64,000 nt of DNA from Sorangium aterium. GTDB taxonomy: Bacteria > Myxococcota_A > Polyangia > Polyangiales > Polyangiaceae. The stretch is from positions 3,100,001 through 3,164,000 of the forward strand of contig NZ_JAQNDK010000001.1 in the NCBI RefSeq assembly GCF_028368935.1. Direction: 5' to 3'. The notes beneath the pieces were generated by a model. That model was not told the origin of the DNA and did not search any database. It saw nothing but the letters and a program-made list of their open reading frames with translations. The position numbers and the translations under genes were made by a program. Below are positions 1-64,000 of the stretch, piece after piece. Positions within the stretch are counted from its first letter, which is position 1. The number at the start of each line of letters is the position of its first letter.

Positions 1-1
1 G

Positions 2-169
2 CGCGACGGCGCCGCCCCGCCCGCGCACGACGGGGAGGGCGGCTCCGGGGGCGAGCCGTCGTCCACGTCGCGCGCGGATGCGCTCGACGCGGAGCGGCCG
101 TGGCGCGCGCGCGAGATCGCCGCGCCCGCCTCGCATGCTTCCCACGACGGCTCACGGACGGGGGTCTGA
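2..169 (+). CDS. 3' end of an upstream gene, probably isoprenyl transferase (UppS), partial
   Basis: An open frame enters from the left edge and stops with TGA at 167-169, giving about 55 residues rich in Ala, Gly, Asp and Ser with no recognisable domain. The stop is only 2 bases before the TTG start proposed for cdsA, so the two are probably one operon. UppS usually precedes cdsA in bacteria, and its C-terminus is variable. The UppS identity is inferred from gene order, not from the residues seen. Confidence 0.4.
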   Translation, partial: RDGAAPPAHDGEGGSGGEPSSTSRADALDAERPWRAREIAAPASHASHDGSRTGV

Positions 170-171
170 GA

Positions 172-993
172 TTGGCTGCTTCCAACCTCGCGATGCGGGT
201 CACCACCGCGATCGTGGCCGCTCCCCTGCTCCTCTCGCTGCTCTACCTCGGCCCGAGCTGGGGCTGGGCGGCGCTCGTCGCGGCCGCCTCCGCCATCGGC
301 GCGCTCGAGCTCTTCGCGATGACGCACGCGGACGACCGCGTCGCGCGGGCCACCGGCGTCGCGCTCACCCTCGCCGTCCTCGGCGTGATCTGGCGGTTCA
401 GCGGCTCGCCGGGCGCGCTGCTCGCGCTGATCTTCCTGCTCCCGTTCGTCGCGATGCTCGTCACGCTGGTGCGCCTCGGCGAGATGCGCACCGCGGCGCT
501 GCGCGTGCTGGCGATGACCTTCGGCCCGCTCTACGTCGGCGGCGGGCTCGGCGCGCTGGCGCTCCTCCGCCGCGACGCGGGCGCCGACGGCCCCTCGTTC
601 GTTGTGCTGGCCCTGCTGCTCTCCTGGTTCTCCGACACAGGCGCCTATTTCGCCGGCCGCTTCCTCGGTCGGCGCAAGCTCTACGAGGCCGTGAGCCCGA
701 AGAAGACCGTCGAGGGCGCGCTCGGCGGCCTGCTCTTCGCCGTGATCGGCGCGCTCCTTGCCCACTTCTGGTTCCTCCGATCGCTGCCGCTCGTGGACGC
801 GGTCGCGCTCGCGATCGTCGCGGGCGGCCTCGGTCAGGCCGGAGACCTGGGGGAGTCCCTGTTCAAGCGCTCCTTCGGGATCAAGGACTCTGGCGGGATC
901 GTCCCCGGCCACGGCGGCATCCTCGACCGCGTCGATGCCCTGCTCGTCACCGGGACCATCACATATCTGTATGTCCTGTGGTCGAGGTCCTGA
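172..993 (+). CDS. cdsA: Phosphatidate cytidylyltransferase
   Basis: Integral membrane enzyme that makes CDP-diacylglycerol from phosphatidate and CTP, the branch point to phospholipids. The C-terminal family signature is complete: SLFKRSFGIKDSGG, then GHGGILDRVD, holding the metal-binding Asp residues and the catalytic Lys-Asp. About seven hydrophobic segments precede it. Length is about 273 residues from TTG 172, which follows a GGGGG run at 160-164; ATG 193 sits immediately before the first hydrophobic segment and is the alternative start (266 residues). The usual partners dxr and rseP do not follow; glutamate dehydrogenase does. Confidence 0.93.
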   Translation: MAASNLAMRVTTAIVAAPLLLSLLYLGPSWGWAALVAAASAIGALELFAMTHADDRVARATGVALTLAVLGVIWRFSGSPGALLALIFLLPFVAMLVTLVRLGEMRTAALRVLAMTFGPLYVGGGLGALALLRRDAGADGPSFVVLALLLSWFSDTGAYFAGRFLGRRKLYEAVSPKKTVEGALGGLLFAVIGALLAHFWFLRSLPLVDAVALAIVAGGLGQAGDLGESLFKRSFGIKDSGGIVPGHGGILDRVDALLVTGTITYLYVLWSRS

Positions 994-1244
994 ACGGCGT
1001 CGCGCGCCGTGCGCGGTGCGCGGTGCGCGGTTCAACGACCGCGCATCCATCGATGCGCGACACCCACATCGCACGCACGCGCCGCCTCGCCGCCCGACGC
1101 AGCTTCCCCGCCGTCAACGCGGCGCCTCCTCGCACACTGGCGGCCTGACGCATCGCCCCGCCCGTCCGGAACCACGATGACGCATCGCATGGTTGCGCCC
1201 GACGTTGAACGGAAGGGCTCGGCGCACTAGAAAGTTACATAGCC

Positions 1245-2570
1245 ATGGAAGAACAACTCAGTACCAAGAACACGACTCCGCCTGTGAGCGTCCCTGCTGT
1301 TCCGAGCCACAGGCACAAATACGAGTTCTTCAAAGTCGTCCAGGGTTATCTCGACGAGGCTGCCCGGCTGATCGAGCTGCCGGGTTACATCACCACGATC
1401 CTGAGCCAGCCGAAGAACGAGATCATCGTCAATTTCCCTGTACGGATGGATGACGGCAGCATCCGGCTCTTCAAGGGTTACAGGATCCAGCACAACAACC
1501 TCCTCGGGCCGTTCAAGGGGGGCATTCGATATCACGAGACGGTGTCGCTCGACGACCTCAAGGCGCTGGCCGCGATGATGACGTGGAAGTGCGCGCTCAT
1601 GAACCTGCCGCTCGGCGGTGGAAAGGGGGGAATCAAGTTCAACCCGAACGAGGTGTCGCGCGCCGAGCTCCAGCGGATCACCCGCCGCTTCTTCCATGCG
1701 CTCGGCGGAAACATCGGCCCGGAGACGGACATCCCGGCTCCCGACATGGGCACCGACGCAAAGACCATGGCCTGGGCCATGGACACGTACATGAACACCG
1801 TCGGACAGCTCTTCAAGCAGGCGGTGAAGGGCGTCGTGACGGGCAAGCCGGTGGCGTCGGGCGGCACGTACGGTCGCGAGAAGGCGACGGGCCAGGGCGT
1901 CGTCCACTGCATCACCGAGTGGGCCGAGGACAACGACGTGAACCTCGGCGGCTCGACGCTGCTCGTGCAGGGCTTCGGCAACGTCGGCTCGAACACGGCC
2001 GTGCTCCTGTCGAAGCTCGGCGCCTCGACCGTCGCGGTCGGCGATCACACAGGGTATCTCTACAATCCGGAAGGGTTCAATCCGCACAAGCTGCAGGACT
2101 ACGTGAAGAAGAACCGCTCGATCGCGGGCTACCCCGCCGGCAAGCCGATCAGCCGCGAGGAGTTCTTCCGGCTCAAGGCGGACATCTTCATCCCGGCGGC
2201 CCTGGAGAACCAGGTCGGCGTGGAGGAGGCGAGCTGGCTGCAGGTCCGCCTCGTGGCGGAGGGCGCGAACGGGCCGTGCACGCCCGAGGGGGAGAAGATC
2301 CTCCTGGAGCGCGGGATCCATATCCTGCCCGACGTCCTCGCCAACTCGGGCGGCGTCACCGTGAGCTACTACGAGTGGGTGCAGAACAAGCGCTCGGAGA
2401 CATGGACGCTCGAGGAGGTCGACTCCCGGCTCGAGAAGGCGATGAAGCGGGCCTACCGCGAGGTGACCGAGATGGCGCGGCAGAAGAAGTGCACGCTGCG
2501 CCTCGCCGCCTATGCCGTGGCGCTGCAGCGGCTCGCCGCGGTCTATGGAGAGCGCGAGATCTTCCCCTGA
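1245..2570 (+). CDS. Glutamate dehydrogenase (Glu/Leu/Phe/Val dehydrogenase family)
   Basis: Catalyses reversible oxidative deamination of glutamate to 2-oxoglutarate and ammonia. The protein is 441 residues. The N-terminal dimerisation/catalytic domain has GPFKGGIRYH and the glycine-rich LPLGGGKGGIKFNP with the catalytic Lys; the dinucleotide fold starts near residue 230 with GFGNVGSNTA. The C-terminal LPDVLANSGGVTVSYYEW motif is also typical. Length fits the hexameric family. Whether NAD or NADP is used cannot be read safely. It stands alone, convergent with the YgfZ gene, behind 250 bases of non-coding sequence that includes GGTGCGC-type short repeats near 1014-1030. Confidence 0.93.
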   Translation: MEEQLSTKNTTPPVSVPAVPSHRHKYEFFKVVQGYLDEAARLIELPGYITTILSQPKNEIIVNFPVRMDDGSIRLFKGYRIQHNNLLGPFKGGIRYHETVSLDDLKALAAMMTWKCALMNLPLGGGKGGIKFNPNEVSRAELQRITRRFFHALGGNIGPETDIPAPDMGTDAKTMAWAMDTYMNTVGQLFKQAVKGVVTGKPVASGGTYGREKATGQGVVHCITEWAEDNDVNLGGSTLLVQGFGNVGSNTAVLLSKLGASTVAVGDHTGYLYNPEGFNPHKLQDYVKKNRSIAGYPAGKPISREEFFRLKADIFIPAALENQVGVEEASWLQVRLVAEGANGPCTPEGEKILLERGIHILPDVLANSGGVTVSYYEWVQNKRSETWTLEEVDSRLEKAMKRAYREVTEMARQKKCTLRLAAYAVALQRLAAVYGEREIFP

Positions 2571-2621
2571 GATGCGCTTATCCGCGCTCCGCCGGCCCGC
2601 CGTCCGGCCGACGGCGGGGCG

Positions 2622-3620
2622 CTAGACCTTGGCCCGACCCGGCCCGTCCCCCGCCCTCGGCGCGCGCGTGATCTCGGCCGCCCGGCCGGCGACCCGGAGC
2701 GCCGTGCCCTGGACGGCGTGTTTGTATTTGACGTAGCCGAGCGCGAGAAGCCCTGTCCCGCGCGGATCCTCGACCTGGCTCGTGACGGCGCCGACGGCCG
2801 CGCCGTCGAGCAGCGCGATCTCCGCGCCCGCGGGCACGCCGCCCTCCCCCTCCACGGCGAGCTGCACGAGCCGCTTCTTGGCGTGACCGCGCGCCTGGAG
2901 CATGAACACCGTCTCCTGCCCCAGGTAGCACCCCTTGTTGAACGAGACGGCGCGCTCCTCGATCGACGCTTCCTGCGGGAAGTTCTGGTCGTCGAAATCG
3001 ACCCCGAACCGCGGGACGTTGTTCTCGACCCGGAGCACCTCCCACGCCGCCGCCGTCACCGGCACGACCGGGCGGGCCTCGCCCCCGGCGAGGAGCGCCT
3101 CGAGGACGGCGCCCTCGGCCTGCCGGGGCGCCACGAGGAGCGCGCCCCCGAGGCCGGTCCAGTCGACGATCGCGGCCTCGGCGCCGGCCGCGCGCCCGGC
3201 CGCCGCGAGATCGGCGGACCGCGGGCCGTGGGCGAAGACCCAGGCGTGCTCGCCGGAGGCGTCCTGGACCTCGGCGTCCTCCATGATGAGGTAGCGGTCG
3301 AAGATCTCCCGGAGCTGCTCGACGCGCTCCCGCAGCGCGCCGACGTAGATGCGATCGGCCGCGATCACGATCCACACCTCGGCGAAGATCTTCCCGGTCT
3401 TCCCCACGTTGAGCCCGTAGGCGCCGCCCGCGGGAGGCGCGGCCTTCGCCCCGGCAGGCAGCGGCTTCTGCGGCGCGAGATCGCAGGTGACAAGGCCGTT
3501 CAGCCAGGTCTGCCGGTCCGATCCGGTGACGATCAGCGTCCCGAGCTCGGGCATGGCCTGCACGAGCGCCCCTTCGCGGAGCGCGCGCCGCCGCTCTTCC
3601 AGTTCGTGAGCGTTGCTCAT
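2622..3620 (-). CDS. ygfZ: YgfZ/GcvT-fold folate-binding protein
   Basis: Folate-dependent protein that helps assembly or repair of certain Fe-S enzymes. The 332-residue product has the family signature NKGCYLGQETV near residues 228-238, including the invariant Cys in K-G-C-Y-x-G-Q. The N-terminal half resembles the GcvT aminomethyltransferase fold (TWLNGLVTCDL near residue 38). The end KYKHAVQGTALRV fits the C-terminal barrel. It converges with glutamate dehydrogenase. An upstream gene on the same strand starts about 60 bases further right, so a short operon is possible. Confidence 0.9.
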   Translation of the reverse strand: MSNAHELEERRRALREGALVQAMPELGTLIVTGSDRQTWLNGLVTCDLAPQKPLPAGAKAAPPAGGAYGLNVGKTGKIFAEVWIVIAADRIYVGALRERVEQLREIFDRYLIMEDAEVQDASGEHAWVFAHGPRSADLAAAGRAAGAEAAIVDWTGLGGALLVAPRQAEGAVLEALLAGGEARPVVPVTAAAWEVLRVENNVPRFGVDFDDQNFPQEASIEERAVSFNKGCYLGQETVFMLQARGHAKKRLVQLAVEGEGGVPAGAEIALLDGAAVGAVTSQVEDPRGTGLLALGYVKYKHAVQGTALRVAGRAAEITRAPRAGDGPGRAKV

Positions 3621-3681
3621 CGAGGCCGGATCGTGGAGGAGGGAGCCGGCGCCGTCGAGGGGCGGCCCGAACTTTCAGCGC

Positions 3682-4311
3682 TCAGGGATCGACCTCGGCG
3701 ACGAGCGCCGGGAACTGCGCCGACTTGTGGACGCCCGGCGGGACGATCGCCGCGTCGACGTGACCGACGAGGCGGCGGAGCGCGTCGGCGTCGGCCGAGA
3801 GCACCTCGGCGACGACGGTGAGCGCCCTCGGGAGCGACGCGACGGCTTCGATCACTTCGTCCGCCGACGCGCACCGGAGCAGGACCGCGCGCGCGCCGAC
3901 CTTCGCGGCAGCCTCGGCCCCCTCCTTGCTCTCCGCCAGCGCGAGCGGGAGCATCCGCATCGTCCTCGCCCCCTTCGCGAGGCGGTCCCAGTCGTCGAGC
4001 GGCAGCGTCGCGTCGATGCAGACCCCGTCCGCCCCGTGGTAGCGCGCCGCGAGGGCGCCGTCGCGATCGCTCACCCGCGACAGGCAGAGCGACGGCACGG
4101 TCCTCGTCGCCCGCGCGGCCCCCTGCATGGCGAGCCCTGCCTCGGCGAACGCGAGCGCCGAGATGTTGAGCTCATGCAGCCGCGCCGCATCCTCCGCGGG
4201 CGCCTCCGAGCCGACGAGCCCGACAAGAGCCATGTTCTTCCTCCGGGTGGAGAGCACCTGGAGAAGATCGCGTGTGGACGGGACGATCGATCCTGCATCG
4301 AAATCCGACAT
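3682..4311 (-). CDS. TIM-barrel protein resembling indole-3-glycerol-phosphate synthase
   Basis: 209 residues with alternating hydrophobic strands and helices (ALVGLVG, GVCIDATLPLDDWDRL, ARAVLLRCAS, LTVVAEVLSADADALR, DAAIVPPG) that suggest a half-length or compact beta/alpha barrel. The order of motifs is reminiscent of TrpC, but the usual catalytic Lys/Glu motifs are not obvious, so enzymatic TrpC activity is doubtful. It has no trp neighbours. It lies 61 bases upstream of ygfZ on the same strand. Function unknown. Confidence 0.6.
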   Translation of the reverse strand: MSDFDAGSIVPSTRDLLQVLSTRRKNMALVGLVGSEAPAEDAARLHELNISALAFAEAGLAMQGAARATRTVPSLCLSRVSDRDGALAARYHGADGVCIDATLPLDDWDRLAKGARTMRMLPLALAESKEGAEAAAKVGARAVLLRCASADEVIEAVASLPRALTVVAEVLSADADALRRLVGHVDAAIVPPGVHKSAQFPALVAEVDP

Positions 4312-4344
4312 GGGGAGGGCCGGTAGACGAGACGAACGCGCGGG

Positions 4345-4923
4345 TCAAGCGAGGGATCGCTCGGGGTCCTCGAGCGCGGGTCGGGAATCCATGGCTGGAA
4401 CGTCCTGCACGCGCATCCACACGGCCGTCTGATCGCCCTCGTAGCAGACGCTGCCTTCGTGACGGAACTCGAACGAATAGCGGATCATGTGCCGCTTCAC
4501 GCCGAGGCGGGAGCGCGTCGCCACGCACGTCGCCTCGATGGGCGCGCCCGGCTGGACCAGCTTGCGAAAGACCACCCGGTGGATGTTGGTGCCATAACCG
4601 ATCCAGCCCTCGCGGTGGCGCAGCCCGAGCAGGTGGTAGGCGTGCACGAAGCCGAGCATCCCCGTCGCGTGCACCATGATGGCGCCGGCGACGTGGCGCG
4701 GGTGCAGCAGCGGGTGCGCCCGCTGCGCGTCGACGAGCGGCATCGGCCTGTCGGTCGGCATACGGCAGCGCACGAGGCCCTTCTCGGCGTCCACCTCGAG
4801 GAGCTCGTCGAAGAAGAGCACCGAGGGGTCGTAAGGGAGGTCCGCGAGGAACTCGGCATCGAACGGACCGAGCTTCACAGGAGGGGGCGCGCCGGTGGCC
4901 GCGCCGGGTGCAGAGGTCGTCAT
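4345..4923 (-). CDS. Hotdog-fold thioesterase/dehydratase-like protein
   Basis: 192 residues. The core from about residue 35 to 175 follows the hotdog pattern: FFDELLEVDAEKGLVRCRMP, then a central helix with HPRHVAGAIMVHATGMLGF, then strands GYGTNIHRVVFRKLVQPGAPIEATC and MIRYSFEFRHEGSVCYEG. This resembles FabZ/FabA-like or acyl-CoA thioesterase proteins acting on acyl thioesters. A conserved His near the helix is present but I cannot assign the exact catalytic set. It lies just upstream of the TIM-barrel gene (33-base gap), probably in the same operon. Substrate unknown. Confidence 0.65.
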   Translation of the reverse strand: MTTSAPGAATGAPPPVKLGPFDAEFLADLPYDPSVLFFDELLEVDAEKGLVRCRMPTDRPMPLVDAQRAHPLLHPRHVAGAIMVHATGMLGFVHAYHLLGLRHREGWIGYGTNIHRVVFRKLVQPGAPIEATCVATRSRLGVKRHMIRYSFEFRHEGSVCYEGDQTAVWMRVQDVPAMDSRPALEDPERSLA

Positions 4924-5203
4924 CGGTTGGCTCTGGGATCCCGAATCCCCCCGAGCCGGCTCCTAGCAGCGGCCGATCGCGTGGGCAACGCCGACCAGCG
5001 CCCCGCGGCGTGAGGCGCGGGGCCGGCGGCCTCGGCGATGCCTGCCGGCGGGCTCAGCGCACCGCGGTCGCGGCGCGCGGCGGTCGCGGCGCGATCGCTC
5101 CCTGGACGGCGCGGCGCGCGTGCGCGTCGTCGGCCGCGCGACGCCCGGGCGCACAGGCGTCCTTATTTGACGCGTTGCCCGACGTCGCGTAATCCACTCG
5201 GCC

Positions 5204-6550
5204 ATGTCAGGCAGTCGTGGTCCTCGCGGGCCTGCGGCGCTCGCGCTCAGCGGGTCGCTCCTGGGACTCGCGTTCAGCGCCTCATCGACGTTCGATTACA
5301 TCCGGCACCTCGACCGGCAGGTCCACGACCTGCACTGCAGCTTCATCCCGGGGCTCGGCGCGCAGGCGGGCGCCGACACCGCGTGCCGCGTGGCCATGTA
5401 CAGCCCCTACTCCGCCCTGTTCCGCGAGGGCTTCTGGGGCGGTATCCCGATCTCGCTGTTCGCCCTGGGCGCGTTCGCGTTCTTCGCGGCGTTCGCGCTC
5501 TATGTGCTGCTCTCGGCCGAGCACGCGCCGCGGCGCGCGGCGCACTTCCTGTTCGTCGCGGGCCTCACGCCGCTCGCCGTGTCGCTCATGATGGCGATCA
5601 TCTCGGCGACGCGCCTCGGGGTGTTCTGCAAGACGTGCGTCGGCATGTACATCTCGTCGGTCCTGCTCGCGGCCGGCGGCGTCTGGGCGTTCCTCGAGGA
5701 CCGCAGGGCGGCACGCGCCGCGGCCTGGTCCAGCGCGGCGCCGCGCGCGGCTGCTCCAGCTGGCGCGGCCGGGGTGGGGCCCACCGTGCCCGCGGCGCCC
5801 CTCGGGGTCGACGCGCCGGGCGGGGCCGCCGCAGCGCCTGCCCAGCCCGCGCGCCGCATGGGCTCGCTGCTGCTCCTGCCGGGGTGGCTCGTCGCGCTCG
5901 CCGTGTGCACGGTGACGCCGGCGCTGCTCTACGCGAGCGCGCTGCCGAGCTACGCGAGCTACATGACCGGCTGCGGCAAGCTGGAGAAGCCGACCGAGCC
6001 GAACGGCGCGCTGCTCCACGTGACCCGCCCGGGCGCGGTGCAGCCGGCGACGATCTTCGTCGATCCGCTCTGCCCGACCTGCAAGGCGTTCCACCAGCGG
6101 CTCGTGTCCGAGGGGGTGTTCGACAAGCTCGACGCGACGCTGGTGCTCTTCCCGCTGGACAGCGAGTGCAACTGGATGCTCGACCGGCCGGTGCACCCGG
6201 GCTCGTGCCTCCTCTCGAAGGCCATCCTGTGCAGCGATCACCGGGCGATGGATGTGCTCGAGTGGGCCTACGAGAACCAGGAAGAGCTGCTCGCCGGCGC
6301 GAAGGCGGGGGCGGGCACCGCCAACGTCCAGGCGGCGATCCGGCAGCGCTGGCCGGGGCTCGACGCATGCATGGACTCGAAGGAGACGGCGCTGCGGCTG
6401 AACCGTATGCTCCGCTACATCGTGGACAACAAGCTCCCTGTCTCGACGCCACAGATGTTCCTGGGCACGACGCGGCTCTGCGACGAAGATACGGACATCG
6501 GGATGTCGTACGCGATAAGGCAGCTCGCGCCGGCGCTCCGGACGAAGTGA
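5204..6550 (+). CDS. VKOR-DsbA-type fusion: vitamin K epoxide reductase domain plus thioredoxin domain
   Basis: Membrane disulfide-bond-forming enzyme of 448 residues. The N-terminal VKOR domain (about residues 10-170) has several hydrophobic helices, the quinone-linked FCKTC pair near residues 140-144 and two loop cysteines near residues 45 and 61. A Pro/Ala-rich linker and another hydrophobic segment follow. The C-terminal periplasmic thioredoxin/DsbA-like domain carries DPLCPTCKAF near residue 286. VKOR fused to its thioredoxin partner is a known alternative to DsbB/DsbA. It is first in a tight operon (7 bases to the next start) with a secreted protein and a TlpA-like lipoprotein. Confidence 0.88.
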   Translation: MSGSRGPRGPAALALSGSLLGLAFSASSTFDYIRHLDRQVHDLHCSFIPGLGAQAGADTACRVAMYSPYSALFREGFWGGIPISLFALGAFAFFAAFALYVLLSAEHAPRRAAHFLFVAGLTPLAVSLMMAIISATRLGVFCKTCVGMYISSVLLAAGGVWAFLEDRRAARAAAWSSAAPRAAAPAGAAGVGPTVPAAPLGVDAPGGAAAAPAQPARRMGSLLLLPGWLVALAVCTVTPALLYASALPSYASYMTGCGKLEKPTEPNGALLHVTRPGAVQPATIFVDPLCPTCKAFHQRLVSEGVFDKLDATLVLFPLDSECNWMLDRPVHPGSCLLSKAILCSDHRAMDVLEWAYENQEELLAGAKAGAGTANVQAAIRQRWPGLDACMDSKETALRLNRMLRYIVDNKLPVSTPQMFLGTTRLCDEDTDIGMSYAIRQLAPALRTK

Positions 6551-6557
6551 GGTGTTC

Positions 6558-7256
6558 ATGAGAGGCGCAGGGATCATCGGGATCGTGGCCGGGTGCGCGC
6601 TTCTGGTCGCGTCCGGGGTGACGGTGCACAGCGAGGTGCAGGCCGCGTCGCAGCGCCTGAAGACGGGCCTGGCCGCGGCGGTGAAGCCGGCCGTGGCCAT
6701 CGCCAACGACGCCGAGGCGCCGTATTGCACGCCCGCGTTCAAGACGGTGCTCCAGCGGGTGCTCAACGCGTGCGGCCTCGTCGGGGCGGAGGCGCGGCGC
6801 GGGTGCCAGCCGGCCGACGTGAAGACGCTCGCGTCGATCAGCGACGACGACTTCAACGCGCTCTTCACGCCGCTGAAGCAGCGCGGCGGGGTCGTGATGT
6901 TCGACGACGCCTCGGAGAAGCTCGACGACGACGGGAAGAAGATGATCGAGGAGATGTGGCTCGATCGGCGCGGCGCCCGCTATTTCTTCATCGTCGCCCG
7001 CGCGTCGAAGACGGGGGGGCCGGAGTTCAACCGGACGCTGTCGCACAAGCGCGCGAACAGCGCGTTCTTCGACATCTCCGACAAGTTCAAGGAGCAGGAC
7101 CTGGACAAGAAGGTCGGGATGCTGTGGCTCGGGAACGAGTTCGCGCAGCTCGGCGCGGAATACTGCCAATGGAACGTCTCGCGCAAGAACAAGGCATGTA
7201 CGGCGGAGGCCATCAACCGGAGCGCGTTCGTCTCGTGGGTGGACTGTCAGCTGTGA
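6558..7256 (+). CDS. Secreted protein of unknown function in the thiol-redox operon
   Basis: 232 residues with an N-terminal hydrophobic segment (GIIGIVAGCALLVASGV) suggesting a signal peptide or anchor. The mature part is polar and holds about six cysteines (for example PYCTPAF, NACGL, RGCQP, AEYCQW, KACT, WVDCQL at the very end), consistent with a disulfide-bonded substrate or partner of the flanking oxidoreductases. The start ATG 6558 has GAGG 5-9 bases upstream; a GTG at 6552 is less likely. Its stop overlaps the next gene (GTGA at 7253-7256). No family recognised. Confidence 0.75.
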   Translation: MRGAGIIGIVAGCALLVASGVTVHSEVQAASQRLKTGLAAAVKPAVAIANDAEAPYCTPAFKTVLQRVLNACGLVGAEARRGCQPADVKTLASISDDDFNALFTPLKQRGGVVMFDDASEKLDDDGKKMIEEMWLDRRGARYFFIVARASKTGGPEFNRTLSHKRANSAFFDISDKFKEQDLDKKVGMLWLGNEFAQLGAEYCQWNVSRKNKACTAEAINRSAFVSWVDCQL

Positions 7257-7969
7257 GCACCGCGAGGAGGAGCGGCGCCCTCCGGAGCGCCTTCGTGGCC
7301 CTCGCGCTGGCCGCGGGGCTCGCGGGCGGGTGCGACGCCGACAAGAAGGCCGATCTGCCGCCGCCTCCGACGCCCGGTCAGGGGCGGAGCAACGCGGTGA
7401 CGGCGCCGGGGGCCGCGGCGCCCGCGAGCGCCACGGCGCCGGCGAGCGCCGCGGCGGAGGCGGCGCCGGCCGCCCCGCGGCTCCTGTGCGCGGGGCAGTC
7501 GCCGCGGCCTGCGCCCTCGTCGGGCGGGCTCACGGCGGTCGCCGCCGCCGGCGCGGAGAAGCTGCCGGCGCACATCGGATTCGGCGTCGGCAAGTGGGTG
7601 TGGGTGAACTTCTGGGCGGCGTGGTGCAAGCCGTGCATGGAGGAGATGCCACGGCTGCTCGGGTGGCAGCAGAAGCTGCGGGCGGCCGGCGTGCTCGTCG
7701 ACCTGGCGTTCATCTCGATCGACGACGACGAGCGGCAGCTGTCGCGGTTCCTGGAGGCGCAGCCGGGCACCGGGGTGCGCGCCTCGTACTGGCTGCCCGA
7801 CGGGCCCCAGCGGGCCGGGTGGCTTCGGGCGCTCGGCGTGAAGGAGACGACCGAGCTGCCGATCCACGCGATCGCGGCGCCGAGTGGGCAGGTGACGTGC
7901 GTGATCCAGGGCGCCGTCGAGGACAGCGACTATCCGACGATCGCGGCGCTGCTCGGCGGGAAGAAGTAG
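7253..7969 (+). CDS. TlpA/ResA-like thioredoxin lipoprotein
   Basis: 238 residues starting at GTG 7253, which overlaps the preceding TGA. The N-terminus has a lipoprotein signal ending LAGGC, followed by an Ala/Pro-rich linker. The thioredoxin fold begins about residue 105 and carries FWAAWCKPCMEEMP with the CxxC pair near residues 125-128; the cis-Pro position is in ELPIHAI. Expected role: periplasmic thiol-disulfide exchange downstream of the VKOR-DsbA protein. Its last codons (7925-7956) are repeated exactly at 11280-11311. Confidence 0.85.
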   Translation: MSTARRSGALRSAFVALALAAGLAGGCDADKKADLPPPPTPGQGRSNAVTAPGAAAPASATAPASAAAEAAPAAPRLLCAGQSPRPAPSSGGLTAVAAAGAEKLPAHIGFGVGKWVWVNFWAAWCKPCMEEMPRLLGWQQKLRAAGVLVDLAFISIDDDERQLSRFLEAQPGTGVRASYWLPDGPQRAGWLRALGVKETTELPIHAIAAPSGQVTCVIQGAVEDSDYPTIAALLGGKK

Positions 7970-8542
7970 CCTCCTGCCAGCGGCAGCTCTCCTGGGCCGC
8001 GTGGGGCCGGGAGACCGCTCTTCCTCGAGGCCCGGAGCCTGACGGAGTTGGCCCTGGACCTCGGCTTCGCCGATCACAGGCCTTCCGAGCTGTTCCAGAG
8101 CGCCGCGCGGCAGCCAGATCAGATCACCTGCGGAGCCGATCCAGTGCGCCGCATGGCGGCCTGAGAGAGGCGAGCAGCGCTCTCCCACATATCCATCGCT
8201 TCCGCAGCGACCGCCGCTGCAGCGACGACCTCACCGGCGGCGGACATCGTTCCTTCCAACTCCCGCCTGACGCGGACGAGATCATGGTGCGTCGAGCGCG
8301 CCGAGCCCTCCATCGGCGCGTCCGGGATCATCGCAAATCAATCGGATCGATGCGGCAGCGCGTCTCGCGCGCTGCCCTGGTGAGGCGCAGCGGATCAAGC
8401 TGGCCCCCGCACACCTGAGCCGCCGATTGCCTCTGCCTCATGTTCAAGCGGAAAGCATCGTACCGTATCCTATATCCATACTGAGGCTATCACCACTTGA
8501 CATGGCCCTGTCCGCGGCGGCGGCAACGGTGATCGACGCCCA
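7970..8542. other. Intergenic stretch with an AraC-type gene remnant
   Basis: 573 bases without an intact gene. The left part holds the AraC-like remnant listed separately. The right part (about 8440-8510) is less GC-rich than its surroundings and lies after the stop of the minus-strand STAS gene. I see no convincing RNA gene or terminator stem. Confidence 0.5.
8018..8164 (+). pseudogene. Fragment of an AraC-family helix-turn-helix C-terminus
   Basis: One open frame ending in TGA at 8162-8164 reads SLTELALDLGFADHRPSELF, which resembles the second helix-turn-helix of AraC regulators (typical form: I-x-x-V-A-L-x-L-G-F-x-D-x-S-x-x-x-x-F). No start and no first helix-turn-helix are present, so it would be a remnant. 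The match is short and the call is tentative. Confidence 0.35.
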
Positions 8543-9178
8543 TCACCCCGAGGCCCGCGCGAAGCGATCGAGGGCCTCGCGCACGCTGCTCAACGTGGTC
8601 AGCCCCCTCACCTCGAAATCAGCGTGCACGATGGTCCTCGCCAGCTCGCTCCCGATCCCCGTCAACGCGCAGCGTGCGCCGAGCAGCTGCACCGCGCCGG
8701 CCAGCCGGAGCAACCACCGCACCGTGTCGATGTCCATTCCGCTCAGGCCGGTCACATCCACCACCACACAACGCGCGCCGCGCTCCGACACGGCCGCGAG
8801 CAGCGCGTCAAGCACCCCCTCGCTGCGCTCCGTGCTCATGATCCCCACGAGGGGCAAGCAGAGCACCCCACGTCCCACCTCGATGATCGGGCTGGAGATC
8901 TCCCGGATCGCGGCCCGCTGCAGCTCGATCGTCGTGCGCGCCTCCTCGAGCTCGTCGCGGTAGACCGCATTCCGGCGCCGCTCCCGGACGAGCACCTCGA
9001 GCATGGCGTTGATTCCTTCATGCACCGGAGCGAGCGAGTCGTCGGCCGGCAGCGCCTCGAGCCTCCCATTGTACGCGCCCTCACGAACCTCGGCGAGGAG
9101 CGCGAGAATGGACGCGAGCGCCTGGTGTCCCTTGTCATCTGCCACAGGAGAGCTCACCTTCCCCCCGCAAGCTTCCAT
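8543..9178 (-). CDS. STAS-domain protein of the RsbS/RsbR (stressosome) type
   Basis: 211 residues. Residues about 1-85 are helical (coiled-coil-like, VHEGINAMLEVLVRERRRNAVYRDELEEARTTI is split here by description only as a long helix near 52-85). The STAS domain runs about 90-205, with PIIEVGRGVLCLPLVG, CVVVDVTGLSGMDIDT and GARCALTGIGSELA. The Ser in TGLSGMD lies where the regulatory phosphorylated residue of STAS antagonists sits. Role: likely a non-heme RsbR-like co-antagonist in a partner-switching pathway. No kinase or phosphatase partner lies beside it. Confidence 0.82.
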   Translation of the reverse strand: MEACGGKVSSPVADDKGHQALASILALLAEVREGAYNGRLEALPADDSLAPVHEGINAMLEVLVRERRRNAVYRDELEEARTTIELQRAAIREISSPIIEVGRGVLCLPLVGIMSTERSEGVLDALLAAVSERGARCVVVDVTGLSGMDIDTVRWLLRLAGAVQLLGARCALTGIGSELARTIVHADFEVRGLTTLSSVREALDRFARASG

Positions 9179-9399
9179 GGCATACCACGGCGGGCGGTGA
9201 GCGGTCCACGGGGGCGGCGCGCGCCTGATCGGCTCCGACCGGCTCCGCCACGGCCCCCCGTTCGACCGCCGCGCTCCGCGCCGTGCGGCCGGCGCGCGTG
9301 ACCCGGTGCACTCGGCCTCGACGATGCTGAGCAGGTATTGCTACGATGATCGTCCGGCCGCGCGGCTCGCGCCCGTACCGCCTGCCGACAGGGGGGCTC

Positions 9400-9972
9400 A
9401 TGCAAGCGTTCAAGGCAATACGAGAGGATATCGAGGTGCGCGGCCAGGCCCTCGTCGGCCTGACCATGGCGACGGGCTCGTATTCTGGCCTGGCGCTCAA
9501 GATCCTGGCCAGGCACGGGATCCGGGAGATCGACGTCAATGCCTGGTACCCGCAGCAGGTCTGCCTCGACGTGTACCGGGACGTGCTCCGCGAGATCGGG
9601 CCGCAGACCATGTTCCAGATCGGCAGATACATCCCCGACAACGCCCTGTGGCCCGAGGAGATCAAGGACGTCGAGGCCGCGTTCCGCTTCATCGATATCG
9701 CTTATCACATGAACCATCGCCTGAACGGGGCGGCCATGTTCGATGTCCAGACGGGCGCCATGGCGGACGGCATCGGCCACTTCCGCTGCGCGCGCGTGGG
9801 CAAGCGCCGTATCGACGTGGTGTGCGACACCCCCTACCCGAGCGAGAACGACCGCGGCGTCATCGTCGGCTGCGGCCGCAAATTCGAGCCGACGCTCGAC
9901 GCGGTGCTCGACGAGAGCCAACCTACGCGCCTGCGCGGCGCCAGATCCTGCACGTTCATCACGACCTGGTGA
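9400..9972 (+). CDS. Conserved protein of unknown function, possibly a V4R/small-molecule sensor-like domain
   Basis: 190 residues from ATG 9400, which follows AGGGGGG at 9390-9396 with a 4-base gap; longer forms starting upstream lack such a site. The protein has the pattern IREIDVNAWYPQQVCLDVYR, then GQIGRYIP-like and DIAYHMNHRLNG segments, and ends RLRGARSCTFITTW. That last motif resembles the C-terminus of V4R/heme-NO-like ligand-binding domains, in which a terminal Cys-containing strand closes the fold. This likeness is an inference. No membrane segment or signal peptide. Alone on the plus strand. Confidence 0.6.
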   Translation: MQAFKAIREDIEVRGQALVGLTMATGSYSGLALKILARHGIREIDVNAWYPQQVCLDVYRDVLREIGPQTMFQIGRYIPDNALWPEEIKDVEAAFRFIDIAYHMNHRLNGAAMFDVQTGAMADGIGHFRCARVGKRRIDVVCDTPYPSENDRGVIVGCGRKFEPTLDAVLDESQPTRLRGARSCTFITTW

Positions 9973-10052
9973 GCCCCCATCGCCGTCGGCAGATTGGTTG
10001 GCCCGTCGGCAGGTTTCGACGCACGCCGCACAGAGGACGCGCGCTTACACGG

Positions 10053-10898
10053 TCAAGGCCAACGTCGTTCGCGCTTGAGCTGCTCGCGCAGGGTGGAGAG
10101 CTCCGGTCCGGCCATGGCCTCGAGGGTCGCCTCGCGTTCCGGTGACAGGGCGATGCCGAGCACCTCGCAAAGATCCCGGACCGCGATTCGCAGCGCCTGG
10201 GTGTGCCCTTCTTTCCTGCCCTCGCTTCTGCCTTCTTCCCGGACCGCCTCGATGTCTTCATAGCCCCTGCGCTGGAGCAGGTTGCGCAGGGTCGCCTCGT
10301 GCGCGGCCTCGCGGTCGTAGAGCGCCTCGACGAGCACCGGGTTCTTCAGCACGCCCGGCGCGAGCAGCGCCTCGCCCGGCAAGGCCACCCGCGCCGGCAG
10401 GCGCCGGGGCCTCGGCGCGCCGGCGCTCGCCTGCGCCCTGCGCTCCGGCGCCTTCTGCCTGGCCGAGGTGGAGGCATCATAGACCTCGACGCGACGTGCG
10501 CCCTGAAGGCGCACCACCCAGATCCAGCGCGTGCCGGCCGCCAAGAGCTCGTCGATCTTGCTCTGCAGCTCCATCTCGTCCTGGCCGGTGTCCGCGTACT
10601 CGACGGCGAGCGGCGGCGCTTCGGTGGCCCAGCCGGGCTCGTCCGGGATGGGGCCGACGGCGATGTCGGGGGCGCGCAGCATCTCCGGCTGCGGCGAGAC
10701 GCCGAGATCGACGGCGGCAGCCTCGGCGAGCGGATCGCTGTCGAGCACGCCGAACCCGGTGCCGTTGCGCCGGCCGCCGCGGCGACCGCTGGGCAGGCAC
10801 TCGACCAGCTGGCCCTCCGACAGCTCGTAGGGGTCTCCCGGGCGGAGCTGGTCGGCGGTGACGGGGTGGCGGGGCGGTGCAGTCATCGGAATTCTCAT
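10053..10898 (-). CDS. Uma2-family (PD-(D/E)xK superfamily) nuclease-like protein
   Basis: 281 residues. The central part matches the Uma2/DUF820 pattern: APDIAVGP near residue 76, then PLAVEYADT and a helix QSKIDELLAAGTRWIWVV. The usual EVLSPS motif is changed to EYADTG, so catalysis is uncertain. The C-terminus is a charged helix (EEGRSEGRKEG) typical of long Uma2 variants. Such proteins are multicopy in Sorangium-like genomes; their role is not established. ATG 10898 or ATG 10886 may be the start. A second, broken copy of its 3' end lies at 11006-11110, and two palindromes lie 60-90 bases upstream of its start. Confidence 0.7.
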   Translation of the reverse strand: MRIPMTAPPRHPVTADQLRPGDPYELSEGQLVECLPSGRRGGRRNGTGFGVLDSDPLAEAAAVDLGVSPQPEMLRAPDIAVGPIPDEPGWATEAPPLAVEYADTGQDEMELQSKIDELLAAGTRWIWVVRLQGARRVEVYDASTSARQKAPERRAQASAGAPRPRRLPARVALPGEALLAPGVLKNPVLVEALYDREAAHEATLRNLLQRRGYEDIEAVREEGRSEGRKEGHTQALRIAVRDLCEVLGIALSPEREATLEAMAGPELSTLREQLKRERRWP

Positions 10899-10954
10899 GT
10901 GGATCTATTCCGGGTAGGGCCCGGCGTCGATCAGGCCGCGTGCGAGCCGGCGTG

Positions 10955-10988
10955 GCCAGACGTCTGGCTGTCCATGGGCAGACGTCTG
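10955..10988. promoter_or_regulatory. Pair of CAGACGTCTG palindromes 22 bp apart
   Basis: CAGACGTCTG occurs at 10957-10966 and 10979-10988; the first extends to the 14-bp perfect palindrome GCCAGACGTCTGGC (10955-10968). The centres are 22 bp apart, about two helical turns, as for a dimer-dimer operator. They lie upstream of the minus-strand Uma2 gene (start 10898). A regulatory role is inferred. Confidence 0.4.
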
Positions 10989-11005
10989 GCTGTCCGCCTG
11001 CGTGG

Positions 11006-11110
11006 ACGGACGCCGCACGGCAGCCGCGCGCTTACAGGGTGAAGACCAGCGTCGTTCGCGCATGAACTGCTCGCGCGGACCGGAGAGCTCCGGTCAGGTC
11101 ATCCTTCCGC
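11006..11110 (-). pseudogene. Degenerate second copy of the Uma2 gene 3' end
   Basis: Bases 11006-11110 align by eye with 10019-10120 at roughly four matches in five, including CGCGCTTACA, CGTCGTTCGCGC and GGAGAGCTCCGGTC. On the minus strand it reads PELSGPREQFMRERRW against PELSTLREQLKRERRWP in the intact gene. There is no matching upstream coding sequence, so it is a remnant of a tandem paralogue. Confidence 0.6.
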
Positions 11111-11284
11111 TTCATCCCCAACGGGTCTGCGCGTGCTTCGCGCGCGCTGTCAGGCGACGGCGCTCGAGGAACCGCCGAACGCATCATCACCGCGCTTGCG
11201 CACCTCGACACCTGAGCCGTGCGCCGGCAGACGTGAGCGCCACCTCGATCAGCGGGACATCGCCTCGCCAGCCCAGGGAAGCGA

Positions 11285-11815
11285 CTATCCGACGATCGCG
11301 GCGCTGCTCGGAGCGAAGAAGCGGGCGCCCTCGTGCGCGAGCAGCCACCGCTTCCTCTCCAGGCCGCCGGCATAGCCCGTGAGCTCTCCGCCGGCCCCGA
11401 TGACCCGGTGGCACGGGATGATCAGACAGATAGGATTCCGGCCGTTCGCCAGGCCGACCGCGCGGGACGCCGACGGCTGGCCGAGAGACACGGCGATCTC
11501 GCCGTAACTCCGCGTCGACCCTGGAGCGATGCGCCGGACCTCCGCCCAGACGCGGCGCTGGAAGACGGTGCCGCCAGGCTCGAAGGGGACGTCCGCGAGC
11601 GCGCCGAGGTCGCCGCCCAGATAGGCCCTCAACCGGCCGGAGAAGCCGCAGGGATCCGCGGCGCTGTGGAGCGCGACCGCGCCATACCGCGCCTCCAGCA
11701 AGCGGCGGAGGCGCGGCGCGCAGTCCGCGAAATCCAGCGCGTGAATCGCGCCGCCCCCGGCGGCCAAGAGCATGACCCCCATCGGCGACTCCACCTCATC
11801 CAGCGAGAGATCCAT
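11285..11815 (-). CDS. ogt: Methylated-DNA--protein-cysteine methyltransferase
   Basis: Repairs O6-alkylguanine by moving the alkyl group to its own Cys. 176 residues from ATG 11815. The active-site motif IPCHRVIG is intact, preceded by the DNA-binding helix with SRAVGLANGRNPI and the entry motif FQRRVW. It overlaps the 3' end of the Ada-AlkA gene by 20 bases, so the two are co-translated, a sensible pairing for alkylation repair. The last residues and the TAG stop lie inside a 32-base sequence copied from the TlpA-like gene on the other strand, so the C-terminal tail (about 10 residues) was probably replaced. Confidence 0.92.
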   Translation of the reverse strand: MDLSLDEVESPMGVMLLAAGGGAIHALDFADCAPRLRRLLEARYGAVALHSAADPCGFSGRLRAYLGGDLGALADVPFEPGGTVFQRRVWAEVRRIAPGSTRSYGEIAVSLGQPSASRAVGLANGRNPICLIIPCHRVIGAGGELTGYAGGLERKRWLLAHEGARFFAPSSAAIVG

Positions 11816-13310
11816 CCGATACCTCCCTCTCTGCGGGCCGCGCGCCCTGCGCGTCCGCCGTCCACAACAGCACCGCGGCGTAGGCGCGCCACGGCCGCCA
11901 CGCCTCGGCCATCGCCGCGAGATCCGCGCCGGAGATGCCGCCGAGCGCGCGCCGCAGGCCGAGATCCGTCGCCGGAAACGCGTCCGGCTCGCGCAGCGCG
12001 CGCATCGCGATGTAGTGCGCTGTCCACGCGCCGACGCCCGGGACCGCGCAGAGCGCGCGCACCGTCTCCTCCAGGCCGCGCGAGGCGTCGAGCGCGACCT
12101 CGCCGGAGGCCACGCGCGCCGCAAGCGCCGTGATCGTCGCGGCGCGGGCGCGCGGCAGGCCGAGGTCCGTCAGATCGGCCGCGGCGAGCGCCTCGGGCGC
12201 CGGGAAGACGAAGCGGAGCCCCTCGGCGCCCTCGGGCAGGCCGCCGCGGACCGCGAGCGGCTCGCCGTGCCGCTCGACAAGGCGGCCCGCGAGCTGCGTC
12301 GCGGCGCGGACGCTCACCTGCTGGCCCAGGATCGCCCGCACCGCGAGCTCGAAGCCGTCCCACGCGCCCGGCACGCGCACGCCCGGCATCGCCAGGACCC
12401 GCGGGGCGAGCCGCGGATCGGCGCCCAGGTGCGCGGCGATCGCGTCGGGATCGGCGCCGAGGTCGAAGAGCCGCCGCAGCCGCTCCGCGCAGTGGATGAG
12501 CCCCTCGGTGCCGGGCAGCCGCAGCCGCGCGAGGAGGTACGGCTCGCCGGCCTCCGGGCGCACCTCGACGACGCCGTGCCCGCCAGCGACGCGCACCGTG
12601 CGGCGGTACGCGCCGGGCTCCGCCGACTCCACGCCGGGGATCGCGCGCGCCCCGAGGAAGCCCGCGAGCGCGCCCCAGTCGAGCGGCGGCCGGAACGGGA
12701 GGCGGAGCGCGATGTCCGGCGCGCCGCCCGCCCCTCCCCCGCCCCGCTTCGACACGGCCTTTCGCAGCTCGCGCGGCGAGCGCTCGTAGGCGGCGCGGAT
12801 CGCGTCGTTGAAGCGGCGGACGCTCGAGAACCCCGACGAGAGCGCCACCTCGGTGATGGAGAGCGCTGTCTCGTCGAGGAGCTTCTTCGCGAAGAGCAGG
12901 CGCCGCGTCTGCGCCACCGCGAGCGGGGACGCGCCCACGTGCCGCAGGAAGAGCCGCCTCAGGTGGCGCTCGCCCACGCCGAGCCGCGCCGCGAGCGCCG
13001 GGGCGTCCGCGTCGTCGAGCGCGCCCTCCGCGATGAGCCGGAGCGCCCGCGAGACGAGGGCCGACGTGCCCAGCCACGCGGGCGTCCCGGGCGAGGCCTC
13101 GGGGCGGCAGCGCAGGCACGGGCGGTAGCCGGCCTCCTGCGCGGCGGCCGCCGAGGGGAAGAACACGCAGCGCTCCCGCCTCGGCGTGCGCGCGGGGCAG
13201 ATGGGGCGGCAGTAGATGCCCGTCGAGCGCACCCCCGTGAAGAAGCGACCGTCGAAGCGACGGTCGCGGGTCTCGAGCGCGCGGTAGCACGCGTCCTCGT
13301 CGATGCGCAT
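11796..13310 (-). CDS. Ada-type regulator fused to AlkA-type 3-methyladenine DNA glycosylase
   Basis: 504 residues in four parts. The Ada zinc domain (about 1-80) has Cys residues in GIYCRPICPA, ERCVFF and CLRCRP, one of which accepts methyl from phosphotriesters. An AraC helix-turn-helix domain follows (about 85-185, LSITEVALSSGFSSVRRFND). Then an AlkA N-terminal domain (about 200-290) and a helix-hairpin-helix glycosylase domain (about 300-490) with LGQQVSV, PGVGAWTAHY and the catalytic Asp in FPATDLGL near residue 448. It therefore likely senses alkylation, activates transcription and excises alkylated bases. Ogt follows in an overlap. Confidence 0.92.
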   Translation of the reverse strand: MRIDEDACYRALETRDRRFDGRFFTGVRSTGIYCRPICPARTPRRERCVFFPSAAAAQEAGYRPCLRCRPEASPGTPAWLGTSALVSRALRLIAEGALDDADAPALAARLGVGERHLRRLFLRHVGASPLAVAQTRRLLFAKKLLDETALSITEVALSSGFSSVRRFNDAIRAAYERSPRELRKAVSKRGGGGAGGAPDIALRLPFRPPLDWGALAGFLGARAIPGVESAEPGAYRRTVRVAGGHGVVEVRPEAGEPYLLARLRLPGTEGLIHCAERLRRLFDLGADPDAIAAHLGADPRLAPRVLAMPGVRVPGAWDGFELAVRAILGQQVSVRAATQLAGRLVERHGEPLAVRGGLPEGAEGLRFVFPAPEALAAADLTDLGLPRARAATITALAARVASGEVALDASRGLEETVRALCAVPGVGAWTAHYIAMRALREPDAFPATDLGLRRALGGISGADLAAMAEAWRPWRAYAAVLLWTADAQGARPAEREVSDGSLAG

Positions 13311-13487
13311 GCAGGCGTCGTAGCGCGGGTGCCGGCGCGGCTCTGGCGCTTTTCGGACCTGTGAGGGCGGACGGGCCCTGCCCCCCGGCCACCCCGGCTC
13401 GCCAGGCCGCCGCTGCGCGGGACGCGCGGGACGTCACGGAGCGCGCCGGCCCAGGGGGTCGCCGCGGAATGGTACGCTCGGCGCGGC

Positions 13488-14537
13488 ATGAAGAGCGTGT
13501 TCGACACCCTTGCCGCCATGGGGCACGAGCAGGTGCTGCTCTGCGCGGACGAGCCCGCGGGCTACCGCGCGATCATCGCGATCCACAGCACCACGCTGGG
13601 CCCGGCGCTCGGCGGGACGCGGCTCCTCGGGTACGCGAGCGACGAGGAGGCGCTGGTGGACGCGCTGCGCCTGTCGCGCGGCATGACCTACAAGAACGCG
13701 CTCGCCGGGATGCACGTCGGCGGCGGCAAGGCGGTCATCCTCCGGAGCGGCGCGGAGCCGCTCGACAGGGAGCGGCTGTTCCGCGCGCACGGGCGCTTCA
13801 TCGAGCGCCTCGGCGGCAGGTTCATCACCGGCGAGGACGTGGGCACCACCCCCGCGGACATGGAGCTCATCCGGCGCGAGACGCGCCACGTGAAGGGCCT
13901 CGCCGGCGAGGGCGGCGACCCGTCGCCGTGGACCGCGCGGGGCGTGCTCCGCGCGATCCAGGCCGGGGCCCGCCACCGGTGGGGCAGCGACGAGCTCGCC
14001 GGCAGGACCGTCGCGCTCCAGGGCTGCGGCAGCGTCGGCGGCCGGCTCGCGGCGGAGCTCCACCGGCTGGGCGCGCGGCTGCTCGTCGCGGACGTCGACC
14101 CGGATCGCGCTCGCCACGTCGCCGCCGAGCTCGGCGCCACCGTCGTGCCGCCGGGCGCGATCGCCTCGGTCCAGGCCGACATCTTCGCCCCGTGCGCGCT
14201 CGGCGGCGTCCTCGACGACCGCGCCGTGCAGGAGCTGCGGGCCGAGATCGTCGCGGGCGCGGCCAACAACCAGCTCCTCGAGCCGCGCCACGGCGACGCG
14301 CTCGCCGCGCGCGGCGTCCTCTACGTCCCCGATGTCGTGGCCAACGCAGGCGGCGTGCTGAGCGGCGGCGCGGATCTCTTCGGCTGGACCCGCGCCGAGG
14401 TCCACCGGCGCGTCCAGGCGATCTACGACACGGTCCTCAGGGTCCTCGAGATGGCGGCGAGCGAAGGCGTGTCGCCGCAGCTCGCCGCCGAGCGGCTGGC
14501 CGAGGCGCGCCTCCGGGAGCGCGCCGCGGCCGGGTGA
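13488..14537 (+). CDS. Leucine (branched-chain amino acid) dehydrogenase
   Basis: 349 residues of the short Glu/Leu/Phe/Val dehydrogenase branch. Conserved features are LGPALGGTRLLGY near residue 38, MTYKNALAGMHVGGGKAV with the catalytic Lys near residue 75-90, and an NAD fold starting LQGCGSVGGRLAAEL near residue 180. The end LYVPDVVANAGGVLSGGADL is typical. Function: NAD-linked deamination of leucine, isoleucine or valine to the keto acids, which feed the branched fatty acids myxobacteria use. It converges with cstA, whose stop lies only 3 bases away. Confidence 0.9.
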   Translation: MKSVFDTLAAMGHEQVLLCADEPAGYRAIIAIHSTTLGPALGGTRLLGYASDEEALVDALRLSRGMTYKNALAGMHVGGGKAVILRSGAEPLDRERLFRAHGRFIERLGGRFITGEDVGTTPADMELIRRETRHVKGLAGEGGDPSPWTARGVLRAIQAGARHRWGSDELAGRTVALQGCGSVGGRLAAELHRLGARLLVADVDPDRARHVAAELGATVVPPGAIASVQADIFAPCALGGVLDDRAVQELRAEIVAGAANNQLLEPRHGDALAARGVLYVPDVVANAGGVLSGGADLFGWTRAEVHRRVQAIYDTVLRVLEMAASEGVSPQLAAERLAEARLRERAAAG

Positions 14538-14540
14538 TCG

Positions 14541-16334
14541 CTACCGCGTCAGCGCTCCTGGTCCGGGCGCCGGCTCGGCGGCCGGGCCGTTCTTCAGCGC
14601 CTTCACCGACTCGACCATCAGCGACACAGCGAGCCCGATCAGCGCGAGCCCCACGACGCCGTTCATCGTCGTCGCGTTCAGCGCGAACCCCTCGGTTGCC
14701 ACGGCGGCGAACGCGGTCCGCACCTGGAGGATGAGCGCCCACACCGTGATCGTCATGACGAACACCATCGGGATCGCCGTGTACCAGATGCGCCGCTTCT
14801 CGCGGTGCAGCCAGACGGTGACCGCGAGGAGCGTCAGCGCCGCGAGCAGCTGGTTGCTCGTGCCGAACAGCGTCCAGAAGTCGAGGTACGCGGGCCGCAC
14901 GCCGGGCGCGGGCGGGCGCGCGGTCATGATGAACAGCGTGGGCGGCGCCAGCGAGATCGCTGTCGCGGCCGCGGACGCCGCGCGCCCCTTCCAGTTGAAC
15001 AGCTCCTGGAGGATGTAGCGGCTGAGGCGCGTCGAGACGTCGAGCGTGTCGAACACGAACGTGGAGAACGCCATGGCGCCGAACGTCGCGGCGAACAGGA
15101 AGTGATCCTTGCCGATGATGACGGTGAGGAACCTGCCGATCCCGTCGCCGTAGATCTTGCCCGGCCCGGGCAGCTTCGTCCCCTGCGCCACGATGACGAG
15201 CGTCGCGAGCGCGATCAGCGCGACGAACGCCTCGGCCAGCATCGCGCCGTAGCCCACCGGGTGGGTGTGCGTCTCCTTCGAGATCTGCTTCGACGTCGTC
15301 CCCGAGCAGACCAGCCCGTGGAAGCCGGAGCAGGCGCCGCAGGCGATGGTGACGAACAGGAACGGGAAGAGCATGCCGGTCGCGCCGCCGGCGTTGAACG
15401 TGGTGAACGCGGGCTGCCGCAGCTCGAACTCCCCCGGGTAACGGAGGTTTCCAAAGAAGATCCCGATCACGCCGACCGCGAGCGCGATGTAGAGGACGAA
15501 CCCGCCCAGGTAGCCGCGCGGCTGGAGCAGCAGCCAGACCGGCAGGAGCGAGGCGATGAGGCAGTAAACGAGGATGATGAGGCCGAACGCGCGCTGCGGG
15601 TTGTCGAGCGGCAGGACGAACGCTGTCGAGATCTTGGTGCCGAGCCAGACGACGCCGAGCGTCGCGGGCACGAAGATGAGCGTGGTGAGCCAGAGCGGCG
15701 GCTTGAGGTACTTCTCGACCACGCCCATGACGATGGAGAGGCCGAGGTAGGCGGCGCTCGCCGCGGCGACGGCGCCGCCGGGGTTGAACTGGAACGTGCC
15801 GCCCTCGAACTCCTCGGTCTTGCCGACGAAGGTGCTCGCCGTGATGTCCGTGAAGGCGACGATCACGTAGGCGAGCGCGAGCCAGATGAAGATCATCATC
15901 GACAGCCAGGCGCGCCGGCCGATGTGCCGCTTCGCGATCTCGGCGACGCTCTCGGCCTCGTGGCGGACGCTCGCGATGAGCGCCGAGAAGTCGTGCACCG
16001 CGCCGATGAACACGACGCCGATCGCGATCCAGAGGATGCACGGGAGCCACCCGAACGCCTGGCCGGCGAGGATGGGGCCCGCGATCGGCCCGGCGGCGGC
16101 GATGGCGCTGAAGTGCTGCCCGAAGAGGTAGAACGGCTTCGTGGGGACGTAGTCCTCGCCGTCGTTCACCTTCACGGCGGGCGTCACGGCGCCGTCGTCG
16201 AGCGCGTAGTTGCGCGCGACGATCCTCCCGTAGAAGCGGTAGCCAAGGCACAGCACGACGATGACGGTCAGAGCGAGCAGCGGCAGCACGCGGCGGAGTA
16301 TACGCGCCTTCCGCGGGCGACGGTGATCCTGCAA
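14541..16334 (-). CDS. cstA: Carbon-starvation protein CstA family transporter
   Basis: Inner-membrane peptide/pyruvate transporter family. 597 residues with about 15 hydrophobic helices. Family hallmarks are GQHFSAIAAAGPIAGPILAG near residue 72, IGAVHDFSALIASVRH, CGACSGFHGLVCSGTTSKQI near residue 325, and LFGTSNQLLAAL. The N-terminal LPLLALTVIVVLCLGYRFYG is the first helix. It stands alone, converging with leucine dehydrogenase. No LytS/LytT-type regulator is next to it. Confidence 0.93.
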   Translation of the reverse strand: MQDHRRPRKARILRRVLPLLALTVIVVLCLGYRFYGRIVARNYALDDGAVTPAVKVNDGEDYVPTKPFYLFGQHFSAIAAAGPIAGPILAGQAFGWLPCILWIAIGVVFIGAVHDFSALIASVRHEAESVAEIAKRHIGRRAWLSMMIFIWLALAYVIVAFTDITASTFVGKTEEFEGGTFQFNPGGAVAAASAAYLGLSIVMGVVEKYLKPPLWLTTLIFVPATLGVVWLGTKISTAFVLPLDNPQRAFGLIILVYCLIASLLPVWLLLQPRGYLGGFVLYIALAVGVIGIFFGNLRYPGEFELRQPAFTTFNAGGATGMLFPFLFVTIACGACSGFHGLVCSGTTSKQISKETHTHPVGYGAMLAEAFVALIALATLVIVAQGTKLPGPGKIYGDGIGRFLTVIIGKDHFLFAATFGAMAFSTFVFDTLDVSTRLSRYILQELFNWKGRAASAAATAISLAPPTLFIMTARPPAPGVRPAYLDFWTLFGTSNQLLAALTLLAVTVWLHREKRRIWYTAIPMVFVMTITVWALILQVRTAFAAVATEGFALNATTMNGVVGLALIGLAVSLMVESVKALKNGPAAEPAPGPGALTR

Positions 16335-16528
16335 ACGAAGGGGAAGGGCGGCGGTGGGTCGCCGGACGGGCGCAGGCCCCCGCCCATCACGGCGCTTGAA
16401 GCGTCCGGACTCGACGCCGAGCTACACCTCCTCGGCGGCGCCTCGGGGCTCCGGGTCGATGCAAGCGCTGCGACGCCGGAGAGCCCGATGGCGCCCGTCC
16501 GGAGGAGCCCCCTCGGAGACGCGCGGCC

Positions 16529-17332
16529 TCAGAGGCTGGCGTTCATCGTGTCCCAGTAGCTGTGCAGGCCGCGGAGGTTGTTCCCGCCGTCGACGAACAC
16601 CGTATCGCCGGTGATCCAGCGCGACTCCTCGCTGCAGAGGAACGAGACCACGGGCGCCACGTCGGTCGTCTCCCCGATCCGCCCGAGCGGCGTGCGCTCG
16701 AGGAACCTCTGGGCGCTGAGCCCCGTCGTGAGCCCGAAGTCGTCGACGAGCGGGGTCCGGATGAGCCCCGGCGCCACGACGTTCACCCGGATGCCGTGGC
16801 GCCCGAGCTCGGACGCGGCCCCCTTGGTGAGCTGCGCGAGGGCCGCCTTGGAGGCGCAGTAATGCGACAGGCCGTCGGTCGCCAGGACCTGGTTGATGGA
16901 GCTGATGTTGACGAAGGCGCCAGGCTGCTTCGCGGCGATGAGGCCGCGGGCGACCGCCTTCATGAAGAGGAAGGGGCCCTTCAGGTTGATGTCGATGACG
17001 CGGTCGAAATCCTCCTCCGGCAGGTCCGTCAGGAGCGCGAGCGTGGCGATCCCCGCGTTGTTCACGAGGATCCCCGGCAATCCGAACGCCGACGTCGCCG
17101 CCTCGACGGCGCGCGACACGTCTTCTGCGCGGGACGCGTCGCCCGGGAAGGGCAGCGCGCGTGCCGGGCCGTCGGCCGCGCGGTTCAGCTCCTCGGCCGC
17201 CGCCTCGACCTTCGCCGCCGTCCGGCCGAAGAGCAGCACGTTGCTGCCCCGGCTCATGAGATCTCTCGCGATCTCGAGGCCGATCCCCTGGCCAGCCCCG
17301 GTGACAATTGCGCTCTTGGAAATAAGCTTCAT
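16529..17332 (-). CDS. Short-chain dehydrogenase/reductase (SDR)
   Basis: 267 residues from ATG 17332, which has GGAGG 4-10 bases upstream; a longer start at 17359 lacks a site. Classical SDR motifs: TGAGQGIG (cofactor binding) near residue 11, NNAG near residue 90, catalytic Ser in NISSIN and YCASK near residue 160, then PGLIRTPL. C-terminal FVDGGN is typical of 3-oxoacyl-ACP reductase-like members. Substrate unknown. It lies upstream of nothing obvious and is followed on the same strand by a DJ-1 gene to the right. Confidence 0.88.
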   Translation of the reverse strand: MKLISKSAIVTGAGQGIGLEIARDLMSRGSNVLLFGRTAAKVEAAAEELNRAADGPARALPFPGDASRAEDVSRAVEAATSAFGLPGILVNNAGIATLALLTDLPEEDFDRVIDINLKGPFLFMKAVARGLIAAKQPGAFVNISSINQVLATDGLSHYCASKAALAQLTKGAASELGRHGIRVNVVAPGLIRTPLVDDFGLTTGLSAQRFLERTPLGRIGETTDVAPVVSFLCSEESRWITGDTVFVDGGNNLRGLHSYWDTMNASL

Positions 17333-17414
17333 CTCGACCTCCGTGGATGCGGAAAGCAAATCTGACGTCCTCGATTGCCTAGCAGAACTTCGGCCGGCCG
17401 AGCGCCGATCTCGC

Positions 17415-17984
17415 TCAGGCCGTCAGCATCATCGGCGCGCGCACCTTCGCGGCGATCTCCTCGCCCCGGAGCCGCGCGACGAGCGCGAGCGCGAACGCCA
17501 TCGCGGTGCCCGGCCCCTGGCTCGTGACGAGCAGCCCGTCCTCGACGACCGGGCTCGCGAGGAGCTGGCCGTGCGCCGACACCACGTCGTTCACGGACGG
17601 GTGGCACGCCATCCTGCGGCCCTGGAAGAGCCCGTGCGCCGCCAGCGCGATCGGCGCGGCGCAGATCGCCGCGACGACCCGGCCCGCCTGCGCCTGCGCA
17701 TGAAGGCGCTCCCCGACCGCCGGCGAGCTGGCCAGCCGGTCGGCCCCGCCCTTGCCGCCCGGGAGGACGACCACGTCGAAGTCGCCCGTCACCGCGGAGA
17801 GATCGGCGTCCGGCACGAGGCGCACGCCTCGGCTGCAGCGCACCGGGCCCGGGCCATCGAGCCCGGCGAGGACGACCTCGACCTCGGCGCGGCGCAGGAC
17901 ATCGACGATGATCGTCGTTTCCATCTCCTCGGCTCCCTCGGCAAGGATCACGAGCGCTCGCGGCGTCTTCATGAGCGTCGGCAT
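17415..17984 (-). CDS. DJ-1/PfpI family protein (YajL-like)
   Basis: 189 residues. Motifs: AEGAEEMETTIIVDVLRRA near the start (the Glu that contacts the catalytic Cys), VVLPGGKGGADRL, and the nucleophile elbow VAAICAAPIALA with Cys near residue 110. These match the DJ-1/YajL group rather than the PfpI protease or HchA groups. Family roles include deglycase or chaperone activity, debated in the literature. ATG 17984 gives MPTLMK; ATG 17972 is the alternative. Divergent from the kinase gene across a 222-base repeat-rich region. Confidence 0.88.
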   Translation of the reverse strand: MPTLMKTPRALVILAEGAEEMETTIIVDVLRRAEVEVVLAGLDGPGPVRCSRGVRLVPDADLSAVTGDFDVVVLPGGKGGADRLASSPAVGERLHAQAQAGRVVAAICAAPIALAAHGLFQGRRMACHPSVNDVVSAHGQLLASPVVEDGLLVTSQGPGTAMAFALALVARLRGEEIAAKVRAPMMLTA

Positions 17985-17997
17985 GGGGCCGCGGGCC

Positions 17998-18130
17998 GCC
18001 GGATGCAAGCCGGACGCACCCCGGACGCCGGGGGGCGCAAGCCGGACGCAGGCTGAGCGAGCGGATGCAAGCGAATGCAAACGAATGCGAGCAGATGCAA
18101 GCCCATGCATGCAGATGCAAGCCGCGCGAG
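17998..18130. repeat. 10-bp-period ATGCAAGC repeats between divergent genes
   Basis: From 18063 to 18122 six consecutive 10-base units follow the consensus (G/A)ATGCAAGC with few changes: GGATGCAAGC, GAATGCAAAC, GAATGCGAGC, AGATGCAAGC, CCATGCATGC, AGATGCAAGC. Related GCAAGCCGGACGCA units lie at 18003-18050. The period equals one helical turn, so every unit faces the same side of the DNA. The array sits in the shared upstream region of the DJ-1 and kinase genes. Confidence 0.8.
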
Positions 18131-18206
18131 CGCGTGCGCGCGCCGGCGGAGACGGGCGGCGCGGAAGCCCCTTTGCCTGGGCACGGCGACGCGCTAGGAG
18201 CGGGGC

Positions 18207-20729
18207 ATGGCGGAGCCGTCCGACGATCCGTTTGGCCTCTCGGGGCAGACCATCGAGGGGAAGTACCGCGTCGCCGCCGTCATCGGCGACGGCGGGTTCG
18301 GCGTCGTCTACCGCGGGATGCACGAGGGCTTCGGCGAGCTCATCGCGATCAAGTGCCTGAAGCTGCCGGCCTCGCTCGACGCCGCGGAGCGGGACGCGCT
18401 GCTCGAGACGCTGCGGGGCGAGGGGCGGATCCTGCACCGGCTGTCGCGGGCCACCTCGGGCATCGTGCAGGCGCTCGACGTCGGCGCGTTCACCACCCAG
18501 GCCGGCGTGTGGGTGCCCTACCTGGTGCTGGAGTGGCTCGAGGGCCAGACGCTCGGGCAATACCTCCGGGAGCGCCGCGAGCGGGGCGAGGCCGGCATGT
18601 CGATCGCCGAGGCGATCCAGCTGCTCACGCCGGCCGCGCGCGCGCTCGCCGTCGCGCACGCGCACAAGGTCGCGCACCGGGACGTGAAGCCGGCGAACCT
18701 GTTCCTCACCCAGGTCGGCGGGGCGCGGACGCTGAAGGTGCTCGATTTCGGCATCGCCAAGGTGCTGTCCGATCACCCGACGTTCACCGAGGCGCTCGCC
18801 GCGACCCGGCAGGGGCCGAGCGCCTTCACGCCGCGCTACGGCGCGCCCGAGCAGTTCAACAAGGCCCGCGGCGCGACGGGCCCGTGGACCGACGTGTTCG
18901 CGCTCGGGCTCATCTTCGTCGAGCTCGTGAGCGGCAGGCGCGCGCTCGAGGGGGACGACCCCACGCAGCTCTACGTCGCCTCGGCCGACCCTGCGGTGCG
19001 CCCGACGCTGCGCGCGCGCGGGCTCCCTGACGCGCCCGAGGCGATCGAGCGCGTGCTCGACAAGGCGCTCGCGATCGAGCCCAAGCACCGCTTCACGAGC
19101 GCAGGCGAGTTCTGGGACGCCCTCTCGGCCGCGGCGCACGGCGAGCGCGCGGGGTCCTTCGCGGGTCGGGGCGGTTCCTCCCCGGAGCAGGCGGCGGGGC
19201 AGTCGACCGCGGAGTACGCGGCAGCGCAGGGGCTCGGCGTGGCCGTCGGGCCGAGCGAGCCGACGATGCTCGCCGACGCGCACGCGCCCGCCCCGGCGCG
19301 GCCTGCCGTCGTCAAGGTGAGCCAAGGCGCGAGCGGGCCGCAGGCCGCCGGCGCGAGCGGGCCGCAGGCCGCCGGCGCGACGGGCGGCGCGGCGCCTCGG
19401 GCGCGAGACGGGGCCGGCGCGCTGGCGACGGGGGGCTCCAGGACCGCGCAGGTCGAGGACTCCATGATCGAGACGGTCGCGCCGGCCAGACCCCCTGCGG
19501 CCGGCGCGGCCCCGCATCTCGGCGCGGCCCCGCATCCCGGCGCCGCCCCGCACCCCGGCGCCGCCCCGCACCCCCAGGCCGCGGCGGGCGGGCCGCCGCA
19601 CGCCACGCCGCCGCCGCACGCCGCGCCACCGCACCGTCGCAGCACCGCGCGCGCGGCGCTTCCCTGGTTCGTCGCGGCGCTCGTGCTCGGGGGCGCCGGC
19701 GCGACGGCGTATGTCCTGACGCGGGCGCCCGACAAGAAGCCGGCGAAGGCGCCGGCCGCGCGCACCACCGCGGCATCGTCCGCCGGGCGTACCGCGCCGG
19801 CCGCGGCGGGCGTGCCGGCGCCCGCCACCGCCGCGCCGACGGCGAGCGCCTCGGCCGCGGCGCCTTCCGCCGAGCCCGCCGCGCCCGCGGCGCCGCCGGC
19901 GGACATGGTCTTCATCGGGCCCATCTCGACCACGATCGGCGCCGCGGGCGAGGCGCGCCAGGTGACGCTCACCCGCGGGTTCTACATCGATCGCAACGAG
20001 GTGACCGTCCGCGCCTACCGGGCCTGCATGCAGCAGCGCATGTGCTCCACGGCCGATCACGTCTCGCTGACGCCCGAGCTCCTGCCCGGCGCGCAGGCGC
20101 CGGTGGGGCCCGAGGAGCAGCGGGAGGTCGAGCTCTGGACGCGGCGCTGCAACGAGCCCCGCAACGCGACCGGGCACCCGATCAACTGCGTCGACTACTC
20201 CCAGGCCGAGAGCTACTGCCGCTTCCGCGGCCGGCGGCTGCCCACCGAGGCGGAGTGGGAGGTCGCCGCGCGCGGCGCGGCCGGCCGGGCGTTCGTCTGG
20301 GGCGACGAGGCGCCGGCCTGCGAGCGCGCCTGCTACGACCGCAACGAGGGCTGCCTGGCGCGCGGCGCCGACGTCTCGACGTGCGCGTCCGGCGCCCACC
20401 CGAGCGATCGCACCCCGGAGGGCATCTACGATCTCGCCGGCAACGTGTCCGAGTGGGTCTCGGACGGCCTCGTCTTCCCGCCGCCCGGCGGCGAGAACCC
20501 GCAGGGCGACCCTTCTTTCCCGCTGAAGGTCGTGCGCGGCGGGAGCTTCCTGGACGGCCCCGAGAAGCTCTCCGCCACGTACCGCACCGCCGCGGCGCCC
20601 GTGACGGCACACGCGTGGATCGGCTTCCGCTGCGCCATGGATGCGCCGGCGCAGGACGGCGCCGCCGCGCAGCCGCCCGCCCCCGCGCCGCAGGCTGCGC
20701 CGGCCGAGCAGGGAGCGGCGGCGCCCTGA
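18207..20729 (+). CDS. Membrane Ser/Thr protein kinase with C-terminal formylglycine-generating-enzyme (FGE/SUMF1) domain
   Basis: 840 residues. The kinase domain spans about 20-310: GDGGFGVVYRG (P-loop), IAIKCLK (Lys), HRDVKPANLF (catalytic loop), LDFGIAKV (DFG). A long Ala/Pro/Gly-rich linker with a histidine-rich repeat of APHPG units follows, then one membrane helix (about 484-506, WFVAALVLGGAGATAYVL). Outside, the FGE-sulfatase domain (about 565-812) has GFYIDRNEVTV, RRLPTEAEWEVAARG, YDLAGNVSEWV and VVRGGSF. Domain order is typical of myxobacteria; the FGE part is likely a sensor or binding module. ATG has AGGAGCGGGGC upstream. Confidence 0.93.
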   Translation: MAEPSDDPFGLSGQTIEGKYRVAAVIGDGGFGVVYRGMHEGFGELIAIKCLKLPASLDAAERDALLETLRGEGRILHRLSRATSGIVQALDVGAFTTQAGVWVPYLVLEWLEGQTLGQYLRERRERGEAGMSIAEAIQLLTPAARALAVAHAHKVAHRDVKPANLFLTQVGGARTLKVLDFGIAKVLSDHPTFTEALAATRQGPSAFTPRYGAPEQFNKARGATGPWTDVFALGLIFVELVSGRRALEGDDPTQLYVASADPAVRPTLRARGLPDAPEAIERVLDKALAIEPKHRFTSAGEFWDALSAAAHGERAGSFAGRGGSSPEQAAGQSTAEYAAAQGLGVAVGPSEPTMLADAHAPAPARPAVVKVSQGASGPQAAGASGPQAAGATGGAAPRARDGAGALATGGSRTAQVEDSMIETVAPARPPAAGAAPHLGAAPHPGAAPHPGAAPHPQAAAGGPPHATPPPHAAPPHRRSTARAALPWFVAALVLGGAGATAYVLTRAPDKKPAKAPAARTTAASSAGRTAPAAAGVPAPATAAPTASASAAAPSAEPAAPAAPPADMVFIGPISTTIGAAGEARQVTLTRGFYIDRNEVTVRAYRACMQQRMCSTADHVSLTPELLPGAQAPVGPEEQREVELWTRRCNEPRNATGHPINCVDYSQAESYCRFRGRRLPTEAEWEVAARGAAGRAFVWGDEAPACERACYDRNEGCLARGADVSTCASGAHPSDRTPEGIYDLAGNVSEWVSDGLVFPPPGGENPQGDPSFPLKVVRGGSFLDGPEKLSATYRTAAAPVTAHAWIGFRCAMDAPAQDGAAAQPPAPAPQAAPAEQGAAAP

Positions 20730-21145
20730 GCTGAAGCGCTGAGCCCTCGTCCTCCCGCGCGGCATCGCCGGATCCGGTGCCGGGAGTCCGCGGATCATCG
20801 ATCCGACAGCGCCCGGGCGGGGCGTTTAGCTCGATTCCTGAGCGCTTTTTCTGGATCCTGGGTAGATCAATCTGGTTCCCAGAGTCGATTCTCTCGATGT
20901 GGCTTTCGATCACCTGGATCCTAGAGAATTAATTCTGAACGGAGCTTTCATTTAGCCAGGATGCAGAGTTAATTTTCTAGATTCCGCCTAGATTTAGTTA
21001 GTTTCCTGGCTGAGATGCCTCGGTGCCGCTGATCCCGGGGCCCCGCCAGGCCAGCGCCGAGCCGCCGCCCAGCTGACCGACCACGACGAGATCCGCTCCA
21101 AGAGCGTCGAACAGAACCTCCCGTCACCACGCAATCGAGGAGCTA
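20730..21145. other. Non-coding stretch with an AT-rich island
   Basis: The part 20825-21005 is strikingly AT-rich compared with the flanks. It contains CTGGATCCT twice (20851-20859 and 20914-20922), the perfect palindrome AGAATTAATTCT (20925-20936) and several TAGATC/TAGATT/GATTC motifs. No coding frame is convincing. It lies between the kinase gene and the Uma2 pseudogene, whose ends face each other. Confidence 0.6.
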
Positions 21146-21479
21146 CTACTTCGCCCAGAGGACCGAGAGGTCGAGTTCGATCGCCTCGAAGGGGGCGACG
21201 CGAACGCGGGCGGCGTCGCGGTGGATCGGACCGCGCTCCCAGCTTCGACTGGACACGAGAGAGAGCACCTCGAGCGTGCGCGCGATCGGGTCGACCAGCC
21301 ACGCGTACCGCACGCCCTCGCGCGCGTAGATCGGCATCTTCTCCGCGCGGTCGACGTCCTCGGTCGACGGGCTCAGGAACGTGCAGCGTGCCGCGAACGA
21401 GCTCCGCCACCTTGTTCGGCGGGACGGCCTCGAGGTCGGCGTACGTGGCGCGGCGCTGCTTCTCGGCGGGCTCGCCCAT
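21146..21479 (-). pseudogene. Uma2-family gene with an internal, frame-breaking deletion
   Basis: The start (ATG 21479) reads MGEPAEKQRRATYADLEAVP and continues to RGTLH, a normal Uma2 N-terminus. The C-terminal half continues in another frame from LSPSTEDVDRAEK through REGVRYAWLVDP to FEAIELDLSVLWAK, ending at 21146. The middle third expected in this family is missing, and the frame changes at about 21375-21385. Hence a pseudogene made by deletion. Confidence 0.7.
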
Positions 21480-21692
21480 GGGCGAAGCCTGCCCGGGGCG
21501 GGACGGCGGGGCAAGGCGGGGCAACGTGGTGCGCAGCGAACCGAAGTGGCGGGACCGCGCGCGTCGCGACGCCTCGTTCATGGGTCGAAAGAGCGGGGCG
21601 AGCGCGGCGCAGAGCGCGAAATGGGGCGCATCGGCGTGCCGCGGGCACACGTCGCCCTCCGGGCGTTGGTCCGGCCCGGGATGCTCTTGCGG

Positions 21693-22013
21693 CTACGCCG
21701 CTTCCCCGAGCGCCTTGCGGCGCAGGACGGTGCTCTTCAACGCTCGGGGCTCCGGGTCGCCTACGGCGCCCTGCGCCCCGAACCCACAGTACGGCGGTCC
21801 TCGGTTGGGTGAGCGGCCTGGAACGTCGGTCGGCTCGCCGAGCGCGGTGAGGAAGCGGGCGATGTTGCTCGGCGCGGTGATCATGACGACGAGCTTCATC
21901 CTGCCCTTGCAGGCCGGGCACTCGAGGACATCGATCGCAATCGTGCGGCGCAGACGCTCGGCGCGGGTCGTCGACCGCCCGGTAGCCGCCCCGCTTGCGT
22001 CTGCTCTCCGCAT
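21693..22013 (-). pseudogene. C-terminal remnant of an IS91-like transposase
   Basis: On the minus strand about 45 residues read LECPACKGRMKLVVMITAPS, then NIARFLTALGEPTDVP and GPPY. This resembles the end of IS91-family (Y2 HUH) transposases, where a CPxC-GRM motif is followed by an ALV-x-I-L-x-x-LGLPTE-like helix. Neither the HUH motif nor the tyrosines are present. With the neighbouring Uma2 pseudogene it marks a decayed mobile region. Confidence 0.5.
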
Positions 22014-22201
22014 CGGACGTCGTCGAGCGCACCGTCACCCTCCGCCGTCAGGAGGTCACGGGGATGCCTCCGAAGTAGAGACTCCGAGCGTCGCCGGCGG
22101 CTTGTCGCACGCACGCCGCGCGCCGGCCGGGCCCAGAAAGAGCGAGCCGGTCGGAGGGGGATGCGCCCCTGGAGGCCCGGACGGAAGCGCTGCGCGGAGG
22201 G

Positions 22202-22867
22202 TTACTCCAGCTCGATGAGCCCGCAGGCGATGCGGCCGCCGGCTTGCGGGTCTGCCGCGGCGTGCACCACGATCGCGTACTTCGTCACGTCGGTGGCCTC
22301 GTCGCCACCGACGGTCCAAATATCGGTCCCGCGCTTGACCCTATGCGTGCCCTGGCCAGCCTCATCGCACTTGAAGCTGCCGAGCCCTTCGCCGTTGGGG
22401 ATCCAGTGGGCGCCCGCAGCGTCACCGTTGTTCTCGCAACTCTTGTTCTGGTGGATGTGCGCGGAGTGCTCGCCGGCAGGGCAGCCGGACACCGTGATGG
22501 TGAGCGTCACCTCCTCTCCGGCCTGCGTGAACGTCGCAGTCCCGGTCAGACCGCTCGAGTTCAACCCCTGGAGCTCCGCCTCGGCCCGCAGGGACTCGCC
22601 GCCGCCACTCCCGCCATCGCCGCCGCCACTCCCGCCATCGCCGCCGCCGCTCCCGCCGTCGCCGTCGCCGCCGCCGCTTCCGCCGTCGCCGCCGCCGCTT
22701 CCGGACGCAGAGGTGCTCGTCGAAGCGTCGCCGCCGCCCGAGCCGCTCGCGGCCGACGTGCTCGCGCCGCTGCCGGAGCCAGCGGACGACTCACCGTCAT
22801 CCCCGCACGCGGCCAAGAGAGCACTGGCACCAAGGGCGAGCAACGAGAGCTTCAACCATCGTGACAT
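22202..22867 (-). CDS. sodC: Cu/Zn superoxide dismutase-like lipoprotein
   Basis: 221 residues from ATG 22867, preceded by AGGAAAGGAGA. A lipoprotein signal ends LLAAC (Cys about residue 20). A linker of Gly-Ser-Asp repeats (GGGDGGSGG units, about 45-95) separates it from the SOD fold (about 100-220). Metal ligands visible: HSAHIHQ (two Cu His), GAHWIP (His), THRVK and VVHAAAD (His), and Cys in KSCENN and IACGLIE for the disulfide. It would detoxify superoxide in the periplasm or at the cell surface. Alone in an island of remnants. Confidence 0.85.
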   Translation of the reverse strand: MSRWLKLSLLALGASALLAACGDDGESSAGSGSGASTSAASGSGGGDASTSTSASGSGGGDGGSGGGDGDGGSGGGDGGSGGGDGGSGGGESLRAEAELQGLNSSGLTGTATFTQAGEEVTLTITVSGCPAGEHSAHIHQNKSCENNGDAAGAHWIPNGEGLGSFKCDEAGQGTHRVKRGTDIWTVGGDEATDVTKYAIVVHAAADPQAGGRIACGLIELE

Positions 22868-23484
22868 AAGTCTCCTTTCCTCAGCGCGACCCGAGCGGGC
22901 AGGCAATTGCCCCCGGATGCGGCCAAGCCATCGAGGGGACCAGTATGTCCCAACACGGCGAGCGTCCAAGCAGCTTTGCTACAAAAATCACGCATCGATC
23001 GACTTTTCGGCGGGAGAATTGCGCTGATGGTAGAAATATATAGTCCTGCTTACCGAGCTCGGCGCTTGAGCTCGCCGTGAGCGCTATCCAGCCTTGAGCG
23101 CCCCGGTGAAGGAGGCTGTCCTGGCAGCGAGGCGATCGCAACCTGCGCCGCCCAGCGATAGCGCATAGGTAAAGGAAGCGCCCGCCGCAGTACCGGCCGA
23201 AGATCGCGGTGTCGATGGTCCCGGGGCTCGGAAGGCTGGCAGGGTTCGGCCAGCTCGTGTCGTCGTCGCGATCGACGACCCCGGCGGCCAGGCATGCCCC
23301 GCCGCGCTCGTCGATGCCCAGGTCGCAGGCGTCGCCGGTCTGATTGCCGTTCAGGTCGAGGATCGAGCGAGCGAACCGATCTCACCGGCGTGGAGCTCAG
23401 CCAGCGTCAACCCGCAGCAGGATTGACCTCGCGGACGCCAGGTTCCTAGGATGCCTGGCCCCTGAAATTTCAGGAGGGCCATCC
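22868..23484. other. Intergenic region with a thrombospondin-repeat-like remnant
   Basis: About 600 bases. The left end (22950-23050) is relatively AT-rich and is probably the sodC promoter. The right part holds the remnant listed next. I see no other structure. Confidence 0.5.
23150..23381 (-). pseudogene. Fragment of a secreted protein with a thrombospondin-type-3-like Asp motif
   Basis: A minus-strand frame open from 23381 reads ILDLNGNQTGDACDLGIDER, then GGACLAAGVVDRDDDTSWPN and GTIDTAIFGRYCGGRF. The D-x-N-x-N-x-x-G-D-A-C-D pattern is like thrombospondin type 3 or surface-protein calcium motifs. It has no start codon and a stop just upstream, so it is a remnant cut from a larger cell-surface protein. 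Confidence 0.45.
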
Positions 23485-24579
23485 ATGACATTCATCACGC
23501 TGGCACATTCCTCGGGCAACCGCCCGCCTCTTTACATTCGACCTCTCGCCATCGAATCTCTATTACGAGAGGAGAAGGGAACGCTCCTCAATGAACTTCA
23601 TGGGCGACGCTACCTGGAAAGTCGCATGGTCGAATCCTTGTCAAGTACCATCCAAGGAGACGACCCATTCGCAAAAATTCCATTCTCAAAGAACTCGATA
23701 CGCACATGGGGACATATTCGCCTCAGCGCAATCGAGTACATCACGAGCATCAACGACGCAACGACGGTCCACACGTCAAGCGGCCGAGATTACATGGCCG
23801 CAGAGTCGCCGAGCGAGTTGATGGCCAGGTTCCCCGACGAGACATTCGATTGCATGCACAGCAACGAGGGACAAGTCATTTACTTTCGTCGCGAGCGATT
23901 GCTCGGAGCGTCTCCCCTCGAGGCTTCGTCCACCTACGTTTACACCTTCGACAGCCGGGAGAGCGTGCACAGCGACCAGCTCGAGCCGAACTGGACGACG
24001 AACATGACAGTCGCTCAGGTCAAAGGCGGTCGAGCATTCTTCCGGGCGAACCGGATAAAAGGATTCCGGACGGACCGAAGCGGAACCATTGAATTACACG
24101 GCGCAGTCAAGCTTGCAGGCCTACCGGCCGAGGCTGTGCTGAAAGCATGCCCGATCGCGCACCCGGTGTCTTTCGCGCAATGCGCCGCCGGACAAGGCGG
24201 ATCGGAACATCGATACGATTGGGTGCTGGATCGGGACACGATCCACGCGATTGTCCCGAGAAATCTGGGGTTGGGCCTGGACACCCACATCGGCACCCCA
24301 TTTCTAGGCCTCGACACGGTCGATCCGATCGACAAACTCATAGCTCAGCTTGATTTGACGCCATTCATTCGACTGACTCGCAATTCGGACGGACGCGGCA
24401 CGAACGTTCCATCAGACTACAACAGGCAGCATCCGTGGGCCTACTATCGCCCGGAATCTATCCTGGCCATGGAAGCGAGAGGCCATGAAACAGCAATCAC
24501 GACGAGCACCCATTCGCACGTCGTCGACGAAACACCGGAGGAAGTTCTACGCTCATTCATTCATCCAGAAAGGCGATAG
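23485..24579 (+). CDS. Protein of unknown function with repeated FlbD-like modules
   Basis: 364 residues from ATG 23485, with AGGAGG 7-12 bases upstream. Base composition is clearly less GC-rich than its neighbours, suggesting transfer. Segments at about 78-118 (IEYITSINDATTVHTSSGRD then YMAAESPSELMARF) and 320-362 (SILAMEARGHETAITTSTHS then VVDETPEEVLRSFI) repeat one pattern, and residues 1-30 and about 190-230 (FFRANRIKGFRTDRSGTIEL) look related. The pattern resembles the small flagellar FlbD-type fold (I-E-x-I, T-x-I-T-x-x-x-G, Y-x-V-x-E-x-x-E-E-h). No signal peptide or known enzyme motif. Confidence 0.6.
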   Translation: MTFITLAHSSGNRPPLYIRPLAIESLLREEKGTLLNELHGRRYLESRMVESLSSTIQGDDPFAKIPFSKNSIRTWGHIRLSAIEYITSINDATTVHTSSGRDYMAAESPSELMARFPDETFDCMHSNEGQVIYFRRERLLGASPLEASSTYVYTFDSRESVHSDQLEPNWTTNMTVAQVKGGRAFFRANRIKGFRTDRSGTIELHGAVKLAGLPAEAVLKACPIAHPVSFAQCAAGQGGSEHRYDWVLDRDTIHAIVPRNLGLGLDTHIGTPFLGLDTVDPIDKLIAQLDLTPFIRLTRNSDGRGTNVPSDYNRQHPWAYYRPESILAMEARGHETAITTSTHSHVVDETPEEVLRSFIHPERR

Positions 24580-25030
24580 AACGTCTTACAGCTCGAACGG
24601 CCTGGCCTCCGGCAACGGCGTGCTCGAGGCGACCTGTATGTGCGGCTCTGGACGCGCGCCCGCGACAAGCAGCGTTCGCTGGAGGAGGCCGGGCTCGCCG
24701 ACCCCGACCTGGCCACGGCGCCGCTGTCCCGAGAGGGGCTCCTCCGATGGTACGTCGCGTCTTCGACACATCGAGGGCCCGGGTCGAGCCGCTGCTGGCC
24801 GAGGAGCCGAGCAAGCCCGCAGAGGACCGCTCGTCTGCCCGGCTGAAGGCGGTTTACACGACCATCGAGGTCCACGATCCCAGGAACGCCGACGGCTCGC
24901 CCGCAGAGACGGACGGCATCATCTCCGCGTCGGTGCGTGTTGATGATCGCGGCAATCCGCGGGGGTTCGGTGAAGTTCACCGGTGAAATCCGCGCCCGGT
25001 GTCGGTGAAGTTCACCGGTGAAGAGGCGGC
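24580..25030. other. Broken coding sequence and palindromic repeats next to an IS21 remnant
   Basis: Plus-strand frames give coding-like pieces, such as LWTRARDKQRSLEEAGLADP near 24643-24702 and SSARLKAVYTTIEVHDPRNA near 24831-24890, in different frames, with no complete gene. I do not recognise the family. The right end holds two copies of CGGTGAAGTTCACCGGTGAA (24968-24987, 25003-25022). Confidence 0.4.
24968..25022. repeat. Two 20-bp direct repeats with nested palindromes, possible IS21 terminal repeats
   Basis: CGGTGAAGTTCACCGGTGAA occurs at 24968-24987 and 25003-25022, 35 bp apart. Each holds the perfect palindrome TTCACCGGTGAA and the overlapping CGGTGAA-G-TTCACCG. They lie directly outside the stop codon of the istB remnant. 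IS21-family elements carry multiple terminal repeats in this position, which is the likely explanation; an operator is the alternative. Confidence 0.5.
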
Positions 25031-25210
25031 TCAGTGCTTCTTGGCGCGGCGCTGCTTGATGCGGGAGGCGCTCAGCTCCTTGGCTTCCTTGAGCCGGTAG
25101 CTCTCGGCCTCGATCTCGATCACCTCGGCCCGGTGCACGAGCCAGTCGACGAGCGTGACGACGCAGGCGGCGTGCTGGCCGCGCGTGACGGGGCGGCCGT
25201 TTGGACGAGC
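25031..25210 (-). pseudogene. IS21-family istB (transposition ATPase) 3' remnant
   Basis: Reading leftwards on the minus strand to the TGA at 25031-25033, the frame gives [20 protein letters not shown], then [20 protein letters not shown] and KH. This is the C-terminus of IstB helper ATPases (L-x-D-R-L-V-H-R-A-E, E-G-E-S-Y-R-x-K-E-A). The Walker motifs and the IstA transposase are absent. The break at about 25205 coincides with a tandem repeat. Confidence 0.7.
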
Positions 25211-25215
25211 TCAAT

Positions 25216-25298
25216 AGTGTACAGCTATACGGTAGGATGCCTTCCGCTTGGTGCCAGTAGTGTACAGCTATACGGTAGGATGCCTTCCGCTTGGTGCG
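25216..25298. repeat. Perfect 40-bp tandem direct repeat (period 43)
   Basis: The 40 bases from TAGTGTACAGCTATACGGTA to CCTTCCGCTTGGTGC at 25216-25255 recur unchanged at 25259-25298, separated by 3 bases. The unit contains the imperfect palindrome GTACAGCTATAC. It lies between the truncated istB and the lipoprotein hydrolase gene. Confidence 0.9.
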
Positions 25299-25497
25299 AC
25301 GTCGCGGTAATCGCAGGCGTTTCACGAGTGGAAGGCCTGTCTGATCGCATAAGGCCCGTTCTGTCGATAAGCTCGTACAGTCGGACTGCACGAGCCAGGA
25401 ACGGCTCCGAGAATCTTGACTTTGCGGAACGCGTTTGCTTGTCCTATCCGCCAAAGCGCTTGACGACGCTGAGCGGCTGGGCGAGGACAGAGTCACC

Positions 25498-26697
25498 ATG
25501 AGGCGTTGGCTACTGGCTTTGGGCGTGTGCGTTTCCACCGCGGCGTGTGGTAACGGATCGGATGGGGACGCTGCCGCGAGCGGGGGCGCGGTTGGCACGG
25601 ACAGCGGTGCGACGGGCGGCGGGGGCACGGCCTCCGGTGGTGCGACGGGCTCTGGGGGAACGGCCGAAAGCGGCGGCGCATCCAGCGGCGGCGCATCCAG
25701 TGGTGGGGCTGGCGGCTCGGCGCCGGGCGGCTCGAGCGGGGCCACGGGTGGCGCGGCTTCGGGCGGGCAAACGGGCAGCGGCGGCCAAGGAAATGCCGGA
25801 AGCGGCGGCTCGACCGGTAGCGGCGGCTCGACCGGTAGCTGCGTCGGCGACCCGTTCCCCACGGCCGATCCTACCAAGACGGGCCCCTTCTCGGTCACCG
25901 CAGACAAGAACGTCGGCCCCCTCGCCGGCGTCGTTCCCGATCCGATCTATGGGGACGAGCAACAGCGCTTCAACGTGTACCGCCCGAGCAATATCGCAAC
26001 CAGCGGCCACTGCCATCCGATCCTGATCTGGGCCAATGGCTACCGGGACAATCCGGAGCAGAAGCCACCGAAATGCGTCGTCAACTCCGGCAGCAATCAG
26101 TGGTGCGGACAATACGGACCGATCGTCAACCATCTCGCGTCCCACGGTTTCGTCGTGGTGGCTTCTCTCAGCACCGCGACCGCCGATGGCGATCCTCTTC
26201 CCACGACCGCGGGCCTCGATTGGATCTTGGAACAAGCCGAGGATGCGAGCAGCCCGTACTATCACGCCCTCGACACCACGAAGATCGGCCAGCTTGGCCA
26301 TTCCTATGGGGGCATGTCGACTTGCAAGACGGCCTCCGATCCCCGTTTCTCGGCCCTCGGCACGATTTGCGGCACCACTGCCCTCAAGGGAGTGCACACC
26401 CCCATGTTGTTCTTCTGCGGGGGGAACGACTCCACGGTGAAATGCAGCGGGGTCCACGATGTCTTCAAGACAGTCACCGATCAGCCCGCGTTTTTCCTCA
26501 ACGAGCTCAAAGCGGATCACGGTAGCTGGGTCTATCAGGGCGCAAATGGCGTGTCCCTGTCGTCGGCCGCGGCCTGGTTCCGCGTTCATCTGATGGATGA
26601 CACAGCGAACAGGAACTTCTTCTACGGCGACAACTGCAAGTTCTGCACCGATGGCCGCGCGCAAGCAGAGCAGAACGCCCTGATGAAGGTCCCCTGA
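25498..26697 (+). CDS. Lipoprotein alpha/beta-hydrolase of the PETase/cutinase-like (dienelactone hydrolase) type
   Basis: 399 residues from ATG 25498. A lipoprotein signal ends STAAC (about residue 17), followed by about 100 residues of Gly/Ser/Thr linker. The hydrolase domain (about 120-395) shows the nucleophile elbow GHSYGGMST, an Asp in CGGNDSTVKC and a His in KADHGSW, the catalytic triad order of polyester hydrolases such as cutinases. Several Cys pairs (for example CVVNSGSNQWC, CKFC) may form disulfides. Expected to be surface-anchored and to cleave esters or polyesters. Cutinase-like substrate is an inference. Confidence 0.8.
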   Translation: MRRWLLALGVCVSTAACGNGSDGDAAASGGAVGTDSGATGGGGTASGGATGSGGTAESGGASSGGASSGGAGGSAPGGSSGATGGAASGGQTGSGGQGNAGSGGSTGSGGSTGSCVGDPFPTADPTKTGPFSVTADKNVGPLAGVVPDPIYGDEQQRFNVYRPSNIATSGHCHPILIWANGYRDNPEQKPPKCVVNSGSNQWCGQYGPIVNHLASHGFVVVASLSTATADGDPLPTTAGLDWILEQAEDASSPYYHALDTTKIGQLGHSYGGMSTCKTASDPRFSALGTICGTTALKGVHTPMLFFCGGNDSTVKCSGVHDVFKTVTDQPAFFLNELKADHGSWVYQGANGVSLSSAAAWFRVHLMDDTANRNFFYGDNCKFCTDGRAQAEQNALMKVP

Positions 26698-27081
26698 GCG
26701 ACGGGGCCGATCTGGCTAGGCTTCACTGACTCACGAACGTCGTCACGCTCATGGCTTCGAGGGCCATCGGGAGCGTGGCGTCCGTTACGGTGACGGGAGT
26801 TCCTTCGGCCCAGTTCTTCGAAGCGGCGGTCACGAAGGGGACCATCGCGCTTGGCGCGGTGCCGCCTGCGAAGGCGAGCGCGGCCCAGATCGGCGTGGGT
26901 GCCGGCGGTGAACGGTGAACGCTGCCGATCATGGGGCCGCGGTCTTCACCGATCGGACGCGGGACGCGATGATCACCGACAGTGCGTCCCGAGACCGACT
27001 GACAGGCCCGCCGGGCGGTTCGGGCGTGGCGCATCGCCCCCGCGGGGCGCCGGCACCACCGGCACGAGGATTCCGCTGCCA
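26698..27081. other. Intergenic region with a glycoside-hydrolase tail remnant
   Basis: About 380 bases between the hydrolase gene and the 3' end of the radical SAM gene. It holds the minus-strand remnant listed next. No terminator stem stood out. Confidence 0.45.
26723..26900 (-). pseudogene. C-terminal fragment of a secreted glycoside hydrolase
   Basis: The minus-strand frame ends VTVTDATLPMALEAMSVTTF followed by VSQ and a stop. The ending S-V-T-T-F-V is characteristic of the C-terminal beta-sandwich of GH30-like and related secreted glycosidases. Nothing catalytic is present, so it is a fragment. The family assignment is tentative. Confidence 0.4.
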
Positions 27082-29064
27082 TCATATCATCGAGAGTCGT
27101 CTCGCCTGCGGCTTCGCCTCCGTGGGCCTCATCGCCTCCGTCTCCCGGCTTGCCGATGCCACGTAGTGATTTCGGAGCAATTCATCCCTGGGTCTCAGCG
27201 CCAGGGAGATGAAGTGGCCTTCCACCTCGAGCGCGAGGCGCCGCTCGACGAGCTCACCGAGCAGCCGCAGGACCTTTTCCTGCTGGAGCCCGGCGGCCGC
27301 TGCCGCTCGCCCTGGCTCCATGCCGGCGTGGCACAGATCATAGATGCACGCCAGCTCCCCATCGAGAACCGTCTCGACGAGATCCCCGGAGCGCTCGTCC
27401 CTGATGAGCAGCTCGCCCGGGCTCACCCGGTGGACTTCCATGGCCGGGATCCCACGCTTCCACTGGACGTGCTCCTCGTACCACCCGGCAAAGCTACGCC
27501 AGCCTTCCATCACGCCGGGCTCAAACCATCCCTCGGGCGCGGAGTAGCCGTAGTATGGCACGAGGAATCGCTCGACGCCCTCCAGTCCTTCCAGATAGGT
27601 ATCGGGCCTGAGCCGCGCCATCTCATCAGGACCGAGCTGGTTGAAGAGAGGGCTTCCATAAGACAACGTATAATCCGACAGGCTGTAGCTCCCCAGGTGA
27701 GGCGTCTCCTCGATGATCCGCTGTGTCTCGGCGATATCATCCATCGTCGAGCGGGGGTGCCCGATGATCAGGTTCGAGAGCGAGCGGATGCCCAGCTCCT
27801 TCAGCCACTTTTGAACGAGGATGTTCTGCCGCGCCCTGGTCCCCTTGTTCATTCGTCGGATCAGCGACGAGGACAGGGACTCGATCCCGACCTGAGCAGC
27901 ATCGACCCCGGCCAGGGCCAGCTTTGTCCAGAACCGTTCAGGGTGGTGCGCCCGGAGCTCCATCGTCGCTGGAATCTGGATGTTGAGCCGTATCAGCTCA
28001 TCGGCATAGCCCTCCGCCCACGTGTCGCAGACGTTGTCCATGAACAGGATACGTCGCACCCCGTAGCGCTTGATCATAGCCAGCACATCCTTGACGATGT
28101 CCCCCGCGAGCCGCTTTCTGAAGCCCTCCCAGTTGACGTTGATGCCGCAAAAATCGCACTTGGCGAAGCATCCCCGGCTCCCCTCGACGGGAAGCAGCAC
28201 GTTCTTGCTGAACGGTCGGATCGCCTCCGCGCCCCGGAACACCCTCCTGATGGCCCGGAAGTACTCCTCCAGATCCGGGACGCCGAGGTCTCGGATGGAT
28301 ACGAGCTGCGAAGCGAAGTTCGCCGGATCTCTCTTGAAGAGATCCATCTGGTTGGTCTGGATGTCATAGATCCCCTGCACCTCGCCGGGGATGCTGTCGT
28401 GGAGACGCTCCATCTCGCTCAGGGGGGTGCGCAGGTAGGCGCCCGCGAGCAGCTCCAGCTTCTTCTCCCCCTCTCCGAGGACGCCAAACCCGCGGATACC
28501 TAGCCGCTTCAGCACGTCGGCGACGCTGGTCGCCGCCGCGCTCGCCCCGCCGAACACGAAGACGCACCTGTGATCCGGGTACCTCTGGCCCAGGTAGAGG
28601 GCGCAGTAAATGGACGAATAGACCTGGTTGTAATTGAGCGTGAAGCCGACCAGGTTCACGCCGTTCCGGATGAGCTCCGGCCCCAGCGCGGCGTCGATGT
28701 ACCTGTGCGTCGCGCTCCTCAGGCGGGTCAGCGAGCGCTTCGTGAGCTTGACGCGACCGCGCTTCGGAGCGTTCACGATCGAGAGCAGCTCGTCGAGGGA
28801 GGGGGCCCCCTCGACGGACCCGCGCGGCCTGATGAACCGCTCCAGAGCGAGGAGGAAGTACGGGAACTCCCTGAACTCCGAGAGCTCGGAGTACAGGTCC
28901 GACTCGCCGGCGTCGAGGAACACCGAGCAAAATGCAGAGTATGTGTTGGTCGTGAAACGGCCGGGGAACGCGACATCGAGGTGCGCCTTCAGCGCGCCGA
29001 GCTGGACCGAGGGAACATAGACATCGGCCCACGGCATCGACACCAGGTGTGTCTTGATCCTCAT
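27082..29064 (-). CDS. B12-binding radical SAM RiPP maturase
   Basis: 660 residues. The N-terminal part (about 1-230) looks like a cobalamin-binding domain (GVNLVGFTLNYNQVYSSIYC, then CVFVFGGASAA). The radical SAM core starts at GSRGCFAKCDFCGIN near residues 296-310, giving the CxxxCxxC [4Fe-4S] site, then VRRILFMDN and VGIESLSSSLIRRMNKG. The C-terminal 90 residues (GELACIYDLCHAG, VLRLLGELVERRLALEVEG) look like a small winged-helix, possibly precursor-binding, domain. It matches RiPP maturation radical SAM protein 1 in layout. Last gene of the cluster; probable reaction is a C-methylation or other radical change on the peptide. Confidence 0.85.
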   Translation of the reverse strand: MRIKTHLVSMPWADVYVPSVQLGALKAHLDVAFPGRFTTNTYSAFCSVFLDAGESDLYSELSEFREFPYFLLALERFIRPRGSVEGAPSLDELLSIVNAPKRGRVKLTKRSLTRLRSATHRYIDAALGPELIRNGVNLVGFTLNYNQVYSSIYCALYLGQRYPDHRCVFVFGGASAAATSVADVLKRLGIRGFGVLGEGEKKLELLAGAYLRTPLSEMERLHDSIPGEVQGIYDIQTNQMDLFKRDPANFASQLVSIRDLGVPDLEEYFRAIRRVFRGAEAIRPFSKNVLLPVEGSRGCFAKCDFCGINVNWEGFRKRLAGDIVKDVLAMIKRYGVRRILFMDNVCDTWAEGYADELIRLNIQIPATMELRAHHPERFWTKLALAGVDAAQVGIESLSSSLIRRMNKGTRARQNILVQKWLKELGIRSLSNLIIGHPRSTMDDIAETQRIIEETPHLGSYSLSDYTLSYGSPLFNQLGPDEMARLRPDTYLEGLEGVERFLVPYYGYSAPEGWFEPGVMEGWRSFAGWYEEHVQWKRGIPAMEVHRVSPGELLIRDERSGDLVETVLDGELACIYDLCHAGMEPGRAAAAAGLQQEKVLRLLGELVERRLALEVEGHFISLALRPRDELLRNHYVASASRETEAMRPTEAKPQARRLSMI

Positions 29065-29139
29065 GGCGACCCCCCATCGATTGAATTCTTGTTTCCCGTG
29101 CCGCGAATCGCCGCTCTCTTCCTGAACATAGCGCCTCGA

Positions 29140-29739
29140 TCACGCATCTCGCGGCCTGCTCGATCGAACCTGCCGGGCGTCCTTCGCGGACGGCGTATAC
29201 TTCATGGCCAGCGTGAACCGCGACACGGGGCACACCCTGCTCGGAATGCCCGCGCAGTGCCATGTCGCGCCCGGGAAGATCAAGACGCGCCCAGGGGCCG
29301 GCAAGACAGCCAGGTTGAAGGCCCCCGAGTCGTCGTAGAGCATCGTCTCTCCCCCCCATTCGCGGTCCCAGCGCGGGTTGGCGTAGTAGAGCACCGTCAC
29401 GTCTCGGCGACGCGGCTTGCAGTCGACGTGCGGGTAGTTGACGTCGCCGTAGGACGTCTGGTTGACGTACGCCTTGTAGAGGTGGTGGGGCACGTCCGCG
29501 CAGCACTGCTTCATGAGGCCGAAGACGTCCTCGTAGAAGAAGAGCGACTGGAACGCCTCGAGGTCCACGAAGTGCGCCACCATCTTCGGGAAATGATCCG
29601 CGCTCGAGCTGAGCTGCCCTCGGTAGTAGACGTAGGACTCCGAGAGGGTCCGGTAGACCTGCTCGATCTTCTTCTTGCGGAAGAGGTGATCCACGAGGAT
29701 GACCTTGCGTCCGTTGACCGTCGTTTCTTGTATCTTCAT
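29140..29739 (-). CDS. 2-oxoglutarate/Fe(II)-dependent oxygenase
   Basis: 199 residues from ATG 29739. The facial triad is visible: NYPHVDCKP (His-x-Asp near residues 104-106) and TWHCAGI (distal His near 160), followed by the 2OG-binding Arg in SRFTLAMKY. The segment DVTVLYYANPRWDREWGGET is typical of prolyl-4-hydroxylase-like double-stranded beta-helix enzymes. No signal peptide. It is 75 bases upstream of the radical SAM gene and 64 bases after the glycosyltransferase, so it is probably a tailoring hydroxylase of the same pathway. Confidence 0.85.
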   Translation of the reverse strand: MKIQETTVNGRKVILVDHLFRKKKIEQVYRTLSESYVYYRGQLSSSADHFPKMVAHFVDLEAFQSLFFYEDVFGLMKQCCADVPHHLYKAYVNQTSYGDVNYPHVDCKPRRRDVTVLYYANPRWDREWGGETMLYDDSGAFNLAVLPAPGRVLIFPGATWHCAGIPSRVCPVSRFTLAMKYTPSAKDARQVRSSRPRDA

Positions 29740-29803
29740 CGCCCGCGATGTCTCAGGGAACAGAGGCCAGCATCCGGGAGGGGACGGGGAGCGCCGTGAA
29801 GCC

Positions 29804-31087
29804 CTATGCGCTGACGAATCCATGGAACATGGTATGTAGATCCTCCATGTACTCGTCGAAATCCTCCCACATGCGCGAGAGGAGGAGGCCACGACGGCCG
29901 AGCTCCTCCGCCTCCCTGGGGTTGCGCGCGACCCATTCGAGCTTGCTGGCCAAGGCTTCGTGGTCCCTCGGATCCGGCACGAGGAGGCAGTTCTCTCCGT
30001 CCACGAGGCCCTCCTTGTAACCTCGTTTCTTGTGGATATCACCCGACAGGACGAGGCAGCTGCCGCACGCGAGCACCTCTCTCGGTACGCCCGGCGTGTG
30101 GTAGTCGATGAAGAAGTCTCGCTCCAGGAAGCACGTCGCCGTGGTGGCGTTGATGAGGCTCGGGATCACCCAGTTCGGCATGAACGGGAGCAGCCAGACG
30201 TTCTCCTCCACCCGGTTTTCGCGGATGAACGCGGCGAGCTCGCGGCAGCTTTTCTCGGCGCCGCCGCACATCATGATCGCCTGGACGTCGACGCCCCGGC
30301 GCTGCACCATCCCCAGCGCCCGGATGAAGTCGAACATGCCCTTCGCATGATCGATCTTGCCGTACATCCCGAGCGTGGGGACACGGGGATCGAACGTCTT
30401 CGGGGCGGATTCGCGGAAGCACGCATGGAGCCAGTCGTGGCCGGCGAGCGCCTCCGCCAGGCGCTCGTTCACGTCGAGCCTCGGCGCGCCGGGGCGGAAG
30501 CAGTGCGTGGGGAGGGAGTCGGAGCCGAGGTGGTAGAGCCGCCTCTTCTTCACTCCGAGCCCCACGAAGAGGTCATCGAAGTGCTTCGCCGTCACGACCC
30601 TGTGCGCCCGCTTCAGGATCTCGGCGTAGGAGGTCCTCAGCCACGGCCTCGTCATCAGGACCGAGATGTCGCTCCCCGCGTGCGCCAGGACGCAGGGGAC
30701 CCCCGTCCATTGCGCCGCGAGAGATGCAGCCATCCCGTACGGTTCCAGGTAGTAGGCGTAGATCAGATCGCAGGCGTGCTCCCTGACGATGTCCGTCGCC
30801 ATGGAGGCCAGCTTGGTCACGTACGGGTTCGCCCAGGGGACGTAGAGGTCGTACGCAGGGCGCTCCGACGAGACGCAGCGGACGGAGCCGCCGTTCGCGA
30901 AGCGGATGTGCAGCCGCCGCTTGTCGGATGGGGTCATGACCATCCGGTAATCTGCCTCTGCTTCGTCGGCGTTCGTGACGACCCAGACCTGATTGCCGCG
31001 CTTGGCGAGCGCATACGCCATCCAGTAGGTCCGGGTGCTGACGCCCCCTTGAATGGGTGGGAACTTGCTGATGATGCAGATCTTCAT
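29804..31087 (-). CDS. GT4-family glycosyltransferase
   Basis: 427 residues with a GT-B fold. The N-terminal Rossmann domain starts KICIISKFPPIQGGVSTRTY with the GGV loop. The C-terminal donor domain has LGMYGKIDHAKGMFDFIRAL and the nucleotide-sugar motif region FIDYHTPGVPREVLACGSCL with the conserved Glu in the E-x7-E position. Likely retaining transfer of a hexose from a nucleotide sugar. It follows the MNIO partner gene by 46 bases on the same strand. A peptide-glycosylating role is inferred only from context; a capsule-type enzyme would be the default elsewhere. Confidence 0.85.
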   Translation of the reverse strand: MKICIISKFPPIQGGVSTRTYWMAYALAKRGNQVWVVTNADEAEADYRMVMTPSDKRRLHIRFANGGSVRCVSSERPAYDLYVPWANPYVTKLASMATDIVREHACDLIYAYYLEPYGMAASLAAQWTGVPCVLAHAGSDISVLMTRPWLRTSYAEILKRAHRVVTAKHFDDLFVGLGVKKRRLYHLGSDSLPTHCFRPGAPRLDVNERLAEALAGHDWLHACFRESAPKTFDPRVPTLGMYGKIDHAKGMFDFIRALGMVQRRGVDVQAIMMCGGAEKSCRELAAFIRENRVEENVWLLPFMPNWVIPSLINATTATCFLERDFFIDYHTPGVPREVLACGSCLVLSGDIHKKRGYKEGLVDGENCLLVPDPRDHEALASKLEWVARNPREAEELGRRGLLLSRMWEDFDEYMEDLHTMFHGFVSA

Positions 31088-31133
31088 CGCGCAAATCTCC
31101 TCGCTGCAGGCGCAGGCGTGCCCGGCGTCCGCC

Positions 31134-31778
31134 TCAGCTCAGCTCGCCTCTCAGCAGATTGCAGGGATCCTCGGCGGCTTGCTTCGAGAGCCGGTGCGTC
31201 ATCACGCTCTGCCTGTCGCGGGAGTAGTAGATCGCGTAGATGGATTCTCCTCTGCCCTGAAGGACGCTGATGCGATCGATGGCTGGATACAGGTCCATGA
31301 CGTTCGAGGCGAGCTTCATGCAATAGAGGTGGCCGCTGTCGTGGATCCCGAAGCGGGAGGTGTCTACCTTGAGGCGCCCCGTGATCCGGGGCCGCGCCTG
31401 ATGAAACTGCGCGAGGGCGACCGCCCGCTCCACCCTCAGGAGGTCTTTGTACAGACATGCGCCGTCCAGGCGCTCCGCCCATGAATACAGGACGCCGAAG
31501 ATCTTCTTGATCATGGCGCCTCGATCGGTATCCATGCTCACTTGAGAATAGAGGCAGTCCCAGAGCCGCCGCCTCCTCGCCGTGAGGCCGCAGAACACCG
31601 GGTAATGGCTCTTGACCGAGCGCTGTATCGAAGCCCTGAACGACGTGGCGATGCTCGCCAGGCACGACTCGCTGTACTGGGATAGCTCGTCGCCGAGCTC
31701 AGCTCCCTCGACAGGCCCACCCTGGACGAGGCTCCTCAGGTAGCGCTCCTGCCAGCGGGCGACGCTCGCGCGGCTCAT
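31134..31778 (-). CDS. Probable MNIO partner protein (HvfC/TglI/MbnC-like)
   Basis: 214 residues starting at ATG 31778, which overlaps the MNIO stop as ATGA (31775-31778), so the two are translationally coupled. Residues about 20-90 are helical with SVKSHYPVFCGLTARRRRLW, and LYKDLLRVERAVALAQFHQA near residue 115-135 matches the D-L-x-R-L-E-W-A helix of DUF2063-type partners. The rest is beta-rich (HLYCMKLASNVMDLYPAIDR, YAIYYSRDRQSVMTHRLS). In known systems such a protein binds the precursor leader and forms a complex with the MNIO. Sequence is divergent; assignment rests on coupling plus these patterns. Confidence 0.7.
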   Translation of the reverse strand: MSRASVARWQERYLRSLVQGGPVEGAELGDELSQYSESCLASIATSFRASIQRSVKSHYPVFCGLTARRRRLWDCLYSQVSMDTDRGAMIKKIFGVLYSWAERLDGACLYKDLLRVERAVALAQFHQARPRITGRLKVDTSRFGIHDSGHLYCMKLASNVMDLYPAIDRISVLQGRGESIYAIYYSRDRQSVMTHRLSKQAAEDPCNLLRGELS

Positions 31779-32587
31779 CGCTGGCACATCCCTCGAATCC
31801 GGACGAGATCATCCCACACCCTGGGCAGGTCCTTGAAGCGCGCCTCGCGCTCCAGGATCACGGCCTCCGGGGTCACCCGTGTCAGGAGGTGCTCCAGCAG
31901 CTCGAAGACGACCTGGGGGACCTCGTGGTCGTGGCCATCATAATAGTAACCGTCGTGCGAGGAGCCTCCGGCGAGGTGGAGCTGCCTTATACGGTGCGCC
32001 GGCATGCGATCGATGAACGCCCTCGCGTCCAGCCCGTGGTTGAGCTGGTCGGCGTACAGGTTGTGGAGGTCGAGCAGGATGCCGCAGTCGGCCATCTCGA
32101 CGGCCCGGGCAAAGAAGTCGTCGTGGGCGATCGTCGATCGCTTCAGCTCCCACATCGTGGCGATGTTCTCGAGCAGGAACGGCGCAGCGAGGCCCTCCTG
32201 AAAGAGCTTTATGTTCTCCACGAGGATCTGCAGCGTCTCGTCGGTCCGCAGCAGCGGCAGGTTCTTCTCGAGGTCGAAATCGCCGATGCGGCAGGACGTC
32301 ATGTGATCCGAGCACCAGCGCGGGGCCAACCGATTGACGATGTCGCGACGCTGCCGCGCGTTGCGGTCGAGCCGATAGTCGGCGCTGCCCAGCGAGTTGC
32401 AGGCGAAATGAAAGCAGTACGACGTGCCGAAGTCGGAGAGTAGCCGCTTCATCTGGCCCCTCTCGAAGTGACTGTAGATGTATCGCTCCGGCTGTATTTC
32501 CAGGAAGTCGACGAGCCCCTCATCCCTGGCTCGCCACAGCAGGTCGTGAAGCTCCGGATGGTAGCTCATGCCGATGTGAACAGCCAT
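31775..32587 (-). CDS. DUF692 / MNIO (multinuclear non-heme iron-dependent oxidase), RiPP-modifying
   Basis: 270 residues, TIM-barrel enzyme of the MbnB/TglH family. Metal-ligand motifs are in order: YCFHFACNSLG, CSDHMTSCR, PFLLENIATMWE, GILLDLHNLYAD, IRQLHLAGG, YDGHDHEVP, VILERE. Start ATG 32587 has GGGAG upstream. Known members oxidise cysteines of ribosomal peptides, for example to oxazolone-thioamide or to 3-thia amino acids. The substrate is probably the repeated Cys peptide encoded 234 bases upstream. First enzyme gene of a six-gene minus-strand cluster. Confidence 0.9.
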   Translation of the reverse strand: MAVHIGMSYHPELHDLLWRARDEGLVDFLEIQPERYIYSHFERGQMKRLLSDFGTSYCFHFACNSLGSADYRLDRNARQRRDIVNRLAPRWCSDHMTSCRIGDFDLEKNLPLLRTDETLQILVENIKLFQEGLAAPFLLENIATMWELKRSTIAHDDFFARAVEMADCGILLDLHNLYADQLNHGLDARAFIDRMPAHRIRQLHLAGGSSHDGYYYDGHDHEVPQVVFELLEHLLTRVTPEAVILEREARFKDLPRVWDDLVRIRGMCQR

Positions 32588-32821
32588 CGGATCACTCCCG
32601 TGAGGAGGCCGCTGCCGCGGGCGATGAGACGTTCCTCGGGTCCACGACGTCTGCCCGAGAATCCGTGAATCCGGCTCGCCCGTCGCCGTGCGACGACATG
32701 GGTCGGGACGGGCGAAATCGCGAGGTATGCAGGGGGAGTCCTTGCAGGCGGTCGTCCCCTCCGGGGCGTGTCGTGTCACCCAGCGGCCGGAGGGAATGGC
32801 GACGCACCTCCAGCACTACGG
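32588..32821. other. Spacer between precursor peptide gene and MNIO gene
   Basis: 234 bases on the minus strand between the peptide stop and the oxidase start. A 35-codon frame (ATG 32699 to TGA 32592) exists but lacks a ribosome-binding site. In RiPP operons such spacers often hold a partial terminator that raises peptide over enzyme mRNA; I see GC-rich stems near 32752-32770 but none decisive. Confidence 0.4.
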
Positions 32822-32995
32822 CTAAATTTTGGTCTTCTTGCTCGGCGTCGGGTCGTGCCGGCAAACGTGGGCGCTGGCGGCGGGCTTCGGGATGCTGATC
32901 TTCCGCGTGATGGGCGTCGGATCATGTCGGCAAACGTGGGCGCTGGCGGCGGGCTTCGGGACGTTCACCTTCTTGGATCGGGGCGTTGTAGACAT
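32822..32995 (-). CDS. Putative RiPP precursor peptide with two repeated cores
   Basis: 57 residues from ATG 32995, which has AAGGAG 7 bases upstream. After MSTTPRS come two 23-residue units: one starting KKVNVPKPAASAHVCRHDPT (8-30), one starting RKISIPKPAASAHVCRHDPT (31-53), then KTKI. The 16 residues PKPAASAHVCRHDPTP are identical in both. Each unit has one Cys flanked by His (H-V-C-R-H-D), the only cysteines in the peptide. No signal peptide or membrane segment. Placed ahead of an MNIO operon on the same strand, it is the natural substrate candidate. The frame is open further upstream to 33205, but the ribosome-binding site supports the short form. Confidence 0.8.
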   Translation of the reverse strand: MSTTPRSKKVNVPKPAASAHVCRHDPTPITRKISIPKPAASAHVCRHDPTPSKKTKI

Positions 32996-33137
32996 CCGAG
33001 GTCTCCTTGGAGCAATGGGCGATGAGCAGTACGCGGCGGTGCAGCGGCCGCAGGAGAGGTGGCCCTCACAAGTTACCGAGAATCCGCATCTGTCCGCAAG
33101 AAGAAGCGCCTCGCGCGAGCGGGCCCGGGGCTGGCCC

Positions 33138-34070
33138 CTAGCTCTCTTCCTCGTCGGTCGGCCCGTCGGCCGGCTCGGTGAGGGACTGGAGCACCTCCGC
33201 TGCATCGATCTCGCGGAGCCGCTTCACCAGCGCCTCGACGCGGGGCGCGATCCCCTCTCGGACGGTTGCAGCAAGGTGCGCCCCCCCTGCGGGGCAGTCT
33301 CCCCGGAAGGTCAGGTCCTCGGCGCACTCCCGCAGCGCGTCAGCCACCATCACCTCGACGAGGCGGTGCCAGGTGATCCGGTGGATCCCGGTGGAAATGT
33401 GGAGCGAGGGGCCCTCGACAGCGGTCGCCTCGTGGAGATAGCCGCGGGGGATGTACAGCGCTCCACCCGGCTGCATTTCGATCTCGCCCCAGCGCGGGGT
33501 CATCTCGCGGAGCTCGGCGGTGCGGCAGGCGTGGTGGCGGTGCAGCGGCGCCTCGAGGAGGGGCTCGTAGATGGTCCACCGCTTGCGCCCCTCGAGCTGG
33601 AGCACCACCACGTCGTGGGTATCCCAGTGGCGGGGGAAGGTCTGCGCCCCGCCCGGCGTGAGGTAAAGGTTCGTGTTGGCCTGGGCCAAGAGCGCTCCGG
33701 ACAGGGCGCTTGTGAGCGCACCGACGGCCGGGAAGCAGTCCTGCACCCCCGCGAGGAGCAGGCTACCCCCCTCCACCTCGAAGAAGCGCCGCACCCCCGC
33801 GCCGTCGAGCGCAGCGTCGGGCTCCGCCCGGAGGAAGCGTTTGGCGTCCACGTACTCCGACGTCGCGTCGATGAAGAACACCTTCTCAGGATGCACCCGG
33901 CCTTCCGCTATCGCGTCCAGCACCGCCTCGACGGTGGGCAGGTCGGCGAGGCCATCCCCGCCCTTCGGCGGTGAGGCGAGGGGCCAGTTCGGCGAGCGCC
34001 CGGAGGTGCGAGCGCCGCGGAGGAGATCGTCGAGCGAGCCGGGGATCAGCGACTCCATGGGGCAAGGCAT
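33138..34070 (-). CDS. JmjC/cupin-type 2OG-Fe(II) oxygenase (RoxA-like)
   Basis: 310 residues. The cupin core has HWDTHDVVVLQLEGRKRWTI near residue 147 (His-x-Asp iron ligands and the Lys/Trp 2OG-side motif) and GALYIPRGYLHEA near 212 (distal His). The C-terminal 60 residues are helical (VEALVKRLREIDAAEVLQSL). The family hydroxylates protein or peptide side chains, RoxA acting on ribosomal protein arginine. It lies 142 bases upstream of the precursor peptide on the same strand, so it may be an extra tailoring enzyme or only a neighbour. ATG 34058 is an alternative start. Confidence 0.8.
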   Translation of the reverse strand: MPCPMESLIPGSLDDLLRGARTSGRSPNWPLASPPKGGDGLADLPTVEAVLDAIAEGRVHPEKVFFIDATSEYVDAKRFLRAEPDAALDGAGVRRFFEVEGGSLLLAGVQDCFPAVGALTSALSGALLAQANTNLYLTPGGAQTFPRHWDTHDVVVLQLEGRKRWTIYEPLLEAPLHRHHACRTAELREMTPRWGEIEMQPGGALYIPRGYLHEATAVEGPSLHISTGIHRITWHRLVEVMVADALRECAEDLTFRGDCPAGGAHLAATVREGIAPRVEALVKRLREIDAAEVLQSLTEPADGPTDEEES

Positions 34071-34182
34071 GAAAAACGCCGCGGAGGACAGGAGACGCCA
34101 GGGCGGTCGTTCCTGTCAAGCACGGCCTGCCCGTGGGACCTCGGGGCGACAGTCCCTTCGCGCGCCTCCGCCGCGATGATCC

Positions 34183-34806
34183 TCAGCCAGCCACCCGCAC
34201 CGCCAGCGTCGCTCCCTCAGCGCTCGCCAGCCGGGCCAGCAAGCGCTCCTTCACCGCAGCCCATTCGCTCGCCAGGATCGAGAACAGCACGCTGTCACGC
34301 AGGCTGCCGTCGGCGCGCCGCATGTGCGACCGCAGCCCCCCCTCCCGGGTCCCGCCGATGCGCTGGATGGCGGCCTGGGAGCGCAGGTTGCGGACATCGG
34401 TCTTCAGCTCGATGCGCTGGCAGCCGAGTTGCTCGAAGCCATGCGTCAGCTGGAGCAGCTTGGCCTCCGTGTTGACGCGGGTGCGCTGCCACGCTGGCAC
34501 GATCCAGGTGCCGCCGACCTCGACGGACGGCAGCGCGGCGTCCACCCGGCGAATGCTGGTGCCGCCGACCAGCTCGCCCGTCGACGCGAGGCGGGTTCCG
34601 AAGGAGATCGCTTCTCCGCGGCTCTGCATCGCGAGCGCAAGGCGGATGACCTTCTCGACGTCCGCCGCATCGCGCATGGAGTAAGGGATGAACCGCCAGA
34701 CGTCGGGAGCGGACAGCGCGGCCCGCTTGATCTCGGGCAGCTGATCTTCGGACAGGGGCTGGAGCACCACGGCTTCGCCGCGGAGCGTGCTCGGGGTGAG
34801 GTGCAT
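34183..34806 (-). CDS. GNAT-family N-acetyltransferase (RimJ/RimL-like)
   Basis: 207 residues from ATG 34806. It has the RimJ/L pattern: VVLQPLSEDQLPEIKRAA, then GGTSIRRVDAALPSVEVGGT, WIVPAWQRTRVNTEAKLLQL (acetyl-CoA-binding loop region, modified) and QRIELKTDVRNLRSQAAIQR. The usual R/Q-x-x-G-x-G/A loop is changed to QRTRVNTEAK, which this subgroup often shows. Substrate unknown. Divergently transcribed from a MocR regulator across about 110 bases, which may control it. Confidence 0.82.
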   Translation of the reverse strand: MHLTPSTLRGEAVVLQPLSEDQLPEIKRAALSAPDVWRFIPYSMRDAADVEKVIRLALAMQSRGEAISFGTRLASTGELVGGTSIRRVDAALPSVEVGGTWIVPAWQRTRVNTEAKLLQLTHGFEQLGCQRIELKTDVRNLRSQAAIQRIGGTREGGLRSHMRRADGSLRDSVLFSILASEWAAVKERLLARLASAEGATLAVRVAG

Positions 34807-34895
34807 GTGGGTTCTTTCCGGGAGGCCGACCCCACCAACGAGCCGCGCCTCTCCCGGATGTTTAGCGCAGGCTGGTTGCAGCATTTCGTCCAGAT
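34807..34895. promoter_or_regulatory. Shared promoter region of the GNAT and MocR genes
   Basis: About 90-110 bases separate the two divergent starts. It contains a relatively AT-rich segment (GTGCGTTTATACTTCGAC near 34896-34913 if the MocR start is ATG 34917). MocR proteins usually regulate a divergent neighbour through repeats here, but I could not pick out a clear repeat pair. Confidence 0.35.
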
Positions 34896-36362
34896 GTGCG
34901 TTTATACTTCGACCAGATGGGTCCCTCTCCGAAGCCGCGCAGCGCCGTCTCCCGCGACGGTCGGCGCACGCGCTGGGTGCCCGTCGCGCAGGCGCTGCGC
35001 CGGGCGCTGGCGAGCGGCAGCCGCGTGGCGGGCGAGCTGCTACCGTCCACGCGCGAGCTGGCGAGCACCTATGGGGTGCACCGGCAGACGGTCATGGTGG
35101 CGCTGGACGCGCTATGCGCGGAGGGGCTGCTGTGCGCGGAGCCGCGCCGTGGCTATCGCGTCGCCCCGCCCGAGCCCGGGCCGCCTGCGCCGCGGCACGA
35201 GGAGCGCAGCGCTACGCGCTACCAGTTTCGCGTCGTGCGCGACCCCGGGCCGCCCCCCGCGGCGCTCGGCCAGGTGCGGTATCCGCTGCACGCCGCGACG
35301 CCCGATCCGGCGCTGTTGCCCCTGCGCGAGCTTCGGGCATCGTACGCGCACGTGCTCGCGCGGCGCGGCACGAGCGCGCTGCATGCTGCCGACGTGGACG
35401 GTAATCCGGCGCTCGTGCGGGAGCTGCTCGCCTACTTGCGGCGCGCGCGGGCGGTGCAGTTCGAGCGCTTGCTGGTCACGTGCGGCTCGCAGGAGGGCAT
35501 CGCGCTCGCCGCGCACACCTTGCTCGGACCCGGCGATGTCGTGGCCGTGGAAGATCCAGGATACTTCCCCGCCTGGCGGGCGTTTCGAGCGGCGGGAGCC
35601 GAGGTGGTGCCCGTCCCGGTGGACGCGCGAGGCCTGCACGTCGGCGCTCTCGAGCGGCTGCTGCGGCGGCGGCGCGTCCGGCTCGTGTACGTGACGCCGA
35701 ATCATCAGTATCCGACCACGGTCACGCTCTCGGCGCCGCGCCGCCGCGCGCTGCTCGACCTCACCCTCGCGCACGGCGTGCCCATCCTCGAGGACGACTA
35801 CGATCACGAGTACCACTATCGCGGCGAGCCTCAGCCTCCGCTCGCCGCCAGCCCGTCAGCGCCGCACGTCCTGTACGTCGCCAGCCTCTCGAAGCTGGTC
35901 GCGCCGGGCGTTCGCGTCGGCATGGTGTGCGGCAGCAGCGAGCTGCTCGACGTGCTCGCGCGGCAGCGCCAGAGCAGCGTCAGGGCGGGGGACGGCGTGA
36001 CGCAGGCAGCGCTCGCCGATTGGATCGCGGAGGGAGGCTTCGAGCGCCACGTGCGGCGTGCCCGGCGCGCCTACGCCGAGCGCCGCGACGCCGCGCTCGA
36101 GTCGCTGGCGCGCGCGGCGCGCAAGGTCCCTCTCGAGGTCACGCCTCCCGACGGAGGCCTGGCGGTCTGGACGCTCTGGCCCCGGCACCCGATCGTGGAG
36201 CTGGCGCGCCGCGCCCTGGTACGCGGCGTCGCCGTCCTGCCGGGCCCGCTCGCCACCCTCGAAGCGAGCAGCGCGGGCATGCGGCTCGCTTACGGCCGGG
36301 TCAGCCCCGCGCAGTTCAGCGCCGCGGTGAGCATCCTGGTCGACGAGGCAAAGCGGATGTGA
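34896..36362 (+). CDS. MocR/PdxR-family regulator (GntR-type HTH fused to aminotransferase-like domain)
   Basis: 488 residues. The N-terminal winged helix (about 20-95) has LRRALASGSRVAGELLPSTR and LASTYGVHRQTVMVALDALC. The fold-type I aminotransferase-like domain (about 125-485) has LLVTCGSQEGIALAAHTLLG, DPGYFPAWRAF, VTPNHQYPTTV, EDDYDHEYHYRGEP and SLSKLVAPGVRVG with the PLP Lys near residue 333. Such regulators sense PLP or an aldimine ligand. GTG 34896 or ATG 34917 may be the start. Divergent from the GNAT gene, the probable target. Confidence 0.9.
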   Translation: MRLYFDQMGPSPKPRSAVSRDGRRTRWVPVAQALRRALASGSRVAGELLPSTRELASTYGVHRQTVMVALDALCAEGLLCAEPRRGYRVAPPEPGPPAPRHEERSATRYQFRVVRDPGPPPAALGQVRYPLHAATPDPALLPLRELRASYAHVLARRGTSALHAADVDGNPALVRELLAYLRRARAVQFERLLVTCGSQEGIALAAHTLLGPGDVVAVEDPGYFPAWRAFRAAGAEVVPVPVDARGLHVGALERLLRRRRVRLVYVTPNHQYPTTVTLSAPRRRALLDLTLAHGVPILEDDYDHEYHYRGEPQPPLAASPSAPHVLYVASLSKLVAPGVRVGMVCGSSELLDVLARQRQSSVRAGDGVTQAALADWIAEGGFERHVRRARRAYAERRDAALESLARAARKVPLEVTPPDGGLAVWTLWPRHPIVELARRALVRGVAVLPGPLATLEASSAGMRLAYGRVSPAQFSAAVSILVDEAKRM

Positions 36363-36417
36363 TCGGTGGCTCCCGAGGCACTCACGTGCTGAATTCCTGC
36401 ATCTCCGTACTACGAGC

Positions 36418-37338
36418 CTACGGTTCGCTCGAAAGAAGAGGGCTTACCTTCATCGTCAGGAGGGGGATAATCTCTCGGATCTTGGGGAGCTGCGTTCTAT
36501 GCGCCGGGAAGACGAGGTGGACCGGAATAGGGCCGCTCGACCAGTCCGTGAGGACCTGGGTGACCTTCCCGCGGCTGATGGCTTCCCGGATGAGGTTCTC
36601 GGGGACGAAGCCGATTCCCTCGTGGGCCTTCATCAGCTCTTCCATCGCCCCGAACGAATTCGTGCTCGTGGTGATCTTTGGTTTGGCTTTGGCCTTCAGG
36701 CCCGAAGCCGTCTGCAGGTTCCAGACGGTTTCGGAGCCGGCCTTGTCCGAGGAGAGAAAACCCAGGCACGAGTGCGCGCGCAGATCCGCCGGACCGGTGA
36801 TCCGGGCGGACTGCCGCAGGTATTTCGGGCTCGCCACCAGGATCAAACGGCCGAGGCCCAGCCTCTTCGCTTTGAGGCTCGAGTCCTTCAGGTGGCCTCC
36901 GCGGATCGCGATGTCGACGCGGTCCCGATGAAAATGGACGAGATCGTTCGCGATGAGGATCTCGACGTTCATCTGCGGAAATCTCTTTCGGTACTCGACC
37001 ACGGCCTCGGCGATTTCCCGCGAGGCGAACTCCGCGGGACAGGCGAGGCGCAACGTTCCGCTCGGCTGCGCCTGAGCTCCGTGCGTCTCATCGAACACGT
37101 CGACGAGCTGACGGACCGCGGGCGCGCTCTTGTTGAAGTACTCTTCGCCCGTGTCGGTCAGGCGCAGGCTTCGCGTCGTCCGCGTGAGCAAGCTCACGCC
37201 CAGGGCCTTCTCCAGGGCGGCGATCCGGTCGCTCACCGTGGAGGCGGGCATTTCCAAGCGCTTCGCGGCCTCGGTGAAGGAGCCCGCGGTGACGACCTCG
37301 ACGAAGATCCTCGCGGCGTTCAGGTCCAAGCTCATCAT
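36418..37338 (-). CDS. LysR-family transcriptional regulator
   Basis: 306 residues. The winged helix-turn-helix (about 3-65) reads DLNAARIFVEVVTAGSFTEA, AAKRLEMPASTVSDRIAALE and LLTRTTRSLRLTDTGEEYF. The effector domain (about 90-300) has GTLRLACPAEFASREIAEAV and VDIAIRGGHLKDSSLKAKRL, as in CrgA-type LysR proteins. It is divergent from the nitroreductase gene (86 bases between starts), the classic arrangement for control of the neighbour. Confidence 0.92.
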   Translation of the reverse strand: MMSLDLNAARIFVEVVTAGSFTEAAKRLEMPASTVSDRIAALEKALGVSLLTRTTRSLRLTDTGEEYFNKSAPAVRQLVDVFDETHGAQAQPSGTLRLACPAEFASREIAEAVVEYRKRFPQMNVEILIANDLVHFHRDRVDIAIRGGHLKDSSLKAKRLGLGRLILVASPKYLRQSARITGPADLRAHSCLGFLSSDKAGSETVWNLQTASGLKAKAKPKITTSTNSFGAMEELMKAHEGIGFVPENLIREAISRGKVTQVLTDWSSGPIPVHLVFPAHRTQLPKIREIIPLLTMKVSPLLSSEP

Positions 37339-37424
37339 CCGCTGCCCCGTACAGACTATCCGGATTGTCCGACCTGGTCAACTTCGTTCGCCGCGACGAT
37401 AATGGAGCCAACGGGAGATGACAC

Positions 37425-38015
37425 ATGAAGAAGATCTTGGCGCCTGATGCCCTGGAGCAGCTCTTCACCGAGGCGCGCTCGTATCACGATTGGACGGACC
37501 AGGACGTGACCGAGGACGATCTCAAGACCATCTACGAATTGTTCAAATGGGGACCGACATCGGTGAACTCGATGCCGGCCCGCTTTCTCAACATCCGCTC
37601 GAACGAAGCGAAGGAGAAGCTCTACCCCGCTCTGATGGAGACGAACAGACGTCAGGTCAAACGCGCCCCCGCGACGATCATCGTCGCCTACGACGAAAAG
37701 TTCTACGAACGGCTCGACGAGCTGTGGCCCGCGTTTGACGTCAAACCGTACTTCACCTCGAATCTCCAGATGAGCCACGAGACGGCTTTCCGGAACAGCT
37801 CGCTGCAAGGGGCTTATCTCATGCTGGCCGCACGAGCGCTCGGGTTCGACGTCGGCCCTCTCTCGGGATTCGACAACGCGCTCGTCGACGAGCTCTTCTT
37901 CAAGGGCACCTCGCTGAAGTCGAACTTTATCTGCATGATCGGCCACGGAAAACCGGAAGGGCTCTACCCGCGCGGCCCCCGGCTCGATTATGAGACATCA
38001 GTGAAGACAGCTTGA
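37425..38015 (+). CDS. Nitroreductase-family protein, malonic semialdehyde reductase (RutE/HadB) type
   Basis: 196 residues with FMN-dependent nitroreductase features: EARSYHDWTDQDVTEDDLKT, then KWGPTSVNSMPARFLNI near residue 42 (phosphate/flavin loop) and RALGFDVGPLSGFDNALVDE near 145. Residues and length fit the RutE branch, which reduces malonic semialdehyde to 3-hydroxypropionate; a general nitro/quinone reductase cannot be excluded. No rut genes are nearby. The LysR gene is divergent and probably regulates it. ATG 37425 lies just after ACGGGAGATGACAC, giving GGGAG as ribosome-binding site. Confidence 0.85.
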   Translation: MKKILAPDALEQLFTEARSYHDWTDQDVTEDDLKTIYELFKWGPTSVNSMPARFLNIRSNEAKEKLYPALMETNRRQVKRAPATIIVAYDEKFYERLDELWPAFDVKPYFTSNLQMSHETAFRNSSLQGAYLMLAARALGFDVGPLSGFDNALVDELFFKGTSLKSNFICMIGHGKPEGLYPRGPRLDYETSVKTA

Positions 38016-38229
38016 ACTTCGATTTTTTCGCACGCGAGCTGGTCGGTGTGTAGATGGGCGCGTAGGCCGCCGGAAGCTTGGCCCACGGCGCAACGTGCAC
38101 CGCGCCGGCTCCAGCAGAAGCAACAGAAGCGGCACCCGAAGCCGACATGGCCCCACGACCGGGCGGCGCTCGTGCCAGCACGCACCAGCCCCTTCGCCTC
38201 CGCCCCCGGCGGGGCCGGCTTCACGTACG

Positions 38230-39564
38230 ATGGCGAGCGCCATGAGCAACCCGGAGATCGAGGCAGCGCTCGCGCTCGCGCTCGAACGCTGGGAGAAGAT
38301 GTTCCCCGTCGAGGACGAGCGCGCGAAGCTCGCGAGCTGGGATCCGCCGCACTTCGTGCCGGGGCTCGGCCTCGTGGCGGCGTTCAGCCTCTTCGAAGCG
38401 CGCACGAACCGAGGGCCGTCCGGCGAGCTGATCGTCGTGCCGCTCGCGCGGATGGGCGAGCCCGCGGCGGCGCTCGACGAGCTCGCCGCGACGCTCGAGG
38501 GGCTCAGGTCTCGCGGCGTCGCCTCGCAGCTCGACGCGCCGCTCGAGGCGACGGTGGGCCTCGCGCCGGCGCGTTACACCGAGGGCATGTTCGCGACCGA
38601 CGAGCTCGGGGCGCGCCGCCGCGCCGAGGCGCTCGCGTCGATGAACGCCCGCTTCGAGGCCGTGGCCACACGAATGAAAGAGGTCTATGGCCTGCGGCTG
38701 CCGCGCTACCTCGCGACCTTCGCGGCGTTCTGGCGCAGCCTCGACGACATGGAGCGGCAGGGGATGAGCCACCTGGGGCGCTCGCCGGGCGGGATCATGA
38801 TCTGGTTCGAGGACGGCGGGCTCGAGCGGAAGACGCGCGGCAGGCTCGACCCGCGGCTCGAGTGCCGGTTCCGCGCCGACCCGCCCGAGCTGGTCACCGT
38901 GATGTGGGGCGACTCCGACGGGCTGCACCATGGCCTGTGGTACGACGACCCCGCGGATCCGCCGACGTGCATCGCGCACAACTACGCGCGCGACTCCGCG
39001 GAGACCTGGAGAGACAGCGAGCCCACGCCCCTCGCGGTGCTCGCCGCCCGCGCGCGCGAGCTCATCTCGAGCCCTGACGAGGAGGAGCCGGCGCCGCTGC
39101 AGGTGTACGCCGCGCTCGCCGCCATCGAATGGTTCGAGGAGGCCGACCGCAAGGCCCTCGCCGAGGACCCGCCCGCGGAACGCTGGCTCGAGGCGGATCG
39201 CATCCCGACCCTCGGCACGTTCGGGCCCGCGCTGCCGCCCGGCGCCGGGAGCATCCGCGTGGGCTCGCCCGACGAGCGCGTGAAGGCGTGGAAGACGCAG
39301 CCGCCCCGCGTGCAGAAGTGGATCGAATCGGCGAAGCGCGATTGCGCCGAGGGGCGGCCCGCGGCGGCGCTGACGTTCGGGCTCGACCTGCACTGGCTCG
39401 ATAAGGAGGAATACCGCGACGCCGCGCTCGAGCTGCTGGTGATGGCGTACGAGAAGCTCGGGCGGCGCGCGCACGCGGAGACCGTGAAGGTGCATTATGC
39501 GCACCGCGATCTCCGGAGCGTGGGGGTGTTCCTCCGGCCGGGCGAGGAGGACGGCGCACCTTAG
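38230..39564 (+). CDS. Conserved protein of unknown function, possibly SUKH/DUF2228-like
   Basis: 444 residues from ATG 38230 (or ATG 38242). It is soluble with no signal peptide. The middle has PRYLATFAAFWRSLDDMERQ, GGIMIWFEDGGLERKTRGRL and PPELVTVMWGDSDGLHHGLW, then YDDPADPPTCIAHNY. The pattern of predicting a page-like knr4/SMI1 or HPF1 (DUF2228) fold is suggestive: P-x-E-h-x-T-V-h-W-G, D-G-L-H-x-G-h-W-x-D-D-P. The C-terminal 150 residues are helical. Function unknown; SUKH members can be toxin-immunity proteins, but no toxin gene is adjacent. Confidence 0.6.
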   Translation: MASAMSNPEIEAALALALERWEKMFPVEDERAKLASWDPPHFVPGLGLVAAFSLFEARTNRGPSGELIVVPLARMGEPAAALDELAATLEGLRSRGVASQLDAPLEATVGLAPARYTEGMFATDELGARRRAEALASMNARFEAVATRMKEVYGLRLPRYLATFAAFWRSLDDMERQGMSHLGRSPGGIMIWFEDGGLERKTRGRLDPRLECRFRADPPELVTVMWGDSDGLHHGLWYDDPADPPTCIAHNYARDSAETWRDSEPTPLAVLAARARELISSPDEEEPAPLQVYAALAAIEWFEEADRKALAEDPPAERWLEADRIPTLGTFGPALPPGAGSIRVGSPDERVKAWKTQPPRVQKWIESAKRDCAEGRPAAALTFGLDLHWLDKEEYRDAALELLVMAYEKLGRRAHAETVKVHYAHRDLRSVGVFLRPGEEDGAP

Positions 39565-39755
39565 CGCTGCGAGCCGCTCCGAAACGCGCGGGGCGCGTCG
39601 CCCGCGGGACAGGCGTGCTGGCGAGGCCGGCGATGCGATCGAGCAAGCGATCCATCACGTCTCGGATGACGTCATGTCCGACGCCATGGTGTCGAGCGAT
39701 GCGGTGAATGTTCACGCGACCCCGCGCAACGAAGGCCGCGGAGGCCAAGAGGACC

Positions 39756-42700
39756 ATGCGATCGACTTGGAGATTCGGAGCCGCCCTCACGTGCGGGATC
39801 GTGGCGCTGCCCGCGGGCGTCGCGTGGGCGGCCAGCACGCCGTCCTGGGAGGCCGTTCCCTCGATGATCACCCCTCGGGCCGAGCACTCGGCCACGGTGC
39901 TTCAGGACGGCCGTGTGCTCGTCGTGGGTGGATTCACGGAGGTGGACGACGGGTCGCCGGACGCAGCGCGCACGGCGGTGGGCCTCGCGGCGGTCGAGAT
40001 CTACGACCCCGCGACCAGGACGTGGTCGCCTGCGGCGCCGCTCTACCAGGGTCGGCACGGTCACGCGGCCGTCCTCCTGCCGGACGGACAGGTCCTCGTG
40101 GCGGGCGGCCGGATCAGACGCGAGCAGAGCGGGACAGAGCTCAGCTCGGCGGAGCTGTATGACCCGACGAACGACACCTGGACCAAGGTGGGGTACCTGG
40201 CCAAGCCCCACCCCGCGCCCTCGATGGTGCTCGTCGACGGCAGGCCCGTGCTGGTCGGCATGGCCTGGTCCAACTCGCTGTTCATCGACGAGCTGAACGC
40301 GGCCGTCTACGATCCGACGTCGCGCTCCTGGACGCCAACGGCCTTGTGCCGCGAGTCGACGATCAACCCGGTGAGCGCGACGCTGCTCCATGACGGGCGG
40401 GTGATGTCGGTCGGGAGCAGCTGCAGCATCTATGACCTGGAGACCCGGCTCTGGACCAACGAGCGCAGGCCTGTCCTGTCGACGTCGAGGTACAGGTACC
40501 CTGACGCGATGACGCTCGCGAGCGGCGGTGTCCTCGTCACGGGAGGCACCCTCTCCGGTCCCGACCCGGCGGTCCACGCCTTCTCGCAGGTCTACTTCCC
40601 CCAGGAGGACCGCTGGGCGGCGACGTCCGGGTCCTATGCTCCGGCCTCGTCGTGCGGGACGGCCCCGAGCTCGAGCAGCATCCGGGGGACGCGCACATCG
40701 CTGCTCCCGAGCGGGAAGGTGCTGCTGACCGGAGGCCTGGAGACCTGCGGCACGTACACGTTCTACGGGACGAAGGCGCTCTTCGACGAGGCGACCCTCG
40801 CCTGGTCGAGCCTCGACCTGGAGTCGCCGGCCACCCTGGCGCGCGCGTTCCACTCCTCGACGCGCCTCGAGGACGGCAGCGTGCTCCTCGCCGGCGGGTA
40901 CGTCGGCGCCACGACCCCGACGGCGTCGGCCGTGCTCTTCCACGAGCGCTCGCCGCTCGGCGCGGGCTGCGCGACGGACAGCGACTGTGGCAGCGGCTCC
41001 TGCGCGGACTCGGTGTGCTGCGACGCGCGCTGCGACGGCCCCTGCGACGCCTGCGCGGCCGCGTCGGGCGCATCGCAGGACGGCGCCTGCACGCCGGTCA
41101 CGGGCGCCGCCTGTGACGACGCGGACGCGTGCATCGCGGGCGGCGTCTGCGAGGCGGGCGCGTGCGTCGGGGGCGCGGCGGCGCCGGACGGGACGCCATG
41201 CAGCGACGGCGACGTGTGCTCGACGGCGAGCGCCTGCGTGGCCGGCGCCTGCGAGGGGTCGAGCCTCGCGGTGTGCCTGCCCGCCGACGAGTGCCACGAG
41301 GCGCCGGCGTGCGACCCCGCGGCCGGGTGCGCGGCGCCCGGACCCGCGCTGCCGGACGGCACCCCCTGCGCTTTCCCGGGCGCCGAGGATCGGTGGCAGG
41401 AGACGGCGCGGATCGACGCCTCCATCCTCCCCGGGTTGCAGACCACGGTCCTCCTGGACGAGACGGTCCTCGTCATCGGCGGGGCCCCGGTGCCCGGCCG
41501 GAACCAAACTCGGCGTGTCTGGACTCGCTACGATCCGAGCACGGGCGCGTGGGCGCCGACCGCGACGATCGACGGCCTGCGGAGCGCGCAGACACCCACA
41601 TTGCTTCCGGACGGGACGGTCCTGGTGATCGGCGACAGCCCGTTCGTGAGCACCGACTTTGGCCCTGCGCCGACGAGGCGATTCGACCCGGCGACGGGCG
41701 TGTGGACGCCGGCCGCGTCCACGGTCGCGCCGCGCTTCTTTCACACCGCCACGCTGCTTCAGGACGGCCGGGTGCTCGTCGCCGGCGGCGACAAGCCCGG
41801 CGGTGCCGGTGGTGTCCTGGTCGAGGTCTACGATCCGGTCGTGGACACGTGGACCGCGAGGGCGCCCATGAACGTCGCGCGCCAGAACCATTCGGCGACG
41901 CTGCTCCAGGACGGCCGGGTCCTCGTCGCGGGCGGCGCTGACGGGTATCCCCCCGAGAGCCCGGATCACCACCTGACGAGCGCGGAGACGTACGATCCGG
42001 CGACCGACACGTGGACGCCCGTCGCCTCGATGCGCTGGGCTCGCATGCGGCACACGGCGACGCTGCTTCCGGACGGCCGGGTGCTGGTGGCCGGAAGCTG
42101 GGGTACCGAGAGCGGCAAGACGGTCGAGATCTACGATCCTTCGAGCGATACGTGGACCTCGGCGGCGGAGATGACGACGGCGCGGAGATCTCCTGGAGCG
42201 GCGCTCTTCGCCGACGGTAGGGTCATGATGGCGGGCAACTCGCATGACGAAAGCGACGGCGCCCTCGCCGCCGAGCTCTACGATCCGGCGAGCGACACCT
42301 GGGCGCTCGGGCCGGCGCTGGACGTGATGGTCAACGACCACGCGACGGCGCTGCTCAACGATGGCCGTGTCCTGATCGCCGGCGGCAACGCCGGTTCTGT
42401 GGTCGCGCCTTACCAGAAGATCGACCATGCGTGGCTCTACGTCCCGGCGCAGCCCGCGTCGCGCGGGGCGTGCCAGGCGGGCGCCTGCGTGCCGGGTGGA
42501 GACGGCACAGGCGGAGACGGCGCGGGCGGCGGCACAGGCGGCGACGGCGGGGCGGGCGGCACGGGCACAAGCGGTGATGGCGGTGGAATCAGCGCTGGCG
42601 TCGGCGGCGACCCAACCGGCGGAGGCGGCGCGAACAGCGGTAACGGCGGCGACCCAACCAGCGGTGGCGGCGGCGCGAACAGCGGTAACGGCGGCGACCC

Positions 42701-43205
42701 GACCAGCGGTGGCGGCGGCGCGAACAGCGGTGGCGGCGGCGCGAACGGCGGTAACGGCGGCGACCCGACCAGCGGTGGCGGCGGCGCGAACGGCGGTAAC
42801 GGTGGCGACCCGACCAGCGGTGGCGGCGGTAGCGCAACCGGCAGTGCCAGCGCAAATGCAACCAGTGGCGCCGGCGGCGATGCGACCAGCGGCGTCGGCA
42901 CCGGCGCAGCCGCCGGTGGCGGTGGCGAAGGCGGCGCTGCCACCGGCGGCGACGGCGGAGGTGCCAGCAGTGAAGTTGGCGCCACATCCACCACGACCGC
43001 CGCCGGCGGCGATGACGCCAGCAGCGCCGGCACCGGCGCAACCGGCGCGCAGAGCAGCGGCGGCGGCGACCTCCCGAGCGCAGGAGGGGGCGGCGGCTGC
43101 CACATGACGCCAGGCAGCCAGGGCGCGCCGGCCTGGCTGCTCGCCCTCGGGGCGCTCGCCACCGCGCGGCTGCGCCGGCGCCTCGCGAGGTCCAGCCGCA
43201 CCTGA
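39756..43205 (+). CDS. Large secreted kelch-repeat protein with Cys-rich insert and MYXO-CTERM tail
   Basis: 1149 residues from ATG 39756. Signal peptide: FGAALTCGIVALPAGVAWAA. Kelch propeller units recur (ATVLQDGRVLVVGGF, AVLLPDGQVLVAGGR, ATLLQDGRVLVAGG, ATLLPDGRVLVAGSW) in two blocks, about 15-400 and 540-898. Between them is a Cys-rich block (about 403-538; CATDSDCGSGSCADSVCC and CDACAAASGA). Then a Gly/Ser/Thr/Asn-rich stretch (about 908-1113) of GNGGDPTSGGGGAN units. The tail GGCHMTPGSQG, a membrane helix (APAWLLALGALATARL) and RRRLARSSRT form a MYXO-CTERM sorting signal, implying surface anchoring. Confidence 0.9.
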   Translation: MRSTWRFGAALTCGIVALPAGVAWAASTPSWEAVPSMITPRAEHSATVLQDGRVLVVGGFTEVDDGSPDAARTAVGLAAVEIYDPATRTWSPAAPLYQGRHGHAAVLLPDGQVLVAGGRIRREQSGTELSSAELYDPTNDTWTKVGYLAKPHPAPSMVLVDGRPVLVGMAWSNSLFIDELNAAVYDPTSRSWTPTALCRESTINPVSATLLHDGRVMSVGSSCSIYDLETRLWTNERRPVLSTSRYRYPDAMTLASGGVLVTGGTLSGPDPAVHAFSQVYFPQEDRWAATSGSYAPASSCGTAPSSSSIRGTRTSLLPSGKVLLTGGLETCGTYTFYGTKALFDEATLAWSSLDLESPATLARAFHSSTRLEDGSVLLAGGYVGATTPTASAVLFHERSPLGAGCATDSDCGSGSCADSVCCDARCDGPCDACAAASGASQDGACTPVTGAACDDADACIAGGVCEAGACVGGAAAPDGTPCSDGDVCSTASACVAGACEGSSLAVCLPADECHEAPACDPAAGCAAPGPALPDGTPCAFPGAEDRWQETARIDASILPGLQTTVLLDETVLVIGGAPVPGRNQTRRVWTRYDPSTGAWAPTATIDGLRSAQTPTLLPDGTVLVIGDSPFVSTDFGPAPTRRFDPATGVWTPAASTVAPRFFHTATLLQDGRVLVAGGDKPGGAGGVLVEVYDPVVDTWTARAPMNVARQNHSATLLQDGRVLVAGGADGYPPESPDHHLTSAETYDPATDTWTPVASMRWARMRHTATLLPDGRVLVAGSWGTESGKTVEIYDPSSDTWTSAAEMTTARRSPGAALFADGRVMMAGNSHDESDGALAAELYDPASDTWALGPALDVMVNDHATALLNDGRVLIAGGNAGSVVAPYQKIDHAWLYVPAQPASRGACQAGACVPGGDGTGGDGAGGGTGGDGGAGGTGTSGDGGGISAGVGGDPTGGGGANSGNGGDPTSGGGGANSGNGGDPTSGGGGANSGGGGANGGNGGDPTSGGGGANGGNGGDPTSGGGGSATGSASANATSGAGGDATSGVGTGAAAGGGGEGGAATGGDGGGASSEVGATSTTTAAGGDDASSAGTGATGAQSSGGGDLPSAGGGGGCHMTPGSQGAPAWLLALGALATARLRRRLARSSRT
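42600..42840 (+). repeat. In-gene tandem repeat coding for GGNGGDPTSGGGGAN units
   Basis: Units of about 45 bases reading GGCGGTAACGGCGGCGACCC then AACCAGCGGTGGCGGCGGCG and AACA recur four or more times with small changes, giving the flexible Gly-rich stalk of the kelch protein. Copy number is likely variable between strains. Confidence 0.8.
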
Positions 43206-43839
43206 GTGGCGGCCGGCGATTCAACCCGGGCAGTGATGCAAAAGTGGTGCGCCCCGCGTCGCCCGCCCCGGCGCCCGCTGGCGCGATCGCCATGGAGGCG
43301 CACGCGCCACGATCGAGCTCGTCAGACGTCCACGTCCTCGAGGCCGCGCGCCGCATCCGAGCCCGCGCCGCATCCGCCTTCACGATGGAAATCTCCCGCC
43401 CCACGATATTTATTCTCGCGGTGAGCCGGTTCGAGGGCGCGCCGCTACTGCCTGACAGACGTGCGCCTGGCTGGCTGGGTCGAAGGACCCACCGAGTTCC
43501 TTGCGGCCCCCGCGGACATCCGTGGCGGTCGCCGTGCCGGGATCTGGGCAACGCAGATCGTGGGCGTCCGATGTGATATTGACTCCACTCCAGGTCATCT
43601 GGTGGGCCGTCGCCGCAGTCCGGGTGTACAGGGACCTCGCTGCCCGCTGCCTCGCGCGGCTCACTCCGAGGGTGTCGGCGACGATCGCACCACACCCCGC
43701 GCTGGGGCCAGCGCAGCTTGCCGGAACGACCCCCCCGGCGGCGCGCGCTGACCGCCTTGCGCCGGGAACCTCCGCTCGGTACTGTGCTCGCTCATCACGA
43801 CTGATCTGCGAAGTCACGAGCCCTCGGAGCGATGACGTC
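43206..43839. other. Long intergenic region upstream of the sigma-factor gene
   Basis: 634 bases. Around 43385-43430 the sequence is less GC-rich (CACGATATTTATTCTCGCGG), a possible promoter. Frames on both strands give no recognisable protein. I see no repeat or RNA structure I would defend. Confidence 0.4.
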
Positions 43840-44463
43840 GTGCGTAGAGCCAGCCTTGCCATCGCTCCGTCAGAGCGTGGCGGTACTGACGCAAGTGAGG
43901 TGGCTCGCGCGCTCATCGAAGGGGAACCATGGGCGGCAACCGCGGTGTGGAACGCACATGCGCCCAAGGTGTTCCGGATCGTCGCGCGCGTGCTCGGGCC
44001 CGGCGCGGATGCAGAGGACGTGACCCAGGAGGTCTTTGTTCGCGTGTTCTCCAGAGTATCCGGGCTGAGAGACCCCGATGCGCTGGGGAGCTTCGTGTTC
44101 TCGGTGACCGTTCGACTCCTGAAATGGGAGCTCCGCCGCAGGCGCGTGAGGCGCATCCTCCAGCTCACGGACACTGCCGAGCTCCCGGAACAGGCGGTCG
44201 AGCCGGCGGACAGCGAGGCGCGCGAGGCGCTGGGCCGCCTCTATGCGATCCTCGACACGCTGAGCGCAGACGACCGGACCGCGTTCGTGCTCCGCCACAT
44301 GGAGGGGATGAGCCTGCCGGAGATCGCGGAGGCTACAGGGATATCGCTGGCCACCGTGAAGCGCAGGCTCAGCCGGGCAACGGAGCGCGTGTCGTCCCAG
44401 GTCGAGAAGGACACGTCCCTCGCCGCTTACTGCATGAGAGCGGAGGCGCAGGATGACTCTTGA
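43840..44463 (+). CDS. ECF-type RNA polymerase sigma factor
   Basis: About 207 residues from GTG 43840. Region 2: APKVFRIVARVLGPGADAED then VTQEVFVRVFSRV (DVTQEVF motif), FVFSVTVRLLKWELRRRRVR. Region 4: RLYAILDTLSADDRTAFVLR, HMEGMSLPEIAEATGISLAT, VKRRLSRA. It drives transcription from its own set of promoters. Its 3' end overlaps the FecR-like gene by 11 bases, suggesting regulation by that membrane protein. Longer starts exist upstream but give non-sigma-like sequence. Confidence 0.9.
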   Translation: MRRASLAIAPSERGGTDASEVARALIEGEPWAATAVWNAHAPKVFRIVARVLGPGADAEDVTQEVFVRVFSRVSGLRDPDALGSFVFSVTVRLLKWELRRRRVRRILQLTDTAELPEQAVEPADSEAREALGRLYAILDTLSADDRTAFVLRHMEGMSLPEIAEATGISLATVKRRLSRATERVSSQVEKDTSLAAYCMRAEAQDDS

Positions 44464-45736
44464 CGAGGAGAAGGACCCGGCGCTCGGCCCGGAGGCCGCG
44501 CGCGCGGTCGAGCTGGCTCGCCGGTCGCTCGGCGCGATGTCGCCCCAGCAGCGTGTCCAGGGGCTGCTCCGCGTGACGGAGCGGACGGCGAGGCGCCCGG
44601 GCTTCCGCCTGTCGCCCCTCCGGGCCGGAGCGCTCGCGCTCGCAGCGGCCGCCGCGGTCCTTCTCGGCGTCAACGTGTGGCAGCGAGGAGCGCGCTCCGA
44701 TCGGCTCTCCTACGAGGTGGAGGGCGGCGCCGTGCAGCAGGACGGCTCCGTCCAGGCGGACACGTCGAGCCGTCCGAAGGTCCGGTTCTCCGATGGCACC
44801 GAGGTGCAGCTCGCCGAGATGGCGCGCGCGCACATCGTGTCGGTGGACGAGCAGGGCGCCAGGGTCGCCCTCGACCGGGGAGAGGTCCACGCGCGCGTGG
44901 TCCATCGGTCGGAGGCGCAGTGGCTGTTCGACGCGGGGCCGTTCCTCGTGACTGTGACCGGGACGGCCTTCGCGCTTTCCTGGGCGCCGGAGGACGAGCG
45001 CCTCGATCTGCGGCTCGAGAACGGCGCCGTCATCGTCAGCGGACCGCTGTCCGGCAAGCCGATCGCGGTGCGCGCCGGGCAGTGGCTGACCCTGCGGCAG
45101 CGCACGGGAGAGGTCCTCCTGCGCGATCTCGATCTTCAGCAAGGCGCGGAGGCGTCGCCGGCGCCCGCCCCGGCGCCGCCCGACCGCGCCGAGGAGCCCA
45201 GCGCAGCGCCGGTTCCGGATCCGCCCGGGACCCCCGCGGGCCCGACCGCGGCGGCGCTCTCGGCCGAGCCGAGGCGCGACTGGGCCGGGAAGCTCGCGGC
45301 GGGGAAGCTCGACGCCATCGTCGACGAGGCGCAGCGCCGCGGGCTCGGCGTCTCGCTCGCGGAGAGCAGCAACGAGGAGCTCTCGGTCCTCGCGGACGCG
45401 GCGCGGTACACGAGGCGGAACGACGTCGCGCGGCAGGCGCTCCTCGCCCAGCGCCGGCGCTTTCCGGCGACGCAACGGGGCAAGGAGGCGGCGTTCCTGC
45501 TCGGCCGCCTCGCGGAGGCCCAGGAGGGAGGCGCCGCGGCGCTCGCCTGGTTCGAGACCTACCTCAAGGAGGCTCCGCAGGGGGCTTATGCCTCCGAAGC
45601 GCTCGGGCGAAAGATGGTGATCGTGCAGCGGCTCCACGGCGACGCGGAGGCCGAGGCCGTCGCGCGGGCGTACCTGAGCCGGTTCCCGGGCGGAACCTAC
45701 GCGCAGGCGGCGCGGGCCCTCGCTCGAACGCCGTGA
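44453..45736 (+). CDS. FecR-domain membrane protein, probable sigma-factor partner
   Basis: 427 residues from ATG 44453 with GGAGG 9 bases upstream. A cytoplasmic part (about 1-60) precedes one membrane helix (about 62-80, RAGALALAAAAAVLLGVNVW). The periplasmic FecR domain follows (about 85-230): VRFSDGTEVQLAEMARAHIV, GPFLVTVTGTAFALSWAPED, GAVIVSGPLSGKPIAVRAGQ. After a Pro/Ala linker the C-terminus (about 275-425) has TPR-like helices (AAFLLGRLAEAQEGGAAALA, YLSRFPGGTYAQAARALART). FecR proteins relay an envelope signal to an ECF sigma factor, here encoded by the overlapping gene. Confidence 0.87.
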   Translation: MTLDEEKDPALGPEAARAVELARRSLGAMSPQQRVQGLLRVTERTARRPGFRLSPLRAGALALAAAAAVLLGVNVWQRGARSDRLSYEVEGGAVQQDGSVQADTSSRPKVRFSDGTEVQLAEMARAHIVSVDEQGARVALDRGEVHARVVHRSEAQWLFDAGPFLVTVTGTAFALSWAPEDERLDLRLENGAVIVSGPLSGKPIAVRAGQWLTLRQRTGEVLLRDLDLQQGAEASPAPAPAPPDRAEEPSAAPVPDPPGTPAGPTAAALSAEPRRDWAGKLAAGKLDAIVDEAQRRGLGVSLAESSNEELSVLADAARYTRRNDVARQALLAQRRRFPATQRGKEAAFLLGRLAEAQEGGAAALAWFETYLKEAPQGAYASEALGRKMVIVQRLHGDAEAEAVARAYLSRFPGGTYAQAARALARTP

Positions 45737-46806
45737 GGCTCGCGCGGGCGCAGGCGCTGGCCGGGGCCCTCGCGCTCCTCCTCTGCGCGGCGAGCCCCGC
45801 GGCGTCGGGGGAGCCTGCGCGCGTGGTCCTCGTGCGGCCAGGCGCCGCCGATCCGTCGATCTCCGAGGCGCTGATCCGCATCCGAGGGGAGCTCGTCGCC
45901 GACGGATTCGACGTGGAGGTCCTCGATGCGCAGTCGGCCTCCGCCCCCCGGCCAACGATGGACGACGCCGGGCAGCAGGCCGGCTCTGCGGCCCTGATCG
46001 GGCTGTTCCTGGCGCCGGATGGTCAAGCCGCCGAGCTCTGGGTGGTCGACCCGCGGACGCACGAGACGCTCGTGCGGCGGATCGACACGCGCGGCGAGGC
46101 GCGGGAGCACATCGTCGAGGTGCTCGCGGTGCGCGCCGTCGAGCTGCTCCGCGCGAGCCTGCTCGAGCTCCTGATGTCCTCGCAGCGCGCGCCCGCGCCC
46201 GCGCCCGCGCCCGCCGCCGCGCCGCCCCCGAGCAAGGTGAGCGAGCAGGTGCCTCGACAGGCGGAGGAGCCGCGCGTCCACGCGTCGCGCCGATCGACCT
46301 GGGGCGTCGAGCTGGGGGGCGGGCTCCTCGCGAGCCCGGGCGGCATCGGCCCGGCGCTGCTCCTGGTCGCGCGTCTGCGCTTCGCGCCGATCGGTCCGCT
46401 CGAGGCGCGCCTCTCGTTCGCCGGGCTCGGGACGGCGCCGCGCGTGGTCGGGCCGCAGGGCAGCGCGACCGTGCAGCAGCGGTTCGGGCTCGTCGAGCTC
46501 GCGGCGCTCCCCTGGCCCGAGCTGCGCTTGCGCCCGAGGTTCTCGGTGGGCCTCGGGGCGTTCCACGTCGCCGTCGACGGCGAGGCATCGTGGCCGTACC
46601 GGGGGGTCCACAGCGCGCAGTGGGCGTTCGCCGCGGACGCCGGCGCCGGCGTCGAGCTCGGGATCGTGAGGCGGCTCCACGTCGTCGCCGAGGCGCACGC
46701 GCTCGTCGCGCACCCGTATCCGGTGGTCCGCTTCGTCGAGACCGAGGCGGCGCGCGGCGCGCGCCCGGCGCTGCTCGGCAGCCTCGGCCTCGTGGGGTGG
46801 CTTTGA
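45733..46806 (+). CDS. Exported protein with outer-membrane-barrel-like C-terminus, third gene of the sigma operon
   Basis: 357 residues from GTG 45733, overlapping the FecR stop (GTGA). Signal peptide: ALAGALALLLCAASPAASG. The N-terminal half (ARVVLVRPGAADPSISEALI, LRIRGELVADGFDVEVLDAQ-like) is an alpha/beta domain; residues 155-180 are Ala/Pro repeats. The C-terminal half has alternating beta strands (RSTWGVELGGGLLASPGGIG, LRPRFSVGLGAFHVAVDGEA, LHVVAEAHALVAHPYPVVRF) ending in an aromatic residue (GWL), as in small beta-barrels. Likely an envelope component controlled by the sigma/FecR pair. Family not identified. Confidence 0.75.
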   Translation: MRLARAQALAGALALLLCAASPAASGEPARVVLVRPGAADPSISEALIRIRGELVADGFDVEVLDAQSASAPRPTMDDAGQQAGSAALIGLFLAPDGQAAELWVVDPRTHETLVRRIDTRGEAREHIVEVLAVRAVELLRASLLELLMSSQRAPAPAPAPAAAPPPSKVSEQVPRQAEEPRVHASRRSTWGVELGGGLLASPGGIGPALLLVARLRFAPIGPLEARLSFAGLGTAPRVVGPQGSATVQQRFGLVELAALPWPELRLRPRFSVGLGAFHVAVDGEASWPYRGVHSAQWAFAADAGAGVELGIVRRLHVVAEAHALVAHPYPVVRFVETEAARGARPALLGSLGLVGWL

Positions 46807-46823
46807 TCGAAGGACGAGCGGCG

Positions 46824-47305
46824 TCACGGCTCCGGTTCGCCGGTGGTGCCCGCACCGGCGTCGGCGCCGGTTCCGACCGGGTTCAGCGTGAACAGCTGGC
46901 TGCTGCCGCCGCTGGAAGCCGTCTGGAAGAGGGCGGTGCGGTCGGTCGGCGGGGAGCCGTGAGCGTCGATGACCTTGCCGCTGAGGCGCGACGTGATGCG
47001 GACGGCACCGCCGCCGAGATCGGTGACGGACCATTGCTGGCCGGGATTGCCGTTGCAGGTGAGCTGGACGATGAACGCGCCGTCGGCGGTCGACCCGCCG
47101 CGGACGTCGAGGCACTTGTCGCTCCTGACGCTGCGGATCCGGTAATACCCGCCGTCCACCGCCTCGAAGCGGAAGTGCTGGTTGGTGCCGCCGTTGCAAT
47201 CCCAGAGCTGCAGGACGAGGTCGTCGGCCGTATCTACCGCGGCGTCGACGTCCACGCAGCGCCCGCTCTGGACGCCGACCAGGGTGTAGCTGGTGCCCGT
47301 CGAGA
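46824..47305 (-). pseudogene. Ricin-type beta-trefoil lectin domain, truncated at its 5' end
   Basis: About 155 residues of lectin: TGTSYTLVGVQSGRCVDVDA, LQLWDCNGGTNQHFRFEAVD, YYRIRSVRSDKCLDVRGGST, FIVQLTCNGNPGQQWSVTDL and GAVRITSRLSGKVIDAHGSP, the three QxW-type subdomains. In secreted glycosidases such a domain is C-terminal. Upstream of about 47300 the same frame runs antisense to another coding fragment and has no signal peptide, so the catalytic part was lost. Probably not expressed as a functional secreted protein. Confidence 0.7.
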
Positions 47306-47465
47306 GGTCCGCTGCGTCTGGCACAACGGCTTCACGCCCGACCTCGAGGCGTACGTCGACAGGTATCTCCTTGGTAAGGAGGACGTCGACACGGACATCC
47401 TGCGCTCCAAGTTCACGATCGACACCGACACCTGGATTCCCTGGGAAACGCCTACACTCCAGTAG
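47300..47465 (+). pseudogene. C-terminal fragment of a secreted hydrolase-like protein
   Basis: The plus frame ending in TAG at 47463-47465 reads VWHNGFTPDLEAYVDRYLLG, then KEDVDTDILRSKFTIDTDTW and IPWETPTLQ. The composition and the D-R-Y-L-L-G, I-D-T-x-x-W-I-P-W-x-T-P pattern look like the end of a bacterial alpha/beta-hydrolase or carbohydrate esterase. The rest of the gene is absent; the join with the lectin remnant is near 47300. Confidence 0.45.
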
Positions 47466-47590
47466 TCGTGCTCGTCGCGAGCCGCGCCCGCAACCAGCCG
47501 CGCCTCGCCAAGAACGCCGGACAGAGCCAGGCGGTCGAGGGTGGGTGCAGCGCCAGGCGCGACGAGGAGCAACGACGCGATCGAGACAGC

Positions 47591-47848
47591 TCAAGGACCC
47601 GCGTCGCGCGCGCGGTACTCGGCGATCATCTCCTTCGTCACGTCGTGATCATAACAGAGAGGCGCTGAGCCTCCCGGCCGCGAATAAGCGCTGCGCTTGC
47701 CGCATTGCCTGCCCGCTCGATCGGTATCGTAAGGACACGGGCAGCTCCCGCTGTACGCCGCTCGTGACTCGGCGATGAGAGCCTTCCGGATCGCGGCGTC
47801 CGTCTTCGGGGCATCTGCCTTGGCCGACGACGCTGCAAACATCGCCAT
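47591..47848 (-). CDS. Small conserved Cys-containing secreted protein
   Basis: 85 residues. The core SRAAYSGSCPCPYDTDRAGR, QCGKRSAYSRPGGSAPLCYD, HDVTKEMIAEYR matches a small protein seen widely in proteobacteria (four Cys, S-G-x-C-P-C-P-Y-x-x-D-x-A-G-R-x-C-G-x-R-S-A-Y-S). Function unknown. The start at 47848 gives only a short hydrophobic lead (MAMFAASSAKADA). The upstream bases in the same frame would add YWLIVG, a better signal peptide, but no start codon is found there; a good GGAGGG plus ATG at 47912 lies in the neighbouring frame, so a frameshift is possible. Confidence 0.6.
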   Translation of the reverse strand: MAMFAASSAKADAPKTDAAIRKALIAESRAAYSGSCPCPYDTDRAGRQCGKRSAYSRPGGSAPLCYDHDVTKEMIAEYRARDAGP

Positions 47849-48318
47849 TCCAACGATGAGCCAGTACCCATGCCGCGTAAACTGGCATCGTACCGACCCT
47901 CCGGAACCTCACAACACGTTCTTTCGTTCAGGTGCCCCCGTGTGTTCACATCGGCTGAACGGCTCCCTCGTGGGGCCGTCACCGCCCTCTGTGCCAACGT
48001 CGGTTGAGACAGGCTCCCACTGGAAATCTGTGGTGAGAGGGCGGAGAATGGACCTGACCCGCGCCGAAGAACACCAGGCGATCGACGCGCAGCGCCTTCG
48101 CCTCGTTCTCGTTGCCAGACGCCCGGGTTACCCAGCGTGCGATCGACCTGCTCGACGCCACTCTTCACCGTGATCTTCGCCAGATTCGCGTAGAATCGAG
48201 CGGAGTGAACAGGTCGTCGACGTCATGTGGACCTCTCATCGATGCACCGCAGCGGTCGCTCACCCAGGCCGGTGAGCAGCTCGATCTGCGCGCGGGCTGT
48301 CAGGTCGTCGAGGCGACG
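47849..48318. other. Intergenic region without a recognised gene
   Basis: About 470 bases of mixed composition. Frames on both strands are short or of shadow type. I see no RNA gene or clear repeat. Confidence 0.4.
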
Positions 48319-48786
48319 GTGGATGTCGCGGTAGGGTATTGGAGCTCCCTGGCCACCGCGGTCTGGATGAAGACGACCCACCCGCACCACGCCGCCTCCC
48401 TGAGGGCGGCGATCGTGGGGGCCCAGGCAAGCTCCCCGTCCCGCAAGGTGTGGCTGCTGCAGATCGTGGCCCCTGAAGCCATCGTACCCGACACGCGCAG
48501 CCGCAGCGCTCTCGCCGGGATGTTGTGTTCGGTGGATGGCATCGTGTCCCACTCGGCGGTGATCCACATCGGGTCGGGCTTCCGCGCGTCCATCGTGCGC
48601 AGCATCGTCACGGGGCTCAACGCCCTGGGACGCCAGCAGTTTCCACATTGTGTCTTCGCCACCCTCGAGGAAGGCGTTGCCTGGCTGGCCACCCACGGCC
48701 TGCCGGACCGCGCGGCCGCCCATCGCGACCTCTCGGCGTTCCATGAGGCCGCGGTCGCGGGCCAGCTCACGAGCGTTCGGACGTGA
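48319..48786 (+). CDS. Protein of unknown function, STAS/SpoIIAA-like fold suspected
   Basis: About 155 residues from GTG 48319 (GAGG lies about 10 bases upstream). The sequence TAVWMKTTHPHHAASLRAAI, VWLLQIVAPEAIVPDTRSRS, VDGIVSHSAVIHIGSGFRAS, SIVTGLNALGRQQFPHCVFA and TLEEGVAWLATHGL alternates strands and helices as in STAS-like or SpoIIAA-like proteins found many times in myxobacterial genomes. No catalytic residues are evident. The start is uncertain because the frame is open upstream to 48112. Confidence 0.55.
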   Translation: MDVAVGYWSSLATAVWMKTTHPHHAASLRAAIVGAQASSPSRKVWLLQIVAPEAIVPDTRSRSALAGMLCSVDGIVSHSAVIHIGSGFRASIVRSIVTGLNALGRQQFPHCVFATLEEGVAWLATHGLPDRAAAHRDLSAFHEAAVAGQLTSVRT

Positions 48787-48914
48787 GCGCCCCGCCCAGA
48801 GCATCGTGACCTCGAGCCTCGCGTTCCCGCGCGTCCGCGGCGCCACGTTCTCGACCGATCGAGAGACGTCTCCTCGTCTTGACGGGCGCGCCGCGACCAG
48901 GGATCCTCGCTGGC

Positions 48915-49280
48915 ATGCGTTTCGCCGCGTTCGGGGTGATCCTGTTGCTCGTGGGCAACGCGCACGCCCAGTCGACGGCGCCGGCGCCCGCCGTCGACAC
49001 CACGCGGCGCGACGTGGGCACCGGCCTCTCCGTGGGCGGGCTGGTCCTCGGCTCCGTCGGAGCAGGCATGTTCTTCCTCACCCGAAAGAGCGGCGACGAT
49101 TCCTGCGGTTGCGCGTCTCGCGCATGGGTCTTTCCCACCGTGCTCATGAGCGTCGGAGGCGCGATGACCCTCACGGGTGTACCGCTCTGGATCACGGGTC
49201 AGATCAAGCTCGATCGCGCCACGACCCAGGCGGAGCTGCAGCTCGGTCCGCTCGGCGGAAGCGTCCGGCTCCTGTTCTGA
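48915..49280 (+). CDS. Small membrane or exported protein of unknown function
   Basis: 121 residues from ATG 48915. Signal peptide MRFAAFGVILLLVGNAHAQS; two further hydrophobic segments (VGGLVLGSVGAGMFFL and VLMSVGGAMTLTGVPLWI) flank a Cys-containing loop (DDSCGCAS). Such short signal-plus-two-helix proteins are common in Polyangiales. No family recognised. Confidence 0.6.
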   Translation: MRFAAFGVILLLVGNAHAQSTAPAPAVDTTRRDVGTGLSVGGLVLGSVGAGMFFLTRKSGDDSCGCASRAWVFPTVLMSVGGAMTLTGVPLWITGQIKLDRATTQAELQLGPLGGSVRLLF

Positions 49281-49348
49281 AGGCGCGCGACGCTCGCCCC
49301 GCCGCCTCCGCCGTCACGTGACCGCGGGTCCCGCGGCGAGCCCGCCGC

Positions 49349-49996
49349 TCACCGCTCCACCGGCGCCCCGTCGCGTATCCCGAGCGTCTCCTCGCGCGCC
49401 GACAGGCACGCCTCGCTCCCCACGACGAACGCGCGGCAGTTGTCCGGCCTGATCTCGTAGATGGCGCAGCGCCGGTCCTCGCAGAGGTGCTGGCACCGCC
49501 CGCTCGCCGCGAAGCGCAGCGTGATCTTCCCGTCCCGCGCCCGCCGCACGTAGGTGCGCCCCGTGAGGTCGCCGCGCCCGGCCTCTCGGAAGCGCGCGAG
49601 GTCCACCTCGTCGAGCACCACGTTGGCGTCGTGGCAGCAGGCGCCGCACGCCAGGCAGTCGAGCGCCACCTCGCGGAGCGCCCCGGGGTGCGTGCTGTCG
49701 CGCTCGCACCAGTCGAGGACCGAGCCCTCGTACTGCCGCTTCACCCGCGCCGTCGCGAGCCCCTTGGCGGGCCCCTCGCTCACGCGGCGAAAGCGCTGCT
49801 GCTCGATCGACAGGAGCGACCACAGCCCGAGCTCCGTGAGCTTCCCGTCCTCGCCGATGGAGAGCAGCAGGTCCACCCGTTCGTCCGGCAGCACGATGGC
49901 GGCGTGCCCGCCGGCCCTCACGTGCGCCGCTGCGCGGCTCAGGAAACGCGGGCGAAACCGCCGCCAGACGGGGCGAGACACGACGTACGCGGACAT
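49349..49996 (-). CDS. YkgJ-family Cys-cluster protein (probable zinc/iron-binding)
   Basis: 215 residues. The C-terminal half carries the Cys cluster LDCLACGACCHDANVVLDEV, then RCQHLCEDRRCAIYEIRPDN, CRAFVVGSEACLSA, matching the CxxCGxCC...C...C.IYE.RP..CR pattern of YkgJ (UPF0153). These are thought to bind a metal or Fe-S cluster. The N-terminal half (about 1-100) is variable. No signal peptide. Converges with nothing close; the glutamine-amidotransferase gene is divergent with about 80 bases between starts. Confidence 0.87.
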   Translation of the reverse strand: MSAYVVSRPVWRRFRPRFLSRAAAHVRAGGHAAIVLPDERVDLLLSIGEDGKLTELGLWSLLSIEQQRFRRVSEGPAKGLATARVKRQYEGSVLDWCERDSTHPGALREVALDCLACGACCHDANVVLDEVDLARFREAGRGDLTGRTYVRRARDGKITLRFAASGRCQHLCEDRRCAIYEIRPDNCRAFVVGSEACLSAREETLGIRDGAPVER

Positions 49997-50076
49997 CGGG
50001 GCGCATCTTCGCGCTCCAGCCCCGCGCTGCCAAGCCCCGCCCTCGCTCGACGGCCGCGCTGCGCTATGTTGGAACG

Positions 50077-50805
50077 GTGCGACATCGCAAGAAGATCGTC
50101 ATCGTGAAGACCGGTGAGCCCGTCCCCCCGGTCCTCGAGCGGCGCGGTCAGTTCTCCGTCTTGATCGAGCAGACGATCGGCGCCGCCTGGAGCGGCGGGT
50201 ACGCCACCGTCGACGCCCGCACGGACGAGCTCCCCGCCCCCGACGCCCCCGAGACCGCCGCCTTCGTCGTCACCGGCTCGTCGGCCAACGTCCCCCACCG
50301 CGAGCCCTGGATGCTCCGCTGCGAGGCGTGGCTGCGCGGCGTCGTGCAGGCCGGCACCCCGACGTTCGGCATCTGCTTCGGCCACCAGATCCTCGCCCAG
50401 GCCCTCGGCGGCGAGGTCGTCCGCAACCCGCGCGGCCGCGAGATCGGCAGGATCCGCGTCCAGCGCCGCGCCGACGACCCCCTCTTCGACGGCCTGCCGT
50501 CGAGCTTCGAGACGCACGCGACCCACGTCGACACGGTCGGCACGCTGCCCGAGGGCGCCACGAGCCTCGCGTTCACCGAGCTCGACGACCACCAGGTCAT
50601 CCGCTTCACGAGCGCCTGCTACGGCGTGCAGTTCCACCCCGAGATGGACCACGACGTCATCGCCGGCTACATCGCGTGGCGGCGCGAGATCCTGCAGGCC
50701 GAGGGCCACGACGTCCCGGCGCTCCTCGCTCCCATCGCGCCGGATCAGCTCGGCACACGGACGCTGCACAATTTCATCCGGCACGTTGTCGTGCGCGGCG
50801 CTTGA
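50077..50805 (+). CDS. Class I glutamine amidotransferase (GMP-synthase-like)
   Basis: 242 residues. The GATase1 triad is visible: nucleophile Cys in GICFGHQILAQALGG near residue 101, and His/Glu in YGVQFHPEMDHDVI near 185. FVVTGSSANVPHREPWM is the oxyanion/loop region. It lacks a synthetase domain, so it is a free-standing amidotransferase, as in the YfeJ/GuaA-like group, whose substrates are mostly unknown. Starts at GTG 50077. It converges with the TetR gene. Confidence 0.88.
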   Translation: MRHRKKIVIVKTGEPVPPVLERRGQFSVLIEQTIGAAWSGGYATVDARTDELPAPDAPETAAFVVTGSSANVPHREPWMLRCEAWLRGVVQAGTPTFGICFGHQILAQALGGEVVRNPRGREIGRIRVQRRADDPLFDGLPSSFETHATHVDTVGTLPEGATSLAFTELDDHQVIRFTSACYGVQFHPEMDHDVIAGYIAWRREILQAEGHDVPALLAPIAPDQLGTRTLHNFIRHVVVRGA

Positions 50806-50821
50806 TCCCTACGCTGCCGAC

Positions 50822-50884
50822 CTGACCGGGGTAGTCCATCCCCTGACTGACGCGCCGGTCATCTCGACCTGACGCGCCGGTCAG
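50822..50884. terminator. Possible bidirectional terminator of repeated GACCGG/CCGGTC arms
   Basis: Between two convergent genes, CTGACCGG (50822-50829) can pair with CCGGTCA (50855-50861) or CCGGTCAG (50877-50884). The 14-base TGACGCGCCGGTCA is also directly repeated at 50848-50861 and 50870-50883, 22 bp apart. A terminator with alternative stems, or a binding site, fits equally. Confidence 0.4.
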
Positions 50885-51588
50885 TCCCCGCGCGACCTGG
50901 CCCGCCGACCGCGCGGCGGGCTCGCCCGCTCCGGCGCCTCGCCGGGGGCGTCCCTCGCCGCGGGCGCGGCGCGCTCGCCCTCCGGGCGCCGCGCCTCGAG
51001 CCCGGCCGCGGGGTCCATCCGGAGGTAGCCGCGCCGCAGGAAATCGTGGAGCGCCGTGACGATTCGCTCGCGCGGGCGGGCCTGCTCCTCGAGGGCGTTC
51101 TCGAACAGCACCTCCTTCAGCGCGCCGATCGTGAACGTCGCGTAGAGCTCGGTGTCCCCCGGCTCGATGACGCCGAGCCGCTGCCCCTCCGCGAGGCTCT
51201 GCTGCAGCAGGAGCTTCACCTCCTGCCGGAAGGCCCGCAGCTCCTTGACGAACGCCGGGTCGAGCCCGGCCGCGTGCGACAGGAGGATGCTCGTCAGCGC
51301 CGGATCGTCGAGCAGGACGGCCACGATCGCGCGGATGTTGTGCTTGACCTGCGCCTCGACGTCCGCCGACGGGTCCACGCGCAGGATGGCGCCGCCGAGC
51401 CGCGAGAAGAGGCCGCGCACGAGCTCGCCGAACACCGAGCGCTTGTCGGGGAAGTAGAGGTAGAACGTCCCCTTCGCGACCTTCGCGAGCGCGACGATGT
51501 CGTCGACCTTCGCCTCGTGATACCCCTTCTCGGAAAACACGGTACGCGCCGCGCGGAGGAGCGCTTGGCGGCGCTCGGCCTTGTCCAT
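50881..51588 (-). CDS. TetR-family transcriptional repressor
   Basis: 235 residues. The N-terminal helix-turn-helix (about 8-55) reads RQALLRAARTVFSEKGYHEA, KVDDIVALAKVAKGTFYLYF and PDKRSVFGELV. The ligand domain has about 130 helical residues; the last 35 residues are charged and Pro/Ala-rich (ARRPEGERAAPAARDAP), beyond the usual family length. Divergent from the activase operon, with a palindromic site (51891-51912) upstream of that operon, so it probably represses it. The acyl-CoA nature of the target enzymes suggests an acyl-CoA ligand. Confidence 0.9.
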   Translation of the reverse strand: MDKAERRQALLRAARTVFSEKGYHEAKVDDIVALAKVAKGTFYLYFPDKRSVFGELVRGLFSRLGGAILRVDPSADVEAQVKHNIRAIVAVLLDDPALTSILLSHAAGLDPAFVKELRAFRQEVKLLLQQSLAEGQRLGVIEPGDTELYATFTIGALKEVLFENALEEQARPRERIVTALHDFLRRGYLRMDPAAGLEARRPEGERAAPAARDAPGEAPERASPPRGRRARSRGD

Positions 51589-51950
51589 GGGCCGGTCGCT
51601 TTACCATCACCGGCCCGCCATCTGGGGATCGATGTCTCCCCTCCGGCGTCGAGCAGGCCCGCCGCCTGAAAAGTTCCGGAAAGTTCGCGGCACAGCGCAC
51701 GACACGCGGACGCCGAAGGGAACGGCGCGCAACCAAACGCAACCAGCCGCAACCGCCCGCCATCGAGCGCCGCGTCGGAACCTTGCACCCTGGACGCAGC
51801 GACGGCCCGAGATGGCCGAAGAACAGCGTTGCGCGACGACCAAGACGCACCGGATTGCTTGATTTCCAGGGCACCCCGTTGTAGCCATCACGACTGACCA
51901 GCCAGTCAGTCGGACGCTGGGGACCGGCGACGGCGGTGGGAGGAGCCCCG
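51589..51950. promoter_or_regulatory. Divergent promoter region between TetR gene and activase operon
   Basis: 362 bases. It contains three GCAACC units at 51729-51734, 51739-51744 and 51749-51754, spaced exactly 10 bp, and the TetR operator candidate at 51891-51912. Otherwise no coding frame is convincing. Confidence 0.5.
51891..51912. promoter_or_regulatory. 22-bp inverted repeat, candidate TetR operator
   Basis: CGACTGAC-cagcca-GTCAGTCG: arms of 8 bp match perfectly around a 6-bp centre. The ACTGAC/GTCAGT arms resemble the TGACTGAC-type operators of FadR/AcrR-like TetR proteins. It ends about 39 bases before the ATG at 51951, where a repressor would block transcription. Confidence 0.65.
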
Positions 51951-55559
<3,609 letters not shown>

Positions 55560-55630
55560 ACCACGTCGAAGGTCGAGGGGGGGACGGCGGGGCCGCCCCT
55601 TCCAGCATCCAAGCGAAGGGAAGCCACGCC

Positions 55631-57586
55631 ATGCAACACACGAGCACGACGAGCACGACCACCACGCAGAAGACGCGCCTTCCTCTGGTGGGCGAGGCGC
55701 GATCCACCAAGACCGACGTCGACATCGAGGCCGAGCTCAGGGCCTTCGAGGAGGCCGAGCGGGAGCGGCTCGGGCTCAAGGCCGAGCGGCGCCAGTGGGT
55801 CGACAACATGCTCAAGCCGAAGATGACCAAGAAGGAGCGCGACAACGTGACGCTCCTCATCAGCGGCCTCACCGCCGCGCAGGACTTCCTGTGCGAGGGC
55901 GCGCTGAAGGGCCTCGGCTACAACGTCCACTACTTTGGGATGAGCGACAACGCGGGGCTGCAGACGGGCAAGGAGTTCGGCAACCGCGGCCAGTGCAACC
56001 CGACGTACTTCACGGTCGGCGGCCTCGTGAAGTACCTCATCGACCTGCGCGACAAGCAGGGGATGTCGACCGAGGACATCATCAAGAACTACGTGTTCCT
56101 GACGGCGGGCGCGTGCGGGCCCTGTCGGTTCGGCATGTACGTGACCGAGTACAGGAAGGCGCTCCGCGACGCCGGCTTCGACGGCTTCCGGGTCATGCTC
56201 TTCCAGCAGACGGGCGGCCTCTCGCAGGCGACGGGCGACGACGTCGGGCTCGAGATGAACCCCGCGTTCTTCATCGCGATCATCAAGGCCATCGTCTGCG
56301 GCGACACGCTGAACGCGCTCGGCTACCGGATCCGGCCTTACGAGGTCGAGCCGGGCGCCACGAACCGCGCGATGGAGAGCGCGAAGCGCATCCTCTACAA
56401 GGCGCTCTTCGAGCAGACGAACGTGTTCAAGGCGCTCTACGAGGCCCGCAAGGAGTTCGAGGGCGTCCGGGTGGACAAGCTCCGGCCCAAGGCGAAGACG
56501 TCGATCATCGGCGAGTTCTGGGCGATGACGACCGAGGGAGACGGCAACTACGCCCTGCAGAGGTTCCTCGAGAGCGAGGGCGGCGAGAACGACATCCAGC
56601 TCACGACGGCGTGGCTGCTCTACAACATCTGGGAGTGCGCCCGAGACACCCGCGAGCGGCGCGACCTGCGCGGCGCCGACGAGGGCAACTACGGCCTCGC
56701 CGGCCTGGACGAGTTCGGCGTGGCGAAGCGCCTCGCCACGATGCGCCTCGCCGAGGGGGCGCTGCGCGTCGGCTTCCAGGCGTTCGCGCTGCCGCTCGGC
56801 CTGCTCGACTACCACCTTCCGGACATGGATCTCGTGGCGGAGGTGGCGAAGGACTACTACTCGAACGACCTCCGCGGCGGCGAGGGGCACATGGAGGTCG
56901 GCAAGCTCATCGTGAACGCCGTGAAGTCGAAGGCGCACGTGACGGTGAGCGTGAAGCCGTTCGGCTGCATGCCCTCGTCGGGCGTCTCCGACGGCGTCCA
57001 GTCGCTGATCACGTCGCGCTACCCCGGGACGATCTTCTGCGCGGTGGAGACGAGCGGCGACGGCGCGACGAACTTCTACTCCCGCATCCAGATGTACATG
57101 TTCAAGGCGCGCATCCTGGCCGAGCAGGAGCTCACCCGCGCCTACGAGGAGGCGGGCGTCACGGAGGCCGAGGTGCGCGCGTTCCTCGCGAGGAACCCGA
57201 AGTACGCGAGCCCGCTCCACCACGCGCCGCACCGCGTCGCCGGCTCGGCCGCCAACCTTGTCTACGAGGTGGCGCCGCTCATCAAGCAGACGGCCGCCGA
57301 GCGCGCGGTGGGCAAGGCCAAGGCGGCGGCGGGCGCGCTCCGCGACGCCGTGATGGCCGCCCCGGCCAAGGCGAAGGCGGCAAAGGAGTTCCTCACGGAC
57401 CCGGAGACGCTCGCCCGGGCGCGCGAGGACGTCGCGCTGCTCCGCGACATCGTCGGCGGCAAGGCCGCGGAGCGGTTCAGCCCGCTGGTCAAGCGCCTGG
57501 CCGGCAAGGCGTACTTCGAGAACAACCCCGAGGTGAGCCACGTGAGCCACGCGGCGAACAGCGTGGAGCCCATCGCCGCGGAGTGA
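55631..57586 (+). CDS. 2-hydroxyacyl-CoA dehydratase / BcrBCD-like component, activase partner
   Basis: 651 residues from ATG 55631, 72 bases after the activase stop. The body (about 50-520) matches proteins encoded beside or fused to such activases: VTLLISGLTAAQDFLCEGAL, NRGQCNPTYFTVGGLVKYLI, LTAGACGPCRFGMYVTEYRK, LFQQTGGLSQATGDDVGLEM, VSVKPFGCMPSSGVSDGVQS. Cys in CNPT, CGPC and GCMPS may bind a [4Fe-4S] cluster. The last 110 residues are Ala/Lys helices. Probably an ATP-driven low-potential enzyme on an acyl-CoA or similar substrate; the true reaction is unknown. Confidence 0.82.
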   Translation: MQHTSTTSTTTTQKTRLPLVGEARSTKTDVDIEAELRAFEEAERERLGLKAERRQWVDNMLKPKMTKKERDNVTLLISGLTAAQDFLCEGALKGLGYNVHYFGMSDNAGLQTGKEFGNRGQCNPTYFTVGGLVKYLIDLRDKQGMSTEDIIKNYVFLTAGACGPCRFGMYVTEYRKALRDAGFDGFRVMLFQQTGGLSQATGDDVGLEMNPAFFIAIIKAIVCGDTLNALGYRIRPYEVEPGATNRAMESAKRILYKALFEQTNVFKALYEARKEFEGVRVDKLRPKAKTSIIGEFWAMTTEGDGNYALQRFLESEGGENDIQLTTAWLLYNIWECARDTRERRDLRGADEGNYGLAGLDEFGVAKRLATMRLAEGALRVGFQAFALPLGLLDYHLPDMDLVAEVAKDYYSNDLRGGEGHMEVGKLIVNAVKSKAHVTVSVKPFGCMPSSGVSDGVQSLITSRYPGTIFCAVETSGDGATNFYSRIQMYMFKARILAEQELTRAYEEAGVTEAEVRAFLARNPKYASPLHHAPHRVAGSAANLVYEVAPLIKQTAAERAVGKAKAAAGALRDAVMAAPAKAKAAKEFLTDPETLARAREDVALLRDIVGGKAAERFSPLVKRLAGKAYFENNPEVSHVSHAANSVEPIAAE

Positions 57587-57751
57587 GGCGGACGAGGCGG
57601 ACGCCGCCGGGCGAGCTGCGCCCGGCGGCTCCCCCGGCCTCTCGCGCCTCTCGCGCCTCTCCGCGCCTCTCCCCGATCGACGCACCGCCCCACCCCCCGC
57701 GCGCCGTCCGGCCGCGACGCACGCGCGAAATTCTGCTAGATATCGCGCGCC

Positions 57752-59029
57752 ATGACCGAACTGCGCTCGTTGTCTCCCGATGCTCTTGCCTCGCTCACCC
57801 GTGAGCTCGAGGCGCGTTTCGCTGCCTTTGAAGCCCGCGGCCTCAAGCTCGACATGACGCGCGGCAAGCCGTCGTCCGAGCAGCTCGATCTCGCGAACGG
57901 CATGCTCGCGCTGCCCGGCGCGGGCGACCTCATCGCCTCGGACGGCTCGGATACGCGCAACTACGGCGGCCTCGACGGCCTGCCCGAGATGAAGGCCATC
58001 TTCGCCGAGATGCTCGAGGTCCCCTCGGAGCAGGTCATCGTCGGCGGGAACAGCAGCCTGACGATGATGCACGACGCGGTGGTCCGCGCGCTCGTCCACG
58101 GCGTGCCGGACGGCAGCGGCCCCTGGGCGAAGCAGCCCAAGGTGAAGTTCCTGTGCCCGAGCCCCGGCTACGATCGTCACTTCGCGATCTGCGAGCACCA
58201 CGGCATCGAGATGATCACGGTCGACCTGCGCGACGACGGGCCGGACATGGATCAGGTCGAGAAGCTCGTCGCCGAGGACGCGGCCATCAAGGGCATGTGG
58301 AGCGTGCCGAAGTACTCCAACCCCACCGGCACCACGTACAGCCCCGAGGTCGTGCGCCGGCTCGCGGCCATGAAGACGGCGGCCCCGGACTTCCGCCTCT
58401 TCTGGGACAACGCCTACGCGGTCCACGACCTGTACGCCGAGGGCGACAAGCTCGCGAACATCGTGCCGGCGTGCCAGTCCGCGGGCCACCCCAACCGGCC
58501 GTTCGTCTTCGCCTCGACGTCGAAGATCTCGTTCGCCGGCGCCGGCGTCGCCGCCATGGCGTCCAGCCCCGCGAACGTGGCGGACGCGAAGAAGCACCTC
58601 GGCATCCAGACCATCGGTCCGGACAAGGTGAACCAGCTGCGGCACGTGCGGTTCTACAAGGATTACAAGGGCCTGCTGAGCCACATGCAGCGGCACGCCG
58701 AGCTCATGCGGCCCAAGTTCGAGGCGGTGACGACCACGTTCGAGCGCGAGCTCGGCGGTAAGGGCATCGCCAGCTGGACCTCGCCGCGCGGCGGCTACTT
58801 CGTCAGCCTCGACACCCTCGACGGCTGCGCGAAGGAGGTGGTGCGCCTGGCCAACAAGGCGGGCGTGAAGCTGACCGGCGCCGGCGCGACGTACCCGTAC
58901 GGCCGCGATCCTCGCGACCGCAACATCCGGGTCGCGCCCTCGATGCCGCCGCTGGATCAGATCCGCGTCGCCATGGACGTCGTCGCGGTCTGTGTCCAGC
59001 TCGCGAGCGTCCGCAAGCTCGCTGGCTGA
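57752..59029 (+). CDS. Aminotransferase, class I/II fold (type Ic aspartate aminotransferase-like)
   Basis: 425 residues. Features: LDMTRGKPSSEQLDLANGML near residue 30, RNYGGLDGLPEMKAIFAEML, VIVGGNSSLTMMHDAV, FLCPSPGYDRHFAICEHHGI, PKYSNPTGTTYSPEVVRRLA, FWDNAYAVHDLY, and FASTSKISFAGAGVAAMASS with the PLP Lys near residue 257. This is the fold-type I branch annotated as type Ic aspartate aminotransferase. Uses PLP to exchange amino groups between aspartate (or another amino acid) and 2-oxoglutarate. Monocistronic by spacing (165 bases from the previous gene). Confidence 0.88.
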   Translation: MTELRSLSPDALASLTRELEARFAAFEARGLKLDMTRGKPSSEQLDLANGMLALPGAGDLIASDGSDTRNYGGLDGLPEMKAIFAEMLEVPSEQVIVGGNSSLTMMHDAVVRALVHGVPDGSGPWAKQPKVKFLCPSPGYDRHFAICEHHGIEMITVDLRDDGPDMDQVEKLVAEDAAIKGMWSVPKYSNPTGTTYSPEVVRRLAAMKTAAPDFRLFWDNAYAVHDLYAEGDKLANIVPACQSAGHPNRPFVFASTSKISFAGAGVAAMASSPANVADAKKHLGIQTIGPDKVNQLRHVRFYKDYKGLLSHMQRHAELMRPKFEAVTTTFERELGGKGIASWTSPRGGYFVSLDTLDGCAKEVVRLANKAGVKLTGAGATYPYGRDPRDRNIRVAPSMPPLDQIRVAMDVVAVCVQLASVRKLAG

Positions 59030-59122
59030 TCTCCGTCATCGCCGTCATCGTCGCTCGCCTGCATTGCGATCGACGCACCGCAGTGCAAGGGTGGGCGCTC
59101 CCTCCTCCTGGAGCGCCTCACC

Positions 59123-59965
59123 ATGCAGCAACTCACCGTCGAAGGTCAGCAGAGAGTTTCCGACCTGTCACAGCGCTATTTCGTCAGCACCGACGCGGTG
59201 ATGACGCTGTTGCAGGCGCTCGTGAACGGCCATGGAACGATGGCGCAGTTCTACCACCCCGAGCTGGGCGGCGGAGGGCAGTGGATGCAGGGCGGCATGA
59301 CCATGGTCGGGGACATGTTCAACAACGGTCTCAAGGCCAAGGTGGACGGCCTGTGCTCCGAGCTGTCCAGTCTGCTGGCCAACCAGCCCTTCGTTCCAGC
59401 GCCCGCGAGCTATCCATCGCAGGGCGGTCAGCAGCAACAGCAAGGTGGCAGTGGGGGTTTTGGGGGATCGCCGGTCAGCCTGTTCGTCCCGGGGTCGGGA
59501 GGGGGCTCGGGCAGCTGGTGGCCCGGGGAGCTCGGCGTGCCGAGCTCCAGCGGATCGCAGAACAACGTCCGATATGCCTACTTCCCCGGCGCGCGGCGCC
59601 TGGCCGTCGAGGTCAACGGGCGCGTCAGCGTCTACGACACGCTCGATCACCAGATCGGCGGCGTGTCGCAGCAGCAGGGATCAGGGTCGTCGGTGACGTT
59701 CACAAGCCAGTACGGCGTGGTGAGCGTGCTGAGCTTACCAATCATCTCCGGCGACCTTGCCGTGAAGCAGGCGCCGATCGCCCCGGCCGCTCCGGCGCAA
59801 ACGCCCGCTCCGGCGCAGGCGGACGCCGCCCTCCCCCGCCCTGCTCCCGCGCAGGAAGGGGATATCTTCGCCGCCATCGAGCGACTCGCCGATCTCCGGC
59901 AAAAGGGGTTCATCACCGAGCAGGAGTTCGCTGCAAAGAAGACAGAGCTCCTCAGCAGGATCTGA
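59123..59965 (+). CDS. SHOCT-domain protein of unknown function
   Basis: 280 residues. The C-terminal 30 residues (DIFAAIERLADLRQKGFITE, QEFAAKKTELLSRI) are a clear SHOCT motif, a short oligomerisation helix pair. The N-terminal 90 residues are helical (LTVEGQQRVSDLSQRYFVST, DAVMTLLQALVNGHGTMAQF). The middle is Gln/Gly/Ser-rich followed by a beta-rich domain (VRYAYFPGARRLAVEVNGRV, SVYDTLDHQIGGVSQQQG). Cytoplasmic, no signal peptide. SHOCT proteins often act as assembly or membrane-associated regulators; no specific role can be given. Confidence 0.75.
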   Translation: MQQLTVEGQQRVSDLSQRYFVSTDAVMTLLQALVNGHGTMAQFYHPELGGGGQWMQGGMTMVGDMFNNGLKAKVDGLCSELSSLLANQPFVPAPASYPSQGGQQQQQGGSGGFGGSPVSLFVPGSGGGSGSWWPGELGVPSSSGSQNNVRYAYFPGARRLAVEVNGRVSVYDTLDHQIGGVSQQQGSGSSVTFTSQYGVVSVLSLPIISGDLAVKQAPIAPAAPAQTPAPAQADAALPRPAPAQEGDIFAAIERLADLRQKGFITEQEFAAKKTELLSRI

Positions 59966-60049
59966 GCGCGAGGAGAGGACGGTCGCCGAGGGCGACGAGG
60001 AGCGGGCGGCGAGCGCCGGAGAGGAGCGCTCGCCATGCTCCGTCATCCC

Positions 60050-60451
60050 TCACCCGCCGTGACAGACCGCTTCGACGTTGTGACCGTCAGGATCGCGCAC
60101 GAACGCACCGTAGTAGCCAGGGTGGTACTGCGGCCGCGGCCCCGGCGGACCGTTGTCGACGCCTCCAGCCGCCAGCGCGGCCCGGTAAAACGCGTCGACG
60201 TCGGCCCTTGTCTTCGCGACAAAGGCGACATGCAAGCTGCCCTTCAGGGGGGTTCCCGTGCCGATCCAGAAGTCCGGCTTCCCGTCGGCCCCCAGGCCGG
60301 CGTGGCTGCCCGCGCCCCCGGTCATCTCCGGCGTGATCTCCATCAGGAGCCCGTAGCCAAGGGGGGCCAGGGCCGCCTGATAGAAGGCCTTGCTCCGCTC
60401 ATAATCCGATACTGGAAAACCGATGTGGTCGATCGCCATACGCGCCATCAT
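60050..60451 (-). CDS. VOC-family (glyoxalase/bleomycin-resistance-like) protein
   Basis: 133 residues with the paired beta-alpha-beta-beta-beta folds: AIDHIGFPVSDYERSKAFYQ at the start and HVAFVAKTRADVDAFYRAAL near residue 75. The metal-binding positions may be His in DHIGFP and His/Glu in GHNVEAVCHGG at the end. Length is that of single-domain glyoxalase-like proteins. Starts at 60451, 60448 or 60439 are possible. Substrate unknown. Isolated, facing the SHOCT gene. Confidence 0.85.
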   Translation of the reverse strand: MMARMAIDHIGFPVSDYERSKAFYQAALAPLGYGLLMEITPEMTGGAGSHAGLGADGKPDFWIGTGTPLKGSLHVAFVAKTRADVDAFYRAALAAGGVDNGPPGPRPQYHPGYYGAFVRDPDGHNVEAVCHGG

Positions 60452-60665
60452 CGCCCAAACGGGCGCGCACCGGCCGAAGAAATGGGGCTGCTGCTCCTTC
60501 TCCCTCGTACCGAGGCACGCTCATCCAGCGCTCTGCGCGCCATTGCGATAGGCCACCTCGGATTGCCGTCTTCGGCAAGAATTCGGCGCTGCGCGCCACG
60601 GCCGCCCGGACGTCGCCCCCATTGTCCGCCCGGCGCGACGTTCAGCGGGCGGCACGCAGCCGGGC

Positions 60666-61229
60666 TTACCGCGCGGGCCGCGCGCTCGCGCGCTCGAGGC
60701 CGCGGAGGACCTCCTCGAGCGCTTCCTGGGTGATGAGACCCACATGCCGGAATACCTCCCGACCCCCTGCGTCCAGGACGACGACGCTCGGCACGTGGTG
60801 CAGCCCGGCGAAGGGCCCCTCTCCGGCGATCGTCGGGGCGTCCGCGAGCGCGACCGGGTACGGGAGCTTGAGCGCCGCGACGAAGGCCTCGACGAGCGGC
60901 CGGTTCTCGCTCGCCTCGAGGACAAGGAGCGCCGCGTTGACGCGCGGCGTGTGATCGCGGAACAGCCCCGCGAGGAACCGCGCTTCCGCCTGAGACGCCA
61001 CATCGTAGGTCGCGACGAAGCCGATCACGCTGAACCTGCCCGAGAGCGACCCGGTCGAGAGCTCGCGGCCGTCGAGGGTCTCGTACGAGAAGCTCCGCAC
61101 CGGGCCGGGCGCCGGGGCCGCCGCGGCGACCGGCGGCCCCGCCGCTGGCTCCCGGACGGCGTCGCCGCCCCCGCCGCAGCCGATCGCGATCAGCAAGAGC
61201 GGCGTGCAGACCGGCGCGAGCGGCCTCAT
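60666..61229 (-). CDS. Thioredoxin-fold lipoprotein lacking the catalytic cysteines
   Basis: 187 residues from ATG 61229, which overlaps the upstream gene as ATGA (61226-61229). A lipoprotein signal ends IAIGC. The fold matches TlpA/peroxiredoxin-like proteins: FSYETLDGRELSTGSLSGRF, VIGFVATYDVASQAEARFLA, VALADAPTIAGEGPFAGLHH and VPSVVVLDAGGREVFRHVGL. At the redox site the expected W-C-x-x-C is T-Y-D-V-A-S, so both Cys are missing and it cannot do normal disulfide exchange. Probably a binding or structural role in a small envelope operon. Confidence 0.78.
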   Translation of the reverse strand: MRPLAPVCTPLLLIAIGCGGGGDAVREPAAGPPVAAAAPAPGPVRSFSYETLDGRELSTGSLSGRFSVIGFVATYDVASQAEARFLAGLFRDHTPRVNAALLVLEASENRPLVEAFVAALKLPYPVALADAPTIAGEGPFAGLHHVPSVVVLDAGGREVFRHVGLITQEALEEVLRGLERASARPAR

Positions 61230-61948
61230 GGCAGCGGATCGCCCTCCAAGTGCGCGTCGAAGAGATCGGCGCAGAGCTGCAGCGAGGGTGGGAGCTCGGC
61301 GCCCTTGCGCTGCTGCGCCAGGACGGCATGGCACAGCTCCTCGATGACCAGCTTGATCGGCGTGGCCTCGAGCTGCGCGCCGTCGAGCAGGATCCCCGGA
61401 CCCGGCGCGTCCTCCGCGCGGACGATGGGATCGTGCCGCGCCCAGGCGATGCCGTCCTCGGGGAGATAGCGGCACCAGAGCACCCGGACGAAGCGCAAGT
61501 AGAGCGGCGTCACAAGCGCCACCACGCGATCGCCCCCCGCGGCGACGCCGCGCAGCGCGAAGCCGCTCGCCGGACGCGGAGCGCGCTCACCTTCCCCGAT
61601 CGCGACCTCGATCCGCTCGCGGCGCCCGGCGTCGCTCTCGACCGACAGGAGCGGGGCATAGATCGCCACCGCAGGGACCTGCAGCTTGGGCGCGTCTTCG
61701 GCGAGGACGTCGAGCCACGCCTCACGCGCCTCGGGGCCGAGCTCCCCGTACACGTGGGCCGCAGCGATGGCAGCCTCGGCGTCGGTCGCGAGCGCGGCGA
61801 GCCACTCCCGCCAGGCAGCGAGGATGCGCGGGTCGAGCAGCGCGCCCGACGGCGCGGGTAGGCCCTGCGCCGCTCCGTCTTGAGCGGCAGCGTCCAGCGA
61901 GGGCTCCTCGACGAGATCGACCGAGCTCGAGTCGCGGCGCTCCGTCAT
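61226..61948 (-). CDS. Conserved protein of unknown function in the 60.7-62.3 kb operon
   Basis: 240 residues from ATG 61948 (7 bases after the stop of the DUF4911-like gene; a longer start at 61990 would overlap it). It is soluble and Ala/Leu-rich: REAWLDVLAEDAPKLQVPAV, AIYAPLLSVESDAGRRERIE, VVALVTPLYLRFVRVLWCRY, IKLVIEELCHAVLAQQRKGA. I do not recognise a family. Its coupling to the lipoprotein (ATGA overlap) and to the DUF4911 gene suggests one complex or pathway. Confidence 0.65.
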   Translation of the reverse strand: MTERRDSSSVDLVEEPSLDAAAQDGAAQGLPAPSGALLDPRILAAWREWLAALATDAEAAIAAAHVYGELGPEAREAWLDVLAEDAPKLQVPAVAIYAPLLSVESDAGRRERIEVAIGEGERAPRPASGFALRGVAAGGDRVVALVTPLYLRFVRVLWCRYLPEDGIAWARHDPIVRAEDAPGPGILLDGAQLEATPIKLVIEELCHAVLAQQRKGAELPPSLQLCADLFDAHLEGDPLP

Positions 61949-61955
61949 GCCACCC

Positions 61956-62294
61956 TCAGCGCAGCGCGTCGCGGCGGCGCGCCCCGACATCGCGCTCGAG
62001 ATCGAGCAGGAGCTCGGCGAGCTCGTCGCCCCGACCGAGCGGCGCCGCGAGCGTGATCTCTCCGCCGCGATCCGCGAGCAGGAGCGCGACGCCGTCGCTC
62101 GCCTCGACGATGCTCTTCACGAACACGACGTCCGCTGGATGGACAAGGACGTGCTGCACCAGCATCCCGGCGCTCGCATCCGCGATCGAGAGGGGGCCGC
62201 GCGCGGGCCCGAGCTGCCCCGCGGCCCCCGAGGGGTGCCCGCCGGCCGGAGACGCGGATGCGACTCGCCTGGAATTGCTGTCGTTCCGGCCCAT
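61956..62294 (-). CDS. DUF4911-like small protein
   Basis: 112 residues from ATG 62294. The body VLVHPADVVFVKSIVEASDG, VALLLADRGGEITLAAPLGR, GDELAELLLDLE matches the DUF4911 pattern found in delta-proteobacteria (a hydrophobic strand, F-V-K-x-I-x-E-A-x-x-G, then a strand pair and a helix). Function unknown. First of a three-gene operon with 7-base spacing to the next gene. Divergent from the acidic protein gene at 62676. Confidence 0.6.
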   Translation of the reverse strand: MGRNDSNSRRVASASPAGGHPSGAAGQLGPARGPLSIADASAGMLVQHVLVHPADVVFVKSIVEASDGVALLLADRGGEITLAAPLGRGDELAELLLDLERDVGARRRDALR

Positions 62295-62675
62295 GGACGG
62301 CGGAGCTAAGCACCGCTCGCCGGAGGGATCCAGCGGGCACACCCGGCGGGGATGGCCAGCCTCCTCGCCGCGTCAAGATGCCGCGTCCCTCCCTCGATCC
62401 GCGGGCGCCGTGGCGTTCTCGAGCCCGCCAAAGCGCAGCGAGATCGTCGGGCCGCTCACCTTCACCCCTCCATGATCCGCGCCCGCGGCTCGCCGGCGGC
62501 GCCATCGGGAGCGTGACGGGCCGCGGGCCCGAACCAGACGAGAACCGACGAGAACCGACGAGAGCCGGCGAGAGCCGCCGCCGCGAGCCGGGGCGGACGG
62601 GCTCTGGGGCCCACGGCGCGCACGAGGATCGCCGCGCGGGGCGAAAGCGCCGCGAGGGGCGCTACACTCCCGCCG
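62295..62675. other. Divergent intergenic region with 10-bp repeats
   Basis: 381 bases between divergent genes. At 62531-62580 five 10-base units follow in phase: GAACCAGACG, AGAACCGACG, AGAACCGACG, AGAGCCGGCG, AGAGCCGCCG. The array lies about 100-145 bases upstream of the acidic protein start. No other gene is seen. Confidence 0.6.
62531..62580. repeat. Five 10-bp phased AGAACCGACG-type repeats
   Basis: Consecutive units GAACCAGACG, AGAACCGACG (twice, exact), AGAGCCGGCG and AGAGCCGCCG. The period matches a helical turn. They may be a regulatory array or a slippage product. Confidence 0.7.
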
Positions 62676-64000
62676 ATGTCAGCCTCACGAGCCTGCAGCG
62701 AGCGAATGGAGGAGCGCCGCGAGACGTGCCCGGCGCCGCAGCCGAAGACCGCCGTCGACGACGACGAGCGCGAGCACGACGAGAACGACGAGAACGACGG
62801 CAAGCTCGTCGACCTGCCGCCGCTCGGGCACGATGAGGAAGAAGGGGGCGACGAGGGCTTCGACGACCTCCTGCAGACGCTCGACGACGCGGAGCAGGGG
62901 CTCGACGACGCGAACGCGAGCGACCTCGAGATCGGCGTCGAGCTCGCCCTGGACGACAGCGGGACCGGGGAGGACGAGCCCGCGGAAGAAGGCGTCGATG
63001 TCGGGGCGCTCCACGAGGGGATCGCGGACGCCGACGCGGGCTCGTGGCTGTCCGATGAGGCCGTCGAGCAGAGCGACGCCGAGCAGGACGATCTCGACGA
63101 TCACGGCGGGGCGCACGGCGACGACGGCGGCGCGGAAGGGACGGGAGACGACCCGGCGGACGACGTGGACGAGGGGGAGCTGCCCGCGCTCGACGCGGAC
63201 CAGGACGGCGCCTACGAGGGCGAAGATCTGCTCGCAGAGCTGCCCGATCTCCCGGACGACCAGGCCCCCGTCTGGGATGCGCTGCCCTGGGTCGTCGTCG
63301 AGGACGCGGGCGCCGCCGTCCCGTGCAGCACGCTCGCGGTGACCGGCGGCTACGTCGTCGCGGGCAGCGCCGGCGCAGAGCCCGGGCTGACGGGCGAGCC
63401 CGCCGCGCGATCGGGAGGCCGCTCGCGCCGCGCGGAGCGAGCGGGCGCCGATCGCGGGACCGTGCTCGTCGTCGACGCGGGGGCGCTGTCCGCGCGCCGC
63501 GCCGGCATCGACACGTCGGCGTCCTCTATCGCTTTGTCGGACAGCGCGATCCTCATCGCCACGCGCCGCGGCAACCTGCTGCGGAGCGACGACCGGGGGA
63601 AGAGCGCGAGCCCGCTCGGCGCGTGGGGCTCGGGCGGCGCGCCGGTGACGCTCGCGACGACGCCGGGGCGCTTGTGGGTGCTGGCCGGCAAGACGCTGTG
63701 GTCGCCCGCGGCCGGCGCGGTCGTCCCGCCGCCGGAGACCGGCTCCGCGGCCACGGGCTCGCCCCGCCGCGACGGCGCGCCGACGCCGTCGAAGGGCGCG
63801 CTCTCCCTGACGCCCGGGCCCGCGCTGCGGGACGGCGTGCTCCGGATGAGCGCGAGCGAGGGGGTGATCGTGGCGCTCACGAGCGCGGCCGAGGGACCGC
63901 AGCTCGAGCGGCTCCGCGGCGACGACGAAGGCTCGCCGGTCGTGCCGCTGTCCGGGGCGGCGCGGCGCGCGGCCGAGGCCGACGACTGCCGGCTCGCAGC
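62676..64000 (+). CDS. Acidic protein with a C-terminal beta-propeller-like region, cut by the window end
   Basis: Frame open from ATG 62676 (ATG 62706 also possible) to the end of the window, at least 441 residues. The first 190 residues are extremely acidic (AVDDDEREHDENDENDGKLV, GFDDLLQTLDDAEQGLDDAN). The rest has beta-rich, repeat-like sequence (VTGGYVVAGSAGAEPGLTGE, GRLWVLAGKTLWSPAAGAVV, SAILIATRRGNLLRSDDRGK) suggestive of a YVTN/BNR-type propeller. No signal peptide, so probably cytoplasmic. Family unknown and the C-terminus is not in the window. Confidence 0.65.
   Translation, partial: MSASRACSERMEERRETCPAPQPKTAVDDDEREHDENDENDGKLVDLPPLGHDEEEGGDEGFDDLLQTLDDAEQGLDDANASDLEIGVELALDDSGTGEDEPAEEGVDVGALHEGIADADAGSWLSDEAVEQSDAEQDDLDDHGGAHGDDGGAEGTGDDPADDVDEGELPALDADQDGAYEGEDLLAELPDLPDDQAPVWDALPWVVVEDAGAAVPCSTLAVTGGYVVAGSAGAEPGLTGEPAARSGGRSRRAERAGADRGTVLVVDAGALSARRAGIDTSASSIALSDSAILIATRRGNLLRSDDRGKSASPLGAWGSGGAPVTLATTPGRLWVLAGKTLWSPAAGAVVPPPETGSAATGSPRRDGAPTPSKGALSLTPGPALRDGVLRMSASEGVIVALTSAAEGPQLERLRGDDEGSPVVPLSGAARRAAEADDCRLA

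Follow-up and report, generated by a model that had tools for sequence, protein, structure and literature searches.

A probable RiPP cluster in which an MNIO oxidase and a GT4 glycosyltransferase are encoded beside further metal-dependent enzymes

Introduction

Does a short operon that encodes an MNIO oxidase together with a radical SAM enzyme, a 2OG-Fe(II) oxygenase and a glycosyltransferase specify a single peptide-modifying pathway, and would such a pathway be of a new kind? The operon lies in a 64,000-nucleotide stretch of Sorangium aterium DNA (the window). The host genome is very large and of the myxobacterial type. An earlier note on this DNA had read the locus as a RiPP-like cluster and had held this mixture of chemistries to be absent from known MNIO pathways. 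The second of these statements is not supported: in biphenomycin-type clusters (PMC12257519, PMC12707348) an MNIO stands with an RRE partner, a B12-radical SAM enzyme and two hydroxylases, one JmjC and one alphaKG-HExxH, and the clusters for aminopyruvatides (PMC11117315) combine an MNIO, a B12-radical SAM enzyme and a P450. Given these precedents, an MNIO accompanied by mixed metal chemistries is not new in kind. The novel element is the link between a GT4 glycosyltransferase and an MNIO-partner pair, of which we found no published description.

Results

Six tightly spaced minus-strand genes span exactly 27082-32995, where the earlier note had placed them, and Pfam and NCBIfam searches agree with its assignments of an MNIO, a GT4, a 2OG oxygenase and a radical SAM enzyme of the RiPP C-methyltransferase type. 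That span omitted a JmjC_2 oxygenase gene on the same strand, 142 nt upstream of the precursor gene. The features, in gene order, are as follows.

33138..34070, minus strand: JmjC_2 (ribosomal-oxygenase-like) 2OG-Fe(II) oxygenase (PF08007, 3e-26)
32822..32995, minus strand: precursor, 57 aa, MSTTPRSKKVNVPKPAASAHVCRHDPTPITRKISIPKPAASAHVCRHDPTPSKKTKI (translation, strong RBS, repeat analysis)
32912..32959, minus strand: core copy 1, PKPAASAHVCRHDPTP, residues 13-28 (repeat analysis)
32843..32890, minus strand: core copy 2, PKPAASAHVCRHDPTP, residues 36-51 (repeat analysis)
31775..32587, minus strand: MNIO (DUF692) oxidase, 270 aa (PF05114, 198 bits, cut-off 25; 1.9e-58)
31134..31778, minus strand: 214-aa protein in the MNIO-partner slot (by position; 4-nt overlap, ATGA, with the MNIO stop)
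29804..31087, minus strand: GT4 glycosyltransferase, 427 aa (PF13579/PF00534, above cut-off)
29140..29739, minus strand: FlmC-like 2OG-Fe(II) oxygenase, 199 aa (PF13640, 41.6 bits, cut-off 27; 2.5e-10)
27082..29064, minus strand: predicted cobalamin-type radical SAM enzyme, 660 aa, CX3CX2C (PF04055, 9.7e-17; divergent TIGR03975)

The precursor and MNIO genes are separated by 234 nt, and the gaps downstream of the MNIO gene are -4, 46, 64 and 75 nt. GC3 is uniform across the cluster (0.83-0.89), which fits the expectation for real genes. The six genes have a lower total GC (63-65%) than the window (70%); a foreign island was nevertheless dropped because GC3 matches that of the host. An attenuator in the 234-nt gap was also rejected, its stability being no greater than that of shuffles (z 0.74), and a consensus scan of the cluster returned neither a promoter-like signal nor an operon-end terminator signal. 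Relatives of the flanking MocR gene in sister genomes are only ~40% identical, so synteny could not be used to locate the insertion site there.

The precursor gene is immediately preceded by a Shine-Dalgarno sequence, AAGGAG, and encodes two 23-aa units, each containing the same 16-aa block. All four nucleotide differences between the two copies of this block are synonymous (P ~0.004 under random change), indicating that the peptide, beyond the DNA alone, has been conserved. The repeat that the earlier note had proposed is thus non-random and under protein-level constraint. It duplicates the Cys motif AHVCRHDP in a short peptide adjoining the MNIO. The core is rich in Cys, His and Pro and also offers Asp, with no aromatic residue. 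Inspection of the N-terminal residues, MSTTPRSKKVNV, showed no hydrophobic stretch resembling a signal, and there is no Sec signal; the C-terminal end is KKTKI, with no C-terminal Asp. Neither of the motifs that mark biphenomycin-family precursors (FHAFRF-like or YHxYxY; PMC12257519) was found in the precursor, and a search for its homologues in 179 genomes of the order returned only chance-level matches (best 23 bits, with a stop).

The MNIO scores above the PF05114 curated cut-off and carries the metal-site motifs of the family, with EN, LDLHN, HLAGG, DxHD and LE conserved in the alignment; its closest solved structure is TglH (1e-22). It forms a long branch (2.03), with no reliable grouping with the MNIOs of the two sister clusters described below, and a pattern search of 84,980 genomes yielded no relative. 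The 214-aa protein encoded next had been called a coupled partner. Its position after the MNIO agrees with this call. Partners of MNIOs belong to the DUF2063/PME-type 1 or MbnC types or have the PME-type 2 fold; homology to known MNIO partners was looked for with hhalign and gave no signal. We found no Pfam, NCBIfam or PDB match, and no relatives in 184 genomes of the order or in plasmids. Assignment to DUF2063 was not supported, profile comparison with the partners of other MNIOs being no better than shuffles, and Foldseek with the low-confidence single-sequence AlphaFold model (pLDDT 44) was uninformative. In two sister clusters, both myxobacterial (genomes G165 and G372), the equivalent slot is occupied by HvfC/ApyI-like partners. 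By its position, the 214-aa protein is a candidate MNIO partner.

These sister clusters were identified through the GT4. The GT4s of G165 (43% identity, 3e-110) and G372 (40%, 1e-101) account for every non-self match below E 1e-30 among 108 genomes of the family and below 1e-35 among 379 genomes of the phylum. Both lie in the order Cys-rich precursor, MNIO, partner, GT4 (loci L136 and L139), so that all three members of the clade found, including that of the window, sit directly downstream of an MNIO-partner pair. The GT4s of G165 and G372 bear a C-terminal extension that matches MNIO partners in hhalign comparisons (1.8e-8 and 5e-7; the best of 60 column shuffles each gave 0.004 and 0.059). 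In G372, this extension also matches Pfam PqqD above cut-off (4e-7) and NGO1945_C below cut-off (3e-5). PqqD is the archetypal RiPP recognition element (RRE). Because both relatives follow an MNIO-partner pair and carry an RRE-like extension, the arrangement looks like a recurrent module containing an MNIO-coupled peptide glycosyltransferase, and the glycosyltransferase link is firmer than the sequence of the window alone had allowed. The window GT4 differs in ending before this extension, and the window precursor is unlike the 76-aa Cys-rich precursors of the sister clusters. The G165 cluster adds an asparagine-synthetase-like enzyme and an ABC exporter, and no 2OG or radical SAM enzyme was seen in either sister cluster. 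Among plasmid GT4 homologues (31-33%), none adjoins an annotated MNIO.

The remaining enzymes belong to families with RiPP associations. In the 2OG oxygenase, the HxD motif and distal His are invariant among relatives, which occur in RiPP/C39-exporter contexts. The protein is a homologue of the FlmC family: it is 37% identical to Maribacter FlmC and scores 171.9 bits against NF052475 (FlmC), below the cut-off of 240. The radical SAM enzyme aligns with TIGR03975 over its full length (residues 6-623; 9.7e-59) at 199.4 bits, below the cut-off of 281.85, and lacks the CWWGxxxxC insertion found in seven aligned myxobacterial relatives; it may act as a C-methyltransferase with cobalamin. Its closest relative lies in a RiPP cluster with a Nif11 precursor and a JmjC_2 gene (locus L076). 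The closest solved structures to the JmjC_2 protein are NO66 (4e-19) and MINA53 (3e-15), both histidyl hydroxylases, and its homologues occur in a Nif11 RiPP cluster with a TIGR03975 radical SAM enzyme and in a DD(I/V)LF RiPP cluster with FlmC. The JmjC_2 gene is probably the first gene of the cluster.

No relative of the radical SAM or 2OG enzyme was found beside an MNIO. The full gene set did not turn up in any other genome searched, so the case that the 2OG, radical SAM and JmjC enzymes function with the MNIO comes from a single operon. The earlier note had named separation of the six genes in related genomes as an observation against one pathway. Part of this is seen: the radical SAM and 2OG genes split off, and precursor, MNIO, partner and GT4 recur together.

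Discussion

That this locus is a multi-enzyme RiPP cluster, as first read, is well supported. Our preferred account, with a probability of about 0.6, is that it is a cytosolic RiPP cluster in which the recurrent myxobacterial precursor-MNIO-partner-GT4 module has been extended by the B12/radical SAM enzyme, the FlmC-like 2OG oxygenase and probably the JmjC_2 oxygenase. The data establish the gene content, the conservation of the repeat and the recurrence of MNIO, partner and GT4 with an RRE-like fusion, and every reaction, target residue and product given here is predicted. The substrate would be the twice-repeated core, (K/R)K(V/I)(N/S)(V/I)PKPAASAHVCRHDPTP, whose basic, beta-strand-like KVNVP/KISIP stretch may serve as a docking sequence. 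The MNIO and its partner would oxidise one residue per AHVCRHDP; Cys is the likeliest target, and Asp or His could take its place. Hydroxylation of His, Arg, Pro or Asp side chains may fall to the JmjC and 2OG enzymes, and C-methylation or crosslinking at an unactivated carbon may be the role of the radical SAM enzyme. A sugar would then be expected from the GT4, on a hydroxyl or thiol that either belongs to a Ser, Thr or Cys of the peptide or has been introduced during its modification. Because the cluster contains neither a protease nor an exporter, both would be supplied from elsewhere in the genome to release and export the product.

Biphenomycin-type clusters (pbs, bpm/bip) also direct an MNIO, an adjacent small partner, a B12-radical SAM enzyme and JmjC/2OG-type hydroxylases to one precursor, and aminopyruvatide clusters (apy) share the MNIO-partner pair and B12-radical SAM enzyme in one short operon. 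By analogy with these systems (PMC12257519, PMC12707348, PMC11117315), the MNIO could act on a non-Cys residue and the radical SAM enzyme could crosslink or methylate, with Cys serving only in recognition. The Asp, His and Pro of the core would permit this, and the conserved Cys of apy is required yet unmodified. However, the cluster lacks the FHAFRF-like motif, arginase, alphaKG-HExxH enzyme and TldD protease of the biphenomycin type, and the P450, methyltransferase and C-terminal Asp of apy; it adds the GT4 and the 2OG and JmjC enzymes to the apy set, and the GT4, the FlmC-like 2OG enzyme and a repeated, Cys/His/Pro-rich core to the biphenomycin set. Scores against ApyH (88.7 bits, cut-off 400) and ApyD (17 bits, cut-off 750) are also far too low, and we regard this alternative as unlikely.

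A division into two neighbouring functions, a precursor-MNIO-partner-GT4 operon beside an unrelated 2OG/radical SAM pair and an unrelated JmjC gene, would account for the recurrence of only the first four genes and for radical SAM and 2OG relatives away from MNIOs. The shared strand, the gaps of just 64 and 75 nt, and the place of both families as RiPP enzymes in other clusters make this improbable. Finally, a bufferin-type metal-binding RiPP, in which the MNIO would form a thiooxazole-like group on each repeat Cys for copper and the other genes would be accessory or unrelated, is also improbable: BufB is the best NCBIfam match of the MNIO, and each repeat offers a Cys between two His as a possible metal site, but at 158 bits the match falls far short of the 310 that BufB requires, the extra enzymes are unlike bufferin clusters, and the cluster has neither the DUF2063 partner nor the precursor signal peptide of bufferins (PMC12452194).

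Two other systems share single components with the cluster. In the TglHI (pearlin/thiaglutamate) pathway, the partner likewise has no DUF2063 signature; the cluster differs in its core, which is not C-terminal, and in its extra enzymes. That pathway includes amino-acid-adding machinery, of which the window flanks show no sign. The DD(I/V)LF orphan RiPPs (flm, ohk; PMC12703449) share the FlmC-like 2OG enzyme and, in a Maribacter relative, JmjC_2 genes; they differ in an unrelated precursor, a SPASM radical SAM enzyme and a peptide arginase, with no MNIO seen.

The extended-module account admits a broader proposal, which we hold tentatively and at somewhat short of even odds: a new class of glycosylated MNIO-RiPPs in which a GT4, sometimes RRE-fused, sugars the MNIO-processed peptide. 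The window would hold its most elaborate member, in which the MNIO and GT4 would be joined by two 2OG oxygenases and a divergent B12-radical SAM enzyme in acting on a two-copy AHVCRHDP core. The literature searched contained no sugar-modified MNIO product, and a GT4 that follows MNIO-partner pairs, RRE-fused in the sister clusters, offers a testable route to one. The MNIO-linked GT4 also provides a new handle for mining. In the window, one short repeated core may be the substrate of a glycosyltransferase and of as many as four metal-dependent enzymes of oxidising or radical type, so that co-expression combined with mass spectrometry could reveal directly the order in which they act.

Organization of the cluster

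The six genes lie on the minus strand from 32995 to 27082, exactly the span given in the earlier note, with short gaps between them. A JmjC_2 gene sits directly upstream.

Genes of the window cluster and the adjacent JmjC_2 gene
34070-33138, minus: JmjC_2 protein, 142 nt from the cluster
First gene (32995 end), minus: precursor, 57 aa
Second gene, minus: MNIO, 270 aa
Third gene, minus: 214-aa protein, start overlapping the MNIO stop by 4 nt
Fourth gene, minus: GT4, 427 aa
Fifth gene, minus: 2OG-Fe(II) oxygenase, 199 aa
Last gene (ends 27082), minus: radical SAM protein, 660 aa

The genome (13.5 Mb) carries seven MNIO genes. No exporter or protease was found in the immediate flanks examined, which encode a GNAT protein, a MocR-type regulator, a LysR protein, a nitroreductase and a PETase-like hydrolase.

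Other features in the window
34183-34884, minus: GNAT acetyltransferase, on the strand of the JmjC gene and 112 nt upstream of it; could belong to the cluster or not
38095-39564, plus: bacterial protein matching Pfam HPF1 (histone PARylation factor 1), E 1.5e-12
23344-24579, plus: 411-aa ORF without Pfam match, possibly foreign DNA given its unusually low GC3 (0.64 versus roughly 0.8-0.95 nearby)

The precursor gene is preceded by a strong Shine-Dalgarno sequence and encodes MSTTPRSKKVNVPKPAASAHVCRHDPTPITRKISIPKPAASAHVCRHDPTPSKKTKI. Each of its two 23-aa units contains the same 16-aa block, within which all four nucleotide differences are synonymous (P near 0.004 for random substitutions at the block's own synonymous fraction, 26%); the duplicated peptide therefore appears to be under selection. 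By inspection, the precursor has no signal-like N-terminus. In a published survey of MNIO clusters, partner type goes together with whether or not there is a Sec signal; bufferin precursors have one (PMC12452194).

A recurrent MNIO-GT4 module

Among 108 genomes of the family, the window GT4 has one relative at E < 1e-30, in G165, a genome of the same genus; 379 genomes of the phylum yielded one further relative at E < 1e-35, in G372, from another family. Both genomes encode, in order, a 76-aa precursor with a Cys-rich C-terminus, an MNIO, a partner and a GT4. Identity to the window proteins is 43% (G165) and 40% (G372) for GT4, and 29% and 28% for MNIO.

Sister MNIO-GT4 clusters
Locus L136, 9528-18010 (G165 contig C1, 359.5-368.0 kb): second cluster; Cys-rich 76-aa precursor, MNIO, HvfC-like partner, GT4 with RRE-like extension, asparagine-synthetase-like enzyme, unannotated 346-aa protein, ABC exporter
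Locus L139, 8562-12647 (G372 contig C147): third cluster, from another myxobacterial family; Cys-rich 76-aa precursor, MNIO, ApyI-like partner, GT4 fused to a PqqD/NGO1945_C domain

At 652 and 656 aa, the GT4s of G165 and G372 are longer than that of the window. With hhalign, their extensions matched the partner proteins of MNIOs at E values of 1.8e-8 and 5e-7; the best values from 60 column shuffles each were 0.004 and 0.059. The G372 extension also matches Pfam PqqD over the cut-off and NGO1945_C below it. PqqD is the prototype RiPP recognition element (RRE). NGO1945 is an MNIO partner, after which NGO1945_C is named (PMC12452194). Since these GT4s are joined to a peptide-recognition domain within an MNIO operon, there is good evidence that they act on the peptide. 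The window GT4 lacks the RRE-like extension seen in its sisters and thus may depend on the 214-aa protein, or it may work without an RRE.

The earlier note treated all six genes as one unit. The first four, precursor-MNIO-partner-GT4, form a recurrent module, but no complete copy of the set was found among the genomes searched. A similarity search detected no related radical SAM, 2OG or GT4 gene beside the closest MNIOs in the order, and no MNIO lay close to any of 11 relatives of the window radical SAM protein.

The MNIO and its putative partner

The identity of the window MNIO is certain (198 bits versus a cut-off of 25). TglH is its closest solved structure, with the EN, LDLHN, HLAGG, DxHD and LE motifs aligned, and it scores far under the cut-offs of all named MNIO subfamilies (BufB, HvfB, ApyH, ChrH and MbnB). 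On a tree built from 38 MNIOs, its branch is long and its placement unsure; the G165 and G372 MNIOs group with those of MNIO-partner pairs in genomes G000 (G000:C4:839647-840438, locus L004) and G164 (L026/L067), with support of 98/98. No GT4 of the window clade was seen close to these pairs.

Between MNIO and GT4, G165 encodes an HvfC-like partner (1e-6) and G372 an ApyI-like one (2.7e-4). For the window 214-aa protein, Pfam, NCBIfam, phmmer and profile comparison detected no homology, no relatives were found in 184 genomes of the order or in plasmids, and the single-sequence structure model was too poor for searching. Its position suggests that it is the MNIO partner.

Oxygenases and the radical SAM enzyme

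The window radical SAM protein matches TIGR03975, a model for RiPP radical SAM C-methyltransferases, over its whole length with a score under the cut-off. It carries a plain CX3CX2C motif at the position of the CWWGxxxxCxFC found in seven myxobacterial relatives. The 2OG oxygenase is a divergent relative of FlmC, from the flm cluster, one of the DD(I/V)LF orphan RiPPs (PMC12703449). A genome scan located a true FlmC (297 bits) in Maribacter flavus, where it lies beside an FlmE/OhkG-type radical SAM (808 bits), with two tandem precursors ending in DEDDILF, one Cupin_8/JmjC gene and two JmjC_2 genes. Other relatives of the window 2OG enzyme adjoin exporters resembling the C39-peptidase type (by eye).

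RiPP loci containing related enzymes
Locus L103, 2837-18543 (Maribacter flavus): DD(I/V)LF-type RiPP cluster; also a subtilase-like ORF (by eye), methyltransferase and ABC exporter
Locus L076, 1899-10039 (genome G468): Nif11-leader RiPP cluster; SPASM-type radical SAM, TIGR03975 radical SAM (611 bits), JmjC_2 oxygenase, carbamoyltransferase-like gene (by eye)
Locus L089, 8306-8518 (genome G484): short GG-leader-like peptide beside an FlmC-like 2OG oxygenase and a C39-type ABC exporter (by eye)

The window JmjC_2 protein has its nearest matches in two histidyl hydroxylases, NO66 and MINA53. Its homologues occur in the Maribacter flavus cluster and in L076, there together with the best relative of the window radical SAM protein and a Nif11 precursor. 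Given these homologues, its upstream same-strand position and the role of the JmjC hydroxylase BipG in biphenomycin pathways (PMC12707348), the JmjC_2 gene is a probable seventh member of the cluster. With two His residues per precursor repeat, histidine is a plausible target.

The genes for the 2OG, radical SAM and JmjC enzymes appear to be extras peculiar to the window cluster. Because their families are RiPP enzymes elsewhere, a joint pathway is more likely than a chance grouping of neighbours.

Proposed pathway

The steps predicted as most likely are as follows. The MNIO and its partner would oxidise one residue in each repeat, the JmjC and 2OG enzymes would hydroxylate, the B12-radical SAM enzyme would methylate or crosslink, and GT4 would glycosylate a native or newly made hydroxyl or thiol.

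The earlier note's view that known MNIO pathways lack such an enzyme mix is too strong, because the pbs, bpm/bip (PMC12257519, PMC12707348), apy (PMC11117315) and pes pathways already combine several metalloenzymes with an MNIO, and std combines an MNIO with other RiPP enzymes. No MNIO pathway with glycosylation was found in the open-licence papers searched. The new element here is the MNIO-GT4 module.

Follow-up and report, generated by a model that had tools for sequence, protein, structure and literature searches.

What is encoded by a reading frame of only 57 codons that lies directly before an MNIO (DUF692) gene and consists almost entirely of two near-copies of one 23-residue unit? We addressed this question in a 64,000-nucleotide stretch of Sorangium aterium DNA (hereafter the window), taken from a genome of 13.5 Mb in 7 contigs. 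Analysis of the frame, of the genes around it and of related loci in other genomes leads us to favour, with some confidence and considerable reserve, the reading that it is a RiPP precursor carrying two cores and that its product is a glycosylated peptide of the MNIO type.

The duplicated reading frame

The putative precursor gene occupies positions 32822-32995 of the minus strand, encodes MSTTPRSKKVNVPKPAASAHVCRHDPTPITRKISIPKPAASAHVCRHDPTPSKKTKI and is the frame on which a first-pass annotation of this DNA had commented. A ribosome-binding site, AAGGAG (33003-33008, minus strand), is located 7 nt before its ATG, as had been stated. The description of the peptide as two near-identical 23-residue units could also be confirmed. 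Unit 1 (residues 8-30, KKVNVPKPAASAHVCRHDPTPIT; 32906-32974) and unit 2 (residues 31-53, RKISIPKPAASAHVCRHDPTPSK; 32837-32905), both on the minus strand, repeat with a period of 23 residues (69 nt) and have in common the 16 consecutive residues PKPAASAHVCRHDPTP together with a lysine four residues ahead of them, while the positions in between are occupied by V/I, N/S and V/I (unit 1 reads K-V-N-V here, unit 2 K-I-S-I). At the DNA level, no direct repeat reported for the region 26500-35500 is longer (65 nt, 86%). Both cysteines of the peptide, Cys22 and Cys45, are found within His-Val-Cys-Arg-His, one in each unit, in agreement with the earlier remark that the only two cysteines sit between histidines. 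The surrounding HVCRHD, present at residues 20-25 of unit 1 (32921-32938, minus strand) and residues 43-48 of unit 2 (32852-32869, minus strand), is the presumed site of modification. Only seven residues precede the first unit, supporting the earlier view that a long leader is missing, and no signal peptide on the precursor is apparent by eye.

Since the repeat is a tandem duplication, the question it raises is one of constraint and not of chance. Over the aligned 60 nt the two units differ at 8 bases. Four of these are third-position differences in the core that leave the residue unaltered; the other four fall in three codons and result in the conservative changes given above (BLOSUM62 sum 7). 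When 8 differences were placed at random, on the assumption that changes are independent and unbiased, three or fewer residues were changed in 3.8% of 100,000 trials, and in 0 of the 100,000 were three or fewer changes combined with a score of 7 or more. Protein-level constraint, on which the earlier reading of the repeat depended, is thus what the differences match in the precursor frame, with one antisense frame nearly as quiet. This antisense frame (32829-33974, plus strand; TTG start, 381 residues) overlaps both the precursor and the neighbouring JmjC gene; across the repeat, 16 of its residues are identical and 3 of its codons synonymous. Its changes are non-conservative (T/M, F/L and T/I), and it is read opposite to the recognisable JmjC gene and counter to the direction of the set. 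We take it as spurious, and it is probably open because its third positions face third positions.

Open frames come cheaply in a G+C-rich genome, and the same DNA is open on its plus strand too. The peptide is also rich in basic residues (12 Lys/Arg among 57). It could accordingly be a small, basic protein that is never modified, such as a metal chaperone or a nucleic-acid binder, or a spurious frame with the real precursor lying elsewhere, and the lack of homologues in the searches described below would suit either. This possibility appears improbable to us in view of the ribosome-binding site, the place of the gene before that of the MNIO and the constraint on the repeat; moreover, no better precursor candidate was seen among the 14 ORFs listed for 32560-33160.

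Homologues of the peptide were sought at several levels. In its own genome the peptide retrieved itself at 4e-32, the next 11 matches having E values of 0.46 or worse. In 289 genomes of the class, nine matches had E values of 0.01 or below, namely the peptide itself and eight others at 0.0016-0.008, and no convincing homologue was present among them. No homologue was found by tblastn in 80 MNIO loci at 0.01, and H.C.H[DE], PKPAA and similar motifs, searched for in the fetched flanks, had no match outside the window's own locus. The TBLASTN check that the first-pass annotation had proposed, for a homologue of the peptide beside DUF692 genes, therefore came back empty from own genome, class genomes and MNIO loci alike. 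Its MNIO-linked reading is supported in one part, as the gene is placed directly before that of an MNIO, and has so far gone unsupported in the other, no homologue beside another MNIO having been found in these searches.

The peptide may also be divided differently. Residues 1-19 could serve as a single conventional leader for both cores, in which case the second KISIPKPAASA would serve only as a spacer or be a remnant of the duplication. Such an arrangement has a precedent in the microviridin precursor AMdnA, in which several cores follow one leader (PMC5934393), and ordinary single leaders are also seen in the glycosyltransferase-linked relatives described below. However, the stretch K-hydrophobic-x-hydrophobic-PKPAASA is kept in both units with only the three conservative changes, which is what one would expect were the second copy also in use. 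We therefore regard a single leader as possible, if doubtful. Microviridin AMdnA, the cyanobactins and the ustiloxins resemble the window precursor in carrying several copies of one core per precursor (PMC5934393), and differ from it in being processed by other enzymes and, in the case of AMdnA, in having a common leader as against the seven residues before the first repeat of the window.

Enzymes encoded around the precursor

On the minus strand the genes follow each other in the order JmjC_2 oxygenase, 142 nt, precursor, 234 nt, MNIO, a 4-nt overlap, a 214-residue protein, 46 nt, GT4-type glycosyltransferase, 64 nt, 2OG-Fe(II) oxygenase, 75 nt and radical SAM protein. The stretch running from the precursor to the radical SAM gene has a G+C content of 0.63-0.65, as against 0.70-0.71 for the JmjC gene and for the GNAT gene that precedes it. 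The 4-nt overlap, the small gaps, the uniform G+C, the MNIO neighbour and the constraint on the repeat count in favour of a precursor; the lack of a homologous precursor beside another MNIO and the presence of one cysteine per unit, compared with Cys-rich relatives, count against it. The glycosyltransferase, 2OG, radical SAM and JmjC genes had not entered the first-pass annotation, and the likely chemistry therefore changes with them. The gene set yielded neither a transporter nor a protease, no RNA family was identified in 26500-35500, and the promoter and terminator scan gave no more than was obtained in shuffles. Elsewhere in the window, a 489-residue frame (38095-39564, plus strand) matches Histone PARylation factor 1 over a short segment (PF10228, 48 bits, residues 255-303), and towards the C-terminus of a frame of 1127 residues (17415-20798, minus strand) lies a DJ-1/PfpI domain (159 bits), the long N-terminal part of this frame having no family match.

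The MNIO (270 aa; 31775-32587, minus strand) matches PF05114 over its full length (residues 5-267; 198 bits, cut-off 25) and belongs to a divergent lineage. It keeps E30, H60, H95, E140, N141, D173, N176, N183, H204, G207, D217, H219 and E246, all invariant in the sense that they are kept in 38-39 of 39 aligned MNIO rows, including MbnB, TglH and 3bww. Its solved relatives are 8hci (84 bits), 3bww (73 bits) and MbnB (35 bits). Its scores fall well short of the cut-offs set for the BufB, HvfB, ApyH, ChrH and MbnB models, with 158 bits against a cut-off of 310 for BufB, 125 against 360 for HvfB and 44.9 against 325 for MbnB. In 317 class genomes, its own set aside, the best match shows 36% identity across 240 residues. 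A scan of an 84,980-species collection with the MNIO alone found nothing; a second scan with an MNIO alignment gave the 80 MNIO loci, and the closest full-length match among those listed, from Corallococcus, is 36% identical. In trees the window MNIO stands alone, no sister lineage being well supported.

The own genome contains seven matches to PF05114 above the cut-off, the seventh of which (C2:1509800-1510540; L015) is very divergent, scores 122 bits and forms a long branch in the MNIO tree. An MNIO is shared by the Myxococcaceae (L066-L076, from Corallococcus, Citreicoccus and Myxococcus), and in L066 and L073 its gene is flanked by a methyltransferase-like gene on one side and the gene of a partner on the other. 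The Corallococcus MNIOs were considered as relatives and set aside, L066 and L073 showing methyltransferase, MNIO and partner with no short precursor and no glycosyltransferase. In a Lysobacterales MAG, a 71-residue ORF containing LGCMACCSG (L079:8093-8308) lies directly before an MNIO gene.

A protein of 214 aa (31134-31778, minus strand), whose gene overlaps the MNIO stop by 4 nt, is presumed from its position in the gene set to be the partner of the MNIO. No family match and no solved relative were obtained for it, and no profile similarity to the partner proteins of L148, L151 and L080 (see below) was detectable. Its AF2 model, made with no alignment, has a pLDDT of 44, and Foldseek with this model gave 0 matches at 0.001 or better. 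In 309 class genomes there were seven matches at E values of 0.01 or below, including the protein itself, the six others lying at 0.002-0.01. Precursors lacking a signal peptide tend, according to Antoine et al. (PMC12452194), to pair with family-less DUF2063-like partners, a pattern that the 214-residue protein fits by position only.

The 2OG-Fe(II) oxygenase (199 aa; 29140-29739, minus strand) matches the NCBIfam 'FlmC family' at 172 bits, below the cut-off of 240, and the FlmC literature, in the excerpts retrieved, contained nothing on a 2OG enzyme. The radical SAM protein (660 aa; 27082-29064, minus strand) contains C299xxxCxxC and matches TIGR03975, the model for RiPP maturation radical SAM C-methyltransferases, over its full length at 199 bits, below the cut-off of 282; by this likeness and by its CxxxCxxC it is predicted to be a B12-type enzyme. 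Its relatives are found in 4 of 309 class genomes at 1e-30, the own genome included, and are 28-30% identical.

The JmjC_2 oxygenase (310 aa; 33138-34070, minus strand), encoded 142 nt upstream of the precursor, is a possible member of the cluster. Its nearest solved relatives are NO66 (72 bits) and MINA (60 bits), both deposited as histidyl-hydroxylases, and its match to the structure of the ribosomal arginine hydroxylase is weaker (34 bits). No relative was found at 1e-10 in five other genomes of the genus, which argues against a housekeeping gene. However, its G+C of 0.71, against 0.63-0.65 in the set, points the opposite way.

The set of enzyme classes encoded here comes closest to that of the biphenomycin clusters (bip and pbs), which comprise an MNIO, a hypothetical partner, a B12-type radical SAM enzyme, a JmjC/cupin hydroxylase and a short precursor (PMC12707348, PMC12257519). 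By extension, the radical SAM enzyme of the window could cross-link the core after oxidation by the MNIO, within H-V-C-R-H instead of F-x-F, and superposing AHVCRH on FHAFRF does bring H and R into line. This two-residue register is a weak match, noticed after the fact. The core motifs of bip and pbs are FHAFRF, FHTFMF or YHxYxY, preceded in BipA by a leader of 36 residues (PMC12257519, PMC12707348), whereas the window precursor has none of these motifs, carries HVCRHD twice, lacks a long leader and contains no aromatic residue other than histidine. The bip and pbs clusters also encode an arginase, a transporter and a TldD protease, and the window set is without all three (neither arginase nor TldD protease was among the scanned genes) but includes the GT4 gene. 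A biphenomycin-like cross-link in the window product seems to us quite unlikely.

A second comparison concerns the captophorins, oxazolins, fontiphorin and the bufferins, in which an MNIO acts on repeated Cys motifs (PMC13097082, PMC12452194); EGKCG repeats, for example, are converted by the MNIO to thiooxazoles and bind copper (PMC13097082). It is conceivable that the two units of the window peptide similarly stay joined as a metallophore, in which the modified cysteines would bind copper or another metal with the histidines of each H-x-C-x-H as ligands. In those systems, however, the repeats are of 5 residues (EGKCG), the precursors carry Sec signal peptides and the partners are of the DUF2063 type, whereas the window unit has 23 residues and its set contains no EGKCG or DUF2282 precursor and no match to a DUF2063 partner. 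No DoxX or metal-linked gene was identified in the set, no signal peptide is visible, and the word glycosyltransferase is absent from the main text of PMC12452194, which describes captophorin and bufferin clusters. On balance we hold a metallophore of this kind to be unlikely.

TglHI, which is involved in 3-thiaglutamate, and MbnBC, involved in methanobactin, contain members of the same enzyme family as the window MNIO. Neither of them is known to go with a glycosyltransferase. TglH acts on a C-terminal cysteine that is added by means of tRNA (PMC9016710), and the TglHI structure 8hi7 (PMC12452194) contains, like 8hci, the DUF692 protein that is the best solved relative of the window MNIO at 84 bits.

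Glycosyltransferases beside MNIO genes

A guide to related clusters was provided by the GT4-type glycosyltransferase (427 aa; 29804-31087, minus strand), most of whose closest relatives found adjoin MNIO genes. Profile searches with the alignments A2, A3 and A4, of 2, 3 and 4 rows, were carried out in overlapping genome samples and matched 2 of 108 genomes of the family (1e-40), 2 of 377 of the phylum (1e-50) and 6 of 273 of the class (1e-50); in all, the subfamily is found in 7 distinct genomes, that of the window included. An MNIO gene lies beside the glycosyltransferase gene, or is separated from it by the partner gene only, in five of the seven (the window, L148, L151, L158 and L159), and MNIO and glycosyltransferase adjoin in 4 of the 6 relatives fetched, some of which are MAGs and some fragmentary. 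No MNIO was found beside the glycosyltransferase in L160, where a methyltransferase takes its place, or anywhere on the 9.9 kb contig of L161. A further pair, L080, was reached through the MNIO and comes from a Bryobacteraceae MAG, of another phylum. Glycosyltransferases of the linked clusters (L148, L151, L158, L159 and L080) are 38-43% identical to that of the window. Their MNIOs are scattered over the MNIO tree, with 5 changes needed and no bootstrap tree requiring only one. As they do not form one clade, the pairing has either recurred or been kept while the MNIOs were exchanged.

Short Cys-containing, precursor-like ORFs are located upstream in L148, L151, L158, L159 and L160. The L148 cluster (G314, Sorangium; 7064-15510) comprises an ORF with seven cysteines towards its C-terminus, an MNIO, an HvfC-like partner, a glycosyltransferase 43% identical to that of the window and an Asn synthetase-like protein, besides a cupin-like protein and an ABC transporter that were both named by eye; it is a good candidate for a glycosylated RiPP in its own right. 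In L151 (G042; 7318-11147 and upstream) a Cys-rich ORF with the core TCLSCYCGSGCLCGS is accompanied by an MNIO, a gene in the partner position, a glycosyltransferase and an Asn synthetase-like gene. L158 (G119; 7239-10268) and L159 (G139) encode a precursor with the core GMSCCVIICRTWTPG or similar, an MNIO and a glycosyltransferase, with a PhyH-like frame before the MNIO in L158. In L160 (G116; 7046-11323) the L158-type precursor is present twice, together with PhyH and, where L158 has the MNIO, a methyltransferase; its glycosyltransferase match lacks the first 35 positions. The precursors of L158, L159 and L160 are nearly identical (LAPPSEANGMSCCVIIC...), and they are followed by PhyH and then an MNIO in one genome and by a methyltransferase in another, which looks like the exchange of one enzyme for another in a single type of cluster. 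L080 contains a cupin-like protein, a partner with weak NGO1945_C/ApyI-like matches, an MNIO, a glycosyltransferase 38% identical to that of the window and a PhyH oxygenase, with a candidate precursor several kb upstream. These clusters resemble the window in having a glycosyltransferase beside an MNIO, and L080 and L158 additionally in having a 2OG enzyme (PhyH-type). They differ in their single-leader precursors with more cysteines and, for L148 and L151, in the Asn synthetase-like genes.

In L148, L151 and L080 the glycosyltransferase has a C-terminus that matches the recognition-type domain at the C-terminus of the partner protein (hhalign probability 90.8%, E 1.2e-6), suggesting that these three enzymes bind precursor peptides. 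Relatives reach 634-656 residues, whereas the window enzyme ends at residue 427 and is without the recognition-type extension. Fusions of recognition domains to glycosyltransferases of another Pfam family, PF00535, have been described (PMC12710340). In the portions retrieved of the literature pairing glycosyltransferase with MNIO or with DUF692/RiPP, no glycosylated MNIO peptide is described.

The window peptide bears no significant likeness to the precursors of L148, L151, L080 and L160 (shuffle fractions 0.95, 0.05, 0.84 and 0.99, respectively). L161 (G148; 1809-7785) encodes a short ORF with a GG-type leader and the core FICTFDPNPAVDPIGPF at its end, two JmjC proteins that are 31% and 28% like the window JmjC, an oxygenase-like frame, a methyltransferase-like frame and a glycosyltransferase, and is possibly a JmjC-based RiPP cluster. 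Its core aligns with that of the window as PK-PAASAHVCRHDPTPS / PKFPGPVNFICTFDPNPA (VCRHDPTP / ICTFDPNP), and 727 of 20,000 shuffles were as good (0.036); this weak match, noticed after several ORFs had been inspected, is no more than suggestive.

A proposed pathway and its implications

Taking the frame as a two-core precursor of a glycosylated product, the following pathway can be proposed from the enzyme families and their neighbours. Recognition of the precursor would probably involve the short sequence K-(V/I)-x-(V/I)-P-K-P that precedes each core and that might supply the strand to which recognition domains bind. If so, each repeat would be a self-contained module of recognition part and core. 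The MNIO and its presumed 214-aa partner would oxidise one residue per copy, most likely the cysteine of HVCRHD. Hydroxyl or methyl groups or a cross-link would come from the radical SAM enzyme and the 2OG oxygenase, possibly joined by the JmjC protein; because HVCRHD has two histidines among its six residues, hydroxylation of histidine is a fair guess, no more. The GT4 enzyme would put a sugar on the peptide, and proteases from outside the cluster would separate the two copies.

A bolder scheme, which we put forward as a long shot, takes the peptide as a leader-free precursor of two modules in which HVCRHD would be oxidised by four metal enzymes (MNIO, 2OG oxygenase, a JmjC enzyme of the histidyl-hydroxylase kind and the radical SAM enzyme) and then O-glycosylated at the hydroxylated residue, yielding a His/Cys metal-binding peptide. 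Bleomycin contains a sugar-bearing beta-hydroxyhistidine part, and by analogy the product of this scheme would, on the same slim chance, be its ribosomal counterpart. A search for literature joining hydroxyhistidine with RiPP found none.

The chemistry of MNIOs is unusually varied, and many minor types of their substrates are still to be identified (PMC12452194). The peptide described here is a candidate substrate reduced to a minimum and written twice, encoded beside an MNIO of a lineage that has no close relatives. One GT4 subfamily occurs beside MNIOs in several Polyangia-level relatives and in an acidobacterial MAG. This suggests that there is a group of glycosylated MNIO peptides, for which the glycosyltransferase may be used as a handle in genome mining. 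Should the repeats each include a recognition part of their own, they would provide portable tags for testing how these enzymes recognise their substrates.
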